From Hemicentrotus pulcherrimus (Eukaryota; Echinodermata; Echinoidea; Camarodonta; Strongylocentrotidae): 64,000 nucleotides of DNA. The notes under the pieces are model-generated. The model had not been told where the DNA came from and did not search any database. It saw only the letters and a program-made list of their open reading frames with translations. Of the stretch, positions 1 through 64,000 are shown in pieces (the stretch's first letter is position 1; every line of letters begins with the position of its first letter). The stretch covers positions 9,816-73,815 of the forward strand of contig BEXV01001406.1 of the NCBI GenBank assembly GCA_003118195.1. The letters run 5' to 3'. A program made the position numbers and the translations under genes.

Positions 1-471
1 AATCAAATCAAATCAAATCAAATCAAATCAAACATACTTAGACATTTCATGTACATTTTTTGCTTCTTTCACGAACGCTTTATCTGTTGGATTAAACACA
101 AATTAATAAATGCTTGTCAAAATATTGTTTTGAAAATTTAAAAAAACAAAAACAAAAACAGTATTACCTCTGAAAAGAGAAAAACTCCCACAGAGAGAGA
201 GATAAAGATTTAAACCCCACCCCAAAACAACTTCAAACAAACAAACAAACAAAACAAAACAAACAAAACAAACAAACAAACACAAACATAAAGCAAAGAA
301 AGACTGCTGGGATAGATGGCTAAAAGGTTGCTTTTTCAAAAGTTCCTTTGTATTACACAAAACCATCCAACCTGTACCAAAAAAGTGAAATGACGGATCG
401 CGTCGACGAGCGTATTTAGGCGTAATGAATGATTTGCGCATGCGCCGAGTACACCTATCAATAATTCGGCG
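1..471. other. Upstream flank and 5'UTR of TRAPPC14, with simple repeats
   Basis: No gene is seen here. Positions 1-31 are a perfect AATCA pentamer array. Positions about 236-292 are CAAA/CAAAA microsatellite, which explains an open frame on the minus strand. The last 60 bases are less AT-rich (ATGACGGATCGCGTCGAC) and lead to the ATG at 472, so this side is the likely promoter and 5'UTR. An out-of-frame ATG at 425 opens a short overlapping upstream reading frame. Confidence 0.6.
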
Positions 472-3400
472 ATGGAGGAAAGCCTGTCGTCCCTCATCAC
501 GAAAGTGGATAGAATTTCTATTGTCTTACCTGAAAGATACCCTAAAAACTGGGCGGATATCCAGAATGAGGGACATCGAAAGCATGTCTACGGAGGAGAA
601 CTACTCAATTTGGCATTGGTTGTATCACTTTCAGAAAAGAACGGTCAACCTGTAGAAGTGTCGGCCGAAACTTGGAAGGCCCTATCCATTGCGGGGAGCG
701 CTGGGTACAGCACACCCGATGATTCCCCGAATGCCAACAGGTCCGCTTCGCTCAGTTTCTCTCAGCAGCGTTCACAGAGTGTTGATTGCCCTGATCAGGC
801 AGCAGATGCTGAGGCAGAACGAGATGGAAGACAAACGCGCAGTTCAAGGGGTACAGGACGACGTTTTTCTGAAAGTAGTGCTCCCCATACAGAGAATATG
901 AGGTGCCTTTCTTTTACATCTGTACCTGTCAGACTCAAACTTAACGAGAAAGCTGCCAAGTCAATTAAGAAAAAAGTGAGTCAGCTCCACCCAAAGTCAA
1001 TCATTGCATGCTCAGCTCAGTGTCAGAGCCTCAGTTGCAGTTTTAATTCTAGCCTTATCAGCTGGGTGAAAATAAATATTACGATATTGACGTCAGCTAG
1101 CCTCAATTGGCACCCCTGCTTACCCAAAAGTAGCCTGCTCGGCGGCCGAGCGGCGAGTTTTTAACCAATTCTGCCCGGCGGCTGCTCGGCCACCGAGCGG
1201 CGGCCGCCCAGGCATCGCTTGATTTTAGGGCATCGCTCGGTCACCGCTGAAGTTTTAGCGCGGAGTTAAAATTTGGACGGTGCCTGCTCATTTTTCACTC
1301 GCCGCCAAAAATACGCTCCGTGCCTGGGCGGTCGCCGCCCGGACACCGACCTAATTGCTGGGCGATGCTTAATTCCAGCAGCGACCGAGCATGCTACTGA
1401 TCGGTCGGTCGCTGCTCTCATTTGTGACCATAGCTTAAGTAATTGTAAACAAAATTTAGCGATTTAGCCTTTAATTTTTACTTGCAGACTTGATAATGTT
1501 GCCTCTTTAGTAGTCCTACTCCTAGATCTAAATGTATTAATTAACATTAGACCTAGATACATGTACGTGGAAGAGCAGAATTCAATAGATAAAGTGATTG
1601 TTTGTTTCTTTTCTTTAATTATAAGGTGATTAAGCTAGACACAACCTACAAGAATGTAAGTAAGATTAGAGACGTATATAGACTGCCCCATGACAAAATT
1701 TGATATCCACATTGTCGTTTGATAGTTGACCGATGCTTCTTCAAAGAAGCTAAGACAAAGTCGGAAGACTTACAATTCTTATCCATGATCCAGCTGTCAG
1801 TGACAGAAGGAAACGTGCACATCTATGAATAAACTCCATAAATTGTACACAAGTTGTGTCAGTTTTAATATTGTTTGTTTAATGCATTAATCTTCAGGTC
1901 AATGTAGTACCTTGTTCAGAGGGGCGAGCGCTGGTTCTTCCTATGAGCGTACCTCTTGGTTCCCCACCAGAGAAGGGCGGGGTCTTAGCCTCTCACATAG
2001 CAACCATCAACGTGGACATCTCTGAAGCCAGGGCAAGCAGTAATAAGAGAGAGGAGGATCGGATAGACATGCTGCTACAGTGTTCAATAGAGGAAGTTAT
2101 TCAAGCTGAAGAGAAACAACATGTTATACACAATGGTATTATAAGCTTTCTCTGTCTGTCTCTCCTTTCCTATTTCTTGTTTTGGCCGGGAGCTAATCAC
2201 AAGTCACAAGCCCATTTGTACTGCTACATGGAGGTCAACAGAACAATATAAAATATGACAAAGTATAACCAAATCTTTGATAGGGAGTAGTGTTTCTTCG
2301 AATAAAAGTGTAAATGTTTACAGAGAGAAAAATGTAAAGGATATTTTATTTCAAAATATGTATGATTCAGAAATGTATTCATGTAAATGTTTGAGTCATC
2401 AAGATTAGATAAACAAATAAGACTCTCAGATTAGGTGACCTGTCTGTCATGTGACTAACTGAACTACTCTTTGCTATTTGAATATAATGGAATGTTGTAA
2501 GTTTCTCAGTTCTCACAAACATAAATTTGTGTTAATGCCTGTGCTTAAGATATTATGTGTTACAAACATGATATGTGCATCTATTTTTTCCCCTGTATAT
2601 CACTATGAAAAACATTAATTTGGCTTTACTAGTAAACATTGAAAACGGGCATGGAATTTGTTGTTCTATGTTTGTATTGTAACAGTATCTGCTGAATTTC
2701 CAGTGCTTCCACCACCTCAGGTCAACTGTCAACATTTCAGTGTCTCTGGGAAACATTACTTAGTAACAAAAGGTGAGCTCAGTCTAGGGTTAGATTAGAA
2801 TATCTCCAATTATTTCCTCAGAAGAGCATTTTGTGTGTTGGAACAAGTTGGAAAGTTGTCTACCACTACATGTACATCACAGAGACATTACCGATTAAAG
2901 ATAAACTTTAGTACCGGTAATGCGATTGCATTGTGAAAGAAAAGGTGTGGAAAGGATCAGAAACAGTTGATCATGTAGCATCTACATTCTGGAGTCGTCA
3001 AAAACATAATAAATTTGACCGAGCCTTGGTAAAGTAACAAGCACTGTACACAGAAAGCTTTATATGGGACAACAGTACACATGGTGTCGGGGTTAGTACT
3101 ACTTTGATTTCCTTGTCTTTCTATGCTCATTACTCAGCCAGTATACATTTTCTTCCAAAATTGTTTGGCACATGTCATTTATTTGTAATCTTGAACATTC
3201 AGTGTAAGTTTCGTTTGATTCTGTGAGAATTAATTTTCTTTTTTTTACCAGAACTGGAGTTTATCTTTAAGCCAATTTGAAGAGACCATACCATATTTGA
3301 AGAAAATAAAATCTGAATTTTTATTTAAAAATCATTCAAACTTTCACCGGGTTGCTTGTCTGAATTTACTGCTTTCCTCTAGAGTAGTTTGCTATCAAGG

Positions 3401-6400
3401 TTAGATTTTTCTTTAAGATTTATGGTCATCTAGTGGTTCTTGAGTGAATTTGATAAAAATGTTGTGCTAAAAATAAATTGTTCATCAGTTTTTAAAATCT
3501 TTCTTGTCTTCATCAGTGTGCAATAGTTATCCAGAAGAGCTGCTAATTCATACTATCCAAGTCTTTGTAAATAAGAACATTAATCTGGAGTCTACAAGTT
3601 CTTCAACAACGTTATCAAGGTAGGTTTGCATGAATCAAGGGCACAATCCACCTACATTGTATACAATAATTGGGACCACATGTTGTAATGCTAAACATAA
3701 TAGGCCAAATAACAAAAGTGTTTTCATTTAATATTCAGGAAAAATAAACCACACAAAAAACAAAAAAAACAAAACACACAGAAAAAGCTTGTGATATACA
3801 ATTGTTTAAAGAGCTTCTGAATTGAGACAAATCATTTGTTTTGTTATACATGTACATTGTATCAATATACTGTACATGTAGCAGAATATCTGTGAATAAA
3901 TACGTTTGGCCAGCTATAATTAGTATGGCAGCCATCTAAGGAAAAAATTCCAAAATAGTAAATAGCAATGCCCTGCCTCTTCCTTTTTGTTGTTGTTTAA
4001 AGTCCAGACAAGAAACACATTACTGGTATATTTGTTATTTGGCCTTATCAGGTTGACTATGTACACATACAGTAGCTGAACCCTTTATCTTCCTTTGCTC
4101 CCTACGGGTACTCAATTTGTTTGGCAAATATCATTAAATTGGAGCCTTGAACATGAAGTGGTAGGTTAGTTTTGGGTTTGTTTAATACTGTTTTTATCGT
4201 TACTAGAACTCAAGTTTACCTTTAACCATTTCAAGACGGCTAATTGTAAGGCCTTGATTAATTGAATATTGTTCTTCGAATTGGCAACAATAATTATTTT
4301 CTTTTAATGCTACATTGTTATAATAAGATGTAATGTCTCTGAATACAAGAAACAGGTAAAGACTTTGTCTAAAAAATAAACATTTGCTAATTTTGATAGA
4401 AAAATACGGATTTTGAACCTCTCAGCGTGTTGCCAATTGAAGGATTTTTAATAAAGCTTGTTTTTCTTTATAATTTTTTTTTCATCAAATACAATATGGT
4501 CAATTGGTCACGCTACAAAAATGGACGGTGTATGCATCAATGCTTGCCCATTCTAGTCACCCATCTGGCTTTTTATGTCCCTGAATCAAAAGTTAATTTA
4601 TAGCCAAACTACGAAATGTGGAATATGACTGTATCAAAAGGGTTTAAGCTCTGAAGGCTATTGGTCGTACATATAACAATGAGGTCACAACTGCTATTTG
4701 TGATGTCTATTGAGTTCCTGAAAGGTGTTGACTTATGAATGTAAAATGGGGGGTGTTTCATAAAGACTAAGATCGATTCTAAGATGGACTTAACTATGGC
4801 AGGCCGTTCATGCTTCTGGTTGCTATCACTAATGGTCTCTCGAGGGACGTTTGTTGTCTCTTGTACGAGGAGGCATGCATCTGAGAGTGACTTTTCCTAG
4901 TAATGCACAAATCCCTTTTCACTTTCTCTCAATGTTTTTTTAACCAGAAGACTCATGAGTGAAATGGCTCACTGTTCTCATCGGTATTTTTTTTGTAGCT
5001 GTTGTATTTGTGAAAGAATACATTTCATGATACATTCAAGAATATTCCCGTCATAGATTATATTTCATGATATATTCAATGATATTCCCATAGAGTACAT
5101 CTTTTTATATATTGAAGGGTATTCCCATGGTTTTCTATTGCACAGTGATGCTGCAGACTGGTCATCATTTCTCTCGATAGAGCTTCTTCCTAGTCAGAGA
5201 GATCAATCATCTACCAGTCTGCATCCTAAAGAGGAACACACATTTGTCTTCCAAGTCACTTGGGATTGCTCTCTGCCTTCAAACAGACCTGAAGAGGTAT
5301 GTACATGTAAGGGCTCCTCTCTGTCTCGTATAGGGAAAAGAGAAATGCCATATGTGTCCTGTTAAAGGTTAGCTTCTCTGAGGTCAACTCCCCAGAGAGT
5401 GGAGAATGTGCATACATTGTGTGCGGATAAGCCTGAATCCAATGACCGGGGCAATGATATATCTGTAAAGCGCTTACATGTAGACACATCTCAAATCGTT
5501 ATTATAATCATTTTCTATTATTTACTTGACATTTTTAGTTAAAATAAAAATTTGAATTGATATCACAACGAGATAGGAATCCATGTAATGGTGCAATTTT
5601 CATGTACATGTACATCCGGTAATTTTCTGACACATACAAATATATGAATTATAATATTATTATCTCTTTGCTGAAGCAGCTATGCACACCTTTTTAGAAT
5701 ACTGTATAAAATGAAATACTGAATCAGATAAGAATAGTAAACCACAAACATAGTTCAATACTAGCCTCTTGAAGCTGAGCATTAACAATGGCTGTGGTGA
5801 CAGTTGATTCAAATTTATTCCATTTCATATAAATTGTTTGCACAATAAAGAACATACATGTTAGGGCTGCGACGGGTAGTCGAATGCTCGAGTACCCGCA
5901 CTGTTGACAACTACTCAGGTACGATTTTTGTACCCGAATGTTCGGCCGCAATTCTTTTTTTTTTCTTTTTTTTTTTTCAAATTAAAACAAAAATCAGGGT
6001 CACCTGGCACTGTCCAGGCCGACGCTTACCCGTGCCAGGGAGAGCGGCGGCCGCTGGCATGGTACCGTTGGTAAAAAAGATTACCAATTCAAGCACTTTC
6101 AAACTCACCACTCAGAAACTGGGACCAAATGTCCGGATTTCTGTTTGGACTCTTTGGTTTGGTTTTTAAAACAGCATTGTTTACTGTTATTATTATTATT
6201 AAATCGGCGCCTTCAACTGCGGACGGACGTGGGATATTCTGCTCCCGTGGTATGGTGGTGGCAAAAAAAATCCAAAAGGAAAAAAATCCAAAATTCCCCC
6301 CCCCCTCCCCCAAATAAAAAGAATTATTAAAAATTATAAAAAACATGGCGTCCGTATATACGAATAATCGCTTGTGAGCCTGGGAGTGTACTCGGGTACC

Positions 6401-9400
6401 TCATTACACTGTTGTGCTCAGCCTTAATACATGTAGTTGACAAAGTAAGTTCAAAATTATGAAATGAAACAGGAACCTACTGGTAAACACAGTTGAGTAT
6501 GCTAGTATCCTATTGTAATAGTATGTAACTCTTTTTAATCTTTTACATATTCTCTGTTTTATAGCCTGTACAGTTTCCCCTCTTTCTGGTGATTGAGTGG
6601 AACACCCCTTCTATGGCTATGGAACAATCAATTCAATCCCACTATTATATGCCAACAGTCACAATGGATTTCCCAGCATTCATAGTTCTTGCCCAGTGCC
6701 AGTCACCTGTCACTACAGGTCAAAGGTCAGTTATATGATGTCATTATTATAATTCAATCAAGATATATGTGCCAGTCTACATTGAAGCTAGGTTCTGGTT
6801 ATTGGTTAGAAAGTATTGTTACATGTACATGTATGTCATTTATTAGAGTTAAATGTTCAACAATAACTTTCTTAGATACCAGCAACGGACTTTGTGATAC
6901 AGTCAAACCTGTCTATAGCGACCACCCAAGGGAAACACAAAAAGTGGCCTTTGTAGACACTAGACAGGTGGTCACTGTAGACAGGTTCCTTTAGTACATG
7001 ATTCAATGAGAAACCATTTTCAAGGGAAACAACAAATGTGGCCTTTGTAGACAGGTGGTCACTAAAGCACGTTTGACTGTAGTAAGTAAAATATTTTGAT
7101 GTTATCTGTGTTCATCTTCTTTTCAAACTAAGAATATATCATATACTGCATTTGTTTTCAACAAAATTTTGTTTTGCTACAAGAAAAATGGGTTATAATA
7201 CCTGATAGCGTACTATTCTAGAACTATATATTTGGCCAAATGTTGTTTAGAAATGTGTGTGGCAGATTTTTGAATGTGGCATTGTACAGTTGTAGAAATA
7301 ACATTCACAATGTGTGTTGTACTATCATTACTACTCTGTTCCATGAATTTTTTTTTTTGGTGAACTTTTTTTGTGATCTGTGAAATTTAAATGTTAGCAG
7401 TGTCCTAATTTTCAAATTATGCAAGGAAACTGATAACTTGCTAGACTTCACTGTCAGACACAATTGAGTGACTAACTGGCTTTGTTTCTTCTTTGGTAAT
7501 AACATACATAAACATGAGCTGTAAAAGGTACACAAGCATTTGTCTACATCAATAACCCACTTCTTATAATGGCCAAAATTAAATCGATTGAATCATTGCG
7601 CAGCATAAAACGTACGACCATTAGGTACAATGGTCTGAAAATCAGACTATTACTTACTGGCTTTATAGGTCTCAAGTCAATACCACAACTTATAGTCGTT
7701 ATTTTCCCACTTAAAGACATTTTCAAGCCCCCTCCTTTTTTTCAGGGAAGGTCAAAACTTTCAAATGCCGTTGGAATTTAACTTTTTCATTTTTTTTGGC
7801 CTGCAAATGGGACATACGTGTAATACCTTTAAGGGATCTTTTGAAAGAGGCAAGACCGGCTAATTCTCTGATGAAAAGAGGAATATTGTTCCACATTTTT
7901 TGAGCCAGCCACTGAAAAACATTTGGTAGATTTCTTCCATTGTTGCTGTTATTTCAGAAAAGCATGCAAGCAAAAATGTGCATGCAAGATACTAAATAGA
8001 TGTGTGTGTTTTTAATAGTTCACTTCAGTAATCATTATGCCTTGTTTAATAACAGGATACTAACAAGTTAGAATGGGCTCATGTCTTGAATGAACAAAAC
8101 CAGTTAAAGTCTGCAAACCAAATATATGTCAAAATACTGGTAGTAGTGATGTGATTCTGGTCCTGAAAACTTCCATCCCTACTCTTAAGATGGCAACAAA
8201 ATTATAAATAAAATGAATTCTCATGGTCTAAATGTACATTACAGAGTTCTATTAATTCTACATACTGTACATGTCAAAATCATCTTTTATTGATGAGACC
8301 TAAAATTGTTGTGAAACAAAATGAAGTCTTTAAATAGAAATGACTTTCCACAACATGCCTTTGAATACACAGTGGCCCACATTCTACTATTATGGTGTCA
8401 CCTGTGCCTTTAAGGGGAAAAGCTAACCAAATGAATCACTGTGACCCTTGACCTTGAGTCTATCCTCCTGACATAACTGATAGAGGGTTTGCAGGTGAAC
8501 CCCTGCACTTGAGTATTACCCAACTCTTATATGATTTAAACCTGATACCTGCTTTAGGCTTGGGTTCAAATTTTCCCTTCTGAAAGATGATTTAAAACCT
8601 GGATTAGGTTTAAATGAATTACAGTAGAACACAGTTCCTAGGTTTTTTTTCCAATATACTGTACATGTATAGTACATATACCATTACGATCTCCTGCCTT
8701 TAATTTTATAATTGTGACCTTTTTATTTTGTTTTGCAATTTATGTTGTTTTAGTTTCAACATGCAGTTGATTTTGATACCCTTTTTACATGTATTTCGTT
8801 ATGCAGCAGAACCTCTTCAAGTACTTGTGTTTATTGTGGGTTTTTATACATTTAGAGCAAGAAATTGATGTCAAAATGTCAGCCCCTTCACTTTTTATGT
8901 TTGGTGTAGTTTTACAGTGACCTACACACTACTGAACAATCTTCAAGATTTCCTGGGAATAAGTCTTATCTGGATACCAGACAAAGAGCCAAGAGGTATA
9001 AAGGAACATCTTAACATCTATTAATCCTAGGATTCTTGGCACTTGGGGCATTTGGAAAACTGCATGGGTCATTTTAACACCTCCAAATTGCATTGCATGA
9101 TTTAAATTATGGCTGCAGTGTGCTCAACATAAAATCTCATGGAAAATCATTGGCAATTAAGTTGCTGTTTTCCATAATCTCAAGAGAAATTGTTATTTTA
9201 AATAGTGTTACGTTTTAAAGTTCCATAGTGTTTGCCATTTCATGATGGTATTTTTTACTACACTGTACACTGTACATGTACTTCAATTCGTTATTCTTCC
9301 TTTATTTGAAATCAAAATTTTCTCAATCTATATCTATGATCTAGATCGCTTTCATCTCAATAACAGTCCCTCTACATTTGGTTCTGCTCTATAACATCCA

Positions 9401-12400
9401 TTTTTTAAAAAATTGATTAACTTGTGGTAAGAATGGATGTCATGTCAACTTCTGTTTTTTTCAGAAATGTTTAAGAGGTGTGGTTTTGTTTTTGTCCTAC
9501 ACCTGAAGCTTGTGTATTGAGCATAAATTTTCACCCCCCCCTTCCCCAACAGTATTACATGTACAGTATATAATAATCACTGCAACCATAATTATTTGAT
9601 GCTAGCTGCGATGTGATTGTACAATGTAGTTACTCTGCATGAAAAGCTTCTGACTTCAGTGTTAAGCTTTTTTAATGATGATACTGTGCAATTCCTAATA
9701 TAATATGTCCCCAAACAAAAAATGATGTGCCCTCTTAGAAATCAAAGCTACACCATGTATAGAAAAGGGGTACAATGACCGAGTTTGACTCCTAGGGTAT
9801 CGGCTCATGAAAGATTATGGACATCCCACTGATATGCTCATCATAAGATTAACATTTGTTTTAATTGCATGTCAATAGACCAAAGATGCTGCGCATACTT
9901 TAAGCCTCACATTCAATGTTGAGTTTAAGACTTGAAGTCTGATAAGAATGATTCGAGAGACTGGCCACACATCACTTTGCCTTGTTTATCATGAAATAAT
10001 TAGGTATCTTGCCAAGCCAAATGCCCTCAAAGTTAATCTGCTTTAGCAAAATAGACGTTGTAGTTACATGTATGTCATCATAGCAAAATATAACACAAAG
10101 TAAACACAGTGCTTCAATACACACTGCAGACTGTACTCAAAATAAAAGATCCCAAATTCCTTGTTTATTGCACAAAGTGTAGAACTCACTAAACAAAAAC
10201 TGCAATGTTATGTTTAAGAAATACTATCAGTTCATCATTGGCAAAGTGTTGTGAATCAAGTGCCTTTTTTGATATCCCGACTTAGAATGATAGGATGCAG
10301 GTTTTTCAGTCTGGTATGAAGAAAAAGATACTGGTAGTAAAACTTTTAAAAACAACACTTAAAAATTGAGTTAGTATTCCACCCAGCTACCGGTGATACA
10401 TGAATAACACATTGATTTAGTAAGAAAGGGGACTGAAGAATTCCATCAGATGTGTAGTTTTTTTTATGCAAAAAGTTAAATGAATTATTTTCCAGTGACA
10501 TCCATGAAAGTTTATGTAAAGCAATAGTATTGGATGAACTAGGTTAAATACTGCATGATTGTGTACATGTACTTTGTACATAAATGTTATTCATAAAAAA
10601 TAATAAATGCATAGCAAGATTTAGGGTTTGTTTGGGTTTTTGATTCTTCGGAAACAGATTTTGTTATTTTCATATTGTTAATAATGCATGACAGTGCATG
10701 AATTTGCATGGTTTTTACCAAGATCTGTATTCTTTATTTCAAAATCCATCATAACGTGTGTCGACAGTCAATATTGTTATACATGTACATGTACCAGAAA
10801 TGTTGTTTGTTGCTATGGGTGAATGGATATTGAATGTGACTAATTTGGCACACACAAACACAAATTTGCACAAATTTGCACAAATTTACACAAAATTTAT
10901 TTGAAATAGACATACATGTACCGGTACTTGTATGTAGTGCATTTTAATAGACTAATTGTAGTTTGCAGCCACAAACCCTGTTGGTCTCTAAAAAAAAAAT
11001 CATATTATTATTATTATGGTATGTGGACTATCTTAGCTATCCATAGCCTAGTTTGAGAGAATAAGCCTTCTACAGTGTATGTAGTTGTATGTAGTTGCTC
11101 CAGCTGGTGTACATGTAGGCTTTCCATCAAGACAAATGATATGCTGATTCCGTACAGTACATGTTCCAGACTTTCAGTCCAATCTAATTATTACCTAAAT
11201 GCTGGGCTATGTGTGTACTGTACATGTATGTAAACAAAAAGAAAAAAAGAATGATCACATTAGAATTCAATAAGAATAATAACAAAATAAGAATCATATA
11301 ATTTAGAAAAAAATAATTGTATATTTTATAGCAGGCTAGATGGGCTTACATGTACATACACTGTACATGTATTACCAACTTTGTGATCTGTATTTTGTGG
11401 TATGAAAGCAATTTAAGCTTTTTTTAATTTTAATTTTTTATTTGTTTATTTATAATGTGTATATTTTGTTTGAGGGGGATGAGGTGTATAATTTTCTTTA
11501 TTTGATGAACCTGTATATACCAGTACATGTAATTGTACATGTACTTTAAAGTTCTGTGATGGTAAACTGAATTACTAATGTGTCATACATTGTACACATT
11601 TCAGGTACGGTACACGTATTGGCATTGGACCATTTAAAGAGTACATACATTGTACAAGTACATGTACATGTACATGCCTTTACACATGGTGGTATCATGG
11701 ACAAAAAATGTGGATCAATCGGCCTTGGGTCTTCTATTCCACTTTTACTCCACGATAGTTTGACTTGAAAGCAGCTCTCATACAATATGTGTTGACTGTT
11801 CAACCATGCTCATCTTGGCTTACCATAAAACTAGAAAGTTTATGAGATGAGATTGACAATATCAAAATTGTTATTGATGGCTGTGAAATTGTTTGACATG
11901 ATTGTATTTGCATATAGTATCACTGAATTTCATGAATATGGACCCCTTGCAACTTCTTTTTATTTCTCTTTTCAAGTAAGGATTATCTTTATCCCACTGC
12001 ATATCAGTTTAGATATTATGCAGTGGGAATAGAATATAAAAAAACCTCCTACGCTGCACAGAAGGTTGCATTGCATGACTAAGGAACTCAAAAAGAATTT
12101 AGGGTGTGACTATACACATACACATGTACATGTACAATGTACATGTACATGTACTTGTACATGTAGCAGCCTATGTATATCAGGGCCCCTCCCAGTAAGA
12201 CAACACTGGTCTACATTTTGTATTGTCCAATTATGAAATGAACCTTGGACGCTAGACTTCAATTTTGCATGTAAACATAGACTTTTCTGTTAAAACATTA
12301 TATCTATTTGTTCAATAACAGCCTTGTATGAAAAGTCAGACAATGATTTTCAATTAAAAGATATGGTGGGACATTGTTCAAACATTGTAGTGAGTAAACA

Positions 12401-15400
12401 TGATACGTACATGTACATGTACATTATACATATTTTTTTTTCTTCTCTCAAATCATTCTTTAAAAAACAGTTGTTTTTCATCTCGACATGATTATAGACA
12501 TGGAATTAAAAAAAAAACATACCGGTAATGTACATGTAGGTGCACACGGTATGTCTGCTGATATACAGTATTAAGTGTCACGGTCACTGTAACCATACAG
12601 TAGATTAATTTGATACAACGACCAAACTCTTAAGTTTTGTCATGTCATGAACAAGGGTTTTAGGTATTATCAAATAGTAGTTCATCATAAAAACATGATA
12701 CTGAAAGCATTCAATCAAAGAGAAACGGTCATTAAAATGGTCTAGTCTAGCATAATATGATAATATGGCCTTCTACACAGCCATTCTCAATATTTGCAAA
12801 GTATTTGTGGACATCATACTTCATTAAATTATCAGTACCTGTATTATTTATTTAGCTGTATTTGTTTTTTAATTTGTACGAAATGTGAACAGATTGAACT
12901 TTTATGTGAATGGGACTATCACATTTGAAAAGTGAATTTAACATAGGGTCATACCCTGATGGCTATTACACATAGCTTTGTAAGTTTATTATCATCAAGA
13001 TTACTGTTCATCAGAAGAAGGAAAAATGTATTCATTAAAATTTTGCCACCAAATAATTTAATGGTGTTATTTTGTAACCATTTCTCGATTGTAATTCTTA
13101 ATACAAATATCAAATACTTTTATTTGTTGAAGTCCTCTTATCATCAGAACATCATACCTATGTGATGAATCATTTATGTACTTTCATGTAAACTTTATCT
13201 CTTATATCTCATACATTTATTTGGTTATAACGATTATGACATTTCATTCTTTTTCTTCTCTTAATGATAATCCTGTTTTATTTACACAAATTAACATTCT
13301 GACACCACTGTCACATGAGTGATAAGATGCATGCATGCACATTTCACATATTTCTTAACATGGAACTCTTGTTTGATTGGGTTTTTTATTTATTACTTTT
13401 ATTTCTGTCATTTAATTACCAAATTCATTCTTTTTTTGTTTATACACCCCTGTAAGGCGTCAGATATACTTAGGATTATCCTTATAGAATCATGAGTGTA
13501 GAACACTCCATTGAATGCTAGTAGTAGCACTGTGACTGTTAGATTTCTCCCTGATGTACAGTTCAGATGAGAATGGAACACATACACACATGTATGTAAG
13601 AGACCATTGCCAGATGAATCCTAATTCCATAGCTTGATAAAACTTTGTATGGAAAGAACTACATGTAATCATGTAGAGTTTAACCTGACAGTTTTTTAAG
13701 TACTATTTCTTTGTATCTGCATAAATTTTCCAACATCTTTGCATGAAAGTAATAACAGCAGAATTAACTTTATTTGTATGTTATTTAGAAATTTGTTTTT
13801 TTATTTCCTAAGGTGACACCTGTACTGAGAGTAGAATAGCAGATAGACTAGTTTGTCAGGAACCAATAAAGCAGCTAGGACCTTCTAAGAAAGGATCAAC
13901 CATCAAAGTGCCTATCACATTTCAAGCGTTGAAAGCGGGTGTTCAGGAGGTGAGTGTGACTGGAGAAAAAAGGGTATTTCAACAAAAAGAGAGATTGTTG
14001 TGGCTTTAGTGGCAACAATGGTGTATGGTTAGAGGAGAGAGAATGGTATTTGATCAAGAAGAGAGATTGTTGTGGTTTTAGTGGCTGTAATGGTGTCTGG
14101 TTAGAGGAGAGAGAAGTGGATTACAAGAAGAAAAGAGATTGCTGTGGCTTTAGTGGCTGCAATGGTGTCTGGTTAGAGGAGAGAGAATGGTATTTGGACA
14201 AGAAGAGAGATTGTTGTGGCTTTAGTGGCTGCAATGGTGTCTGGTTAGCGGAGAGAATGGTATTCGATCAAGAAGAGAGATCGTTGTGGTTTTAGTGGCT
14301 GTAATGGTGTCTGGTTAGAGGAGAGAGAATGGTATTTTANAGTTCAGATGAGAATGGAACACATACACACATGTATGTAAGAGACCATTGCCAGATGAAT
14401 CCTAATTCCATAGCTTGATAAAACTTTGTATGGAAAGAACTACATGTAATCATGTAGAGTTTAACCTGACACTCTTCCTTGCAAAGTGCAATTATCTTGA
14501 TTTATTCAGTTTTTAAAGCACTATTCCTTTGTATCTGCCTAAATTTTTAACATCCTTGTATGAAAGTATTAACACTAGAATTAACTATATTTGTTTTTAT
14601 TATTCCTAAGGTGACACCTGTACTGAGAGTAGAATAGCAGATAGACTAGTTTGTCAGGAACCAATAAAGCAGCTAGGACCTTCTAAGAAAGGATCAACCA
14701 TCAAAGTGCCTATCACATTTCAAGCGTTGAAAGCGGGTGTTCAGGAGGTGAGTGTGACCGGAGAAAAAAAGGGTACTTCAACAAGAAGAGAGATTGTTGT
14801 GGTTTTAGTGGCTGCAATGGTGTCTGGTTAGAGGAGAGAGAAGGGTATGACAAGAAGCTGGATTGTTCTGGCTTTAGTGGCTGTAATGGTGTCTGGTTAG
14901 AGGAGAGAGAATGGTATTTGGACAAGAAGAGAGATTGTTGTGGTTTTAGTGGCTGTAATGGTGTCAGGTTAGAGGAGAGAGAAGGGCATTTGAACAAGAA
15001 GAGAGATTGTTGTGGTTTTAGTGGCTGCAATGGCGTCTGGTTAGAGGAGAGAGAAGGGTAGAAGTGTAATTCAGAGAGAGAAAGATGAAGGAATGATGGT
15101 GGTGTGTTTACTATTGTGTTAAAAACCTTAAGGTGATGCTAATGGTGATGCTAGAAGTTTGTTTCATATCAATAAAATATTGAGTTGGCTGCTTTGGATG
15201 ATGATGTCAGTGGTGTGAAACTGATCATTCACTGTTTGTATAAGTAGAGAGTTGCTTTACAGAGAAAAATATTGGAAATGAGGAGGCAAAAGTATAGGAT
15301 AGACACATTATATTTATCTTATAGTGGTGAATATACATGCAGCCAAGAAACAAGTCTGAAATACATATTTATTTGTGTATAATGTACGGTACATGAATCT

Positions 15401-18400
15401 AGCATACATGTACATTTAAAAGGTTAAACAGCTAACAATGATAGTTGTGCTTTTTTTTCCTATTTGATACAACCAGTTGGGAAAGTTCATGAAGTTACGG
15501 CTCCAGTACGCCTCCAAGCCTTTAGCAAACAGATCTCAAGTAGCTTCCCTAGCAACCCAGTCTTCTAAGCCTCCTCTCAAATCAACCTACTCCTCATCAT
15601 CTTCTTCATCCTCCTCCTCCTCCTATTCATCATCATCTTCTACCTCTTCCACCACCTGTATAACCACCTCTCCTTCTGTCATCACCACATCATCATCATC
15701 ATCTCCATCATTACCGATGACTGAGCTTCCCCTATCCTGTCACGAGGAGCCGGAGAAGCTAGTTTCCAAGGTCGGGGATTCAAGCCCCGGCTTACACCGT
15801 CGGGTGTTCAGCGTCGGACCTAACAGTTCCTTTGTTAGGAAAGGTGTGTTCACCAGACAGATGTCACTGGCCACACCAAGCTCTCATCCTATCAAGTAGG
15901 TTTCAAGGGCATAAACTATGAATCTCAAAAACAGTAAACAAAACTAGCTACACATGTACTGGAATGCATCATTTATATCTGTAGGAATACTATTCTAGTT
16001 GTGAATGCTTCATTCACCAAATCAGTTTTTCTATTCTTTTCAGAAATGGAGGCTACAATTTTCTTCATTCTTAACAGAATATAGACCAGTTGCAATGACC
16101 CCGAATATCCACAGATCTTCAAAACATGAAGAGGTCCCTCTTTGTACATTTTGAAATAATCACTCCTACTGTGATGGAGGTGCAACATATTAATAGCCTT
16201 TGTTTCCCCTTTTCAAAGAATACTTCCACCTGAGTATCATGGAGTGCATGAATGAATAATGATTACATAACTTTCATGAGCACGTATATCCAATATTTTG
16301 TCTCCGCGAATATCACAATTTGTTCTGCAATGACCTTTATCTGCTCATGCTCAGACTGGCTTATATTAATTGCCCAAGGATATTATTTCCATAATTGAGA
16401 TGCAAATGTTTTTAGGTCATGTCAATAGAATGCAATGCTTTAGTAAATGTTGATATTTCCTGCTAATAAAATAAACAATTCAATCTCACAGGAAATTTTT
16501 AGCTGGAATCCGTTCACACTCCTTTAGTGGGGAGTATGGAAGTGATGCCTGTCACCATGACAACCAAGATGATAACATCCAGAGAGATAGGAGCTCTGGA
16601 AGTGATCCAGGAATCAGGTAATTATCTCATTTGAGTTTCTATCATGTTGACTAGACAAGTTTACTGATTTTCCTCTTTTTGTTTGCATACTTTTTTGTAT
16701 TGTCACTGCCTCATTCTTTAAATCTAAGACTGCTTTTAATTTAATTTAATTCAATCCATCATCGTTTATTTCAATCATAAAACCATAAAATAATATACTA
16801 GTATATACAAAAGTGAAATGAAATGAATACAATTCTGGAAATCATGAAGAAATAAGAGACTAAAGAGGAAGTTTGAAAAACTTGTAAGCAATAGTCCCCT
16901 GACATAATAACAAGATTACATGGTTGTACACACTACCAATGAAATAGAAATAATCTTAGCAGCTTTTCCATTACTTGCTGGTAAGGCTACAAAAATTTGT
17001 CCATCTTGCGACCAAACTGCAGTGGCGTTACTTGCTTCCCTGGCTGCCCTCAGTATCTTGTAGTTAGCAAAAGTCAGATCTTCTGCTATTGAGATTCCAG
17101 AATTGTTCAGTTTCCGTCTTGCTCTCAACACGTCCTGGCGAGCACGGTACGTGGCGAACTTGACAAGGATCGGGCGATGACAAGACTGAGAATTTATTGG
17201 CAATGATTTGGACGAATTCTTCGACGATGATTCTTGTCAATGTTGCGATGGGTTTCGTTTTGGTCTAGCAATTGGACAAGTCCAATGTCTTCTATCAGGG
17301 TCGTTACTGCTGATGTCTACTCCTAATTTATCTTTAGCAATACCAAGTATGATACTATCCGTGCTTTCCGACTTAAATATTGCTCTGCTTCGTGGGATTT
17401 GTTTTGTAGGTTTCGAATCTCTTTAATCTGTTCTGATAATTTCTTCTCCAGAGCTACCAATTTTGACAAGTTCAAAACTTCAAATCCTTTTTCTATTTCA
17501 AGAGTGACGAACCGTGATTCGTACAAATCGAGTTGGTGCAAAACCTTTTTCAAGTTCTTTTTTCATATCTTTCACTTGATCTCCTACAGCTCCTCTCACA
17601 GCTTTCTTCACCGCATCTAAAAAGATATAGATACACACCAATGAACACACACACACAAACACACATACACACACACACATGCATGGTACATTGCAAGTTA
17701 TAAGGTTTTAGAATCCTGTTTGCCACCAATTTACAATTGGGTCTTACACAAATTTGTTAGATGAGTTTTCAATCGAAATTTATCGTTTTCAATGTGTTCT
17801 ATACCATTGGCATAGAATTTGTTAGATAAAGCCCTAATGACTTTGAAATTAAGATTCCAAGACCACAGTGCTTTTCTTATTGTTTGAAAGTCTCATGGTG
17901 GTTTACATTGGATTGTTTGTGTAAAAGATCTTAAAAATGATATTTTGGTTATTCATGAGGCAAGTTTGATTGTTATGGAAAAACATATCCTTGTCATGAA
18001 TCAGGATGGAACATTTTTGGATAATGGAAATTTTATTTTTTATTTGTTTGTTTGTTTCTGCTCAAATAAATAAAAACTTTTAATGCCATGTTTATTTTTT
18101 AGGCATTGAATGTCATTGTTTTCTTTGTACTGTATCTATCAAGGTAATTCACTACATACACTACACTACATATTATTTGCTGATGATGCCAGTGTTTTGT
18201 TATCTCATCATCATATTCATATCCGTGAAAACAGCTTCAATAGGGAACTATCTGAATATCATAATATAAATGGTCATTTTTACAGTAAAGGGTGTAACTT
18301 TTATATAACAGGATCAAAATTTCAAAGTATGTTTTCATAAACATTTCTACTAAAATTATTACTATAATGATCTAAATTATGGATATTTTGTTTTGTTATG

Positions 18401-19193
18401 GAGCTTAAACTACATTAGTTACCTGGAAAAAAATGAACAACTGTGACAAATATGATTAATTTGAACAAAAACAACACTTTAATTCTATCAGCTTTAATAA
18501 ATGACCATATTTTTTCTGCAAACATATCCAATTGCAATTTTTCATTTGCCATTCTAATGTACTCAAAGGCCTAAAAAGCTTATTTGGTCTTTTTAAAAAT
18601 ACAATGCATGTTTCAAATTCAAGATGAAATATTACTTTGACATTTAGATTGTCAATTTTACCTATCTTCCAAGAGGGGGAGTAAAGTAAGAATTATTACA
18701 CAAATAAAATTCAGTGAGGGCCAATAACCAACGAAAATTCCAAAGAAATCGCATTTCAAATGAGGAAGTTTGAATGTGTGTGTTTTGGAGGCTTTAGGTT
18801 AACAATAATGCCTGGTTTGGAGGCTTCATCATGTCAACATAAAATGTTGTCCATTACTAATAGGTAACAGATTAAGACAGTAAAATCCAACTTTTGTTTT
18901 ATTATGATCGATTGTAACTGCCTCTTACAACTCTACTTCTAATGATTTTTATTCTCATTTAGATCATACCCTGTAATGTAAGGAACCATCAACAAATAAA
19001 TTAATCAAAATAAATATCTGTAGATAACTTCAATTGCCTTTTTTTTTCCTCAACCTTATACAGGCCTATACCCACGAAAATGCAGCACGAGCTTAGCACA
19101 GATAACTCTGGTCTTAGTGTGGACAGGATAGCCAAACACAGATCTCAAGTCTATGTGACACCCTTGTACTCAGCTTATTCTACCCCAAGATGA
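472..19193 (+). CDS. TRAPPC14: TRAPPC14 (C7orf43/MAP11), TRAPP II-associated protein, 11 exons
   Basis: TRAPPC14 is a subunit associated with the TRAPP II vesicle-tethering complex and is reported to act in ciliogenesis and spindle function. Coding exons: 472-975, 1898-2135, 2704-2772, 3517-3619, 5146-5296, 6565-6725, 8910-8995, 13813-13949, 15477-15895, 16492-16617, 19064-19193. They total 2,124 nt (707 aa plus stop) with consistent phases and GT-AG introns. Diagnostic matches to the human protein are exon 7 FTVTYTLLNNLQDFL, exon 3 LPPPxxxCxxFxVxGKH, exon 6 VIEWSTPSMAMEQSIQSHY, and the C-terminus LSVDRIAKH (human LSLDKIAKR). Exon 1 YGGELLNLALVVSL resembles human YLGETVRFLLVLR. Exon 9 carries a serine-rich low-complexity insert (about residues 524-560) not shared with human (580 aa). 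Exon 1's donor at 975 (AAA|GTGAGT) and exon 2's acceptor at 1897 are the least certain points. Exon 8 also exists as an identical second copy at 14611-14747, probably an assembly duplicate. Confidence 0.9.
1130..1425. repeat. GC-rich island of GGCGGCCGAGCGGC-type repeats in TRAPPC14 intron 1
   Basis: A sharply bounded stretch far richer in G+C than the surrounding intron. Variants of GCTCGGCGGCCGAGCGGCG, GGCATCGCTCGGTCACCG and CTGGGCGGTCGCCGCCC recur in both orientations, so the block is imperfectly palindromic. It looks like a folded repetitive element rather than a CpG promoter, because it lies after the first coding exon. An alternative promoter cannot be excluded. Confidence 0.5.
2890..3140 (-). 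repeat. Dispersed repeat family A, copy 1 (inverted)
   Basis: The reverse complement of this stretch matches 53165-53425 closely and 60685-60912 more loosely. Shared blocks include GAGCATAGAAAGACAAGGAA, the segment around CCCATATA-AGCTTTCTGTGTACAGTGCTTGT, and GCAATCGCAT near the other end. It lies in TRAPPC14 intron 3. No coding capacity is visible, so it is a non-autonomous element. Confidence 0.75.
5375..5490 (-). repeat. SINE-like repeat fragment (family 2)
   Basis: The reverse complement matches the body of the 47820-48165 element: AGCGCTTTACAGATATAT, CCCCGGTCAT, GGATTCAGGCTTA, CGCACACAATGTATGCAC and CTCTGGGGAG. It begins about 80 bases after TRAPPC14 exon 5. The tRNA-like head is not seen here, so this is a truncated copy. 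Confidence 0.65.
5862..6426. mobile_element. Non-autonomous hAT-like DNA transposon with 8-bp target duplication
   Basis: The element begins TAGGGCTG and ends CAGCCTTA (reverse complement TAAGGCTG), so it has a short terminal inverted repeat with one mismatch in eight. It is flanked on both sides by the same 8 bases, ATACATGT (5854-5861 and 6427-6434). An 8-bp duplication is the hallmark of hAT transposases. Subterminal segments GAATGCTCGAGTACCCG (left) and GTACTCGGGTACC (right) are also inverted relatives. The interior has T, ATT and C homopolymer runs and no transposase. It sits in TRAPPC14 intron 5 and appears to have inserted into a TACATGTA-type palindrome. Confidence 0.8.
6893..7085. 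repeat. Inverted-repeat MITE-like element (CTGTCTATAGCGACCACC family)
   Basis: The left end ACAGTCAAACCTGTC is matched in reverse near the right end by CACGTTTGACTGT. Internal lines such as GACAGGTGGTCACT and GGCCTTTGTAGACA repeat. Related pieces occur at 22718-22806 (GAAACCATTTTCAAGGGAAA), 58430-58570 and 63250-63370 (AAGACCACCTGTCTTT). It lies in intron 6 of TRAPPC14 and has no coding content. Confidence 0.6.
13985..14339 (+). repeat. About 70-bp minisatellite after TRAPPC14 exon 8
   Basis: Five imperfect tandem units share AGAGAGATTGTTGTGG and GGCTGYAATGGTGTCTGGTT and end GAGGAGAGAGAA. The array starts about 38 bases after the exon 8 donor and runs up to the single N at 14340. Part of it is open in all three units of one frame (CCGFSGCNGVWLEERE motif), but this is a by-product of the repeat. 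Confidence 0.9.
14340..14340. other. Single-N assembly join, left of a duplicated segment
   Basis: The sequence right of the N (14341 onward) repeats that from 13560 onward, including the whole of exon 8. The two contig ends therefore overlap rather than abut. Confidence 0.85.
14341..15060 (+). repeat. Second copy of TRAPPC14 exon 8, its upstream intron and minisatellite
   Basis: 14341-14747 repeats 13560-13949 with small indels (for example about 16 extra bases around 14470-14510). Exon 8 reappears unchanged at 14611-14747, and the same minisatellite follows at 14781-15060 with four units. A 137-bp exon cannot be spliced twice in frame, so this is an uncollapsed second allele or a real duplication of an unusable exon. 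Confidence 0.85.
16735..17630 (-). pseudogene. LINE ORF1-like remnant in TRAPPC14 intron 10
   Basis: Read on the minus strand, this holds a broken open frame of retrotransposon ORF1 type. A coiled-coil/basic portion lies around 17600-17360 (KLSEQIKEIRNLQNKSHEAE followed by a QYxSRK-like motif). It is followed by 17203-16916 with RPILVKFATYRARQDVLRAR, the motif region NxGISIxEDLT, and WSQDGQIFVAL. Those motifs are typical of the C-terminal domain of ORF1/transposase-22-like proteins of invertebrate LINEs. There is a frameshift between the two parts. A TTTAA/TTCAA-rich stretch at 16735-16790 looks like the 3' tail. It is antisense to the host gene and decayed. Confidence 0.7.
18110..18340 (+). 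pseudogene. LINE reverse transcriptase fragment with FADD motif
   Basis: The open frame contains LHYILFADDASVLLSH, which fits the reverse transcriptase palm motif (Y/F)xDD with its usual ILFADDT-SLFLSH surroundings. The flanking residues (an IYIND-like stretch before, a poorly preserved NxEL...WF-like stretch after) also fit a non-LTR RT. Only about 75 residues survive and no endonuclease is seen. It lies about 0.5 kb from the ORF1 remnant but on the opposite strand, so the two are separate insertions or a rearranged one. Confidence 0.65.
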
Positions 19194-19500
19194 TACTCAA
19201 GCCTTCATGCTTGTGACACCCCAACTCTCTCTGTATTAGCCAAGCACTGAATCTCAAGTCTATGTGACACCCTTATACTCAGCTTATTCTACCCTAAGAT
19301 GATACTCAAGCCTTCATGCATGTGACACCCCAACTCTCTCTGTATTAGCCAAACACAAATCTCAAGTCTATGTGACACCCTAATTCTTGGCCTATTCTAC
19401 CCCAAGATGATACTCAAGCCTACAGTACATGCATGTGACACCCCAACTCTCTCTGTATTAGCCAAGCACTGAATCTCAAGTCTATGTGACACCCTGATAC
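19129..19500 (+). repeat. 108-114-bp tandem repeat containing the TRAPPC14 stop codon region
   Basis: The end of the last coding exon is unit 1. The line ATCTCAAGTCTATGTGACAC starts at 19142, 19251, 19359 and 19473, giving periods of 109, 108 and 114. Each full unit repeats the final coding codons, a TGA-containing stretch (AAGATGATACTCAAGCC) and CCAACTCTCTCTGTATTAGCC. Only the first unit is joined to the reading frame; the rest are 3'UTR. Confidence 0.9.
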
Positions 19501-19599
19501 CCTCATATTTTAGCACATTGTTTAACTCAGGTGTATTATGTGACACCATACACTATATTAGCCTCTACAGATTGCAATGTTGGGTGACACCCTCATACA

Positions 19600-19735
19600 T
19601 CGCTTATTTCTCAGTCTGTGCCCCCATTCTTTGGAACCCGCTCCCGCTCATATTCAGGACTTGTTCACAACTGACATTTTCAAAAAGAATCTAAAAACTC
19701 ATCTATTTCAAAAAGAAACCCAATCACTATGAAAT
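19600..19735 (+). pseudogene. LINE 3' end fragment (RT C-terminal tail)
   Basis: The translation around 19619-19715 reads like the conserved C-terminal tail of a non-LTR reverse transcriptase: a PxLWNPLPL-type motif followed about 20 residues later by FKKNLKTHLF. It lies just downstream of the TRAPPC14 tandem array, in the presumed 3'UTR, and is itself copied in the 20892-22320 duplicate. Confidence 0.6.
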
Positions 19736-19989
19736 AATTGTGAATTTGTATTACAATACCTACATTATGTTCTTTGTTAAATTGTTGCTATTATTCATAT
19801 GTGTTAATTTTTTCGGGAATGTACATGTTATGTTAATTTCTTTAGTAATGTTTGACTTTCTTGGTAATTTAAGTATTAAAATGTTAATTTGTTCAGTTAT
19901 TTATAATTTTTTTCAGTTAAAATGCATAGTCGGTCATTTGCAAACTATTTAAGGTCATAATTTGGTTTAGTTTGATTTGATGATGATTG

Positions 19990-20195
19990 TTTAACCTGAC
20001 TGCTAAGTAATCTTGTGTACTGTATGATTGTAAGTAAGCAACCAAGAGACCAAGGGCTTTAAGTCCTCTCCAAGGGACTTGGTAATGAGTATTAGCGCAT
20101 CGACTTCCCGGTTATGAGACCACTGCTCTACCACTGAGTCAGGGCGTCTTCTGCAAACAGTGTAATGGCATGCGGTACAGAGATAAATATACTTG
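19990..20195 (-). repeat. tRNA-derived SINE-like copy (family 1); duplicate at 21420-21625
   Basis: It shares with 37695-37868 and pieces at 49646-50375 the body GACTGCTAAG, TGTAAGTAAGCAACCAA, GTCCTCTCCRAGGGACYTGG, TAATGAGKATTA, GCGCATCGACTT and GAGACCACTGCT. On the minus strand the head reads like a tRNA with an internal pol III promoter. The copy at 37695 retains the B-box-like GAGTTCGAAACC. Confidence 0.7.
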
Positions 20196-20891
20196 TATAG
20201 ATGTTGTACATGTATTAGACAATCTGTACAGGCATTTAGGATTATCTTGAGAAAATGTGCATGGAAGGACATGTTGACTACTTGTACATGTTAATGTATT
20301 GTAGAGGGAATATGTAGATGGTGTTAGAAATTTGCAGAATAATGTTCTTCCAGTTTATGTTTGATCATTTGTAATAGGTTTGAAATTCTTGAACTCGTTG
20401 ACCTCACTACAGAACTGGTCATACTAGGACGTCAAGTTTGCAACTATTATTGAAAATATATTTTTGTACATCTTTTTTTTTCTTTCTTACATGGAATATG
20501 CTTACAGTAATTAACACTTATCAATAGTAAGCAATTGGATTATTCATGCATTTGAATGGATTCTTTGTTTGATTATATAGATATCAAGTATTTTGAGATA
20601 CAGGTACATGTATATGCAATTCATTTGTAGCACATGCTGGAGTATGCTTATTGTAACACATTCTTATAGAAGTCAACATGTGCAATTTTGAGACAAATTT
20701 AATCGATATAAATGAATTGTTGACTTGTGGATATGTACATGTAATTACAAATTTATTAAAGAAAAATATACGTATTTAAGATGAACTTAATATAAAATGT
20801 GGAATCAAGGACATCTATGCTTTATAAGCGATTTACACTTTATGTAGACTTTCAGGATGTAACTACTGCGTAAATGAAGTAAAGGCAGCAN

Positions 20892-22320
20892 CCAAGCACT
20901 GAATCTCAAGTCTATGTGACACCCTGATACCCTCATATTTTAGCACATTGTTTAACTCAGGTGTATTATGTGACACCATACACTATATTAGCCTCTACAG
21001 ATTGCAATGTTGGGTGACACCCTCATACATCGCTTATTTCTCAGTCTGTGCCCCCATTCTTTGGAACCCGCTCCCGCTCATATTCAGGACTTGTTCACAA
21101 CTGACATTTTCAAAAAGAATCTAAAAACTCATCTATTTCAAAAAGAAACCCAATCACTATGAAATAATTGTGAATTTGTATTACAATACCTACATTATGT
21201 TCTTTGTTAAATTGTTGCTATTATTCATATGTGTTAATTTTTTCGGGAATGTACATGTTATGTTAATTTCTTTAGTAATGTTTGACTTTCTTGGTAATTT
21301 AAGTATTAAAATGTTAATTTGTTCAGTTATTTATAATTTTTTTCAGTTAAAATGCATAGTCGGTCATTTGCAAACTATTTAAGGTCATAATTTGGTTTAG
21401 TTTGATTTGATGATGATTGTTTAACCTGACTGCTAAGTAATCTTGTGTACTGTATGATTGTAAGTAAGCAACCAAGAGACCAAGGGCTTTAAGTCCTCTC
21501 CAAGGGACTTGGTAATGAGTATTAGCGCATCGACTTCCCGGTTATGAGACCACTGCTCTACCACTGAGTCAGGGCGTCTTCTGCAAACAGTGTAATGGCA
21601 TGCGGTACAGAGATAAATATACTTGTATAGATGTTGTACATGTATTAGACAATCTGTACAGGCATTTAGGATTATCTTGAGAAAATGTGCATGGAAGGAC
21701 ATGTTGACTACTTGTACATGTTAATGTATTGTAGAGGGAATATGTAGATGGTGTTAGAAATTTGCAGAATAATGTTCTTCCAGTTTATGTTTGATCATTT
21801 GTAATAGGTTTGAAATTCTTGAACTCGTTGACCTCACTACAGAACTGGTCATACTAGGACGTCAAGTTTGCAACTATTATTGAAAATATATTTTTGTACA
21901 TCTTTTTTTTTCTTTCTTACATGGAATATGCTTACAGTAATTAACACTTATCAATAGTAAGCAATTGGATTATTCATGCATTTGAATGGATTCTTTGTTT
22001 GATTATATAGATATCAAGTATTTTGAGATACAGGTACATGTATATGCAATTCATTTGTAGCACATGCTGGAGTATGCTTATTGTAACACATTCTTATAGA
22101 AGTCAACATGTGCAATTTTGAGACAAATTTAATCGATATAAATGAATTGTTGACTTGTGGATATGTACATGTAATTACAAATTTATTAAAGAAAAATATA
22201 CGTATTTAAGATGAACTTAATATAAAATGTGGAATCAAGGACATCTATGCTTTATAAGCGATTTACACTTTATGTAAACTTTCAGGATGTAACTACTGCG
22301 TAAATGAAGTAAAGGCAGCA
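20892..22320 (+). repeat. 1,429-bp duplicated segment, copy 2
   Basis: Offset of exactly 1,430 from copy 1 throughout, so no indels were seen. It begins inside the TRAPPC14 3'UTR tandem unit (CCAAGCACTGAATCTCAAG) and carries the same LINE tail and SINE-like copy. Confidence 0.95.
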
Positions 22321-24870
22321 TACAGCATGGGTGTGTTGACTATCTGTGCAATCTGAGGACATCTACACTTATTTCAAGTATCGACCAAGGGATCTACAGA
22401 GAAAGGCTACTTCCTATGTAGCCCATATGTATTGTTTCTTTATCAAGACACAATGTGAATCAAGTTATACACTTTTATATGTGATACATCTGGACCCTCT
22501 TTCATAATTACATGTTGTTAAAACAATGATTACTGCCATAATGCTATGAATAATAGTGGTCACAGAGATGAATGCAGTGATTTCAGTAGCTTACCTGTAC
22601 AGTGTACATCAGTTATCATAACTATTGATAATACAAAGAAACCTGCATATAAATACTAATCAAGGAAGACAACAGTGGTCATTGTTGGCAGATGGTTGTT
22701 ATGAACAGATACATTCTGTTACAATAAGAAACCATTTTCAAGGGAAAAAAAAATGATAAGTGGTCTTTCTATACAGGTTGTCATTAAAGTTCTTTTGACT
22801 GTAAACGGTTTTTATGAAACGGGGACCAGATCAGAAAAAGAAAAATGTCCATTAGGTATACAGCTCAATGTCTACATTAAAGTGAACTATAATGTACATG
22901 TATCTAGAAATTAGAGGAGTTCTGCATCCATAAAGTGTTTGTTTTTTAAAAAACTTTAGAGGTTGGTGGCCCTGTGTATACATGCAAGAGCAACTTTAAT
23001 TTGAAGGAAGTTATGCAACAAAACGTTCAACAAAACTGAAATAAATAGAAAAAAAACCTCACTTTTATCACTTTGATCTTCTAGTATGTAAAGTACATGT
23101 AGCCTTGAAGTTATGTCTTAGTTTTCCAGTTTATGTATAATGCATGAGTATGCAGCTCAGATGTAAGAACCATCAGTGCAATCTTGTTATTTGTCTGAAA
23201 ATAATGTTAATGTTTTATAACTACAGCAACACTTTGGCAAACTCTGAAATTGACTTTTATGTTTAGTTCAACCTTAAAGAGAGAAGAGAGAGAACAAAAA
23301 AAAAGAGATTTTTTTTTTTTAAAGTGGATATATTGGGCTAAAACTCCAAAGACAGGATAGTTATGTAATTGTCATACTCGCCTGATGCTCAACGCATATT
23401 GTTAAACATTTTAAAATGTAATATTTGATATGGTGAATATTAATTTGTATTATTTGTATGCGCCTTGAGCATCTCTAGAGATGGATATATTAAATACAGA
23501 TGTACAAAAATAAGTTAACCCCATGTATACATCTGCTTACCGGTTTCTGAAATTACAGGGTAAAATGGATGCATGTACATTCAGGTCACTCACTTTTCTA
23601 TCATGTCATGACCTCTTTTTCTTACCTTGTGTAAAGTGCCTTTCATCTGTAGTTACCACATGACTTTGTGAGGAAATAGTTGTTTTGTAAATTAGGTCTA
23701 GTAGCTGTTTTCTGGTTTCGTGTGTAGATGCAAGAGAAATAATACTATGTGAAAAAACAAAAAATGGCATTAAAAAACCCTCCATCCGGCAGGCGGAGGG
23801 CGATGAGTTGTCCAAAAAACACCACACTCTTCTTCAGTGGCCAGATGTTTAAAAATTAAATCCGTTTCTGAAGCAGACACACATAAGGTGTACCTGCATG
23901 TAGATTATTAAGCTAAGTAGCATCAAGACTATCACAATTAATAGTTTGGAGTGCATGTCATCAGTTGAGAACCAATCAGTCGTTATTTCCGTATTTTGCT
24001 CTTGTTCAGAGTTGAAATGAAATATATATTTAGCCCTATAGAATTTCTCAGTGTAGCTCTATAAACTTTGATGATGATTATAGTATAAAGGGACAAACAA
24101 AAACAAAATCACTCCCATCAAAAAGCAGTTGCTTTTCCCTTGTGGACATTTCAAAAGTGAGCATTATTCCAGCTGTTTGCAAATATTTGATAGATAAGCA
24201 TCTTTGGGTATTTCTCAATTATTCCATTACTATAGATAATGGCATGATGTTTAATTGTATGAAAAAAGTGCATACCATATATATATGCATACTGAAAACA
24301 TACATAATAGAGTGTATATTTGTCAATAGAATGTCTTGCCTTTATGCTTATAAAGGTGGTACATGTATATCTATATACATACACACATGTAGTATAGTTT
24401 TGATGGAAGAAAAATAAAGGAAATTGCTTTATGTATACTATTTTTAGTGTATTTTATTTGAATGTCATGGCTGACAATGTTTTTGACAAGTGTTTATGTG
24501 TTTCTGAAGGCCTTCTGGGGAAACTTTATAATTGATTGAGGTTCACAAGTAAACCATGGCTGATATTCTACTAAAATGTCAACCAGAAGTTGGGGGTATC
24601 AAGGAGAGTACATGATAGAGAGTGTGTGGACAAAGGAGATGAAAGGAAAGTTATGTGTCAAATAGAACATGGTATAATGGGATCCATGGTTACCGTGTAT
24701 GGAGATGGATGGATGAAAACTTCAATCACAGACATTTTTGAAAGAAATGGAGAGGGTGAGTAGGTGAGAAAGAGAAAAAAAAGAGATGGGTAGAGAGGGA
24801 GAGGGTGGATAGGAGTGAATTATGGATAACAAGCATACAGAATATAAAAAACAAGGGACTTTTCTTACCG
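22321..24870. other. TRAPPC14/LAMTOR4 convergent spacer, left part
   Basis: No gene is recognised. It holds the MITE-like fragment at about 22718-22806 and a LINE/SINE 3'-end-like line at 23440-23500 (TGCGCCTTGAGCATCT then GGATATATTAAATA). A purine stretch lies at 23270-23330 (GAGAAGAGAGAGAACAAAAA). The TRAPPC14 3'UTR must end somewhere here, but no poly(A) signal could be chosen with confidence. Confidence 0.5.
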
Positions 24871-24879
24871 TTCATTGTG

Positions 24880-25560
24880 CCGTTCTTTTTTTCTCATTTA
24901 TATAATTCTAATTCTCTTTCTTTCACTCAAGCTCTCTCACTCTGTTTGAATCTTATCCATTAATCTACTTTCCTTTCTCATTCCTTCCTCCATGCGTGCT
25001 TTCTTTCCCTTCATTTTCATTCCACTCATTTTCACTGTCTCACTTTCCCCACATTCCCTTACTTCAAGTTGTCTCTCCTTAATTTCTTACCCCCAGCCCC
25101 CCTTAATCCATCTCATCTCAACGTTACCTTTTGATACCATGGATCTACCTGTATCTTTACAATGCTTTCTACCTTCTTTCTCTTGCATCATGTCTCACTT
25201 TCCTTGTAACTCCTACATGTACCACCTTCTCTCTCTCTTTCGATCACTCTGATATATTTCCATCTCTTCTTGTTCACTCTTTCTCATTCCATTTAATCTC
25301 ACATTTCCTCATTGCTATTTTGCTACATTATCTCTCCAAACTCTTTCATTCACTTTTCCTTTTTTGCTTTCTCTTTAATTCTCCCCTATCCCTTCTTTTT
25401 TCTTCATTCTTGCTCTCAATCAAAGTGCATCTCCATACCCCCTCCTTTCCAGGATCTTTTTCCCATGCTTTTTCCCTCTACTTGGTTTCTCGTTCTTCTC
25501 TCTTTCCTTCTCTCTCTGGCTTTTCTCCCCTCTCTCTCTGTCTCCTATTAAATGAAAACA
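24880..25560 (+). repeat. About 680-bp polypyrimidine-rich tract
   Basis: The plus strand is almost all C and T with scattered A (runs such as TCTCTCTTTCTTTC, CCTCCTTTCC and CTCTCTCTGTCTCC). Overlapping open frames rich in Ser, Leu and Phe are caused by this composition and are not genes. Confidence 0.85.
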
Positions 25561-27663
25561 GGTTGTCTGTATAGCGAATATTGTTCTCGTCAGGTTTAAC
25601 TAGACGGGGTCTTGTCACTTTGGTGTGTGCATGTACCTTTTTCTGATTCATACCAGTAGCCCTAATTTTATGTCTAAATCAATGTATTGTACAGAGAAAT
25701 CATTTGCCTTTTGATTTGTGATGCGTACAGGGCATGAAGATAATTAATGGTTGTTCAATACATAGGCATTTATACAATACACACAACAACAATCGGCTAA
25801 AGATTTTAGTGCAATCGTAGAGGTGTTCTATCTCCTGCGACTACAACCCGATAGACGTGCAGACTGCAACAGTGAACTGGCATATTGGGCTCGCAGTCGC
25901 AGAGTTTTCGGACCGCAGTCGGATCGTGTAGTGTGCGCATGATCTTAGAGCCAGGATTGTGTTTAATATACGAACCAAACATGTCTGAGAGTTCACATGA
26001 CAAGACTACAGGAACTCGTATTGAGGGGGAGGGGACAATGGACTTACAAAGTGAATAAATACTTTGGTGCAATAGAAAATGAGAAAACAATCAGCTCGAG
26101 TATTTATACAAAACTTTAATACATGTACTTGAGCAATAAATCTCAAATACAATTTTCCAAATGTTATATGCTAGTACACTACATTGTATTTCACTCTCCA
26201 AATTCTACAATACAAATACGAACAAAAAAAATTGTTCATATCACATATTTCCATGGTCTTACAATTTCATACATAAATTTACCCCCAATAACAGCAAGAT
26301 CATGCTCAATAAAGTTTAACATCATGCCTGTCAAATGTGTATACACAGGTTTTAACTACTAACGAGAGGCTAAATGAGCTACACGAAATGCTTTGGTGAG
26401 CCTTCATTCACAGCTGTTTCTTGATCTAATTGAACCAATCATTTCTTCACATATTATATTTGCTGATGTAGAAAGTACATGTAATGGTTTCTTGGCAGTT
26501 AGTATTTAAAGGATTTAAAATCAAAGATCTTTAGATTCACTTTAGATCTAAACACAAGGCACAATTCATGCAACCATTTGGAATGTCTGCTAATCTACAC
26601 ATAAGTTATTCCTAGTACAATTAAAGGGTTGTATCGTGTTTAAAAAATAAAACAAACTTTTCTATTTGTTCATTACCACCACTGCACATTTTATTCCATG
26701 TTAAATTCTTATTTCTTGTAAAATCAATGCTATTGGTTCAAAATGTAAATAATACATGTACTGGTTCATTTAAGTAAACATATGACTGTATAATGTGCAT
26801 CTTTATTTCCCTTTGCAATTGATTACATGTATATTCACATTTTCAAAATAAAAGATCTATAACCAATCCAATTTATATAGTACACTACACGTAATAATTT
26901 TGTTACAAAGAGGGTAGAAATATACCTAAAGCAAAGTAAAGTGTACTTATTGCACCCAGTTTCACTAAACTTTTCTCTTTTTTTTTCTTTTATAAAATTG
27001 TATAAAGTTTAACATATGAAGAAAAGAAAAAAAGGAGAAGAACAGAAAAACAGAGAAGAAGAATAAAAACAAAAACAAAAAAGAAGGAAAAAAAAGATTA
27101 ATATCTTTATTGCAGTACATGTACCACAGGCAGAATGCTTCTGTTGGAGAAAAAAATGATGAGGATTAATTCCTGGGATATCCTTCTAGTCTGAGCAGTA
27201 TTTATATAAGTAAGCAAAGAGTTGCTAAAAAACATTAATATCGAAGTATATCTATTCTGTATCAATATTATGTCTTCTGGAAGTATAATGTAATACATGT
27301 TTATGGCTAAATAAATCCGGTAAACTCTTAATACATGACCATCTTTAATCCTACTTTAAAATGGCAAATCTTGTCCAAGAATTCAAGCTTTTAAAGATAA
27401 GAAAATTATACCTTTTCTTCTTCCAGGAACAGAAACATGTCCATGGAAAACATTCTGTGCTAAATTAATAATTGAAATAAACCATTTAAAGTAAATCTGA
27501 AAGTTTATTCATGACAACAAGATATTGTGGCACAGAAGGGATTACATAAATATATGATGTAAAGGGGATACCATCATAGTCCTTTATATGCCTTTATCTG
27601 TACCCCCTCCTCCAAACTTTACTTAAAAACTGTTACCGTAGCAATTTTAGGGGCATCATACTA
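25561..27663. other. TRAPPC14/LAMTOR4 spacer, right part, with probable LAMTOR4 3'UTR
   Basis: No coding exon is seen. 25800-25960 is a locally GC-richer stretch (CTGCGACTACAACCCG, CGCAGTCGCAGAG, CGGACCGCAGTCGGATCG) that looks like part of a transposon. The segment next to LAMTOR4's stop (27663 downwards) should be its 3'UTR. Confidence 0.45.
27106..27111 (-). terminator. Candidate poly(A) signal AATAAA for LAMTOR4
   Basis: TTTATT on the plus strand, that is AATAAA in GCAATAAAGATATTAATC on the minus strand, lies about 550 bases after the LAMTOR4 stop. Several other AATAAA sites occur nearby, so this is only one candidate. Confidence 0.3.
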
Positions 27664-29205
27664 TCATGCCATAACTGGATCTTTTGGGATGTTTTTCCTT
27701 TTGCTGATGTAAACTTTGTCACTTGATATTGTTGCTATGTACAAGAAGTCATCAAAAATAACTGCAGCAAAGAAAGAAAGAGAAAGAAATACAATCTAAA
27801 ATCAATCTGACAATTTTGTAAATTGATTTTTTTTTTTAATATCACATACCAAACAATCATTTGTAAATACAAGATATGTTCAACTTGCAGGCAACATATT
27901 GAAGGAGTGAATGACTCTGTATACACAGACACGTTTTAGGAAAAAGTGAAAAGACAAGCAGTCTTTTATAGTTATAAGTAAATACAACTGTGAATGGAAA
28001 TAGGCTTGTATAACTATTTACATATTTGATCTTAATATTTCCGCAGCTCCAACTAGGATAATGGCATTCTAAAGTTACTCTCATCATCATACATATTTCT
28101 AACTAGGCTGGGTAAGAGAAATATTTTTAAAACATCTTTTTTCAGCAGAAGTTGCTTTGTTTCAATCATTAAAAAAAGATAGATACCAGTAGGTTTTCTT
28201 TTCCAAGCTTGACTAAAGATGCAATTGGGCTCAAATAAAGATGAGCCTCAGAATAGTTTAACTAGAGACATGCAAATAAGCAATATAAATGCTTATTTTA
28301 ATAATACCATCATTATTATCATAACGATCATAGTGACAGTCTCTTTAGAAAAAGACCTGTTCAGTACCAAGAGAAAACCATGAATTGAAATAACTCTCCC
28401 TACATGTTTGTAAATCAATTGATTTACATGCAAGCAATATTGTTTGTATTTTCACCACAAAGCTGAGAGAATTTGTGAATTTGGTTTAATGCGAACATGA
28501 TTTAAATAACAATCTTTAAACAAATAAAAAGAGAAAAGAATCCTAAAGAAGCATGCTAACTCAAAATAACTGCCATTTACTCTACGTACCTGAGAGCCTC
28601 TTGAAGGATTGTGAGTTGTCTGGTGTTATGTTAACTTTAGATGCCAGTCTTATCATCTTCATGATGATAGCAGCAGTAGCTTCATCATTCTCCAGGTCCC
28701 CAGATGACTGGCAGATAAAAAAATAAAAAAGATCACACTCATCGCAATTTTGCTTTCAATACACTTAACATATGGTAGAAGAAGGCATTACCTTAATAAT
28801 TTACATCTATTCTCTGTCACTTTTTTTTGTTTTCAATTTTCTAATGTCTTTCTTATTTTTTTTTCTTCACTAAAACATGTATTTTATACATTTACTTCTA
28901 TTCTATTTATGTTTTATTTAATTGTTTTGCTTTAATCCATGGTCATGGTAACAATTCAATCAATCATTAAAAACGATTTTAAATAAGCTCTTTAAATCAA
29001 TTACTCCTACATACTTCAATTTTGAAACGTACACTTCTACATAATGTAGAAGTTCAAATTTGTTTTGCCAACCTTCACATATTCAACTTCCGATTAAATT
29101 CGTAAGGGGGAAAGATAGAGAGAGAGAGAAAAAAGAGAGAACAAAAGAAAGAGAAAAAGAGAGAGAGAAACAAGAAGGAGAGGGGGTGAGGGAAAGAAAG
29201 GAGAT

Positions 29206-29243
<38 letters not shown>

Positions 29244-30501
29244 TGAGTGATTATTCTTACAGCCATGACTGCTCCACTATCGTTGAGGATCAAGTATCCC
29301 TCCTGGTTTGGTACTTTGTCCAGATTATGAGGTCCTGGCCCACTCTGAAAAATGTTTAATACACACAACAAATTAGTTTGGGGTGAAAATTTGTATTCAA
29401 AAAATGATTTCTAAACTTTAAGTCTTTCCTTGGTCTTATGTAAAAAAAAAAAATCAAAAAATAAGACTTGTACATTCTTTGAACCAAGGCACAACTAAAT
29501 TACCACACAGTTGCCACATATGCCCTCTTAGTTTACCAGTTTTAAAATTATTATAAGTCATCACTTCAATTTTCCTTAATAGTCCCAGTCAAAATAGTGA
29601 ATTTAAGGGGGGGAACCCAAAAGTAACTGTAAAGAATTTATTCCAAAGCAATGCCCTAACTACCAAGTTACCCACTAAAGAACATTCTAAAAGTGATGTT
29701 AATGGGTTGTCCGAAGGATTTATCGCTCATAATGTGAAAGTCTCTGTACAAAGTCAATGTAAGATGCATGAAGAAAATCATCACAGAATCCGTTTCTTGC
29801 ATCGCCAACGCACAGATCAAAAATATGATTTTTTGAGGACGCATCCGTCCATGTTTAAGAAGATGATCCTTGTTTATGGAGACGATCCTTATTCTCTGAC
29901 CAGCCCGTGCGTCCCCCATTGAACAAATTGCAACTTTCCATTTTTAATTTTATGTCTCTCAAACTATTGTGCAGTGAATGAATAATATTCCCCCCANATG
30001 TAAAAACGGACCCCCCTCCCCCGAAAAAAAAATGAACAAATAGACCCGGCGCTTGTTAAGAAGCCTATCCAAAATTTGACCTGTTAGGATTTCAGACATT
30101 ACGGTAGATATCTTCACAGGCCCGCGCCTGCCCGCAACCCACCATCGGTTTGCCCCACTTTGCCGTGAAACCTGTGAAAAAGTGTGTACTAATATCAAAG
30201 TTTTCTGAAAAACACTCCAAAAATAACAAGAAAATTGACACGAAAAAAGTAAAACAACTCATGATCTTTATTTGGACATTTATTGAATATTTAGATCTAC
30301 TTCATTTTGGGTATATTTTAGTAGGCTATCTCCACGCCGGAGTTACGGGTCAAATTTTGGATAGGTTTCTGAACAAGCGCCATAAACCCTAGAGTCTACT
30401 AGACTCTAGAAAACGATAAAGACTGAGAAGAAAAGTATTCTCCACCAACATAATATCAAGCGAATGGGACCGTTCAACGTCAATTTCAATTTTCTTACCA
30501 T
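27664..30501 (-). CDS. LAMTOR4: LAMTOR4 (C7orf59), Ragulator complex subunit, 4 exons
   Basis: LAMTOR4 is a small roadblock-fold subunit of Ragulator, the lysosomal scaffold that recruits Rag GTPases and mTORC1. Exons on the minus strand: 30501-30499 (the ATG alone), 29344-29261, 28707-28590, 27761-27664 (TGA at 27666-27664). The spliced product is about 100 aa against 99 in human. Diagnostic stretches are VPNQEGYLILNDSGAVMA (human IPDQLGYLVLSEGAVLA), SSGDLENDE (identical to human) and FKRLSV; the last exon reads IFDDFLYIATISSDKVYISK (human [20 protein letters not shown]). Phases 0, 0 and 1 agree across all introns, and all donors are GT. The first exon is inferred from ATG|GTAAGA followed by an in-phase exon that would start right after Met; it is the least certain part. 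A single N at 29997 lies in intron 1. Confidence 0.92.
29100..29250 (+). repeat. GA-rich purine tract in LAMTOR4 intron 2
   Basis: GAGAGAGAGAGAAAAAAGAG-type sequence ending in an uninterrupted (GA)n run at about 29210-29235, just before the exon 2 donor of LAMTOR4 (at 29260, minus strand). Read in the sense of the gene, it is a pyrimidine run immediately after the 5' splice site. Confidence 0.9.
30040..30380. repeat. Inverted-repeat element upstream of LAMTOR4 exon 2
   Basis: Left arm about 30048-30090 (GGCGCTTGTTAAGAAGCCTA, then TCCAAAATTTGACCTGT). Right arm about 30342-30383 is its approximate reverse complement (ACGGGTCAAATTTTGGATAG, then GTTTCTGAACAAGCGCC). The arms of about 40 bases agree at most positions. 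The element lies in LAMTOR4 intron 1 and has no coding content. Confidence 0.75.
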
Positions 30502-30975
30502 ATTTACGTGCCTTGTCCGTCCTTTATATTTAGCAAAATATATCAGATTATATTGGAAATAGATACAACTATATGATGTTGGGGTAAATGTCGCAAAGTC
30601 AATTCTAAATCTACAGTTTGCAGGTGCTGATCCTTCCCTAATAAAAACGATAAACATCGCAAGTTTCGTCAGGTGACTGATTAGGCACAGTCACTGTTAT
30701 TTTGTTATGGATCATCAAATTAATAAAGCTTAAAAAAATTATCGTATTTTTCAACAACAAAATATTAGTTACAGTATTATATATTTTTTATAAATAATTA
30801 ATTAACATATATGATATATTTGATACCATAATTTAGTATATCATACTCAATCGCATTTGACACGTCAAGAAAAACAAAAAAACACAGTGCATTTAATTTT
30901 TGCACACAGTTTTGTAGAACTTGAGCTGAGCTTGAGGTCATTACTGACTTTCTAGGTTGGGCGTTTCAAGTTTCA
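30502..30975. promoter_or_regulatory. Bidirectional promoter region between LAMTOR4 and COG7
   Basis: The inferred start codons of LAMTOR4 (minus, 30501) and COG7 (plus, 30976) are 474 bases apart and point away from each other. Both genes' 5'UTRs and core promoters must lie here unless there are additional upstream non-coding exons. The middle is very AT-rich (30720-30850). An imperfect CLEAR-like GTCAGGTGAC occurs at 30668-30677, with the core changed from CACGTG to CAGGTG. No TATA box could be assigned. Confidence 0.55.
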
Positions 30976-33900
30976 ATGATGGTATGTACCGAAAAATACA
31001 ACTCATTTAAAGTTAATACAGTAATAACGGTGTAAACGGATGGCACCAACACAATATTCTTGTAAAAGATAATTATTTAGTCCCGAACGTTAATTATCGT
31101 GTTTGCTTTGATTGACTGAGGTTACCAAAAACAGTTACACGCGTACACGGACAGTTACTTTGTGCTTAGATGGTTGTGCTTATTTATTCAAGATTAAAGT
31201 AAAGGGTAGGGTAGGGTAGGGTAGTGTATGAAAGGGTAGGGTAGTGTATGAAAGGGTAGAATAATTTCATGATAAATCAGTTCTCGCATAGACTCACCTC
31301 TGGCCCGCCGGCCGCCTTCGGCTTCAGCCAGTTTAGGTTAGGGTTAGCTAATTTGGATTTGGATTTGAAGAGTCGATAACGATAACTGTGAATGTGATAC
31401 AAGCATTGAAAATTGTATGATGCAAGTGTTCGTAATCACCTGGCGGATGAAAAGTTGAATTTTACGCTGTTTTGTGTGTCATTGCAGCGCCAAATTTGGT
31501 GTGTTCGTCGCTAATTTGTGACAAATGATATTTCATGCAAAATTTGTATTATATTCCCAGGTCGAAAATCCCATAGAGACCAATAGAGACCATTAGAAAA
31601 ATTCTATTGGTCTCTAATGGTTTCTGTTGGAGTCTATTGGTTTCTGTTGGAGTCTATTGGTTTCTGTTGGACCCATAGAATTGAATCCAATAGAGAGCAT
31701 TCAAACCATCAGAAACCAATAGAAACCAATAGCACCCATAGGAACCAATAGAAATAGAAACCAATAGGACCAATAGAAACCAATCAGCATCAGCATCAGT
31801 ATACGGAAGTGTAAGGTGATCCTGTTGAAACTTCCGGTCGTTTCATTGAGTGGTGCTTCGTTCAAAAAAATTAACCTGAACTATTTTTGCTCGCATGGCG
31901 GTCCAATAGGACCAATAGAACCAATAGAACCAATAGAAACCAATAGGACCAATAGGACCAATAGGACCAATATAAACCAATGAGACCAATAGAAACCAAT
32001 AGAAACCAACAGCTAAATCTATCTCGTGCATATTCATGATTACTTTATACTTGTTCACAGAAAATTACATTTATCATAATTTGTTAAGCAACTTATGACA
32101 ATGTACATCAATTTTGTGATTTTTATTTTCTTTCGGCAACTAATGACCAATAGATTATTTGTTTAATCATGTTACAATTTCATTCACGTTTTATCAATAG
32201 ATATATTGATTGTAATGATTACTAACCAAGAAACAATTCATGTATGTTTATTATATAGAGTAGTACAAGCCTTCTGTTAAAATAAAAGATATTCTTAAAC
32301 TTACTTCAAGTGATCTATGTGATGGAGTTAATGCAATTGAGATTAGAATATCCTTTTTTTGGTGGACAGTTGCTAAAATCGATTTTGATTTATCGTTATT
32401 GATTTACCAATAGAAGCCATTGGACCATTGGTTTCAATGGGGAATTCAGAATATGGGACCATTAGAAACTCATAGAAAGATCTCTAATGGACCAAAAGGA
32501 ACCCGATCTACCCATAGAAAATATCTAATGGACCAACAGAAACCCATCATAGGAGAAAATATCTAATGGACCAACAGAAACACATAGAAGACATGGGTGG
32601 ATGCTGGTCCAATTAGAAGCTTTCTGTTGGTCCATCAGCTTTCTTTCTGTTGGTTTGTGTTGGTCCAATAGGTATTTTCTAATGGTTTCTGTGGGTCCAT
32701 CATTTCACTTTCCCTATTGAAACCATTAGGCACCAATAGCTCTAATGGTTTCTGATGGTCAAATAGGATCGGATCCTAATGGAATTTCGACCTGGGTTGA
32801 TAAGCGCTGATTCTTGGCCTTACCTTTGACTTGTTTCTTGCTTGTTATAGTCATTTAGTAGATGAACTACTTGAATTTTGAGCACTTTTCAGTAACGCAA
32901 AAAGCCCAGGTTTTAGTTGCATTTGATTTTAATTTTGTTGCTAGGACTTCTCAAAGTTTTTGGATGCTAACTTTGATGTGAAGGACTGGGTGAATGCTGC
33001 ATTTAGAGCACAGAAGGACTCCCCAGAACAGAAGGATGTAAGTATTCATTGTGACCTCAAAGTAACAAGTGTCACTATCTCATGTGCCCCTGCATTGAAA
33101 TATATGAGATGCCTGTACAACGTAGGGACACTTCTCACTATGTACATGACTGACAAAGAAAGCGGACAAAATATACAGTTCCTCAGGCAGACAAAGGAAC
33201 ATCCCTTCACTGCTATTATGTAAAAATGTGTAGAACAGGTGTCACATGTATATTCACCTTTTTACATAATAGCAGTGAAGGGATGTTCCTTTGTCTACCT
33301 GAGGAACTGTATATTTCGTCCGCTTTCTTTGTCAGTCATATTAATAGTGTCTGTGCCATTTGCTCAGATTATTCTGTGTGCAGCTACTAATTAGGTTTTT
33401 AATACTTACTTTACTTTACTTTAATCCATTGATGTTGGTAGGACAGAGCCTGTTCATCGATCGATTGAATTCCTTTACATCAATACTTCTGTTCGTTGTG
33501 GTTTCGTGTCGAGGTGTGTGTATTAGACTATTAATTAGAAACAATTATTTACATCTGAGACCAACTCTTTAAAGGTAGGATTTACTACTTTAGCCAGAAG
33601 GGATTAGACTGCCCAGTGAGCCAGCGAGGTCACTGTGATAGGTAGCTATCTCATTAACTCAGCTCTCATTTGACATAAGAAAAAGAGGATCATGGGGGAC
33701 CAACAGGCACCGATTGGGGAAGTTTTCTATATAGAGGGAGCAAGTAGCTACAAGTAGTACAGTGTGCCTTTAAGTCACCATCCAAAATATGTGACTTTAA
33801 AAAGAACCAAACCAGGGTCCATCAGAGTTGGTTTGTAGGCAAAGACAAAGAGCCGGGCTCTATTTCACAAAACTTGTCATCTGTGAAAAAATGACAGTTT

Positions 33901-36900
33901 TTTTTTTTATAAGATAGTGAAATCCTTGCTTCTGATTGGTTATCAGCAGATTTGTCAATGATTTTTGTAATTTGTCATTGAAAAAAGCTCTGTAAAACGG
34001 GTCCATGATTACATTGCTAGACCACTTCACATCTCCCTAGGTGACAAATGTATGCTTTTCAACTTTTCTGACTGCTTTGGGCCTTGATCTGGATATTTTA
34101 TCTCTTCTCTTATTCTTTTTTTCTTCTTTTTGTTTTATTATGAAAGGGGTGTGGGTTATGGTTACATTAAAGTGTATTGGGTAAAGAAATAATCTCACAT
34201 AACAAATCACAACTCTGCATTATAGTATAATGAGAAGTCAAAAGATTAATAAGAGGGAGAGTGCAAACCAGTACATTTTCCTCAATAAAATACAATTTTT
34301 TTTTTTAATAATATTTTTTTGTTGTTGTTTTGTTTATGTGCCATTTTCAATGGCAAAATGCCCATTCTGTCCTGTAAAGTATCCTACAAGCATCTAACAT
34401 TGGCAATTTGGGGATGTTCATTGGTTCATCGAACACAGCAGTCGTGACAAAATCATGCATATTCAACCAATGGTCCATTGAGAAATTTCTTCCTGTATGT
34501 ACATGTAGGAACGGTAAGAGGCATTGATCCGTGTAACAGTCCGTGTTTATTTTTAAGAATAGAACTTTTGTTAGTAAAATACAACTTTGGGGATTAAAGA
34601 ATACAGTTTTTGAACTCCAGAGGTTGGCAGGTCTGAGAGTGTGGATTGTCAAGGGAACTTTGGGATGGTTTGGAGGTTGGAATTGCAAGCTAATGAAATA
34701 AATGTATACGTGTCTGAAATGCCTTTTATTTTGTTTGTATTTCAGGCCCATGCTGCAACGCTTGTCATGAAGTTACAGCTTTTCATTCAGGTAAGAAGAC
34801 AATGTGCCATAAGCCATTAATTTATTCAAGGGGGAACAAGAAAAGCACCATCATCATCATCAATAGTGATCCGTCCAAGGACAGGTTGAGTGAACCTATC
34901 AACTTCTGAGACAACTGTCTCTTAAACCAACTGTTTCACTTTAGCAAATCAACTCAAATACTGAACAAGTTAGCAAGCATATTCTTGAAACCAAAAGCTG
35001 TTAGGTATAGCTTAGCGAGAATTAAGGGCTTTACATCATTATTTATATTAAATATTCTACCATGAAACAGGTAAATAGTTTAGGCTTGGGTAGGAGGTAC
35101 AATGACTCAGTTGATAGAGCTGTGGTCTCGTAATTGATGCTGGTTCAAATTCAACTTAATATTCACAGTTGTACATGTATGTTCCACCTGATGCTACCTG
35201 AATGCAACTTTAAGTATTCTCTCCTTCCACTTTCTTTCTCTCTCCCTCTCTCTCTCTCNNNNNNNNNNNNNNNNNNNNNNNNNNNNNNNNNNNNNNNNNN
35301 NNNNNNNNNNNNNNNNNNTCTCCCCTCCCTCCCTCCCCCCCTCTCTCTCTCTCTCTCTGTCCCTCTCTCTCTCTCTTTAAGCGTAGTAATCTATGCTTAC
35401 ACACCCCTATCAGTTATACCAGGAGGAGAGATCTTAGATTGCACTCACATTTCCCTCCTAGACATGGTTGAAACCAAATGAATACTTACACATGTATAAT
35501 GATAATAACTAAATTTCTTCAATGCCTTCACCCTTAGGAAGTGAATAACTCTTTGGAGGAGACGAGTCAGCAAGCATTACAGAACTTACCTCGTGTTCTC
35601 AGAGATGTGGAGGCTGTACGACAAGAAGCCGGTTTCCTAAAAGATCAGATGCAACTTGTCAAGGAGGACATCAAAAAGGCATGGCATTATGAAGGCCTTC
35701 GTAAACCTTATCAGCTAACTAAAATTACGTTTAGGGAAATAGATGTGAAAAGAAGTCTTGAAAAATTGTAGATCTCATGTTTACGAGAAAAAAAAGAGGT
35801 CTTGAATGGTCTTTTGTTGAGTAATTGCATACAAACAAGTTTCAAGATGTTTCAGACTGTATGTGCTTTACAGATTGAATTGTGATTTCAATGATCTTGT
35901 TTGATATCGAAGACACAACATATATTTCCAAATGGGAAGATATGAGTCTATCAATCAATGTTTTATCACTCATGGGGGAAATCTACTTACACTAGATAAG
36001 ACTCTAAAACTTAGTTTGTCATTCTTGAGATCTTGAACCCAATGTTTTCATAGAAATCATCTTTCCTCATATTCATTTCCCTTTTCCTTTTCCTTACTAT
36101 CTATCACACTCTACAATTTTCCCTGTCTTTCTTTCTTCACTTCAACTCTTCATTTATATGTTTCTATTTCTGCCCTCTCATTTATTCATTATATCTCATT
36201 TCTATTTTTCTCTTCCCAATCTCATTTTATCTCACACTGTCATTCCCTAATATTCTTGTTAAATCTGTATGTCTATATCCTTCTACTTCTCATACCATCA
36301 TCTTTGTCTACCTGTGATATAGGTAGAGGAGGATACATCAGAGTCAATGAAGATGCTGTTGGAGATTGATACCATCAAGTCAAGGATGAAGGCTGCATCA
36401 GATGCACTCCAGGCAAGTAGCCCGACCATTCAATATGGGAAACATTTGTGCGTGGATACAATTGTATTCAATTCTGATGAGTTAGATATCATCTTTGAGT
36501 TAAAGCTAGGAATCTCCTGTTTTAGAATCAGACATAAACTAAACTATCACATCTAGGCAGCTTTTTTGTGGGGATTTGTGGTGTATGTCACATGTTCATA
36601 TTGCTAGCTGTTCATGTAATGAAGTGAACAAATACACCGAAGAAGAGAGCTATTTTTCTTTAGAAATCCCTAGAAAAGAAATTATAAAACAACAACAACA
36701 TAAAAGTCTTAGTGTAATACGAAAACTGAAAATAGCTCCTGTGAACAAAATATGATTATTGACACTGCTATAATATTGATCAACTATGTTTAAAAATAGG
36801 CACAAATGTGTCTATGAACAAGTGATTGTTGACTCAAACACGTATGCATCTGTAAACAGTTTTCAGCTTTAAGATGTCACAGTGTTAGCAGATGTGATTG

Positions 36901-39900
36901 ATTATTTGTATGATTTGTTTTACAGGAAGCAGATAACTGGACGACCTTGATGGCTGATGTTGATGAAGTTTTTGCTAGTAAGGATGTTCAGTTGGTAAGT
37001 CATTCTCTTCTTTTTCTCATCTCTCTTTCACTTTTATTATTTATATAATTGTATATTGATCTTCGACTTTTTTTCCCTTCTCCTTCAATCGTCTATTTTT
37101 CTACCCCTTCTTCTCTTCTTTTCCAAATAATACTTCCTGGTCAATACTACATGGTCAGAAAGAATTTTCCATCTTTTTCCTACCAGTTCTTATCCTTCAC
37201 TTTTTCTTTTTTTAGTTGTCCATCTTTTGTCTTTCACATATTGTACATGTCATCACAATGTTGTGTTGGTGTCTACTAGAATGTTGATTCAAAGCATGAT
37301 AAATAATGTACCTCACAATCATAAATGTATTCATTGTAGGTTGCCTTTGACTTTTCTAAAATTTTCTAACATAAAATAATTATAAGTCAAATTCTCATTC
37401 TTCATGTACTGTATGTGTGTTGCCAGAATAGATATTTTATTAATACTTTATTGAAATTACATTTATCTTGTCTCAAGATGCACTTTTCTTTATCGTGGAC
37501 TGGTTTTCTTTTTTCATTAGATTCTTATTTTTTCCTTTAGCTACTGGTTACATATTACTTAGTTATTTTACTTAATTTGCTTTACTATTATGCTTTGTGT
37601 TTTATCTACAGATTGCAGACAAACTACTGGCAATGCAGCACAGTCTGGTAAGGAAACTATGAATATGAATATGAATATGGTGGTGGTTATTTTACCTGAC
37701 TGCTAAGAAAGCATAAATGCTTGTAAGTAAGCAACCAAACGGCCAACGGCTTTAGGTCCTCTCCGAGGGACCTGGTAATGAGGATTAATGCCTTACCAAA
37801 GGGCACTAGCGCATCGACTTGGTTTCGAACTCGGGTCATTGGATTACGAGACCACTGCTGTACCTGTTAATGCTTTTATGGATTTTTAAAAATTATTATT
37901 ATTTTATTATTATTTTCTTTTGAATGGAATCTTTGAATGCAAAATCTCTTTGCCTTCACAATTTCTCTCACTTTTTAAGAATTCTGTTTATATTTTGTTT
38001 GAGTACCGGTATTCAATTTAATTTATACGTTTTAAAAAAAAAATTATTTATTAACATTTATTTCCTTCTCAACAGTACAATATGAAACACAATTTATATA
38101 TAAATTATATATGTAACAATGATTTCAACATTGAGTATACATTAAATTATTCAGATTACAGAAGGAGGCGAAAAACCTGAAAAGCTTGAGTTGGGAACGC
38201 ATATAATAGTTTAACACAGTACCAACATTTGAAGACATTTTCCATGCAATTTTGTCATCAATACATTTCTGTGAAAGGATCCTATGTCTAATGTTGAGTT
38301 TGTCTTGATCTTGTTTGTTTAGAGTATGTTAGCTCACTGTGGAGATTATGATGAGAGATGTCAGAGTCTGGAGGTTTTGAAGAATCGTCTAGAAGCTCTT
38401 CTGAGTCCTCAGCTTGTTAGTGCATTCAACTCACATTCACTGGGTGAGTTAGCTTGTGAGTGCATTCAACTCACATTCACTGAGTGAGCTTGTTAGTGCA
38501 TTCAACTCACATTCACTGGGTGAGTTAGCTTGTTAGTGCATTCAACTCACATTCACTGGGTGAGTTAGCTTGTGAGTGCATTCAACTCACATTCACTGAG
38601 TGAGCTTGTTAGTGCATTCAACCCACATTCATTGGGTGAGCTTGTTAGTGCATTCAACTCACATTCACTAGCTGAGATACACTGTAGGATGCAGATCATA
38701 ACTCACCCAGTTATGATCTGCATCCTACAGTGTATCTCAGCTAGGAAATTCAATTGAGTTACTAGAATAGATGATGTACTTCTAATGAACAAACTTATCT
38801 TTTAGCACTCCAAATTTAAGTTTGTAATTTGAAATATAATCTTTTGCAATTTATCACCTTGTCTTTAGATGTTCACAATGGTTTTGAATGATCCCTTAAC
38901 CCCTGATGCAATTTGAACAACACAGTTTGTCTGAAATTCACACTTGAACTCTTTGGTTTACTGTTTATATACCGGTATTTTATTCTTAATTCATGCCAAT
39001 CTATGTTCATGTTTATTGATATGTTTCTTTTGTAATTTTGCCTGTTTTTATCTGTGAACTATATCGCAATTCAGCCAACAACGGCTGCAAAGATATATTT
39101 TAATAAACCTTGAATTGAATTGAATTGAATAGAATTCAAGATTATTTTTTTTGTTTGTTATCACAAACCTCGGCTATAATTGACTCTATACATACATGGT
39201 GTATCTTTCTGTGGTACATGGAGGCATACATGTATGTACAAGCTTTAACTCTTGTTCACAACATCTTAAGATAAAACTGACTGCATGCATATATATTGTT
39301 TCCCGGGCCCATCCCTTTAGTACATTCCTGGTTGAGGTTTTTGGTGTGCTTTTCTGAAATACACACATGTAGAGATCACAAATCGCAAATCACAGTGTAA
39401 GTAAAGTCATAATGACAAACATCATAAATCCCGAGCAAAGAAATATACCATCTATTGTGTTAGGGAGATTATGTATTCATTTATCATTTTCAGTCAACAA
39501 CAAGATAAAACTTTGTCATTGTTAATTTTGTTTGTATGCATACATCGCATTTGGCTAATATTCTTCTTTCTTTTTTTTCAGAGGCTGCCCAGAGATATGT
39601 GAAAATATTCAAAGATATGGACAGATTGTCACAGCTCAGGAATTACTACTACAAATGCCATAAGGTAAGTTTAAATACCTTCATGCAATGATGGAGTTAT
39701 CTCTAGACGATATACTGAATGTATGTGATTGGTTGGTCGGTATATAGGAACAATTTAATGATAACTTTGCATTCTAGCAATGGCAAAACTTAATTCACAC
39801 AGAAACATACTGATCTTACATAAGAAATTTAGAGAGTATTAATATTTTAAATCGTATTTCTCTATCTCTCCCCCTCTCTTTCTCTTTCTACATGAATCTG

Positions 39901-42900
39901 TTCAACAGAGTTCCTTATTACTCCAGTGGCAGAAACTACAGGAAACTAACAGAGAAAAGGTCCTAGCAGAGTGGTTACCAACATTCTATGAAACATTGCT
40001 TACAACATGGCACAGAGAGGTAAGATATTATACTACCACCAAACATTGCTTACAACATGGCACAGAAAGGTAAGATATTATACTACCACCAAACATTGCT
40101 TACAACATGGCACAGAGAGGTAAGATAGTATACTACCACCAAACATTGCTTACAACATAACACAGAGAGGTAAAATAGTATACTACTACCAAACATTGCT
40201 TACAACATGGCACAGAGAGGTAAGATAGTATACTACCACCAAACTTTATTCATGTCAAGCATGAGGCCTACTGATAATATCTTCTTGCCGATTATAAAAG
40301 CTACATTGTAAACATGACATGAGGGGATAAATCCATAAAGAATGAGAACCTTAACTTCGTAATATTAACAATGTGACCTTTGACCCAATTATGACCTTTG
40401 AATCATGAAGTCCCCCATGGTAGATGAGCCTCTAGCTCAGAACCTGTCAGTATCCAGCCATCATTACCAATTGCCTATTATTTTCACTTTGTCACATGAC
40501 ATTTGACCTCATCTTGCCCTTTGTACCCGTAGATTCAGTGGTGTGATCAGGTCTTCCCTGGTGCTGTTCCTATGGTATGTGAGCTCCTAGCCCAGACACT
40601 GTCCAGTCTGCAGCCATCACTACCAGCCTGTATGGACTCTGCCCTGCAAGACAATGCCCTTCTCAACCTCATTGACCTCCGGCAGGTAACTATCATGGCT
40701 TTACAGACTCTGCTTCATAAAGCTTTTAACTACATGTATGCTGTAGTATAACAAGTTACAAAATAGCCTTTGATTTGCTGTGAGCAAACTTGTCTTTGAA
40801 TTTTGACACTGCTTTATGAAACAGGATTCTGGTCTATTTCATGTACATGTACAATTTATATGACACTATGTGTGTTGCATCGCTGCTTATATGGTTTGGA
40901 TGGAAACACGTAGAGATCATAATAGTTGCATGATTTGTTCTCAACTCACCTGAATTTTAAATTAAAAAAAACAATATTTATTCAGTTCTGGTGAGACTTG
41001 GAATGTCAGAGGTTTTTATAGAGACAGTAAGCAGTCATTGAAAAATAGTATGTTGGGGCAAGACATTGTTTCCACGGAAACAGTGCCTATTCCCTCCAAT
41101 TATCTTCATGTACATTGTAAATGTATTTTCATTAAGTTATTTGAGAAAAGTTTTTAAGCAATCATGATAATATAACCATAAAAACGGTGCTTTTAAAGCG
41201 CTTACCACCAAGTCTCTAAGCGCTATAACAAACAAAATAAAATGATAAACAATTGCATAATAATCAAATAAAGGATACTTTGTGCATTTTTGCAAAAGAT
41301 GTAGGCTACATGTAGGTTTACTTCACAGAGACTGTCATTGGTGAAATCATTGTTTTATTAATCATATATGAATTAGTACCTATACTATGTACACTATATC
41401 TGCTGCACTGTGTAAACAATATGCTATCAAGATGCTATCTGTTTATACGTTTGCATTGATCTACAGATCACATTGAGATTCATCAAAAGCTTAGAAGGAG
41501 CTATACAATCAGTGACAGGTAAGTCTTGAGATTCATCAAAAGTTTAGAAGGTGCTATACAATCAGTGACAGGTAAGTCTTGAGGGGTTTTTTTATGTGTA
41601 TTTTTTTTTTTTTCGGTTTTGGGGGTGTGCTTGTGATATACTGTCAGTTGTGGAGATCTGATGTTGATTTAAAAAAACAAAATGTAGGTAATAATCCTCA
41701 TTTCCAAGTCTGTGAGACGGCAGCCAGAGGTTTAGTTGCTTACTTGCCTACAAACATACATGCTTTCTTTTTTATGGTGCATGTTTATTATATCCACAAA
41801 TTAAATACACTTTCAGAATGTTGGCTTTGCAAAAGTTTCTATTATTGTATGTATTTATCACAGTTGCCCATTACTCCATTTTTCTTTCTGCAGACACACT
41901 AGTAGGCAGCCATTTTGAAGACCTTGTTCATGCTATCCATGCCCCTTACATCCCTTATTTGATAAGGTACGGCTTCTACGAGGAAGAACACTTGCTCCAA
42001 GAACTCTCAACTATCAACATGGCAAGTAGTTTTCGTCTTTAATTTGAAAAGGAAACTAATAGAGTTGGCCTCCTGATGTTTGAAAGATTGCATTGTTGAA
42101 AATACTTTGAGAGTATTCCTCTTTTTGAGAGAATATCATATTTGAATCTCTCTTTTAGGAGAACTCTCCCAAGGGAAACCATCATTACTATTCTCAACTA
42201 CACAATGTCAACCCTATAACTTACATATACTCTATAAATTTGTCAAATCTTGATCACTCCCTTTCCAATTCTGTTTTCCATTTCGACTCATTTTAACAAT
42301 GCATGTATATACACCTAAAATGAAAACAACAAAAGTCTTATGTCATTTAATTAAATGTTGTCATCACCTCAGTCATTGTTTTCTTCCTTTCGTTCAGGCC
42401 TCCATTAAAGTAATTATGAAATGTCCAAAATTTGATAAATATGTGAAATATGCACTTTTTTAATAAACAAATGCAAAAAAGTGTGGATTTTGACAAGAGA
42501 AAGAATGTTTTGGCAAATACAGCAAAGGAAAGAAAGAAAGGGTGAAATAGAGATGAAAACAAAGTAATTTTAAGATAAAGCTTGTTGAAACACAAAGTGA
42601 TTTGAAGTATTTTATCTGATATTCTTTTACAACAGGAAAGACAGGACTTGATAGACTGTGCACAGCTGCTATCAGATTCACTCAATAAGATATTCAAACT
42701 GACAAATGAGGTAACTATCAACTTATATTTAGACTAAACAACTAAAGTCTTTGTTTTGTGTGTGTGCTAGAAGGGACTGTCATTTTCTGAATGTGGGTGG
42801 GGGTGGTAGGGAGAGAGAGGAGACAGGGATGGAGTGACATTGTGATGGATTTAGAGAGCTGGGTTGGTATTCACTTCACTATTTATGTCAGAAAAATGAA

Positions 42901-45900
42901 TATTTTACTCATTTTGGGGCTTTATTGCCAACTTTGATGTTAGGTTGTATTGGCTAAATACAGGTATTTTACCCTCAATTGGACATAGCTTTCCTCGCGA
43001 ACTTAAGCCAAATATTTTGAAGGCCTTGATAGGAATGCATATGTTTTTCATATGCAGTCATCACAAGCTGCGCGCATATACCGTAATCGAATGTCACAAT
43101 GCTTATAAGTATGAAAGTCGGTTACTGAAGTCAAATATTTAGATGAATATGAGTTAAGGCATTTTACTTACTAGCCAATACAAATACTAAGTAAAGTACT
43201 GGCTTAATATGCATACTAAATTGAATACCGCCCCTGGCTCCCTTGTTTATTATAGATGTTGAGTTTGATACCATTATCCATTTTGGTTTTGATATCAACA
43301 TATGAAATATGTATTTCTTCACCTACATGTAAAACGCTGTTTATGTTTAATACCTTTGTTTAAAGGGAGTGTAACTTCGCAAATACTGGTTAACGTCGTC
43401 TTCTTTTGGACAACTGGACGTAAACGAATGGTCAGCGTTCGCGAAACAAACTGAAGTTCTCCTCACGCTTCGGTTTCGCATATGTTGCATGCACATGATT
43501 GCTGCGGTCGCATCGCCCGTAGTCGTATTATACCCGACTGACCCCAAGTCAGGCCACAGGAAAGACACATAGTCTCGTCATGCTACACACCCCATAATAG
43601 ACATGGCCCTGCTACCTTAGCCTCTAGCTTAGTCAATAAAAGTTCATACAAAGTGAGGAGTGATCCAGGCTATTTTTAAACTGTCAAACTTTTCCTCTTA
43701 CTGCTTGTTTTTCCAGGCTTCAGACAGGTGTACAGCTTTTACAGGAGGCTTTGGCATGGCTGGCCTATTATCAGCTCTCAAAGTAAGCTAACTTATTTGT
43801 TTATTTTTTTAATTTATTTCTTTAATTACTGCTCTTTGAAATCTATACTACCACTATTGTCTGGGGTGTAAATATGTCCTTAATAACATGTTATGATTGT
43901 GTGACTATGGTAGTCCAATGTGTCTTGTTCTAAACATGTTATATGATTGAATGATTGAGGAAGTCCAATGTTTGTTCCATTTATCAACCAAAGAGGACTA
44001 AAAGTTAAAAAGAATAGTATTGCCACTTACAAATCGTCTTTCCATGGATGATATCTTAAATATTTTACATACATGTATGGTGATACACTTTAAATAAGAA
44101 TATGTTTGACATCCATGATAATATTGGCTTTTACAGTGTAACGTTGTATTTGATTTAATGCATAATCCAATATGTACAGTATACCTTTAAGCTATAGGTA
44201 GATAAGAAAGAGAGTGAAAAAGAAAATGAGCAGGATTTCTTTGATACTGCGACAGGCCACATTCAGCTCGTACTGTCAGAAGTTTGACCGGAGCCTAGAA
44301 ACCTTGAGGTCAGCCTGCGGGCTTGACCCAGTAAGTACTAATGCCATGGTGACCTCTGCGGGGGCGGAGCTAGGGGAGGATTGGAGCAAGTTCCAGAATG
44401 CTCTCAAGATTGTTCAGACATGTGGTAAGCTTTATCAGTATTAGGGTTAGTGAGTGAAAGGTCATAAGTCAAAGAGGCCAATGGACATGGAAAGTCATGA
44501 CATACATGTATGGTCCATCCATAATTTCAGCATGCTCATCTACAGTACCATTTGTAGAATGGATAAGAAAATATTGAATGAGGAAGTTTCTACACAATGT
44601 TCCTGCTGCTAGTTGCTTAAATATTTCCTATTTTTGAGAATTTTCAAGTCCCATATATAGTTTTGTAAATCTTAACTAAATTTGATGCATACAGTAAACC
44701 TTCAATACATCCTATAACCTGATTGTGCATGGGGCTAAGGCGAGACAACGCAAGGCATTTGACATGTTTCGACATATAATATAGGAACTAAGAAAAGGAA
44801 GGAGATTTATCTTATATTCAATCTTGATGATAACCCTTTTTTATGCCTCCGCTTCAAAGTAGCCGGAGGCATTATTTTTGTAAGGCCAGTATCATTTCAA
44901 GCTCTGCTTACGATATCAGTTTTCTGCATTCTCCCCCTTTTCCTTCTTTTCAAAAAAGATTTATTTGTCAGGAGGTCGAGGGTCAAAGGTCACAGGGCTC
45001 ATTATGTATACAAAAATAGCTTGTGATCGAGTTATCTCAAGAACCAATTAATGGATTCCTGCCAAACTTGGGTCATGTATGTCTCTAATAGAGCCAATGA
45101 ACTGATTAGATTTTGGGGTCTCAAGGTCGAAGGTCAAAGGTCACAGGGCTAATTATGTATACAAAAATAGCTTGTGATCGCGTTATCTCAGGAACCGGTC
45201 AATGGATTCCTGCCAAACTTGGGTCATGTATTTATCAAACGGAGCCAATGAACTAATTAGATTTTGGGGTCACGAGTTCGAAGATCAAAGTTCACAGGGC
45301 TCATTATGTATACAAAAATAGCTCGTGATCGCGTTACCTCAAGAACCGATTGATGGATTCCTGCCAAACTTGGGTCATGTATGTATCTAACAGAGCCAAT
45401 GAACGGATTAGATTTTGGGGTCATGAGGTCAAAGGTCACAGGGCTCATTATGTATGCACAAATAGCTTGTGATCGCATCATGAGAACCAATAGACAGATT
45501 ACTATCAAACTCAAGACATGTACATGTATATATGTATCTTGCAGAGCCAATTAACTGATTAGATTTTAGGGTCATCAGGTCAAAGGTCATGTGGCTCATT
45601 ATGTATGACTATAAATGTGACCCGGCACCACAAAACCACCAAAAAGTAGCAAAAATTATTTTCCTGATTTCATCTGATTACGAAAGAAGAAGTTCTCCTC
45701 TTTAAAATGGTATATTACTTGTCCAAATTGAAGCTTCCTAACCCTTTCAATTTAGTGAATGAAAAGAGCTGGTGAGGGAGGTTACTGGTATTAAATTGTG
45801 AGAAAGAGAGCTTTAAAGTTTGGGGCTATTCAAGCATGCGGAGCAAGCAANATCCGAGACTCGAATGACATGGCCTAGTAGCTGGGTGGGCGACAGCTTA

Positions 45901-48900
45901 ATCCTCAGGTCGTGGGCTTTCTTTTTAATCACAATGACCTTCTCCTAGGTATTTTGGATAGCCTTGGGTACCGAGAGCCAGACACCCAATCATGTATAAG
46001 ACTACACCACAGATAAGTCTGAGTTGGATACCCTCCTGCTGCACCGTTCACCAGCTATATAATAGTTATGGAACCCTGCCACATCATTATCCACAAGAAC
46101 TCTTAACATAGTTCGAAAGAGGTTGATCATCGTGGTAGATAGTAAGATTGGTAGTTATCAGTTGTCACACGTTTGCTCTCTTCGTGTGACAACTGATCAA
46201 CTACCAATCTAACTCTTAACATGTGTGCATCCAAACATTATTCATAGTCTCCCATTTGCATTCATGGGTGTAGAACGGGTAATGCGCTGGATGACATTCA
46301 AGTATTCAAGAAACAAATATTCTTGCCGGTTGCTTGATATAAACACATGTACATAATATAGTAATGATACTGTGTCACTAAAAATGCATACCGTAATTCA
46401 TTTTGCTTTGAGTTTGGATTACCTAGTGATACACACATATATATACCATTGGATAGGTTTTTCCAGGAGTTACAAATCTGTCAAGAATTAAAAAGTATGT
46501 TGAGAAGGAACGTCATAAAACGGGCCCCTAAAAAAATAAGTTGGGTCACCATAAAAATACAATAATCATTATAATCTTCTATTTTTGGGGTGGTGTTTGG
46601 GGAATATTTGTGCAAAATGAAAAGTGTGAAACATTGTCTATTACATAGTACGGGATGTGGCTATAATTATTTGAAAAGATAAATATTGCCTTTTTCTCTT
46701 GGGCTCATGCATACCTCACATCTTACTGATTTGTTTTTATCACAGCTTATAGGTTGTAATTGGGATTGCCTAATCAATTGTTCGTTCTGGTGTTTGTAAT
46801 TATCCTGTAAATACTGGTTATCAAAAGCAAACAAATTTTCAGAATGGACTTTTATGCAAATATATCATATTATCTTCCTGGCAGTGCGTCACACAGCAGC
46901 TCTTTCAAGGAATATAATTACTTAGCCAGAGAAGATCCAGCCCAACATGCTGCCTTTCAGGAACTTATTCTCAAACTCAGAGAAGGTCAGTCCCATGTGT
47001 TGAATTTAGTGCTGTGTTTTAGTGGTTCACAATCAAACTTCAAATGCATACACTGTAGATCTGAATTGTATTCAAATGCATAGATTTGAAGAGATCTCAA
47101 GTATTTCTAGCAGCAGACATGTGCTAGACAACCTCAATCAGGTTGACTTCAAAATGCTTTTCTGCCACTAGTATCCAAAACAACCTCTCAGAAACAAGAC
47201 ATTAAAAACTTTAATTTTAGGATGTGGAATAAAAAATTAATAATGAGCTAATTCTGGTACGTATTATACTCGTCTATGTGTTTAGAATATTTTCTTCTTG
47301 TAAAGATCTATATTTACCTGTTACATAATAATCCCAAAATAGTATAGGCTGTTGTTGATGAATAATCCCTGTTGTACTAAAATCAAGACAGTTCATCACG
47401 TACACGTACATGTATGTTGAAATTTGGTGAAGAAAAAAATAATGATTTTGTACAGTTCTCCAGCTCTTGCTACCCTGAAGGCTTACATGTTCAGGGGGTG
47501 TTTTTTTAATGTTCAATGTAATGGGATTTCATTTCCTCCAAAATAATCTTTTTTGCTCTTAATTGTTGATATTCTTTTTCCTTTAGATGATGGTCCATCT
47601 TTACTTCAAGAGCCATTAGAAGCTATGTCAAAGATCACTGAGCATGCTCACAAGCTTGCGTTTGGAATCGTCTTCTTCCAGCTTCAACTTCAACTCTCAC
47701 AAGTTTCACAAATGGAGGTAAGAAAGCAGGGCTGCAAACCAGCCCCAGTATGGAGGAACATTACATTCTTCTCTTTTTCAGAATTTGTTTCTTTGTAGTA
47801 AAATAATAAATATAATAGTTTGTTCTTTATATAGCCCATTTTAGGACTGCAGGCCCTCTCAAGGCGCTTTACAGATATATTATTACCCCGGTCATCGGAT
47901 TCAGGCTTACCCGCACACAATGTATGCACATTTTTCACTCACTGGGGAGCAATCCGGCCAGACGTCTTTTTTACAAACGCACACTTGCTCATCTAACCAC
48001 ATTAACTTTCGCATCCTACCGGGTACCCATTTAACATTTGGGTCGAGAGTGGCCAATGTAGATCATTGTCTTACTAAAGGACATTAATGTTGCGGCGGGA
48101 CTTGAACCGCGGACCTTGTGATCCACAGTCTGGTGACGTATCCACTCGACCACAACACCTCTACGCGTGTAAAATAATTTTTTTTGTCTATTATGTTTTA
48201 AGAGAGTCCTATCAATGTTTTGGTTGGAGATTGGAAGGTATGGACAAGGAAGTGAGGGAAAATTTAGGATAGCCCTCAAACCAGATCCTTCTGGTATGTA
48301 CATGTAAATGAGCTGGATAGTCAAAAGATAAAGAAAGTCAACTGTTTGGAAAAACTAGGGTAGTTTCAAGATGAATACCTAATTTGTATCGTACACGTAC
48401 ATGACAAGTGTAATGAAATCAATATCATTGAAATCAACATTATCATCGACATTTTTTGTTTATTTTTGTTATTTGCCTGTTAAATGTTTATTTTAATTCA
48501 ATTTAATTATTTGAATTCTTGAAAACTTCAAACAAGTGAATACAATATTATATGTGAACACTGATACATAAATGTCTACCCAGTATGTACATCTCTCCAT
48601 TACCACTCCTATTTGCATGTCTTGTACTTTACATTCAGGTTTGGACTGATGAAGGAGGTATGCTTTCAGCTGATCTACCAACATTCAGTTTATCTCCTCA
48701 AGAATATATCACCAAGGTAATCTCAATCGAGGTTGGATTTGCCCATGATAAAAAAATACAAGTGAAATACAAAATGTTCAAAGTGAAATTTGACAAATCC
48801 TGTTTAAACGGAATGTGTTATTTTGCATAATTATGTTATTTTGGTATGAATTCAGTTACCAATATATTAGAAGGAGAGCTTATTGTATAGCACATAAAAT

Positions 48901-51900
48901 TAGTTTAAATGTTTTAGGTTTTAAGTATTTTTTTTTTTTAAATGGTCATTATTTGTCACGTCTCGGGCAAGTTTACAATGTTAATTTACAGCTCATGATC
49001 TAGAGCAGTGAATGATAGTACTGACATAGAAACAGAGACAAGTTACACGGTAGGTAGTTTGAAATGGAAATATTTCAAAGTGCTTTTTTTAATATCAAAT
49101 GGGTGCAGCAAAAATGTGTTTTCGAAGCTCAGCGCTACACATAATGCTTACACAGAATATGATATATTAAGGCAAGTCCATGGTCAGTTGATATGTATTC
49201 TAAATATTGTGCAGTTCTGAACATAATTCACTTCATATTTAATTCACTTCATATTTGGTATGATTTGAGCTCTTAGAAGCGCAATAACCTTAATACAAAT
49301 ACCAGATATATACATGGGTGTACTAAAATTTTGCATGTGGTTGCTAATGTATTGGACAGTGTACATGTACATTTGTATCTTGGCCTTTCCCAATAATATG
49401 GAGAGACATGTACATGTACATGTACATGTAAATCAGCAAAAATAAATAGGTGGAGATGTTGACAACATTGTTTGCATTTTCTGTGTAGATTGGTCAGTAT
49501 TTGATGACCCTACCCCAACAGCTTGAGACTTGTACAAGCCAGGATAACCCAGCCATGGAGAAGGCTTTAGAAGCTAGTCAACTACCATTCCCACCCTCAC
49601 CTGGTAAGTCAATCGTTTGGATCATGGGTGGATTTTTTATTTGTAAGTGACTGCTATTAAGAAAGCATGTGTATGCTTGTCAGTGAGCAACCAGGGGACC
49701 AGCAGCTTGAAAGGGACTTTGTAACATTTTTAAGATGAGAGATAGTGGTGCTAAGGTAGTGACTTCAATGCTAGATGTACACTTAAAGGTAATCTGAAAA
49801 TTTGAGTGAAAACGGACCATTATTCATGGTACAAATTGGATAAAACTGATCTGATCGATTCCTTAATTCTCCCAACTATATTATTACAATTTTATCACAC
49901 TTTAGGTGATTGCAAATCTCACAAAGCAATAAAATGTCTCTACATTCCATTCTAGACATTTAAGTGTTGACAGATTTTTTATAGCCTGTTTTATGTCTTT
50001 TTTTCATGGAAAAACGGTTGGGAAAATTCAAAAATGGTTGGGAGAATTTACTGTTAATCACTGTTAAAGGGTGCCTCACATCGACGCCTTCAAAGAAAAC
50101 CATAGATATCTTAATGGTTTGAGAATTTGTTCAGGAATTTTTGCATGACAGGGGTTAGTACAGTAAATGGAATATAGTAAGTAACATTTTATACAAAAAT
50201 TAAGCATTTTTTGTCATCAACCTTCAACAATGTTACCAAGTCACTTTAAGTCCCCTGCAAGGGACTTGGTAATGAGGATGCATGGCTCATTATCAAAGGG
50301 CACTAGTGAATCCACTAGATTTTGAACCCAGGTCCTCCCATCAACGAGACCCCTGCTTCTTCACTGAGCCTTCTCCCCTTCTTGAGGATCATCAAATGTA
50401 TATGTTTGTTTTGAAAGATCTACATGTATATTATGTATAAAATTCATAAAATTTATATAATGTTTTTCATTCTTTGTAATGGGTGTATCAACTTGTCAAG
50501 CCACATAAGCTTTTACTGATACGCCCTATTTTATTTTCCAATAATTTGTATTTAAATGTTATTCCTTTGTTTCACATACTTAAGTTGATTTGATATACAT
50601 TGTAAATGTTTATAACCTGTCTTTTGTTTTTACTGAATTTGAAATAAAATGGATCAATCAATCAATCAATCAATGTATTTAAGATAATAAATGTAAATGT
50701 AAGTACTGTATACAGTAAACAGTGTAGCTGTTTAGTAAAATATTAGTTGTTTCAGGAGTTTGGAACATTTCAGAAGTGTAGATTATTGGATGGTTACTGG
50801 ATTGTAGATCAAAAGGTTCATGGTTAAAATGAAGTCGATCCCTGCCACTGCACTAACGTCCTTTGGCAAGACATTAATTTAAGTTTGCCTCACTCCGCCC
50901 AAGTGAAGTGAATTGGCGCCAGTAGGTAATCATTCCTTGAATGCTTCAGCGCCTTCTTCAGGTCTAGAACTCGGTTTATAATCCAAAGCTTTTGGGAAGT
51001 ACATACAGACAGTATTAAATATGTGATATGTGGTTTCCAATAACTGATTACTGTTATTATTATTATTATTATTATTACTGACAGGTTCTCCAGAAGTGGC
51101 GCATCTCGCTGATTACTGGATTGGGTCTGTTGCCAGGGCAACCATGCATATGTATGTTGAGGTCATACTAAGGATCAATGAACTGACCCAACAGGCAACC
51201 AGACAGCTATCAACAGATATAGGTAAGGGAAAGCTCACAAAATGTCCGTTAGCATGACTGCCGCCCAACCGCTGTAGATCACAGCTTGCCTTCTTGTGAC
51301 TTTTCCTTCCCAGAGATGCCAGTTTTCAGGCAAAAGCCTGAATTCAAGCCCTGGCAACTCATCTCAGGCCATAGTTTAGGTTTTTTGTGTACAAATTGAC
51401 TAATTCTAGGTGATTTTCAGGCCCTCTGATCAATTCTAAGTGGTACCCCTGCCTTTTACATTTCTAGCAATTTTGAGACCCAAGTTTTGCATAAATTTGA
51501 CAGTCCCCTACACTATCACGCAATGTTACGTTATCTATTGTTGGGGCCTAAATTGAATGAAAATTGACATTTTGCATATATTTGTGTTGTGCCAAAATAC
51601 TGCTTTTAAATTGCTCTATGGCACTGCTAGTAGTGTCTTTCATTCATGCCTTTCTCCTGATCTTGTATGTTATGAAATTTAAAAAGATACATTCTTGAAG
51701 AAAAAGATACATCATACAAGCAAAGAAATATTAGATATGAATACAGTAGAGTACATAAGAGGTTAATAAAGCTGCAATAATTGCAAAAGGATTGATTTAG
51801 ATTTGACCTTTTTTCAATACACTATTTTGGGCCTTGCTGCTAAGAAACTTTTTTGGTAGAGATTGTCCTTCATGCCTTATTTTTAGAGTCTTTGAATTTA

Positions 51901-53632
51901 GCGAGCATATCTGATCTTTACCGTTCTTTTTGTGTTTTTATTTCTTTTAGATTATTTGTGCAATGTAGTTGATGCTCTTGGAATCCATCCATCTCAGAAT
52001 CTGAAGCATATTGAGGAACTTCTCAAGATGCCTCTCTCACAGTAAGTTTATACACAGACTTCTCCTATTGCTTCCTGCTGGGGAATTGCAAAGAAAATAT
52101 AGGGGTGTGCTTCCCAACTGAGTACGGAAGTATCATGGTCTAGTCAGAGATGCCAACCATGTACAATTGAATCATATTTAGTACGATAATAAGAGTGAAA
52201 TACGATAAAATAATATCACCTCTTAAAATAAGATTTTTCAACAACTAAAACAAAAACAAAACAAAATCTTTTTTAAACCCAGAAAAGCCGACTAAAACAG
52301 CGGAATCGCATAGAAACATGTTAAAAAATTTGCTTTACAATTTTCTCATTAAACTTTAATGAGCAAACATTTTACTTGACAGTACCAGTTAAACATTTTT
52401 TTTAGTGTCGATTTTTCGTAAAAATCCGATTTTTTTTTTAAGGTAGTCAGTCTGTTTTTTTTTATGTCAAGAGGTAGGCATCTCTGTCTAGTGGATGCAT
52501 CACTGGGTTGTGAATCACAATTGTTCCCCTGCAGCTTTAATGTCCTTTGGCAAGATATTAATCTACATTTGCCACTCTCCACCCAGCTGTTTTTTAAGGG
52601 TGCTGAAAGGCAGAAATTCCTTCAATGAATAAGGGCCTCATCAGCGAAATTCAGTTTGAGCTTGGGTAATAATATTACTGCAGGGCCTCAATAAACAAGA
52701 CCTATTAGTATAATGATAATTATTACTATTACTAGTATTTGTATCACTAGTATTATTACTATTACTACTACTATTATTATTATTATTACAACAGTAGAGT
52801 TTTCCATCTAGACCCCTCAACTCCTTGTCTTTAGTTTCTGCTTCAAATATTGTGCCAGATCGGAAGGTGTATTGTACACATTGTGTTGTCCATTGACGTG
52901 TAAATGAATCAAAACTTCACAAGTAAACAAAGGAATATGATTTTGACATTTCTCATGTTACTCTTTGGATTCATTAAATTATTGGAGCATTTGTGATGTG
53001 TATTTTATGTGTTTGTCTTCTTTCATCTTCCAGGCGTAACCTGGGGTGTGTTTCACAAAGATCCTAAGTTGAACTTATCTCTAAGTAGGACTTACCAATT
53101 ATGGAAAGCCATTAGCATCTATGAAAATACTTTTAAAACTTTATTTTAAATGGCATAAAATGTTAATTAGTAATGAGCATAGAAAGACAAGGAAATCAAG
53201 GTAGTACTAGCCACGACACCGTGTGTGTTGTCCCATATATAGCTTTCTGTGTACAGTGCTTGTTACTTTACCAAGACTCGGTCAAATTTATTATGATTTT
53301 GATGACTCCAAAACCTTGCAGTGCACACCAATACTTATATGCTACATGATCAACTGTTTCTTATCCTTTCCAAACCTTTTCTTTCACAATGCAATCGCAT
53401 AACCAGTACTATAGTTTATCTTTAAGGTTACTAATGGCTTTCCATAATGTTTAAGTCCAACTTAGAGTTAATTTCGACTTGGGATCTTTGTGAAGCAACC
53501 CCTTGGCCATGTGTTCTCTTTGATACATGTTCATCATCTTGTCTTTACTGCAGGTATGGTGAAGTGAAAGGAGTCATCCCAGACAGATTGATGCATGCTG
53601 TAGCCAGCATGAGGAGTGGAGCAGAGTCTTAG
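30976..53632 (+). CDS. COG7: COG7, conserved oligomeric Golgi complex subunit 7 (one exon missing)
   Basis: COG7 is a lobe B subunit of the COG tethering complex, needed for intra-Golgi retrograde transport and glycosylation. Exons: 30976-30981 (two ATGs), 32945-33037, 34746-34790, 35538-35678, 36323-36412, 36926-36994, 37612-37647, 38323-38443, 39582-39664, 39909-40019, 40533-40685, 41467-41518, 41894-42021, 42636-42710, 43717-43782, 44256-44424, [missing], 46843-46985, 47587-47717, 48639-48716, 49489-49603, 51085-51222, 51951-52041, 53554-53632. Human-like stretches are [50 protein letters not shown] and [11 protein letters not shown]. About 736 residues are visible; human has 770. The phase break (1 then 2) and absent human residues after TCGELL show one exon of about 105-110 bp is lacking. 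Introns 4, 5 and 13 start with GC. Confidence 0.93.
31200..31262 (+). repeat. GGGTA microsatellite in COG7 intron 1
   Basis: AAAGGGTAGGGTAGGGTAGG followed by GTGTATGAAAGGGTAGGGTA units. It is a short degenerate pentamer array, not a telomere. Confidence 0.85.
31556..32796. mobile_element. 1.24-kb terminal-inverted-repeat element made of CCAATAG subrepeats
   Basis: The left end CCCAGGTCGAAAATCCCATA is matched in reverse complement at the right end (reading CCCAGGTCGAAATTCCATTA inward from 32796). Between them, three blocks (31570-31795, 31895-32015, 32405-32775) consist of short ACCAATAGAAACCAATAGG-like units in both orientations. A less repetitive centre lies at 32020-32400. No transposase is seen, and TT on both sides is too short to call a target duplication. 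It lies in COG7 intron 1, about 0.6 kb after the ATG exon. Confidence 0.65.
33146..33339. repeat. 81-bp inverted repeat with 32-base spacer
   Basis: Arms 33146-33226 and 33259-33339 are reverse complements with two mismatches. The left arm begins ATGACTGACAAAGAAAGCGG and the right arm ends CCGCTTTCTTTGTCAGTCAT. It lies in COG7 intron 2 and would form a long hairpin in RNA or a cruciform in DNA. Confidence 0.95.
33845..34010 (+). repeat. Dispersed repeat family B, copy 1
   Basis: It shares the line TGAAATCCTTGCTTCTGATT, then GGTTATCAGCAGATTTGTCA and TTTGTCATTGAAAAAAG, with 59265-59372. It is MITE-like, with a CATCTGTGAAAAAATGACAG hairpin-like start, and lies in COG7 intron 2. Confidence 0.75.
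35090..35155 (+). repeat. tRNA-like SINE head fragment
   Basis: The plus strand reads like a degenerate tRNA: an A-box-like segment around AGTTGATAGAGCTGTGGTC, then 14 bases later a B-box-like GGTTCAAATTC. It lies in COG7 intron 3. It is not a functional tRNA because the acceptor stem is not formed. Confidence 0.5.
35221..35378 (+). repeat. CT microsatellite with a 60-base N gap
   Basis: Pyrimidine-only sequence of CTCTCTC type flanks an N run at 35259-35318. The gap is in the simple repeat itself, so the true repeat length is unknown. It lies in COG7 intron 3, about 160 bases before exon 4. Confidence 0.9.
37695..37868 (-). repeat. tRNA-derived SINE-like copy (family 1)
   Basis: On the minus strand the head contains AGCAGTGGTCTCGTAATCC and the B-box-like GAGTTCGAAACC. 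The body (GGTCCCTCGGAGAGGACC, TTGGTTGCTTACTTACA) is shared with 19990-20195. It begins about 50 bases after COG7 exon 7. Confidence 0.7.
38411..38667 (+). repeat. 36/40-bp tandem repeat seeded by COG7 exon 8 end and its donor
   Basis: Seven units beginning CTTGTTAGTGCATTCAACTC or CTTGTGAGTGCATTCAACTC, with starts spaced 40, 36, 40, 40, 36 and 36. Unit 1 is the last 33 bases of exon 8 plus the intron's first bases (CACTGG|GTGAGT). Units 3, 4 and 6 keep a usable GGTGAG donor. Reading through the first donor meets a stop codon in unit 2. Confidence 0.95.
38668..38744. repeat. Perfect 36-bp palindrome with 5-base loop
   Basis: Arms 38668-38703 (CTAGCTGAGATACACTGTAG onward) and 38709-38744 are exact reverse complements around the loop CACCC. 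It directly abuts the last unit of the exon 8-derived tandem repeat. Confidence 0.97.
38940..39132 (+). mobile_element. LINE 3' end with TTGAA repeat tail
   Basis: The line ending CAAAGATATATTTTAATAAA then CCTTGAATTGAATTGAATTG has the form of a non-LTR retrotransposon 3'UTR with a short tandem tail. It is truncated and lies in COG7 intron 8. Confidence 0.5.
39991..40245 (+). repeat. 50-bp tandem repeat seeded by COG7 exon 10 end and its donor
   Basis: Five units start AAACATTGCTTACAACATGG at 39991, 40041, 40091, 40141 and 40191 (period exactly 50), with a broken sixth. Unit 1 is the last 29 bases of exon 10 plus intron start. Every unit keeps an RGAGAG|GTAARA or RGAAAG|GTAAGA donor. Fifty is not a multiple of three, so only donor 1 (and possibly 4) keeps the frame. 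Confidence 0.95.
40373..40470 (+). pseudogene. Decayed partial copy of COG7 exon 11 and its acceptor region
   Basis: 40414-40470 (CCCATGGTAGATGAGCCTCT... CAGCCATCATTACCAA) aligns with exon 11 at 40567-40626 (CCTATGGTATGTGAGCTCCT... CAGCCATCACTACCAG). The preceding TGACCTTTGACCCAATTATG aligns with TGACATTTGACCTCATCTTG before the true exon. The first 36 exon bases are missing from the upstream copy, and its acceptor AG has become GAAGT. Confidence 0.7.
41475..41580 (+). repeat. 53-bp duplication of COG7 exon 12 end and its donor
   Basis: GAGATTCATCAAAAGCTTAG... GACAGGTAAGTCTT at 41475-41527 is followed at once by a second copy at 41528-41580 with two or three changes. Splicing from the first donor gives the conserved frame (VT|D). 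Reading on gives an in-frame TGA after GKS. Confidence 0.95.
44975..45612 (+). repeat. About 151-bp tandem array, five units, with DR1-type motifs
   Basis: The line GGTCAAAGGTCACAGGGCTC recurs at 44981, 45132, 45283 (degraded), 45427 and 45578. Units share CATTATGTATACAAAAATAG, CTTGTGATCG, GCCAAACTTGGGTCATGTAT and GAGCCAATGAACTGATTAGA. AGGTCAAAGGTCA (a perfect DR1 nuclear receptor site) is present in units 2, 4 and 5. The array lies in COG7 intron 16 next to GCCTCCGCTTCAAAGTAGCC, a palindromic sequence at 44847-44873. Confidence 0.9.
45851..45851. other. Single-N assembly join where a COG7 exon is missing
   Basis: It lies between exon 16 (ends phase 1) and exon 18 (starts with one leftover base). 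No sequence between 44425 and 46842 encodes the residues expected from human COG7 after TCGELL. Confidence 0.75.
46145..46210. repeat. 26-bp inverted repeat
   Basis: AGATTGGTAGTTATCAGTTG (continuing TCACAC) and its reverse complement (GTGTGACAACTGAT, then C, then AACTACCAATCT) are separated by about 12 bases, with one inserted base. It lies in COG7 intron 16/17. Confidence 0.9.
47815..48168 (-). mobile_element. tRNA-derived SINE-like element (family 2), fullest copy
   Basis: Reading the minus strand from about 48168, there is a class II tRNA-like head: A-box-like TGGTCGAGTGG, then GTCCGCGGTTCAAGTCCCGC with the B-box GGTTCAAGTCC. The body contains the 5375-5490 homology (CGGATAAGCC-like, AGCGCCTTGAGAGGGCCTGC). 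Related fragments lie at 50785-50940, 52495-52620, 55140-55330 and 5375-5490. It starts about 100 bases after COG7 exon 19. Confidence 0.75.
49640..50380 (-). repeat. Interrupted SINE-like family 1 copy
   Basis: 49646-49735 (GTGACTGCTATTAAGAAAGC, GAGCAACCAGGGGACCAGCA) and 50244-50372 (CAAGGGACTTGGTAATGAGG, GGGCACTAGTGAATCCACTA, CCCAGGTCCTCCCATC) are two halves of the family 1 body. About 500 bases of unrelated sequence lie between them, as if another element had inserted. Confidence 0.55.
50540..50675 (+). mobile_element. LINE-like 3' end with TCAA repeat tail
   Basis: GAATTTGAAATAAAATGGAT followed by CAATCAATCAATCAATCAAT has the form of a retrotransposon 3' terminus. It lies in COG7 intron 21. 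Confidence 0.45.
50785..50940 (+). repeat. SINE-like family 2 fragment (sense)
   Basis: TGGTTACTGGATTGTAGATC, AAAAGGTTCATGGTTAAAAT, CGTCCTTTGGCAAGACATTAA and CTCACTCCGCCCAAGTGAAG correspond to the reverse complement of the 48168-48030 segment. Confidence 0.65.
52145..52486. mobile_element. 342-bp hAT-like MITE with target duplication TCTAGT
   Basis: It begins CAGAGATGCCAACC and ends GGTAGGCATCTCTG; the outer ten bases CAGAGATGCC are a perfect inverted repeat. TCTAGT lies immediately on both sides (52139-52144 and 52487-52492). CAG...TGCC ends and an nTCTAGnn target are typical of hAT elements. The interior is AT-rich and non-coding. Another CAGAGATGCCAG at 51311 may mark a truncated relative. 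It lies in COG7 intron 23. Confidence 0.75.
53043..53502. mobile_element. 460-bp foldback element carrying repeat family A, copy 2
   Basis: The left end GGGGTGTGTTTCACAAAGAT (then CCTAAGTTGAACTTA) and the right end (reading TAAGTCCAACTTAGAG, GACTTGGGATCTTTGTGAAG, CAACCCC) are inverted relatives over about 60 bases. TTACCAATTATGGAAAGCCA pairs with TGGCTTTCCATAATG further in. The centre 53165-53425 is the shared family A sequence. It lies in the last COG7 intron and ends about 50 bases before exon 24. Confidence 0.8.
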
Positions 53633-53952
53633 ATAATGCTCAACACATCATAATCATTATATCTCTAGGAACATAGTAGAAAGGTCACTTGTCTAAAAAG
53701 CCTGGCATTCCTTGTACATTTCATATGTGGTGGAATGTGTTACACCACTGCCATCAACATTCCTGACACAAAATTTTAAGTCTTGAATTCGGACCTTTTT
53801 TTTCTGCATCTTGAAATGTTTTTATGAGAGTCCTCATTATTTTAACGGAAACAAAAACATCTGAGAACTTTTGTTTCTGATGCACTATGTAATGAAAAAG
53901 TCTTCTTTTATATTAAAAATAGTTTGCACAGATTTCACATATATTTATTAAA
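53633..53952 (+). other. COG7 3'UTR, first part, up to an N gap
   Basis: Non-coding sequence after the stop at 53630-53632. Its last 270 bases are related to 54478-54720 beyond the gap (see findings). Confidence 0.7.
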
Positions 53953-54314
53953 NNNNNNNNNNNNNNNNNNNNNNNNNNNNNNNNNNNNNNNNNNNNNNNN
54001 NNNNNNNNNNNNNNNNNNNNNNNNNNNNNNNNNNNNNNNNNNNNNNNNNNNNNNNNNNNNNNNNNNNNNNNNNNNNNNNNNNNNNNNNNNNNNNNNNNNN
54101 NNNNNNNNNNNNNNNNNNNNNNNNNNNNNNNNNNNNNNNNNNNNNNNNNNNNNNNNNNNNNNNNNNNNNNNNNNNNNNNNNNNNNNNNNNNNNNNNNNNN
54201 NNNNNNNNNNNNNNNNNNNNNNNNNNNNNNNNNNNNNNNNNNNNNNNNNNNNNNNNNNNNNNNNNNNNNNNNNNNNNNNNNNNNNNNNNNNNNNNNNNNN
54301 NNNNNNNNNNNNNN
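53953..54314. other. 362-base N gap
   Basis: Undetermined bases. Apparent open frames through the gap are artefacts of N translation. Confidence 1.
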
Positions 54315-57300
54315 CATAACTTTTGTATCCTTTGTCGGATTTTCGTCAAACCTTCACTGATATGTTTTTCTCACTGTTCTGCTTTTATTAAAAACAACTT
54401 AAGTTCAGGGTGGACTTTCCCTTTAAATACCCCGTTGTCAGCACTTGCCTCGCCCGTACGAAAACTCGCTACTATCTCTAGGAAGGTCATTTGTCTAAAA
54501 GCCTGGTATTTAGAAAATCTCTATCTTCAAAAATTCTGTCAGGAAATGGTAATTCTTGAATTAAGACTTCTTTTTGTTTGCATCTTCAAATGCTTTTAAT
54601 GAGAGTCCTTTTGATAATTGAAAACAATCTGAGAACTTTTGTTTCTGAAGCACTATGTAATGAAAAAGTCTTCTTTTATGTTGAAAATAGTTTGTACAGA
54701 TTTCATATATATTTATTGAATGCTTTTTATAGAGAGGAGTAAAATGTATAGTATGAACTAAATCCTCAATACTTTTGAGCGATTTAAACACCAGTTGCTA
54801 CATTACACATCAAATGTGTAACTGCCATTATATGTATGTACATGTACATGTAACCAAGTTCATGTTTCCATCCAGTATAAATAATTCTTCTACTTTTTTG
54901 CTAATTGAATATTCGCGTATTGTAAAGCCTTTAATGAGTGCTGTATTAAATGCAGGCACATTTCAACCCAATTCCTTCATGTATTCTCACCAACTGCTAT
55001 TTTTTGCAAAAAACAGACTTATATGAATGTCTTCCTGTCACTGTCATGGTAGAGTATAAACAAAAACAAAAAAAAATAGGTACATTTTATACTGCACACA
55101 CATGTACATGTATATACATCCTGGAGGATGCTCAAGGCACCTATAAAGCCCTATGTTTATTCATTCATGAAATCGGTGCCTATCGGGGACTTGTGTACTT
55201 CACCTGGGTGGAGAGTGGCAAATGTAGACTAATGTCCAGCCAAAGGACATTAGTGCTGTAGCACGACTCCTACTGTTAATCATGTAGTTCACAGTCCAGT
55301 AACAAATCCACTGGATTATTACACCTCAAATTGCGCTTCAAAATGATTAAGCAGTTTTCAAAATGTGTAATTCAAATCATAAATATCTTGATAATCAGAC
55401 AGGCGATCGGCTTGTAAAAGTCATGGGGTTCCTGACTGACCTAAAGGTTTATAATTACCATTGCAGCATGAGCTAAATCCAGGATTTTGTTTCAGAATCT
55501 GAGACAAAGTTATTGGATCCCTTTAAATCTTAATTTATTAATTCCCAAAGTACATTATGCAGTGCCCTAGCTAGCTATGTGTATCAAGAGAATTTGGGTG
55601 GTACATGTACATGCGAAGCACAGTGTAGGCCTGTTTTGTAAGCCCCTGAATACTATACCAGAGATAGGTCAAGGCGGAGGTTATAGGAAATTGGTTTCTA
55701 GCCACAGGCTATAACAAGAAAGGAGTGAAAATTTTAAGATTCAGATGGTTGCACATGCACGTACCGTATATGTATGTGTGTCCATTAATTTGCATCAATT
55801 ACCTAAATTCTATTGTACAGGTTACTTTACAACCTTTGTTATTATGTTTATAGCAATGGAAGCATATTTATTTCTAGTACATGTACTTGATTGTGTAATT
55901 CATATCTTTCCTGTTTACATACACATTAATAGAAATCATGTTGATGGAATTGAAATAAAACACTGACTGAAAAGATCATTTTTAGCTCTGACAGTTTCAA
56001 TCTCAATCTCTTTTCTTTTCCTTTTTTTTTCTCTCTCCTTTCTCCTTCATCTTTTCTCTCTCCTTTCTCCTTCATCTTTTCTCTTTCTTTCCCTTTCATT
56101 TTTTTTTTCTGACCGCAGCGCAATTTTACTGGCAATAACCTGACTCCCCCCCTTTAGCGACGCCCCAGGTGACATATTACAATACCTAAGAAATTAAAGT
56201 AAAAACATAAATAATACAGTACTACAGACATACACAAAGAAACTATTATGTTCTGTCCATATGATATATATTATTCCATATCTCAAACATTCATACATTG
56301 AAATAACAAAGGTCATCAAATAACATCAACAAAATTCTCTTCTATGATACTTAACTATAACAAATATTCACCAATACCAGGCAGAGACTACAGTGACATA
56401 GTCATAGTACTTTCCACACATTTTCACATTTTAGAATGATTCTGAAAATACCTAGATACATGAATTTCATAATTTTTTCCACATATAATATATGATAGTA
56501 TAGATGTACAAACACATCATTGGACTGGAATGCTGAATAATAAAACTCATTACCGGTACATGAACTTGAACTAGATTTCATTATAATATGATATATCCAT
56601 GTGACTGAAATGATAATTTGCATGTAGAAATAAAACAGATAAAGTATTGCTTCAATATTTCTTCTACCAAAAATGAAAAATACATGAACACCCAATAAAT
56701 GAGTGTTCAGCATAAAAACATAAAGAATAAAGACTCAACTTCTAAAAGGGTGATCATCTGTAAGTGTTAGATCTTTTGGGGGGAAAGTCTTTGGAGATGT
56801 ACATTACAATGTCATTCAGGTTTTAAATACCTGCACAATGTAGATTACAAATGCCTGCTAGAGCTTTAAAATGAGTGATCTAACTTGCTATGCTACAGGT
56901 AAACAGTGTACATGAGTATTTGTGTATCCAAACTGATAACATTGATATACAAATTTAAAACGTAAAACCTATATCACTTCCTAAAGATAAGTGAATCCAA
57001 CTCCATCAATACATGTACTAACTATCAATGTAAGATTAGATGAACACTGGTGGTCTGACGATTTGTCATCTGTCATGATAACCAAAATGCCTCAATGTCC
57101 GGCGCATGTGCAAAGTAATGAAACGGATTCCCCATCAATAGGAGACTGCAGATGTATAAAGATGCATTTGTAGTACAGAAGAGGATTTACCATTTACATG
57201 TTGAAGCTATATCATCTCTTATCCATACTTAATGACATAGTTATAACCCAATTTTTAATTTTTTGTTGTCAAAAAAAGAGAGAGGGGGAGGAACAGAGAG

Positions 57301-58991
57301 AGAAAGAGAAAGTATTTATTCTACTGGCTTATCTGTTATTACAAAGAACAAACATAATTGCATAAAGATGTTGAAATACTAAAGCGATATCCACTGTAAA
57401 CCATCCAAACATTTAATTATTTATTTTAGTGTGCATGCAGGAAGAGATTATTTTGGCATGAGAAGAAAACAAAACTCACAAACATGAATCACTTTTCAAA
57501 GAAATATATCTATATCTACAGACATTGTGTTACACCCCAAAATACCTCTATAGGTTACTAATACACAAAACATGACTTTATAAATGACAATAATATAATT
57601 TTCACAAGATTGCAAATGGTGTCCCACTGATGATGCACCTAATGTTGTCTATGAACCATGTATAAACCCCATTGGAATTCATTCATTAGAGTACAGTGTG
57701 CTTAATACCGTTAAGCGGTAATTCAAGAAAGCAATATCACCTACCACGTTGCATAAGTTGAGCACATTAACGAGGACAAACACCCCTCAAATTATTAGCA
57801 AGAGGAACAATACATATAATAGGCATCAAATGCCTACCTGTATAAAATGGCTTGATTAGTTTTAAGTCAATGTAACTGATTTCTCTAATTTTGCATATGC
57901 TTTATAAAAGCCAAGGACAACCTGGTTATCCTTGGCAAAGGGTGAAGCGAATAAAGTGCCGTACCTAGACAGGATCCCTCTCAACACGTATTATCCTAAA
58001 GCGCAAAAGACTTGACCGAACCAATGAGATAATTGAAGATACCTTCTCCCCTCAATAAATGGAGCTTGTACATGGTTTAAGAGATTTAAAACTTTCTGAT
58101 CAACTTAAAATGATTTAAAAAATGAATGAAATGACTATCATCTAACTGCCTTATCAACCAGAGTTACTTCACTCCTAATGTCCTGTGTAATGCGAGTGTA
58201 GACCTGAGGCAGTGAGAGGAAAGTCTCCATGGAAAGTTGCATAAAACTTACAATTGATGGTCAATTTTGCCAACAATAGCAAATAACATGATATTACAGG
58301 GCTTAACAGCCAAGCACAATGAAGACTAGTTTCCAAGATATATTGAAGGCAAAATTACAATATATGGTAAGTTTTGTGCAACAGGCCCATATACTTGCTA
58401 TTCAATTGTGAAGAGTTGCACCACTATTACAGTTAAACCTGCTTTAAATATTAATCAACTGTACAGAAAGACCACCTATCTATATAGAGCACAATCTTGG
58501 TTTTCCATAAGTGCTTCTCAATGAAGCATGTACATGTACTAAACCCTAAACATAAAAACCACCTGCCTTATTAAACCTTTATATACCACTTTCCTTGTCT
58601 CCCTTAGGAGGACTTTACAATGCAATGAATGAAGGCACACAGCATGCACTGTGTGTCTCACCTACGCTCTGCAATTTGTATTTTAGCATTAATGTACCAC
58701 CGACTGACAATTGCAAGTCACCATGTTTGGTGAGTACCTTCAGTAAGGTATATTATCAAATCTTTCATTTGTTCTCCTAGTCTATCAGATAGGCGTAAAT
58801 CCATAGATTTATTAATCAGAAGAATATATTTATGTCTTTGGCATTCTAAATGAGAAATACATCAAACCCACCCCCACCTTACTGTTTAAACCCCAAACAA
58901 AGTATACAAGCAACTCTTCACAATAATTCAAATTGACACTACCTCAATGATAATATATATTTCAATAATCTATTCATGACACGGATGAGTT
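54315..58991. other. COG7/ATP6AP2 convergent spacer
   Basis: No coding exon is recognised. It holds the second version of the COG7 3'UTR segment (54478-54720), a SINE-like family 2 fragment (55140-55330), and a C/T tract at 56008-56110 (repeated TTTCTCTCTCCTTTCTCCTTCATCTT). There are MITE-like lines at 58430-58570. The part just below 58992 is expected to be the ATP6AP2 3'UTR. Confidence 0.5.
55954..55959 (+). terminator. Candidate poly(A) signal AATAAA for COG7
   Basis: ATTGAAATAAAACACTGACTG occurs 2.3 kb after the COG7 stop. It is plausible but not unique in this AT-rich spacer. Confidence 0.3.
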
Positions 58992-61900
58992 TCAATCAAT
59001 CTTGATTCGCTGACTGGTCATTCTGTAGATGATGGAATCGCCGGGGTCCATGTTCCCGAGCATGCTGGTGACGACCACCACTGCGACCACCAGGATGACG
59101 CCCATCCAGAGAAAGATATTGAAGAAGACAGGGAAGGTTTCGTCGTAGTACGGTGCTACATTCAAAGCTGATGGTGTGATGTTAGCTATAGGGCCTGGAG
59201 TAGGTTCAGCAGTGGTAGTCTGTTAAGACACAGAACAAACAAATGTCAAATAATGCTGACCAGGGGGGTCAGTGACAAATGATAGTTTTTGTTATAAGTT
59301 ACTGAAATCCTTGCTTCTGATTGGTTATCAGCAGATTTGTCACTGATTTGTCATTGAAAAAAGGCTTTGATGTTCTTGATACAATGACATTGACTGGCTA
59401 AAGAAGTGGGTTGGCAGTATTGATAAATGGAAAGAAATAACAACAGAATGAACATTCAAAATGAATTTTGAATTGATATTCTTGAAGGTGTGACATTATC
59501 CATGTGTACAGGGGTGGATCTAGTAGCAGTTGTTGTCAAGAGAAGTAGACGTACTAAACAATCCATGGACAATCAGAGGCTGTAAAAGATGAGTCACATA
59601 GAATAGAATGAATACAGACAGAGTTGAATCTTTTTCAATTGAGTCTCCATACTGTCTTCCTACATGGAGGTCGGTCTGGCAACAGAACCTGTCTGTAGAG
59701 AAACTAGAGATCAAAAGAACAAGCATCATGAAATGCAGATCAGCCACTTCAAATGACATCTGCAATATAGAAGATGAGGAACATCTGTTATTAGTTTACT
59801 TTCAAGTTCAAGTTTATTTTCACTCATAAAACATAAACATATACATTCTTGAAGGTGAATTGGCCAGCAAGTCCCTGCAGTCACAGTTCTGCTCCCCAAT
59901 ACAATATTTCTTTAATCCAAAATGTCATCGCCGTGAGATCTTTACGCTCGTCCACTTCTGGTGCACTTGTGATTCCTAAAGTTGCAGAAACTTTGGGGGG
60001 AAACATGCTTTTGCTCATGCATGTCCTACCTCATGGAATAGCCTTCCTGAAGTGGAAAATCTCTGATTCTTTTTTAAATAATTCAAAAATGCTTGTTTTA
60101 TTCTTAAGTATTTCTACATGCGCCTTGAGCACTCCACAACACTACATTTATTTTCATGATCCTTATTATTTGATGTAATTGTAATTTCTTCGAAAACATG
60201 ATTAAGTAGGTATAATGTGCAGTGTGTTCTACCTACTAGATCACCCATTGTGGTGGGAGCGTTGGTGGGTGCTGCTGCTGTGCTACCTGTGGACTACAGA
60301 GTTATTGGGGAAATTTGGTTTGATAAAATAGATTACAAATTGGACGGAATACTCTCAGTGGAAGCTCGCAAGATGGTTAAAGATGGTTAATGTACCTAAT
60401 TACAAAGGTTGGTTGCCCCTTAAAAATACTTACTAGTACTTAAACATGTTACATTTGTCACTAAATGGTGTTGCATGCAGAATTTGACTTGAGTCAAGAT
60501 GAAATTAATTATGGTCGCCCATTTTGAGTTCTGGGAAGAGGTGAAAAATAATTTGTGAGCGTTATCATGATATTATGCAAGTGTGGAAGAACATCAGATA
60601 AAAACTGTTCCCTGAAAAGCATGGCTTATCACATGCCTTAATATTCTAAATATGGCATGTAAACAGCATAAAAATCTGGACAGATTTTTATGCCACATGT
60701 TCGTGTAGTCCCATATACATATTTCTGTGTACAGTGCTTGTAAAATTACCAAGACTGGGCCAAATTTCTCCTCAATTTGATGATTCCAGAACATTGCACT
60801 ACACACCAATACTATGCTAGATGATCAAACTTTTCTGATCGATTCCACACCATTTATTTCACAATTAATGCAATCGCATAACTAGAACTCAACTTTACAC
60901 GTATCTTTAAATGAAGGCAAACAAATAGAAAAGTAGGGCTTAGTTAATACCTATGGCATATTTTGGTAATAAACAAGATACATGTATGATCTACATGTGT
61001 GCTGTGTTGGTATAACAATATAATATAGAAAATGGAAAAGTTGTAAATGTACATTATGGATTGAAAAAGGGAAATAAAGATTAAATATATGCAGATTAAA
61101 TGTATGCAGCTTGAATGAAAGCAGAGTCGAAACTTGATTAAATACTTAGCCTGTGGATATAAATGGATGAAAGTGCATGTTATGGAAACAAACAAAATGA
61201 GAAATAAAACAAACACATGATTTAATGTAAAATAAGAAATATAATAGAGTGGAAAATGGTCATCATGGATCAAAATGGCACAATGAACTGCAATCTGACC
61301 AATAACAAAATATCCAAAATAAATGATAATAGTTAGTTAAGATCATACACTCAAATGATGAGATCTGATGGTAAAAAAAATAAAAATCAAATAAGATGAA
61401 TGATGGAGGAAAAAATGAAAATGAGAATAACATAACTGAAAGAAATAGCTTGATATGTTTTAAGCCTTAAAGGTATTACAAAGTTTTGGGAAATTTTGAA
61501 AAATGAGTGGATAATGATTCTCTGCAATTTTGATATATTTGGATGCCCCTGTGGATGTTTCAAAAGCACTAGAAAATTTAGACCCTAAAACACTTCTGCT
61601 TTCAAGAAAAATTGAATATAAAGATTTATCGGTGCTCCCGATAAATGTTGATGAATTTCAAAAAGCTCCTACAGCCGTACAATGGTAGCTGCGACCATGA
61701 AAATCTCAGAATATGTAATTGTGGTATATTATTTCCGAACGGGAATAGCTGATCGCTTGATTTTAGTCAATAAACATTGTTTTAGAGCTTAATTAATACC
61801 TTGACCTTGAGTGGGAGCTATTCAACATAAAGTGTTTATTATTTACAATTTCATAAGTTAAGAGTCGATTTCGACCGCGACAATGACAACGATCACTAAA

Positions 61901-63890
61901 TAATATGGGATCGCATATGCTTCGAATATGTTCATTTGAACCAAATTCATGACCCCATACCAAAACTTTGTATTACCTTTAATGAGAAGAAAACAGTCAA
62001 ATACATGCTTAAATATTGCTGTTGGGGCTGTGATCATCAACTTTTTCAACAAGTTTTATCAAACTCAACTTTTGATTAAGTATTTAACTGAGCACCGGAA
62101 TTCAATACTATTTCATAACAGGCTCGTAACAGACCCCACTATATGGCCCAAATTCACAAAGGAGGTTTAACTTAACCCATGGTTTAAACCCTTATTCACA
62201 TAACCCATGGTTTAAAAAGTAGTGCGAAATAAGCGTACCTTGCCTTGCGCGTGTCTAATATTGGACCTCTGACAGTGTCGCGCTTATTTTGCACTAATTT
62301 TAGACCATGGGATATGCAAATGAAGATTTAAATCATGAGTTAAATTTAAACCTCCTTTGTGGATTTGGGCCAATATGTTTGAGAATAACCACTACTTTCA
62401 AGTAACTGCTGGAGGTGTTCCATTGACAGCTTTCATTTCCCTTTACAAACATTGCTCAACCTGGACATCAATCATACATATTTTGTGCATACATGACTAA
62501 CTATTACATGTATGAGCCTGTCAAGCACAAATCTAGTCTTTTATAGATCAAAGATAGGTTTCATTTGATATGGGTTTGTTCCTTATCAATCAGACATATG
62601 CTCCAGCAATATCTGCTAATTGTAGGTTTTGGGCAAGGGCAAGGGTTGCAAAAGGGTTTCAGGATAGATATTGGACCAGCATCAGGGTAAGGAACACCCT
62701 GTAGTGTGGGTGAATTTGGTCCAGGAATAAAGTTAAGAATTGAATTAGTGTAAGAAATTAACCCCACAGCAAGTGTGACCAGAGCCTGTCACTCACTCAT
62801 TCATGAACCCCTAACCCTTTAAAGAAATGCTGAAGGGTACTTACCTGCATGAGGGAGCGTCCCTGTCTGTGCATGAATGCTTCCATAGGAACGGTAGCCA
62901 CACCCATAAACAAATCCTCACCATACAGCTCTACCATATCACGTCCCCACTGTTTAGAAGAAGATATACATGCAGGGTTATAGATACTGTCTAATGTGAT
63001 TCATGGTCAGCTTACATGTACATGTACTACAGTAAAACCCAATTATCTACCACCTATAATAATAATAATAATATTACATTCTTGTACAGTGCATATTACA
63101 TTATAATGACCCCATGCGCTTCCAAAAGCTCTTTAGATTTTAGGAAATTATTGTCCTAGCTGTAGCTCCGGCAGACGTTATTAGTGCAGTGCATTTCAAG
63201 GAATAATCTTACAATGTACCATTTACTTCACCTGCGGACCGCGGACATTGTGATCCACAGACATATAAAGGCCATCTGTCCATTTAAACTACTTTTCTTT
63301 CTTCATTTCCCTTAAAGAGACTTTCTTATTGAAATCCTGAACATAAAGACCACCTGTCTTTCAAGACTACTGCAATTGTTTTAACTGAGTGGAATAGACA
63401 AGTTTGCCTGCATTTCACATTTCAAAAGGTTTCATTGCAGAGAATAAAAAAAATGTTCTAAAATGCATGTTGGATTACAAAAGATGGGTTTAAAACGCAA
63501 ACAAACAAACCTTCAAAGAAAAAACAAACACTAGATCATGTCCTGATGATTAATTCCTTGGCACTGGCAAACACATTTAACCTTAATCTAGGAACCTCTA
63601 AATTCTAAGACAATTGCCCTATTATGCCTCATCATAGAGCTAGACAGCCTGTCATCACTCACAAACAAACAAACAAATAAACAAGCAACCAAACAACTTG
63701 ACAAAACAAACTGAGATCTGTGCTATGTGAACACTCCTACCTGTTGAATGAAGTCAGCTAGAACATTCATAGCATCAGTGACTTGAGCTGAGTCTACTCC
63801 ATACTCGGTCTGTAGAACCCTGAAGCCTGACAGCTCAAAAGAATAGATGTCTGGTATGTTATCCTCCACAACAGCTCGGTTCTCCTTCAG
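58992..63890 (-). CDS. ATP6AP2: ATP6AP2 ((pro)renin receptor), C-terminal part, gene continues beyond window
   Basis: ATP6AP2 is a type I membrane protein that binds the V-ATPase and renin/prorenin and helps V-ATPase assembly and Wnt signalling. Four exons are visible on the minus strand: 63890-63741, 62949-62845, 60286-60237 and 59219-58992 (TGA at 58994-58992). The first reads DIYSFELSGF (human DLYSLELAGL); the second WGRDMVELYGED; the third STAAAPTNAPTTMGDL, a Ser/Thr/Pro juxtamembrane stretch. The last holds the single transmembrane helix (FFNIFLWMGVILVVAVVVVT) and the near-invariant cytosolic tail NMDPGDSIIYRMTSQRIKID. Phases of exons 62845 (ends phase 0) and 60286 (needs phase 1) do not join, so a short intervening exon was not found, or one boundary is wrong. 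The signal peptide and N-terminal luminal domain lie off the right edge. Confidence 0.9.
59265..59375 (+). repeat. Dispersed repeat family B, copy 2
   Basis: Shares GTGAAATCCTTGCTTCTGATT-type sequence, GGTTATCAGCAGATTTGTCA and TTTGTCATTGAAAAAAGGCT with 33845-34010. It starts about 45 bases upstream (in gene direction) of the last ATP6AP2 exon. Confidence 0.75.
59605..60180 (+). pseudogene. LINE reverse transcriptase C-terminal remnant
   Basis: The frame from 59608 contains CNIEDEEHLLLVYF, like the conserved ...C...EDEEHxLLxCPxY knuckle at the end of many invertebrate LINE polyproteins. Further on, 59930-60178 has RSLRSSTSGALVIPKVAE and a TGCGCCTTGAGCAC line at 60119, as in LINE 3' ends. Only fragments remain. 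It is antisense to ATP6AP2 within its last intron. Confidence 0.45.
60685..60915 (+). repeat. Dispersed repeat family A, copy 3
   Basis: It matches 53225-53425 more loosely than copy 1: GTCCCATATACATATTTCTG, TGTACAGTGCTTGTAAAATT, ACCAAGACTGGGCCAAATTT, CACCAATACTATGCTAGATG and AATGCAATCGCATAACTAGA. It lies in an ATP6AP2 intron. Confidence 0.75.
62144..62372. mobile_element. About 230-bp inverted-repeat MITE
   Basis: The left end TGGCCCAAATTCACAAAGGA (then GGTTTAACTTAACCCATGG) is matched in reverse complement at the right end (TTTAAACCTCCTTTGTGGAT, then TTGGGCCA). Inner segments (AGTAGTGCGAAATAAGCG and CGCTTATTTTGCACTA) also pair, so most of the element folds back. It lies in an ATP6AP2 intron. 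Confidence 0.85.
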
Positions 63891-64000
63891 CTAAGAGGCG
63901 GAGAATGGCCGAGGAATGGAAGATTTATATTTGTGATAGTTTTAATGATGAGGATCAGTAACAACTGATGCTGACCGGTTTTTACGTACAGGTCCAAGAA

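What the first reader, a model, noticed from the sequence alone, without database searches (positions are those of the whole stretch)
38411..41580. Tandem repeats seeded by exon 3' ends plus splice donors in COG7
Three alternate exons of one gene (8, 10 and 12) each carry a tandem duplication that starts inside the exon, includes the 5' splice site, and repeats into the intron: 7 units of 36/40 bp, 5 units of 50 bp, 2 units of 53 bp. The first unit is always the functional one. Random minisatellites would not keep starting at exon ends. It is known that tandem duplication of AGGT-containing exon segments can create or shift introns; this may be that process, or local replication/repair slippage at splice junctions, caught in action. 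The multiple intact donors also predict competing splice choices.
Basis: partly seen in the sequence, partly recalled or inferred. Interest (0 to 1): 0.8.

Follow-up and report, generated by a model that had tools for sequence, protein, structure and literature searches.

The report
Tandem repeats overrunning exon ends
In a sea-urchin gene, three short stretches of DNA that span the end of an exon have been copied several times in a row into the intron behind it, most likely by ordinary copying slippage that does little harm because the first copy still works.

Summary
In COG7 of a sea urchin (711 of 721 aligned residues identical to Strongylocentrotus purpuratus), three alternate coding exons each run into a tandem array that starts 28-45 bases before the exon end and contains the donor. 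The S. purpuratus protein joins at the first donor in all three, and 10 of 10 downstream donors tested give a premature stop. No intron was created: the acceptors lie outside the arrays. Microhomology of 4-5 bases at two arrays, and a perfect 36-bp hairpin beside the third that carries an inverted copy of its donor, point to replication slippage and template switching. The pattern is not donor-specific: an array in neighbouring TRAPPC14 starts in its last coding exon and crosses the stop codon. I propose that extra copies of an exon's 3' boundary are tolerated because they fall behind the working copy. Four of 20 arrays start this way against 0.54 expected (nominal P 0.002), but the window was chosen for it; without the finding's three it is 1 of 17 against 0.46. 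A minisatellite supplying several splice donors is already known (human IFI6).

The parts
38323..38443 (+). COG7 exon whose last 33 bases are unit 1 of array A
38411..38676 (+). Array A: units of 40, 36, 40, 40, 36, 36 and an incomplete last one; donors at 38444 (working), 38520, 38560 (same score), 38636 (weaker)
38668..38744 (+). Perfect hairpin (36-bp arms, 5-base loop) at the end of array A; 38699-38711 is the reverse complement of the unit's donor region
39909..40019 (+). COG7 exon whose last 29 bases are in unit 1 of array B
39991..40244 (+). Array B: 5 units of 50 bases plus AAAC; donors at 40020 (working), 40070, 40120, 40170 (weak), 40220
41467..41518 (+). COG7 exon whose last 46 bases are in unit 1 of array C
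41473..41583 (+). Array C: 2 units of 53 bases plus TTGAG; donors at 41519 (working) and 41572
40414..40469 (+). Decayed copy (79%) of part of the exon 40533-40685, lying upstream of it in the intron
19129..19500 (+). Array E: 109-base units; unit 1 begins in the last coding exon of TRAPPC14 and contains its stop codon (19191-19193)
13962..14337 (+). Array D: 72-base units, beginning 13 bases after the end of a TRAPPC14 exon (13949); the donor is not part of the unit
32945..53632 (+). COG7 gene, 22 coding exons located, one missing

Best explanation
The three arrays are young minisatellites made by replication slippage or template switching at short direct repeats (inferred), each of whose units happens to straddle an exon's 3' boundary. 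They are kept because the duplication puts every extra copy downstream of the working boundary: the exon still ends at the first donor (supported by the ortholog's protein, no RNA seen), and the further copies are just intron. The same holds for a stop codon: an array in TRAPPC14 starts in the last coding exon, and its extra copies fall into the 3' untranslated part. Some extra donors are intact and may be used at a low level, which would give transcripts with premature stops, presumably removed by nonsense-mediated decay (inferred).
For: Arrays and exon ends. Ortholog joins at the first donors. 10 of 10 downstream donors give a stop. Microhomology AAAC and TTGAG at arrays B and C. Perfect 36-bp hairpin with 13 bases of inverted donor sequence, one of only 2 hairpins with arms of 15 or more and a loop of 3-30 in the window. 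Units 1, 3 and 4 of array A are identical and 93 bases recur exactly at a distance of 116, so array A has grown recently. Stop-codon array E.
Against: Random placement expects 0.54 such starts among 20 arrays and 4 are seen (nominal P 0.002), so tolerance alone, without a raised duplication rate or chance, does not explain the number. No depletion at the 5' side of exons can be shown: 0 seen, 0.54 expected. Array A has almost no microhomology once the hairpin is allowed for. No RNA or second genome was available.
Confidence: 0.72

Rival explanations
1. Exon ends, or the donor sequence itself, raise the local rate of tandem duplication (for instance through transcription- or splicing-linked strand breaks), so arrays are seeded there in excess.
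For: 4 of 20 arrays start inside a coding exon and contain its 3' end, 0.54 expected, nominal P 0.002; a fifth starts 13 bases after a donor.
Against: The window was chosen for the pattern; without the three of the finding 1 of 17 against 0.46 (P 0.37). One of the four is at a stop codon, not a donor. No whole genome was available.
Confidence: 0.13
2. Intron gain or sliding by tandem duplication of an AGGT-bearing segment, caught in progress.
For: Units of B and C contain AG|GT, as in the Rogers model described in PMC4974935.
Against: The introns exist independently of the arrays: acceptors lie outside, and the ortholog joins at the same places. The unit copies have no pyrimidine tract before their AG (sequence).
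Confidence: 0.05
3. The repeated donors are selected, for example as a decoy or a brake that sends a share of COG7 transcripts to decay.
For: Intact spare donors in three exons, all 10 tested leading to a stop.
Against: Several spare donors are damaged (40170, those of units 2 and 5 of A); changes are found in exon- and intron-derived columns alike (3 and 3 in B), as expected of neutral copies. No function is needed.
Confidence: 0.05
4. Assembly artefact: unit numbers, or whole arrays, are wrong.
For: The assembly is a draft: 1429 bases repeated at 99.93% across a single N and two diverged versions of a TRAPPC14 stretch across another.
Against: No N lies within 38-42 kb; the units of B and C carry different substitutions, which an assembler does not invent. 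Unit number in A, with 93 identical bases, is the least sure.
Confidence: 0.05

Closest known systems
Human IFI6 (G1P3, 6-16) minisatellite providing multiple splice donor sites (Turri, Cuin and Porter 1995)
   Same: A tandem array at an exon end whose units each supply a splice donor.
   Different: In IFI6 two downstream units are used as donors, giving three mRNA species (sentence seen in PMC4526556); here no use of downstream donors is known and all 10 tested would give a stop. The original paper is not held; its unit of 12 bases is recalled, not seen.
Variable internal tandem repeats at human exon-intron boundaries in segmental duplications (PMC2812944, passages seen)
   Same: Minisatellites, about 30-bp units repeated 4 times, that modify gene structure at exon-intron boundaries.
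   Different: There recent paralogs and changed proteins or new introns; here a conserved gene with an apparently unchanged protein.
Intron gain by tandem duplication (Rogers 1989; ATP2A1; potato RdRp, PMC4974935, first of five parts read; Drosophila, PMC2891723, passages seen)
   Same: Tandem duplication of a segment with AG|GT or crossing an exon boundary.
   Different: No new intron here: the introns have acceptors outside the arrays.
Template-switch mutations that create perfect hairpins (PMC8794818, abstract and outline seen)
   Same: Perfect reverse-complement arms with a short loop, made in one event.
   Different: The ancestral state here is inferred from the array itself, not from a relative.

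Membership tests
Minisatellite with multiple splice donors (IFI6 type) | Tandem array across an exon 3' end with a donor in several units | tested here: met
   Three arrays
Minisatellite with multiple splice donors (IFI6 type) | Downstream units used as donors in mRNA | not testable with these tools
   No RNA data; 10 of 10 downstream donors would give a stop
Intron gain by tandem duplication | New intron whose donor and acceptor both come from the duplicated segment | tested here: not met
   Acceptors at 39582, 40533 and 41894 lie outside the arrays
Intron gain by tandem duplication | Related gene lacks the intron | not testable with these tools
   No eukaryote DNA collection; only proteins of relatives
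Microhomology-mediated slippage duplication | Short direct repeat at both ends of the duplicated segment | tested here: met
   AAAC for B, TTGAG for C; not for A, where the end of the array is rebuilt by the hairpin
Template-switch mutation | Perfect reverse-complement copy of adjacent sequence with short homology at the switch points | tested here: met
   36-bp arms, 38671-38711 is the reverse complement of donor segment plus right arm; 3-base matches at both switch points read by eye
Template-switch mutation | Ancestral state without the hairpin in a relative | not testable with these tools
   No relative's DNA held

The most novel reading that the evidence does not exclude
Tandem duplications are filtered by the direction of gene expression: arrays that start inside a coding exon and overrun its 3' boundary, whether a splice donor or a stop codon, are tolerated and accumulate, because the first boundary met is the one used, while arrays over 5' boundaries are removed. 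Genomes with many minisatellites, such as sea urchins', would then carry thousands of spare donors and stop-flanking coding fragments, a standing stock for new splice forms and longer C-termini.
Probability: 0.2. Interest if true: 0.6.

Novelty: new member of a known kind. Interest (0 to 1): 0.36.

Why it matters
If the polarity rule held genome-wide it would give a simple prediction for where tandem duplications survive in genes, and natural replicas of the classical duplicated-donor experiment. Three exons of one gene with identical repeated donors would let splice-site choice between identical sites be read from RNA-seq. As it stands it is one window and a known kind of array.

Tried and rejected
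Solved structures: no match of COG7 by sequence, not pursued. ATP6AP2, the right-hand gene: the homologue search with joined pieces gave nothing; Pfam renin-receptor families matched; its exons were not mapped, so the placement test covers bases 1-54000 only. A first guess of AGCT microhomology at array A was dropped: that AGCT belongs to the hairpin.

Placement test: 20 arrays are every TRF or lag-scan row with a unit of 20 or more bases starting below 54000, overlapping periods merged; the first run used 14 and left out six (234, 1135, 14769, 15581, 27027, 50010), which are in the second run. Rows with units under 20 and two rows beyond 54000 (56027, 62167) were not used. The 5'-end figure of the 'cluster merged' run is faulty (a negative index in my script) and is not used; one search repeats it correctly: 0 seen, 0.54 expected. 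The shuffle control of the lag scan was 2 shuffled sequences, none with a score of 16 or more.

Acceptor-side duplicate: the exon-derived part is significant (alignment score 33.2 against a maximum of 19.25 in 300 shuffles), but the intron-derived part alone is not (12.0 against a maximum of 14.0). That the duplication once spanned the acceptor is therefore inferred from position only.

Papers: 10 of 10 searches used. None of the listings showed a report on this gene or on arrays at sea-urchin exon ends by title; listings were capped (12 of 125, for example) and the library is partial.

Full report
What the window is. The + strand carries TRAPPC14 (472-19193), COG7 (32945-53632) and, on the other strand, part of ATP6AP2. 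COG7 matches Pfam PF10191 (E 1e-152 and 2e-59). The closest protein of those listed is COG7 of Strongylocentrotus purpuratus; 711 of 721 aligned residues are identical. TRAPPC14 is named from its Lytechinus hits, ATP6AP2 from Pfam (the gene name is recalled). The species was not identified beyond 'a sea urchin, S. purpuratus or a near relative'. Four single Ns and two N runs mark a draft assembly; one COG7 exon (about residues 484-518 of the ortholog) gave no match in the window at E up to 10, and a single N lies in that intron (45851).

Anatomy. Array A (38411-38676) has units of 40, 36, 40, 40, 36, 36 and an incomplete last unit; B (39991-40244) has five units of 50 and four more bases; C (41473-41583) has two units of 53 and five more bases. 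They start 32, 28 and 45 bases before the last base of their exons. Scored with a matrix made from 18 GT donors of the gene itself (the three first donors included), the first donors score 6.7, 12.1 and 13.7; downstream ones 6.7, 6.7 and 5.8 in A, 11.3, 12.1, 5.7 and 12.1 in B, and 13.7 in C, with two further GTs at 4.9 in A. Units 2 and 5 of A have lost their donor's score.

Which donor works. The S. purpuratus protein continues across all three junctions exactly as expected from the first donors. Ten downstream donors were tested in the reading frame: 10 of 10 lead to a stop, nine of them within the array and one (40069) in the next exon. This is inference from protein and frame; no RNA was seen.

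No new intron. The three introns are 1138, 513 and 375 bases long and end at acceptors outside the arrays. The duplicated segments have AG|GT in B and C, but no copy provides the acceptor of an intron in use. This fails the defining feature of intron gain by tandem duplication as described in PMC4974935.

How they arose. At B the four bases AAAC and at C the five bases TTGAG stand at the start of unit 1 and again after the last unit: the mark of duplication between short direct repeats. At A the end of the array is changed by a perfect hairpin, 36-bp arms and 5-base loop (38668-38744), folding at -68.8 kcal/mol against a shuffled mean of -19.5. It is one of only two hairpins in the window with arms of 15 or more and a loop of 3-30 bases. 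Its centre TAACTCACCCAGT is the reverse complement of the donor region ACTGGGTGAGTTA, which occurs in the window only in units 1, 3 and 4 of array A. Bases 38671-38711 are exactly the reverse complement of that donor segment followed by the right arm. The simplest history is that the last unit once ran ...CACTGG|gtgagttatgatc..., and that a polymerase switched strand, copied back through the donor and returned, as in the template-switch mutations of PMC8794818 (abstract and outline seen). In A units 1, 3 and 4 are identical and 93 bases recur without change 116 bases on, so growth is recent or copies have been homogenised. In B three of six variable columns lie in the exon-derived and three in the intron-derived part; both changes in C are in the exon-derived part.

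Not only donors. In TRAPPC14 a 109-base array (19129-19500) starts inside the last coding exon and its first unit holds the stop codon at 19191-19193; copies of the C-terminal codons recur downstream. A 72-base array begins 13 bases after another TRAPPC14 exon end without including the donor. A 57-base piece of the COG7 exon 40533-40685 lies, 79% identical, upstream of it; its exon part is significant and its intron part is not, so a duplication across the acceptor is only inferred.

Chance. With 32 coding exons on 1-54000 and 20 arrays placed at random, 0.54 would start inside an exon and contain its 3' end in unit 1; 4 do (nominal P 0.002). With the 14 arrays first chosen, 0.42 and P 0.0005. 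The window was selected for the pattern, so these values cannot be taken at face value. Without the three of the finding it is 1 of 17 against 0.46, P 0.37. At 5' boundaries 0 are seen and 0.54 expected, which says nothing. The excess is thus a suggestion.

Reading. Tandem duplication of a segment that straddles an exon's 3' boundary leaves the first boundary where it was and puts all extra copies behind it. A donor or a stop codon met first is the one used, so such duplications survive; copies of an acceptor or a start codon would come before the working one. That explains why first units are the working ones and why a stop codon is found in the same position as three donors. It does not by itself explain the number in this window, for which chance, a local tendency to slip, or a real excess remain open.

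What is known. A minisatellite that supplies several splice donors is known from human IFI6 (title in the reference lists of PMC2572611 and PMC4526556, and one sentence of the latter). Internal tandem repeats at human exon-intron boundaries are known (PMC2812944, passages). So are novel introns from tandem duplication in Drosophila (PMC2891723, passages). The case here is a new member of a known kind, unusual for three arrays in one conserved gene.

Noticed in passing
19462-20890 and 20892-22320: 1429 bases repeated at 99.93% on both sides of a single N: most likely overlapping contig ends left unmerged.
   Followed up: partly
13560-14256 and 14341-15060: Two versions of one TRAPPC14 exon with a 72-base array, 86% alike over 735 columns, with 5.2 and 4.1 units, on both sides of a single N: two haplotypes set in tandem, or a real duplication.
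   Followed up: partly
35679, 36413, 42022: Three of 21 COG7 donors are GC instead of GT; the ortholog's protein agrees with these junctions.
   Followed up: partly
44425-46882: One COG7 exon is missing from the window; the single N at 45851 probably hides it.
   Followed up: partly
19164-19193: TRAPPC14 reads nine residues further than the Lytechinus protein before its stop, within the first unit of the 109-base array.
   Followed up: no
5015-5130: An array of about 40 bases, two copies by scan and a third by eye, lies just upstream of a TRAPPC14 acceptor at about 5146.
   Followed up: no
31570-32770: A stretch of (C)CAATAGAAA-like repeats on both strands upstream of COG7.
   Followed up: no
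44973-45476: 151-base units, 3.4 copies, in the intron with the missing exon.
   Followed up: no
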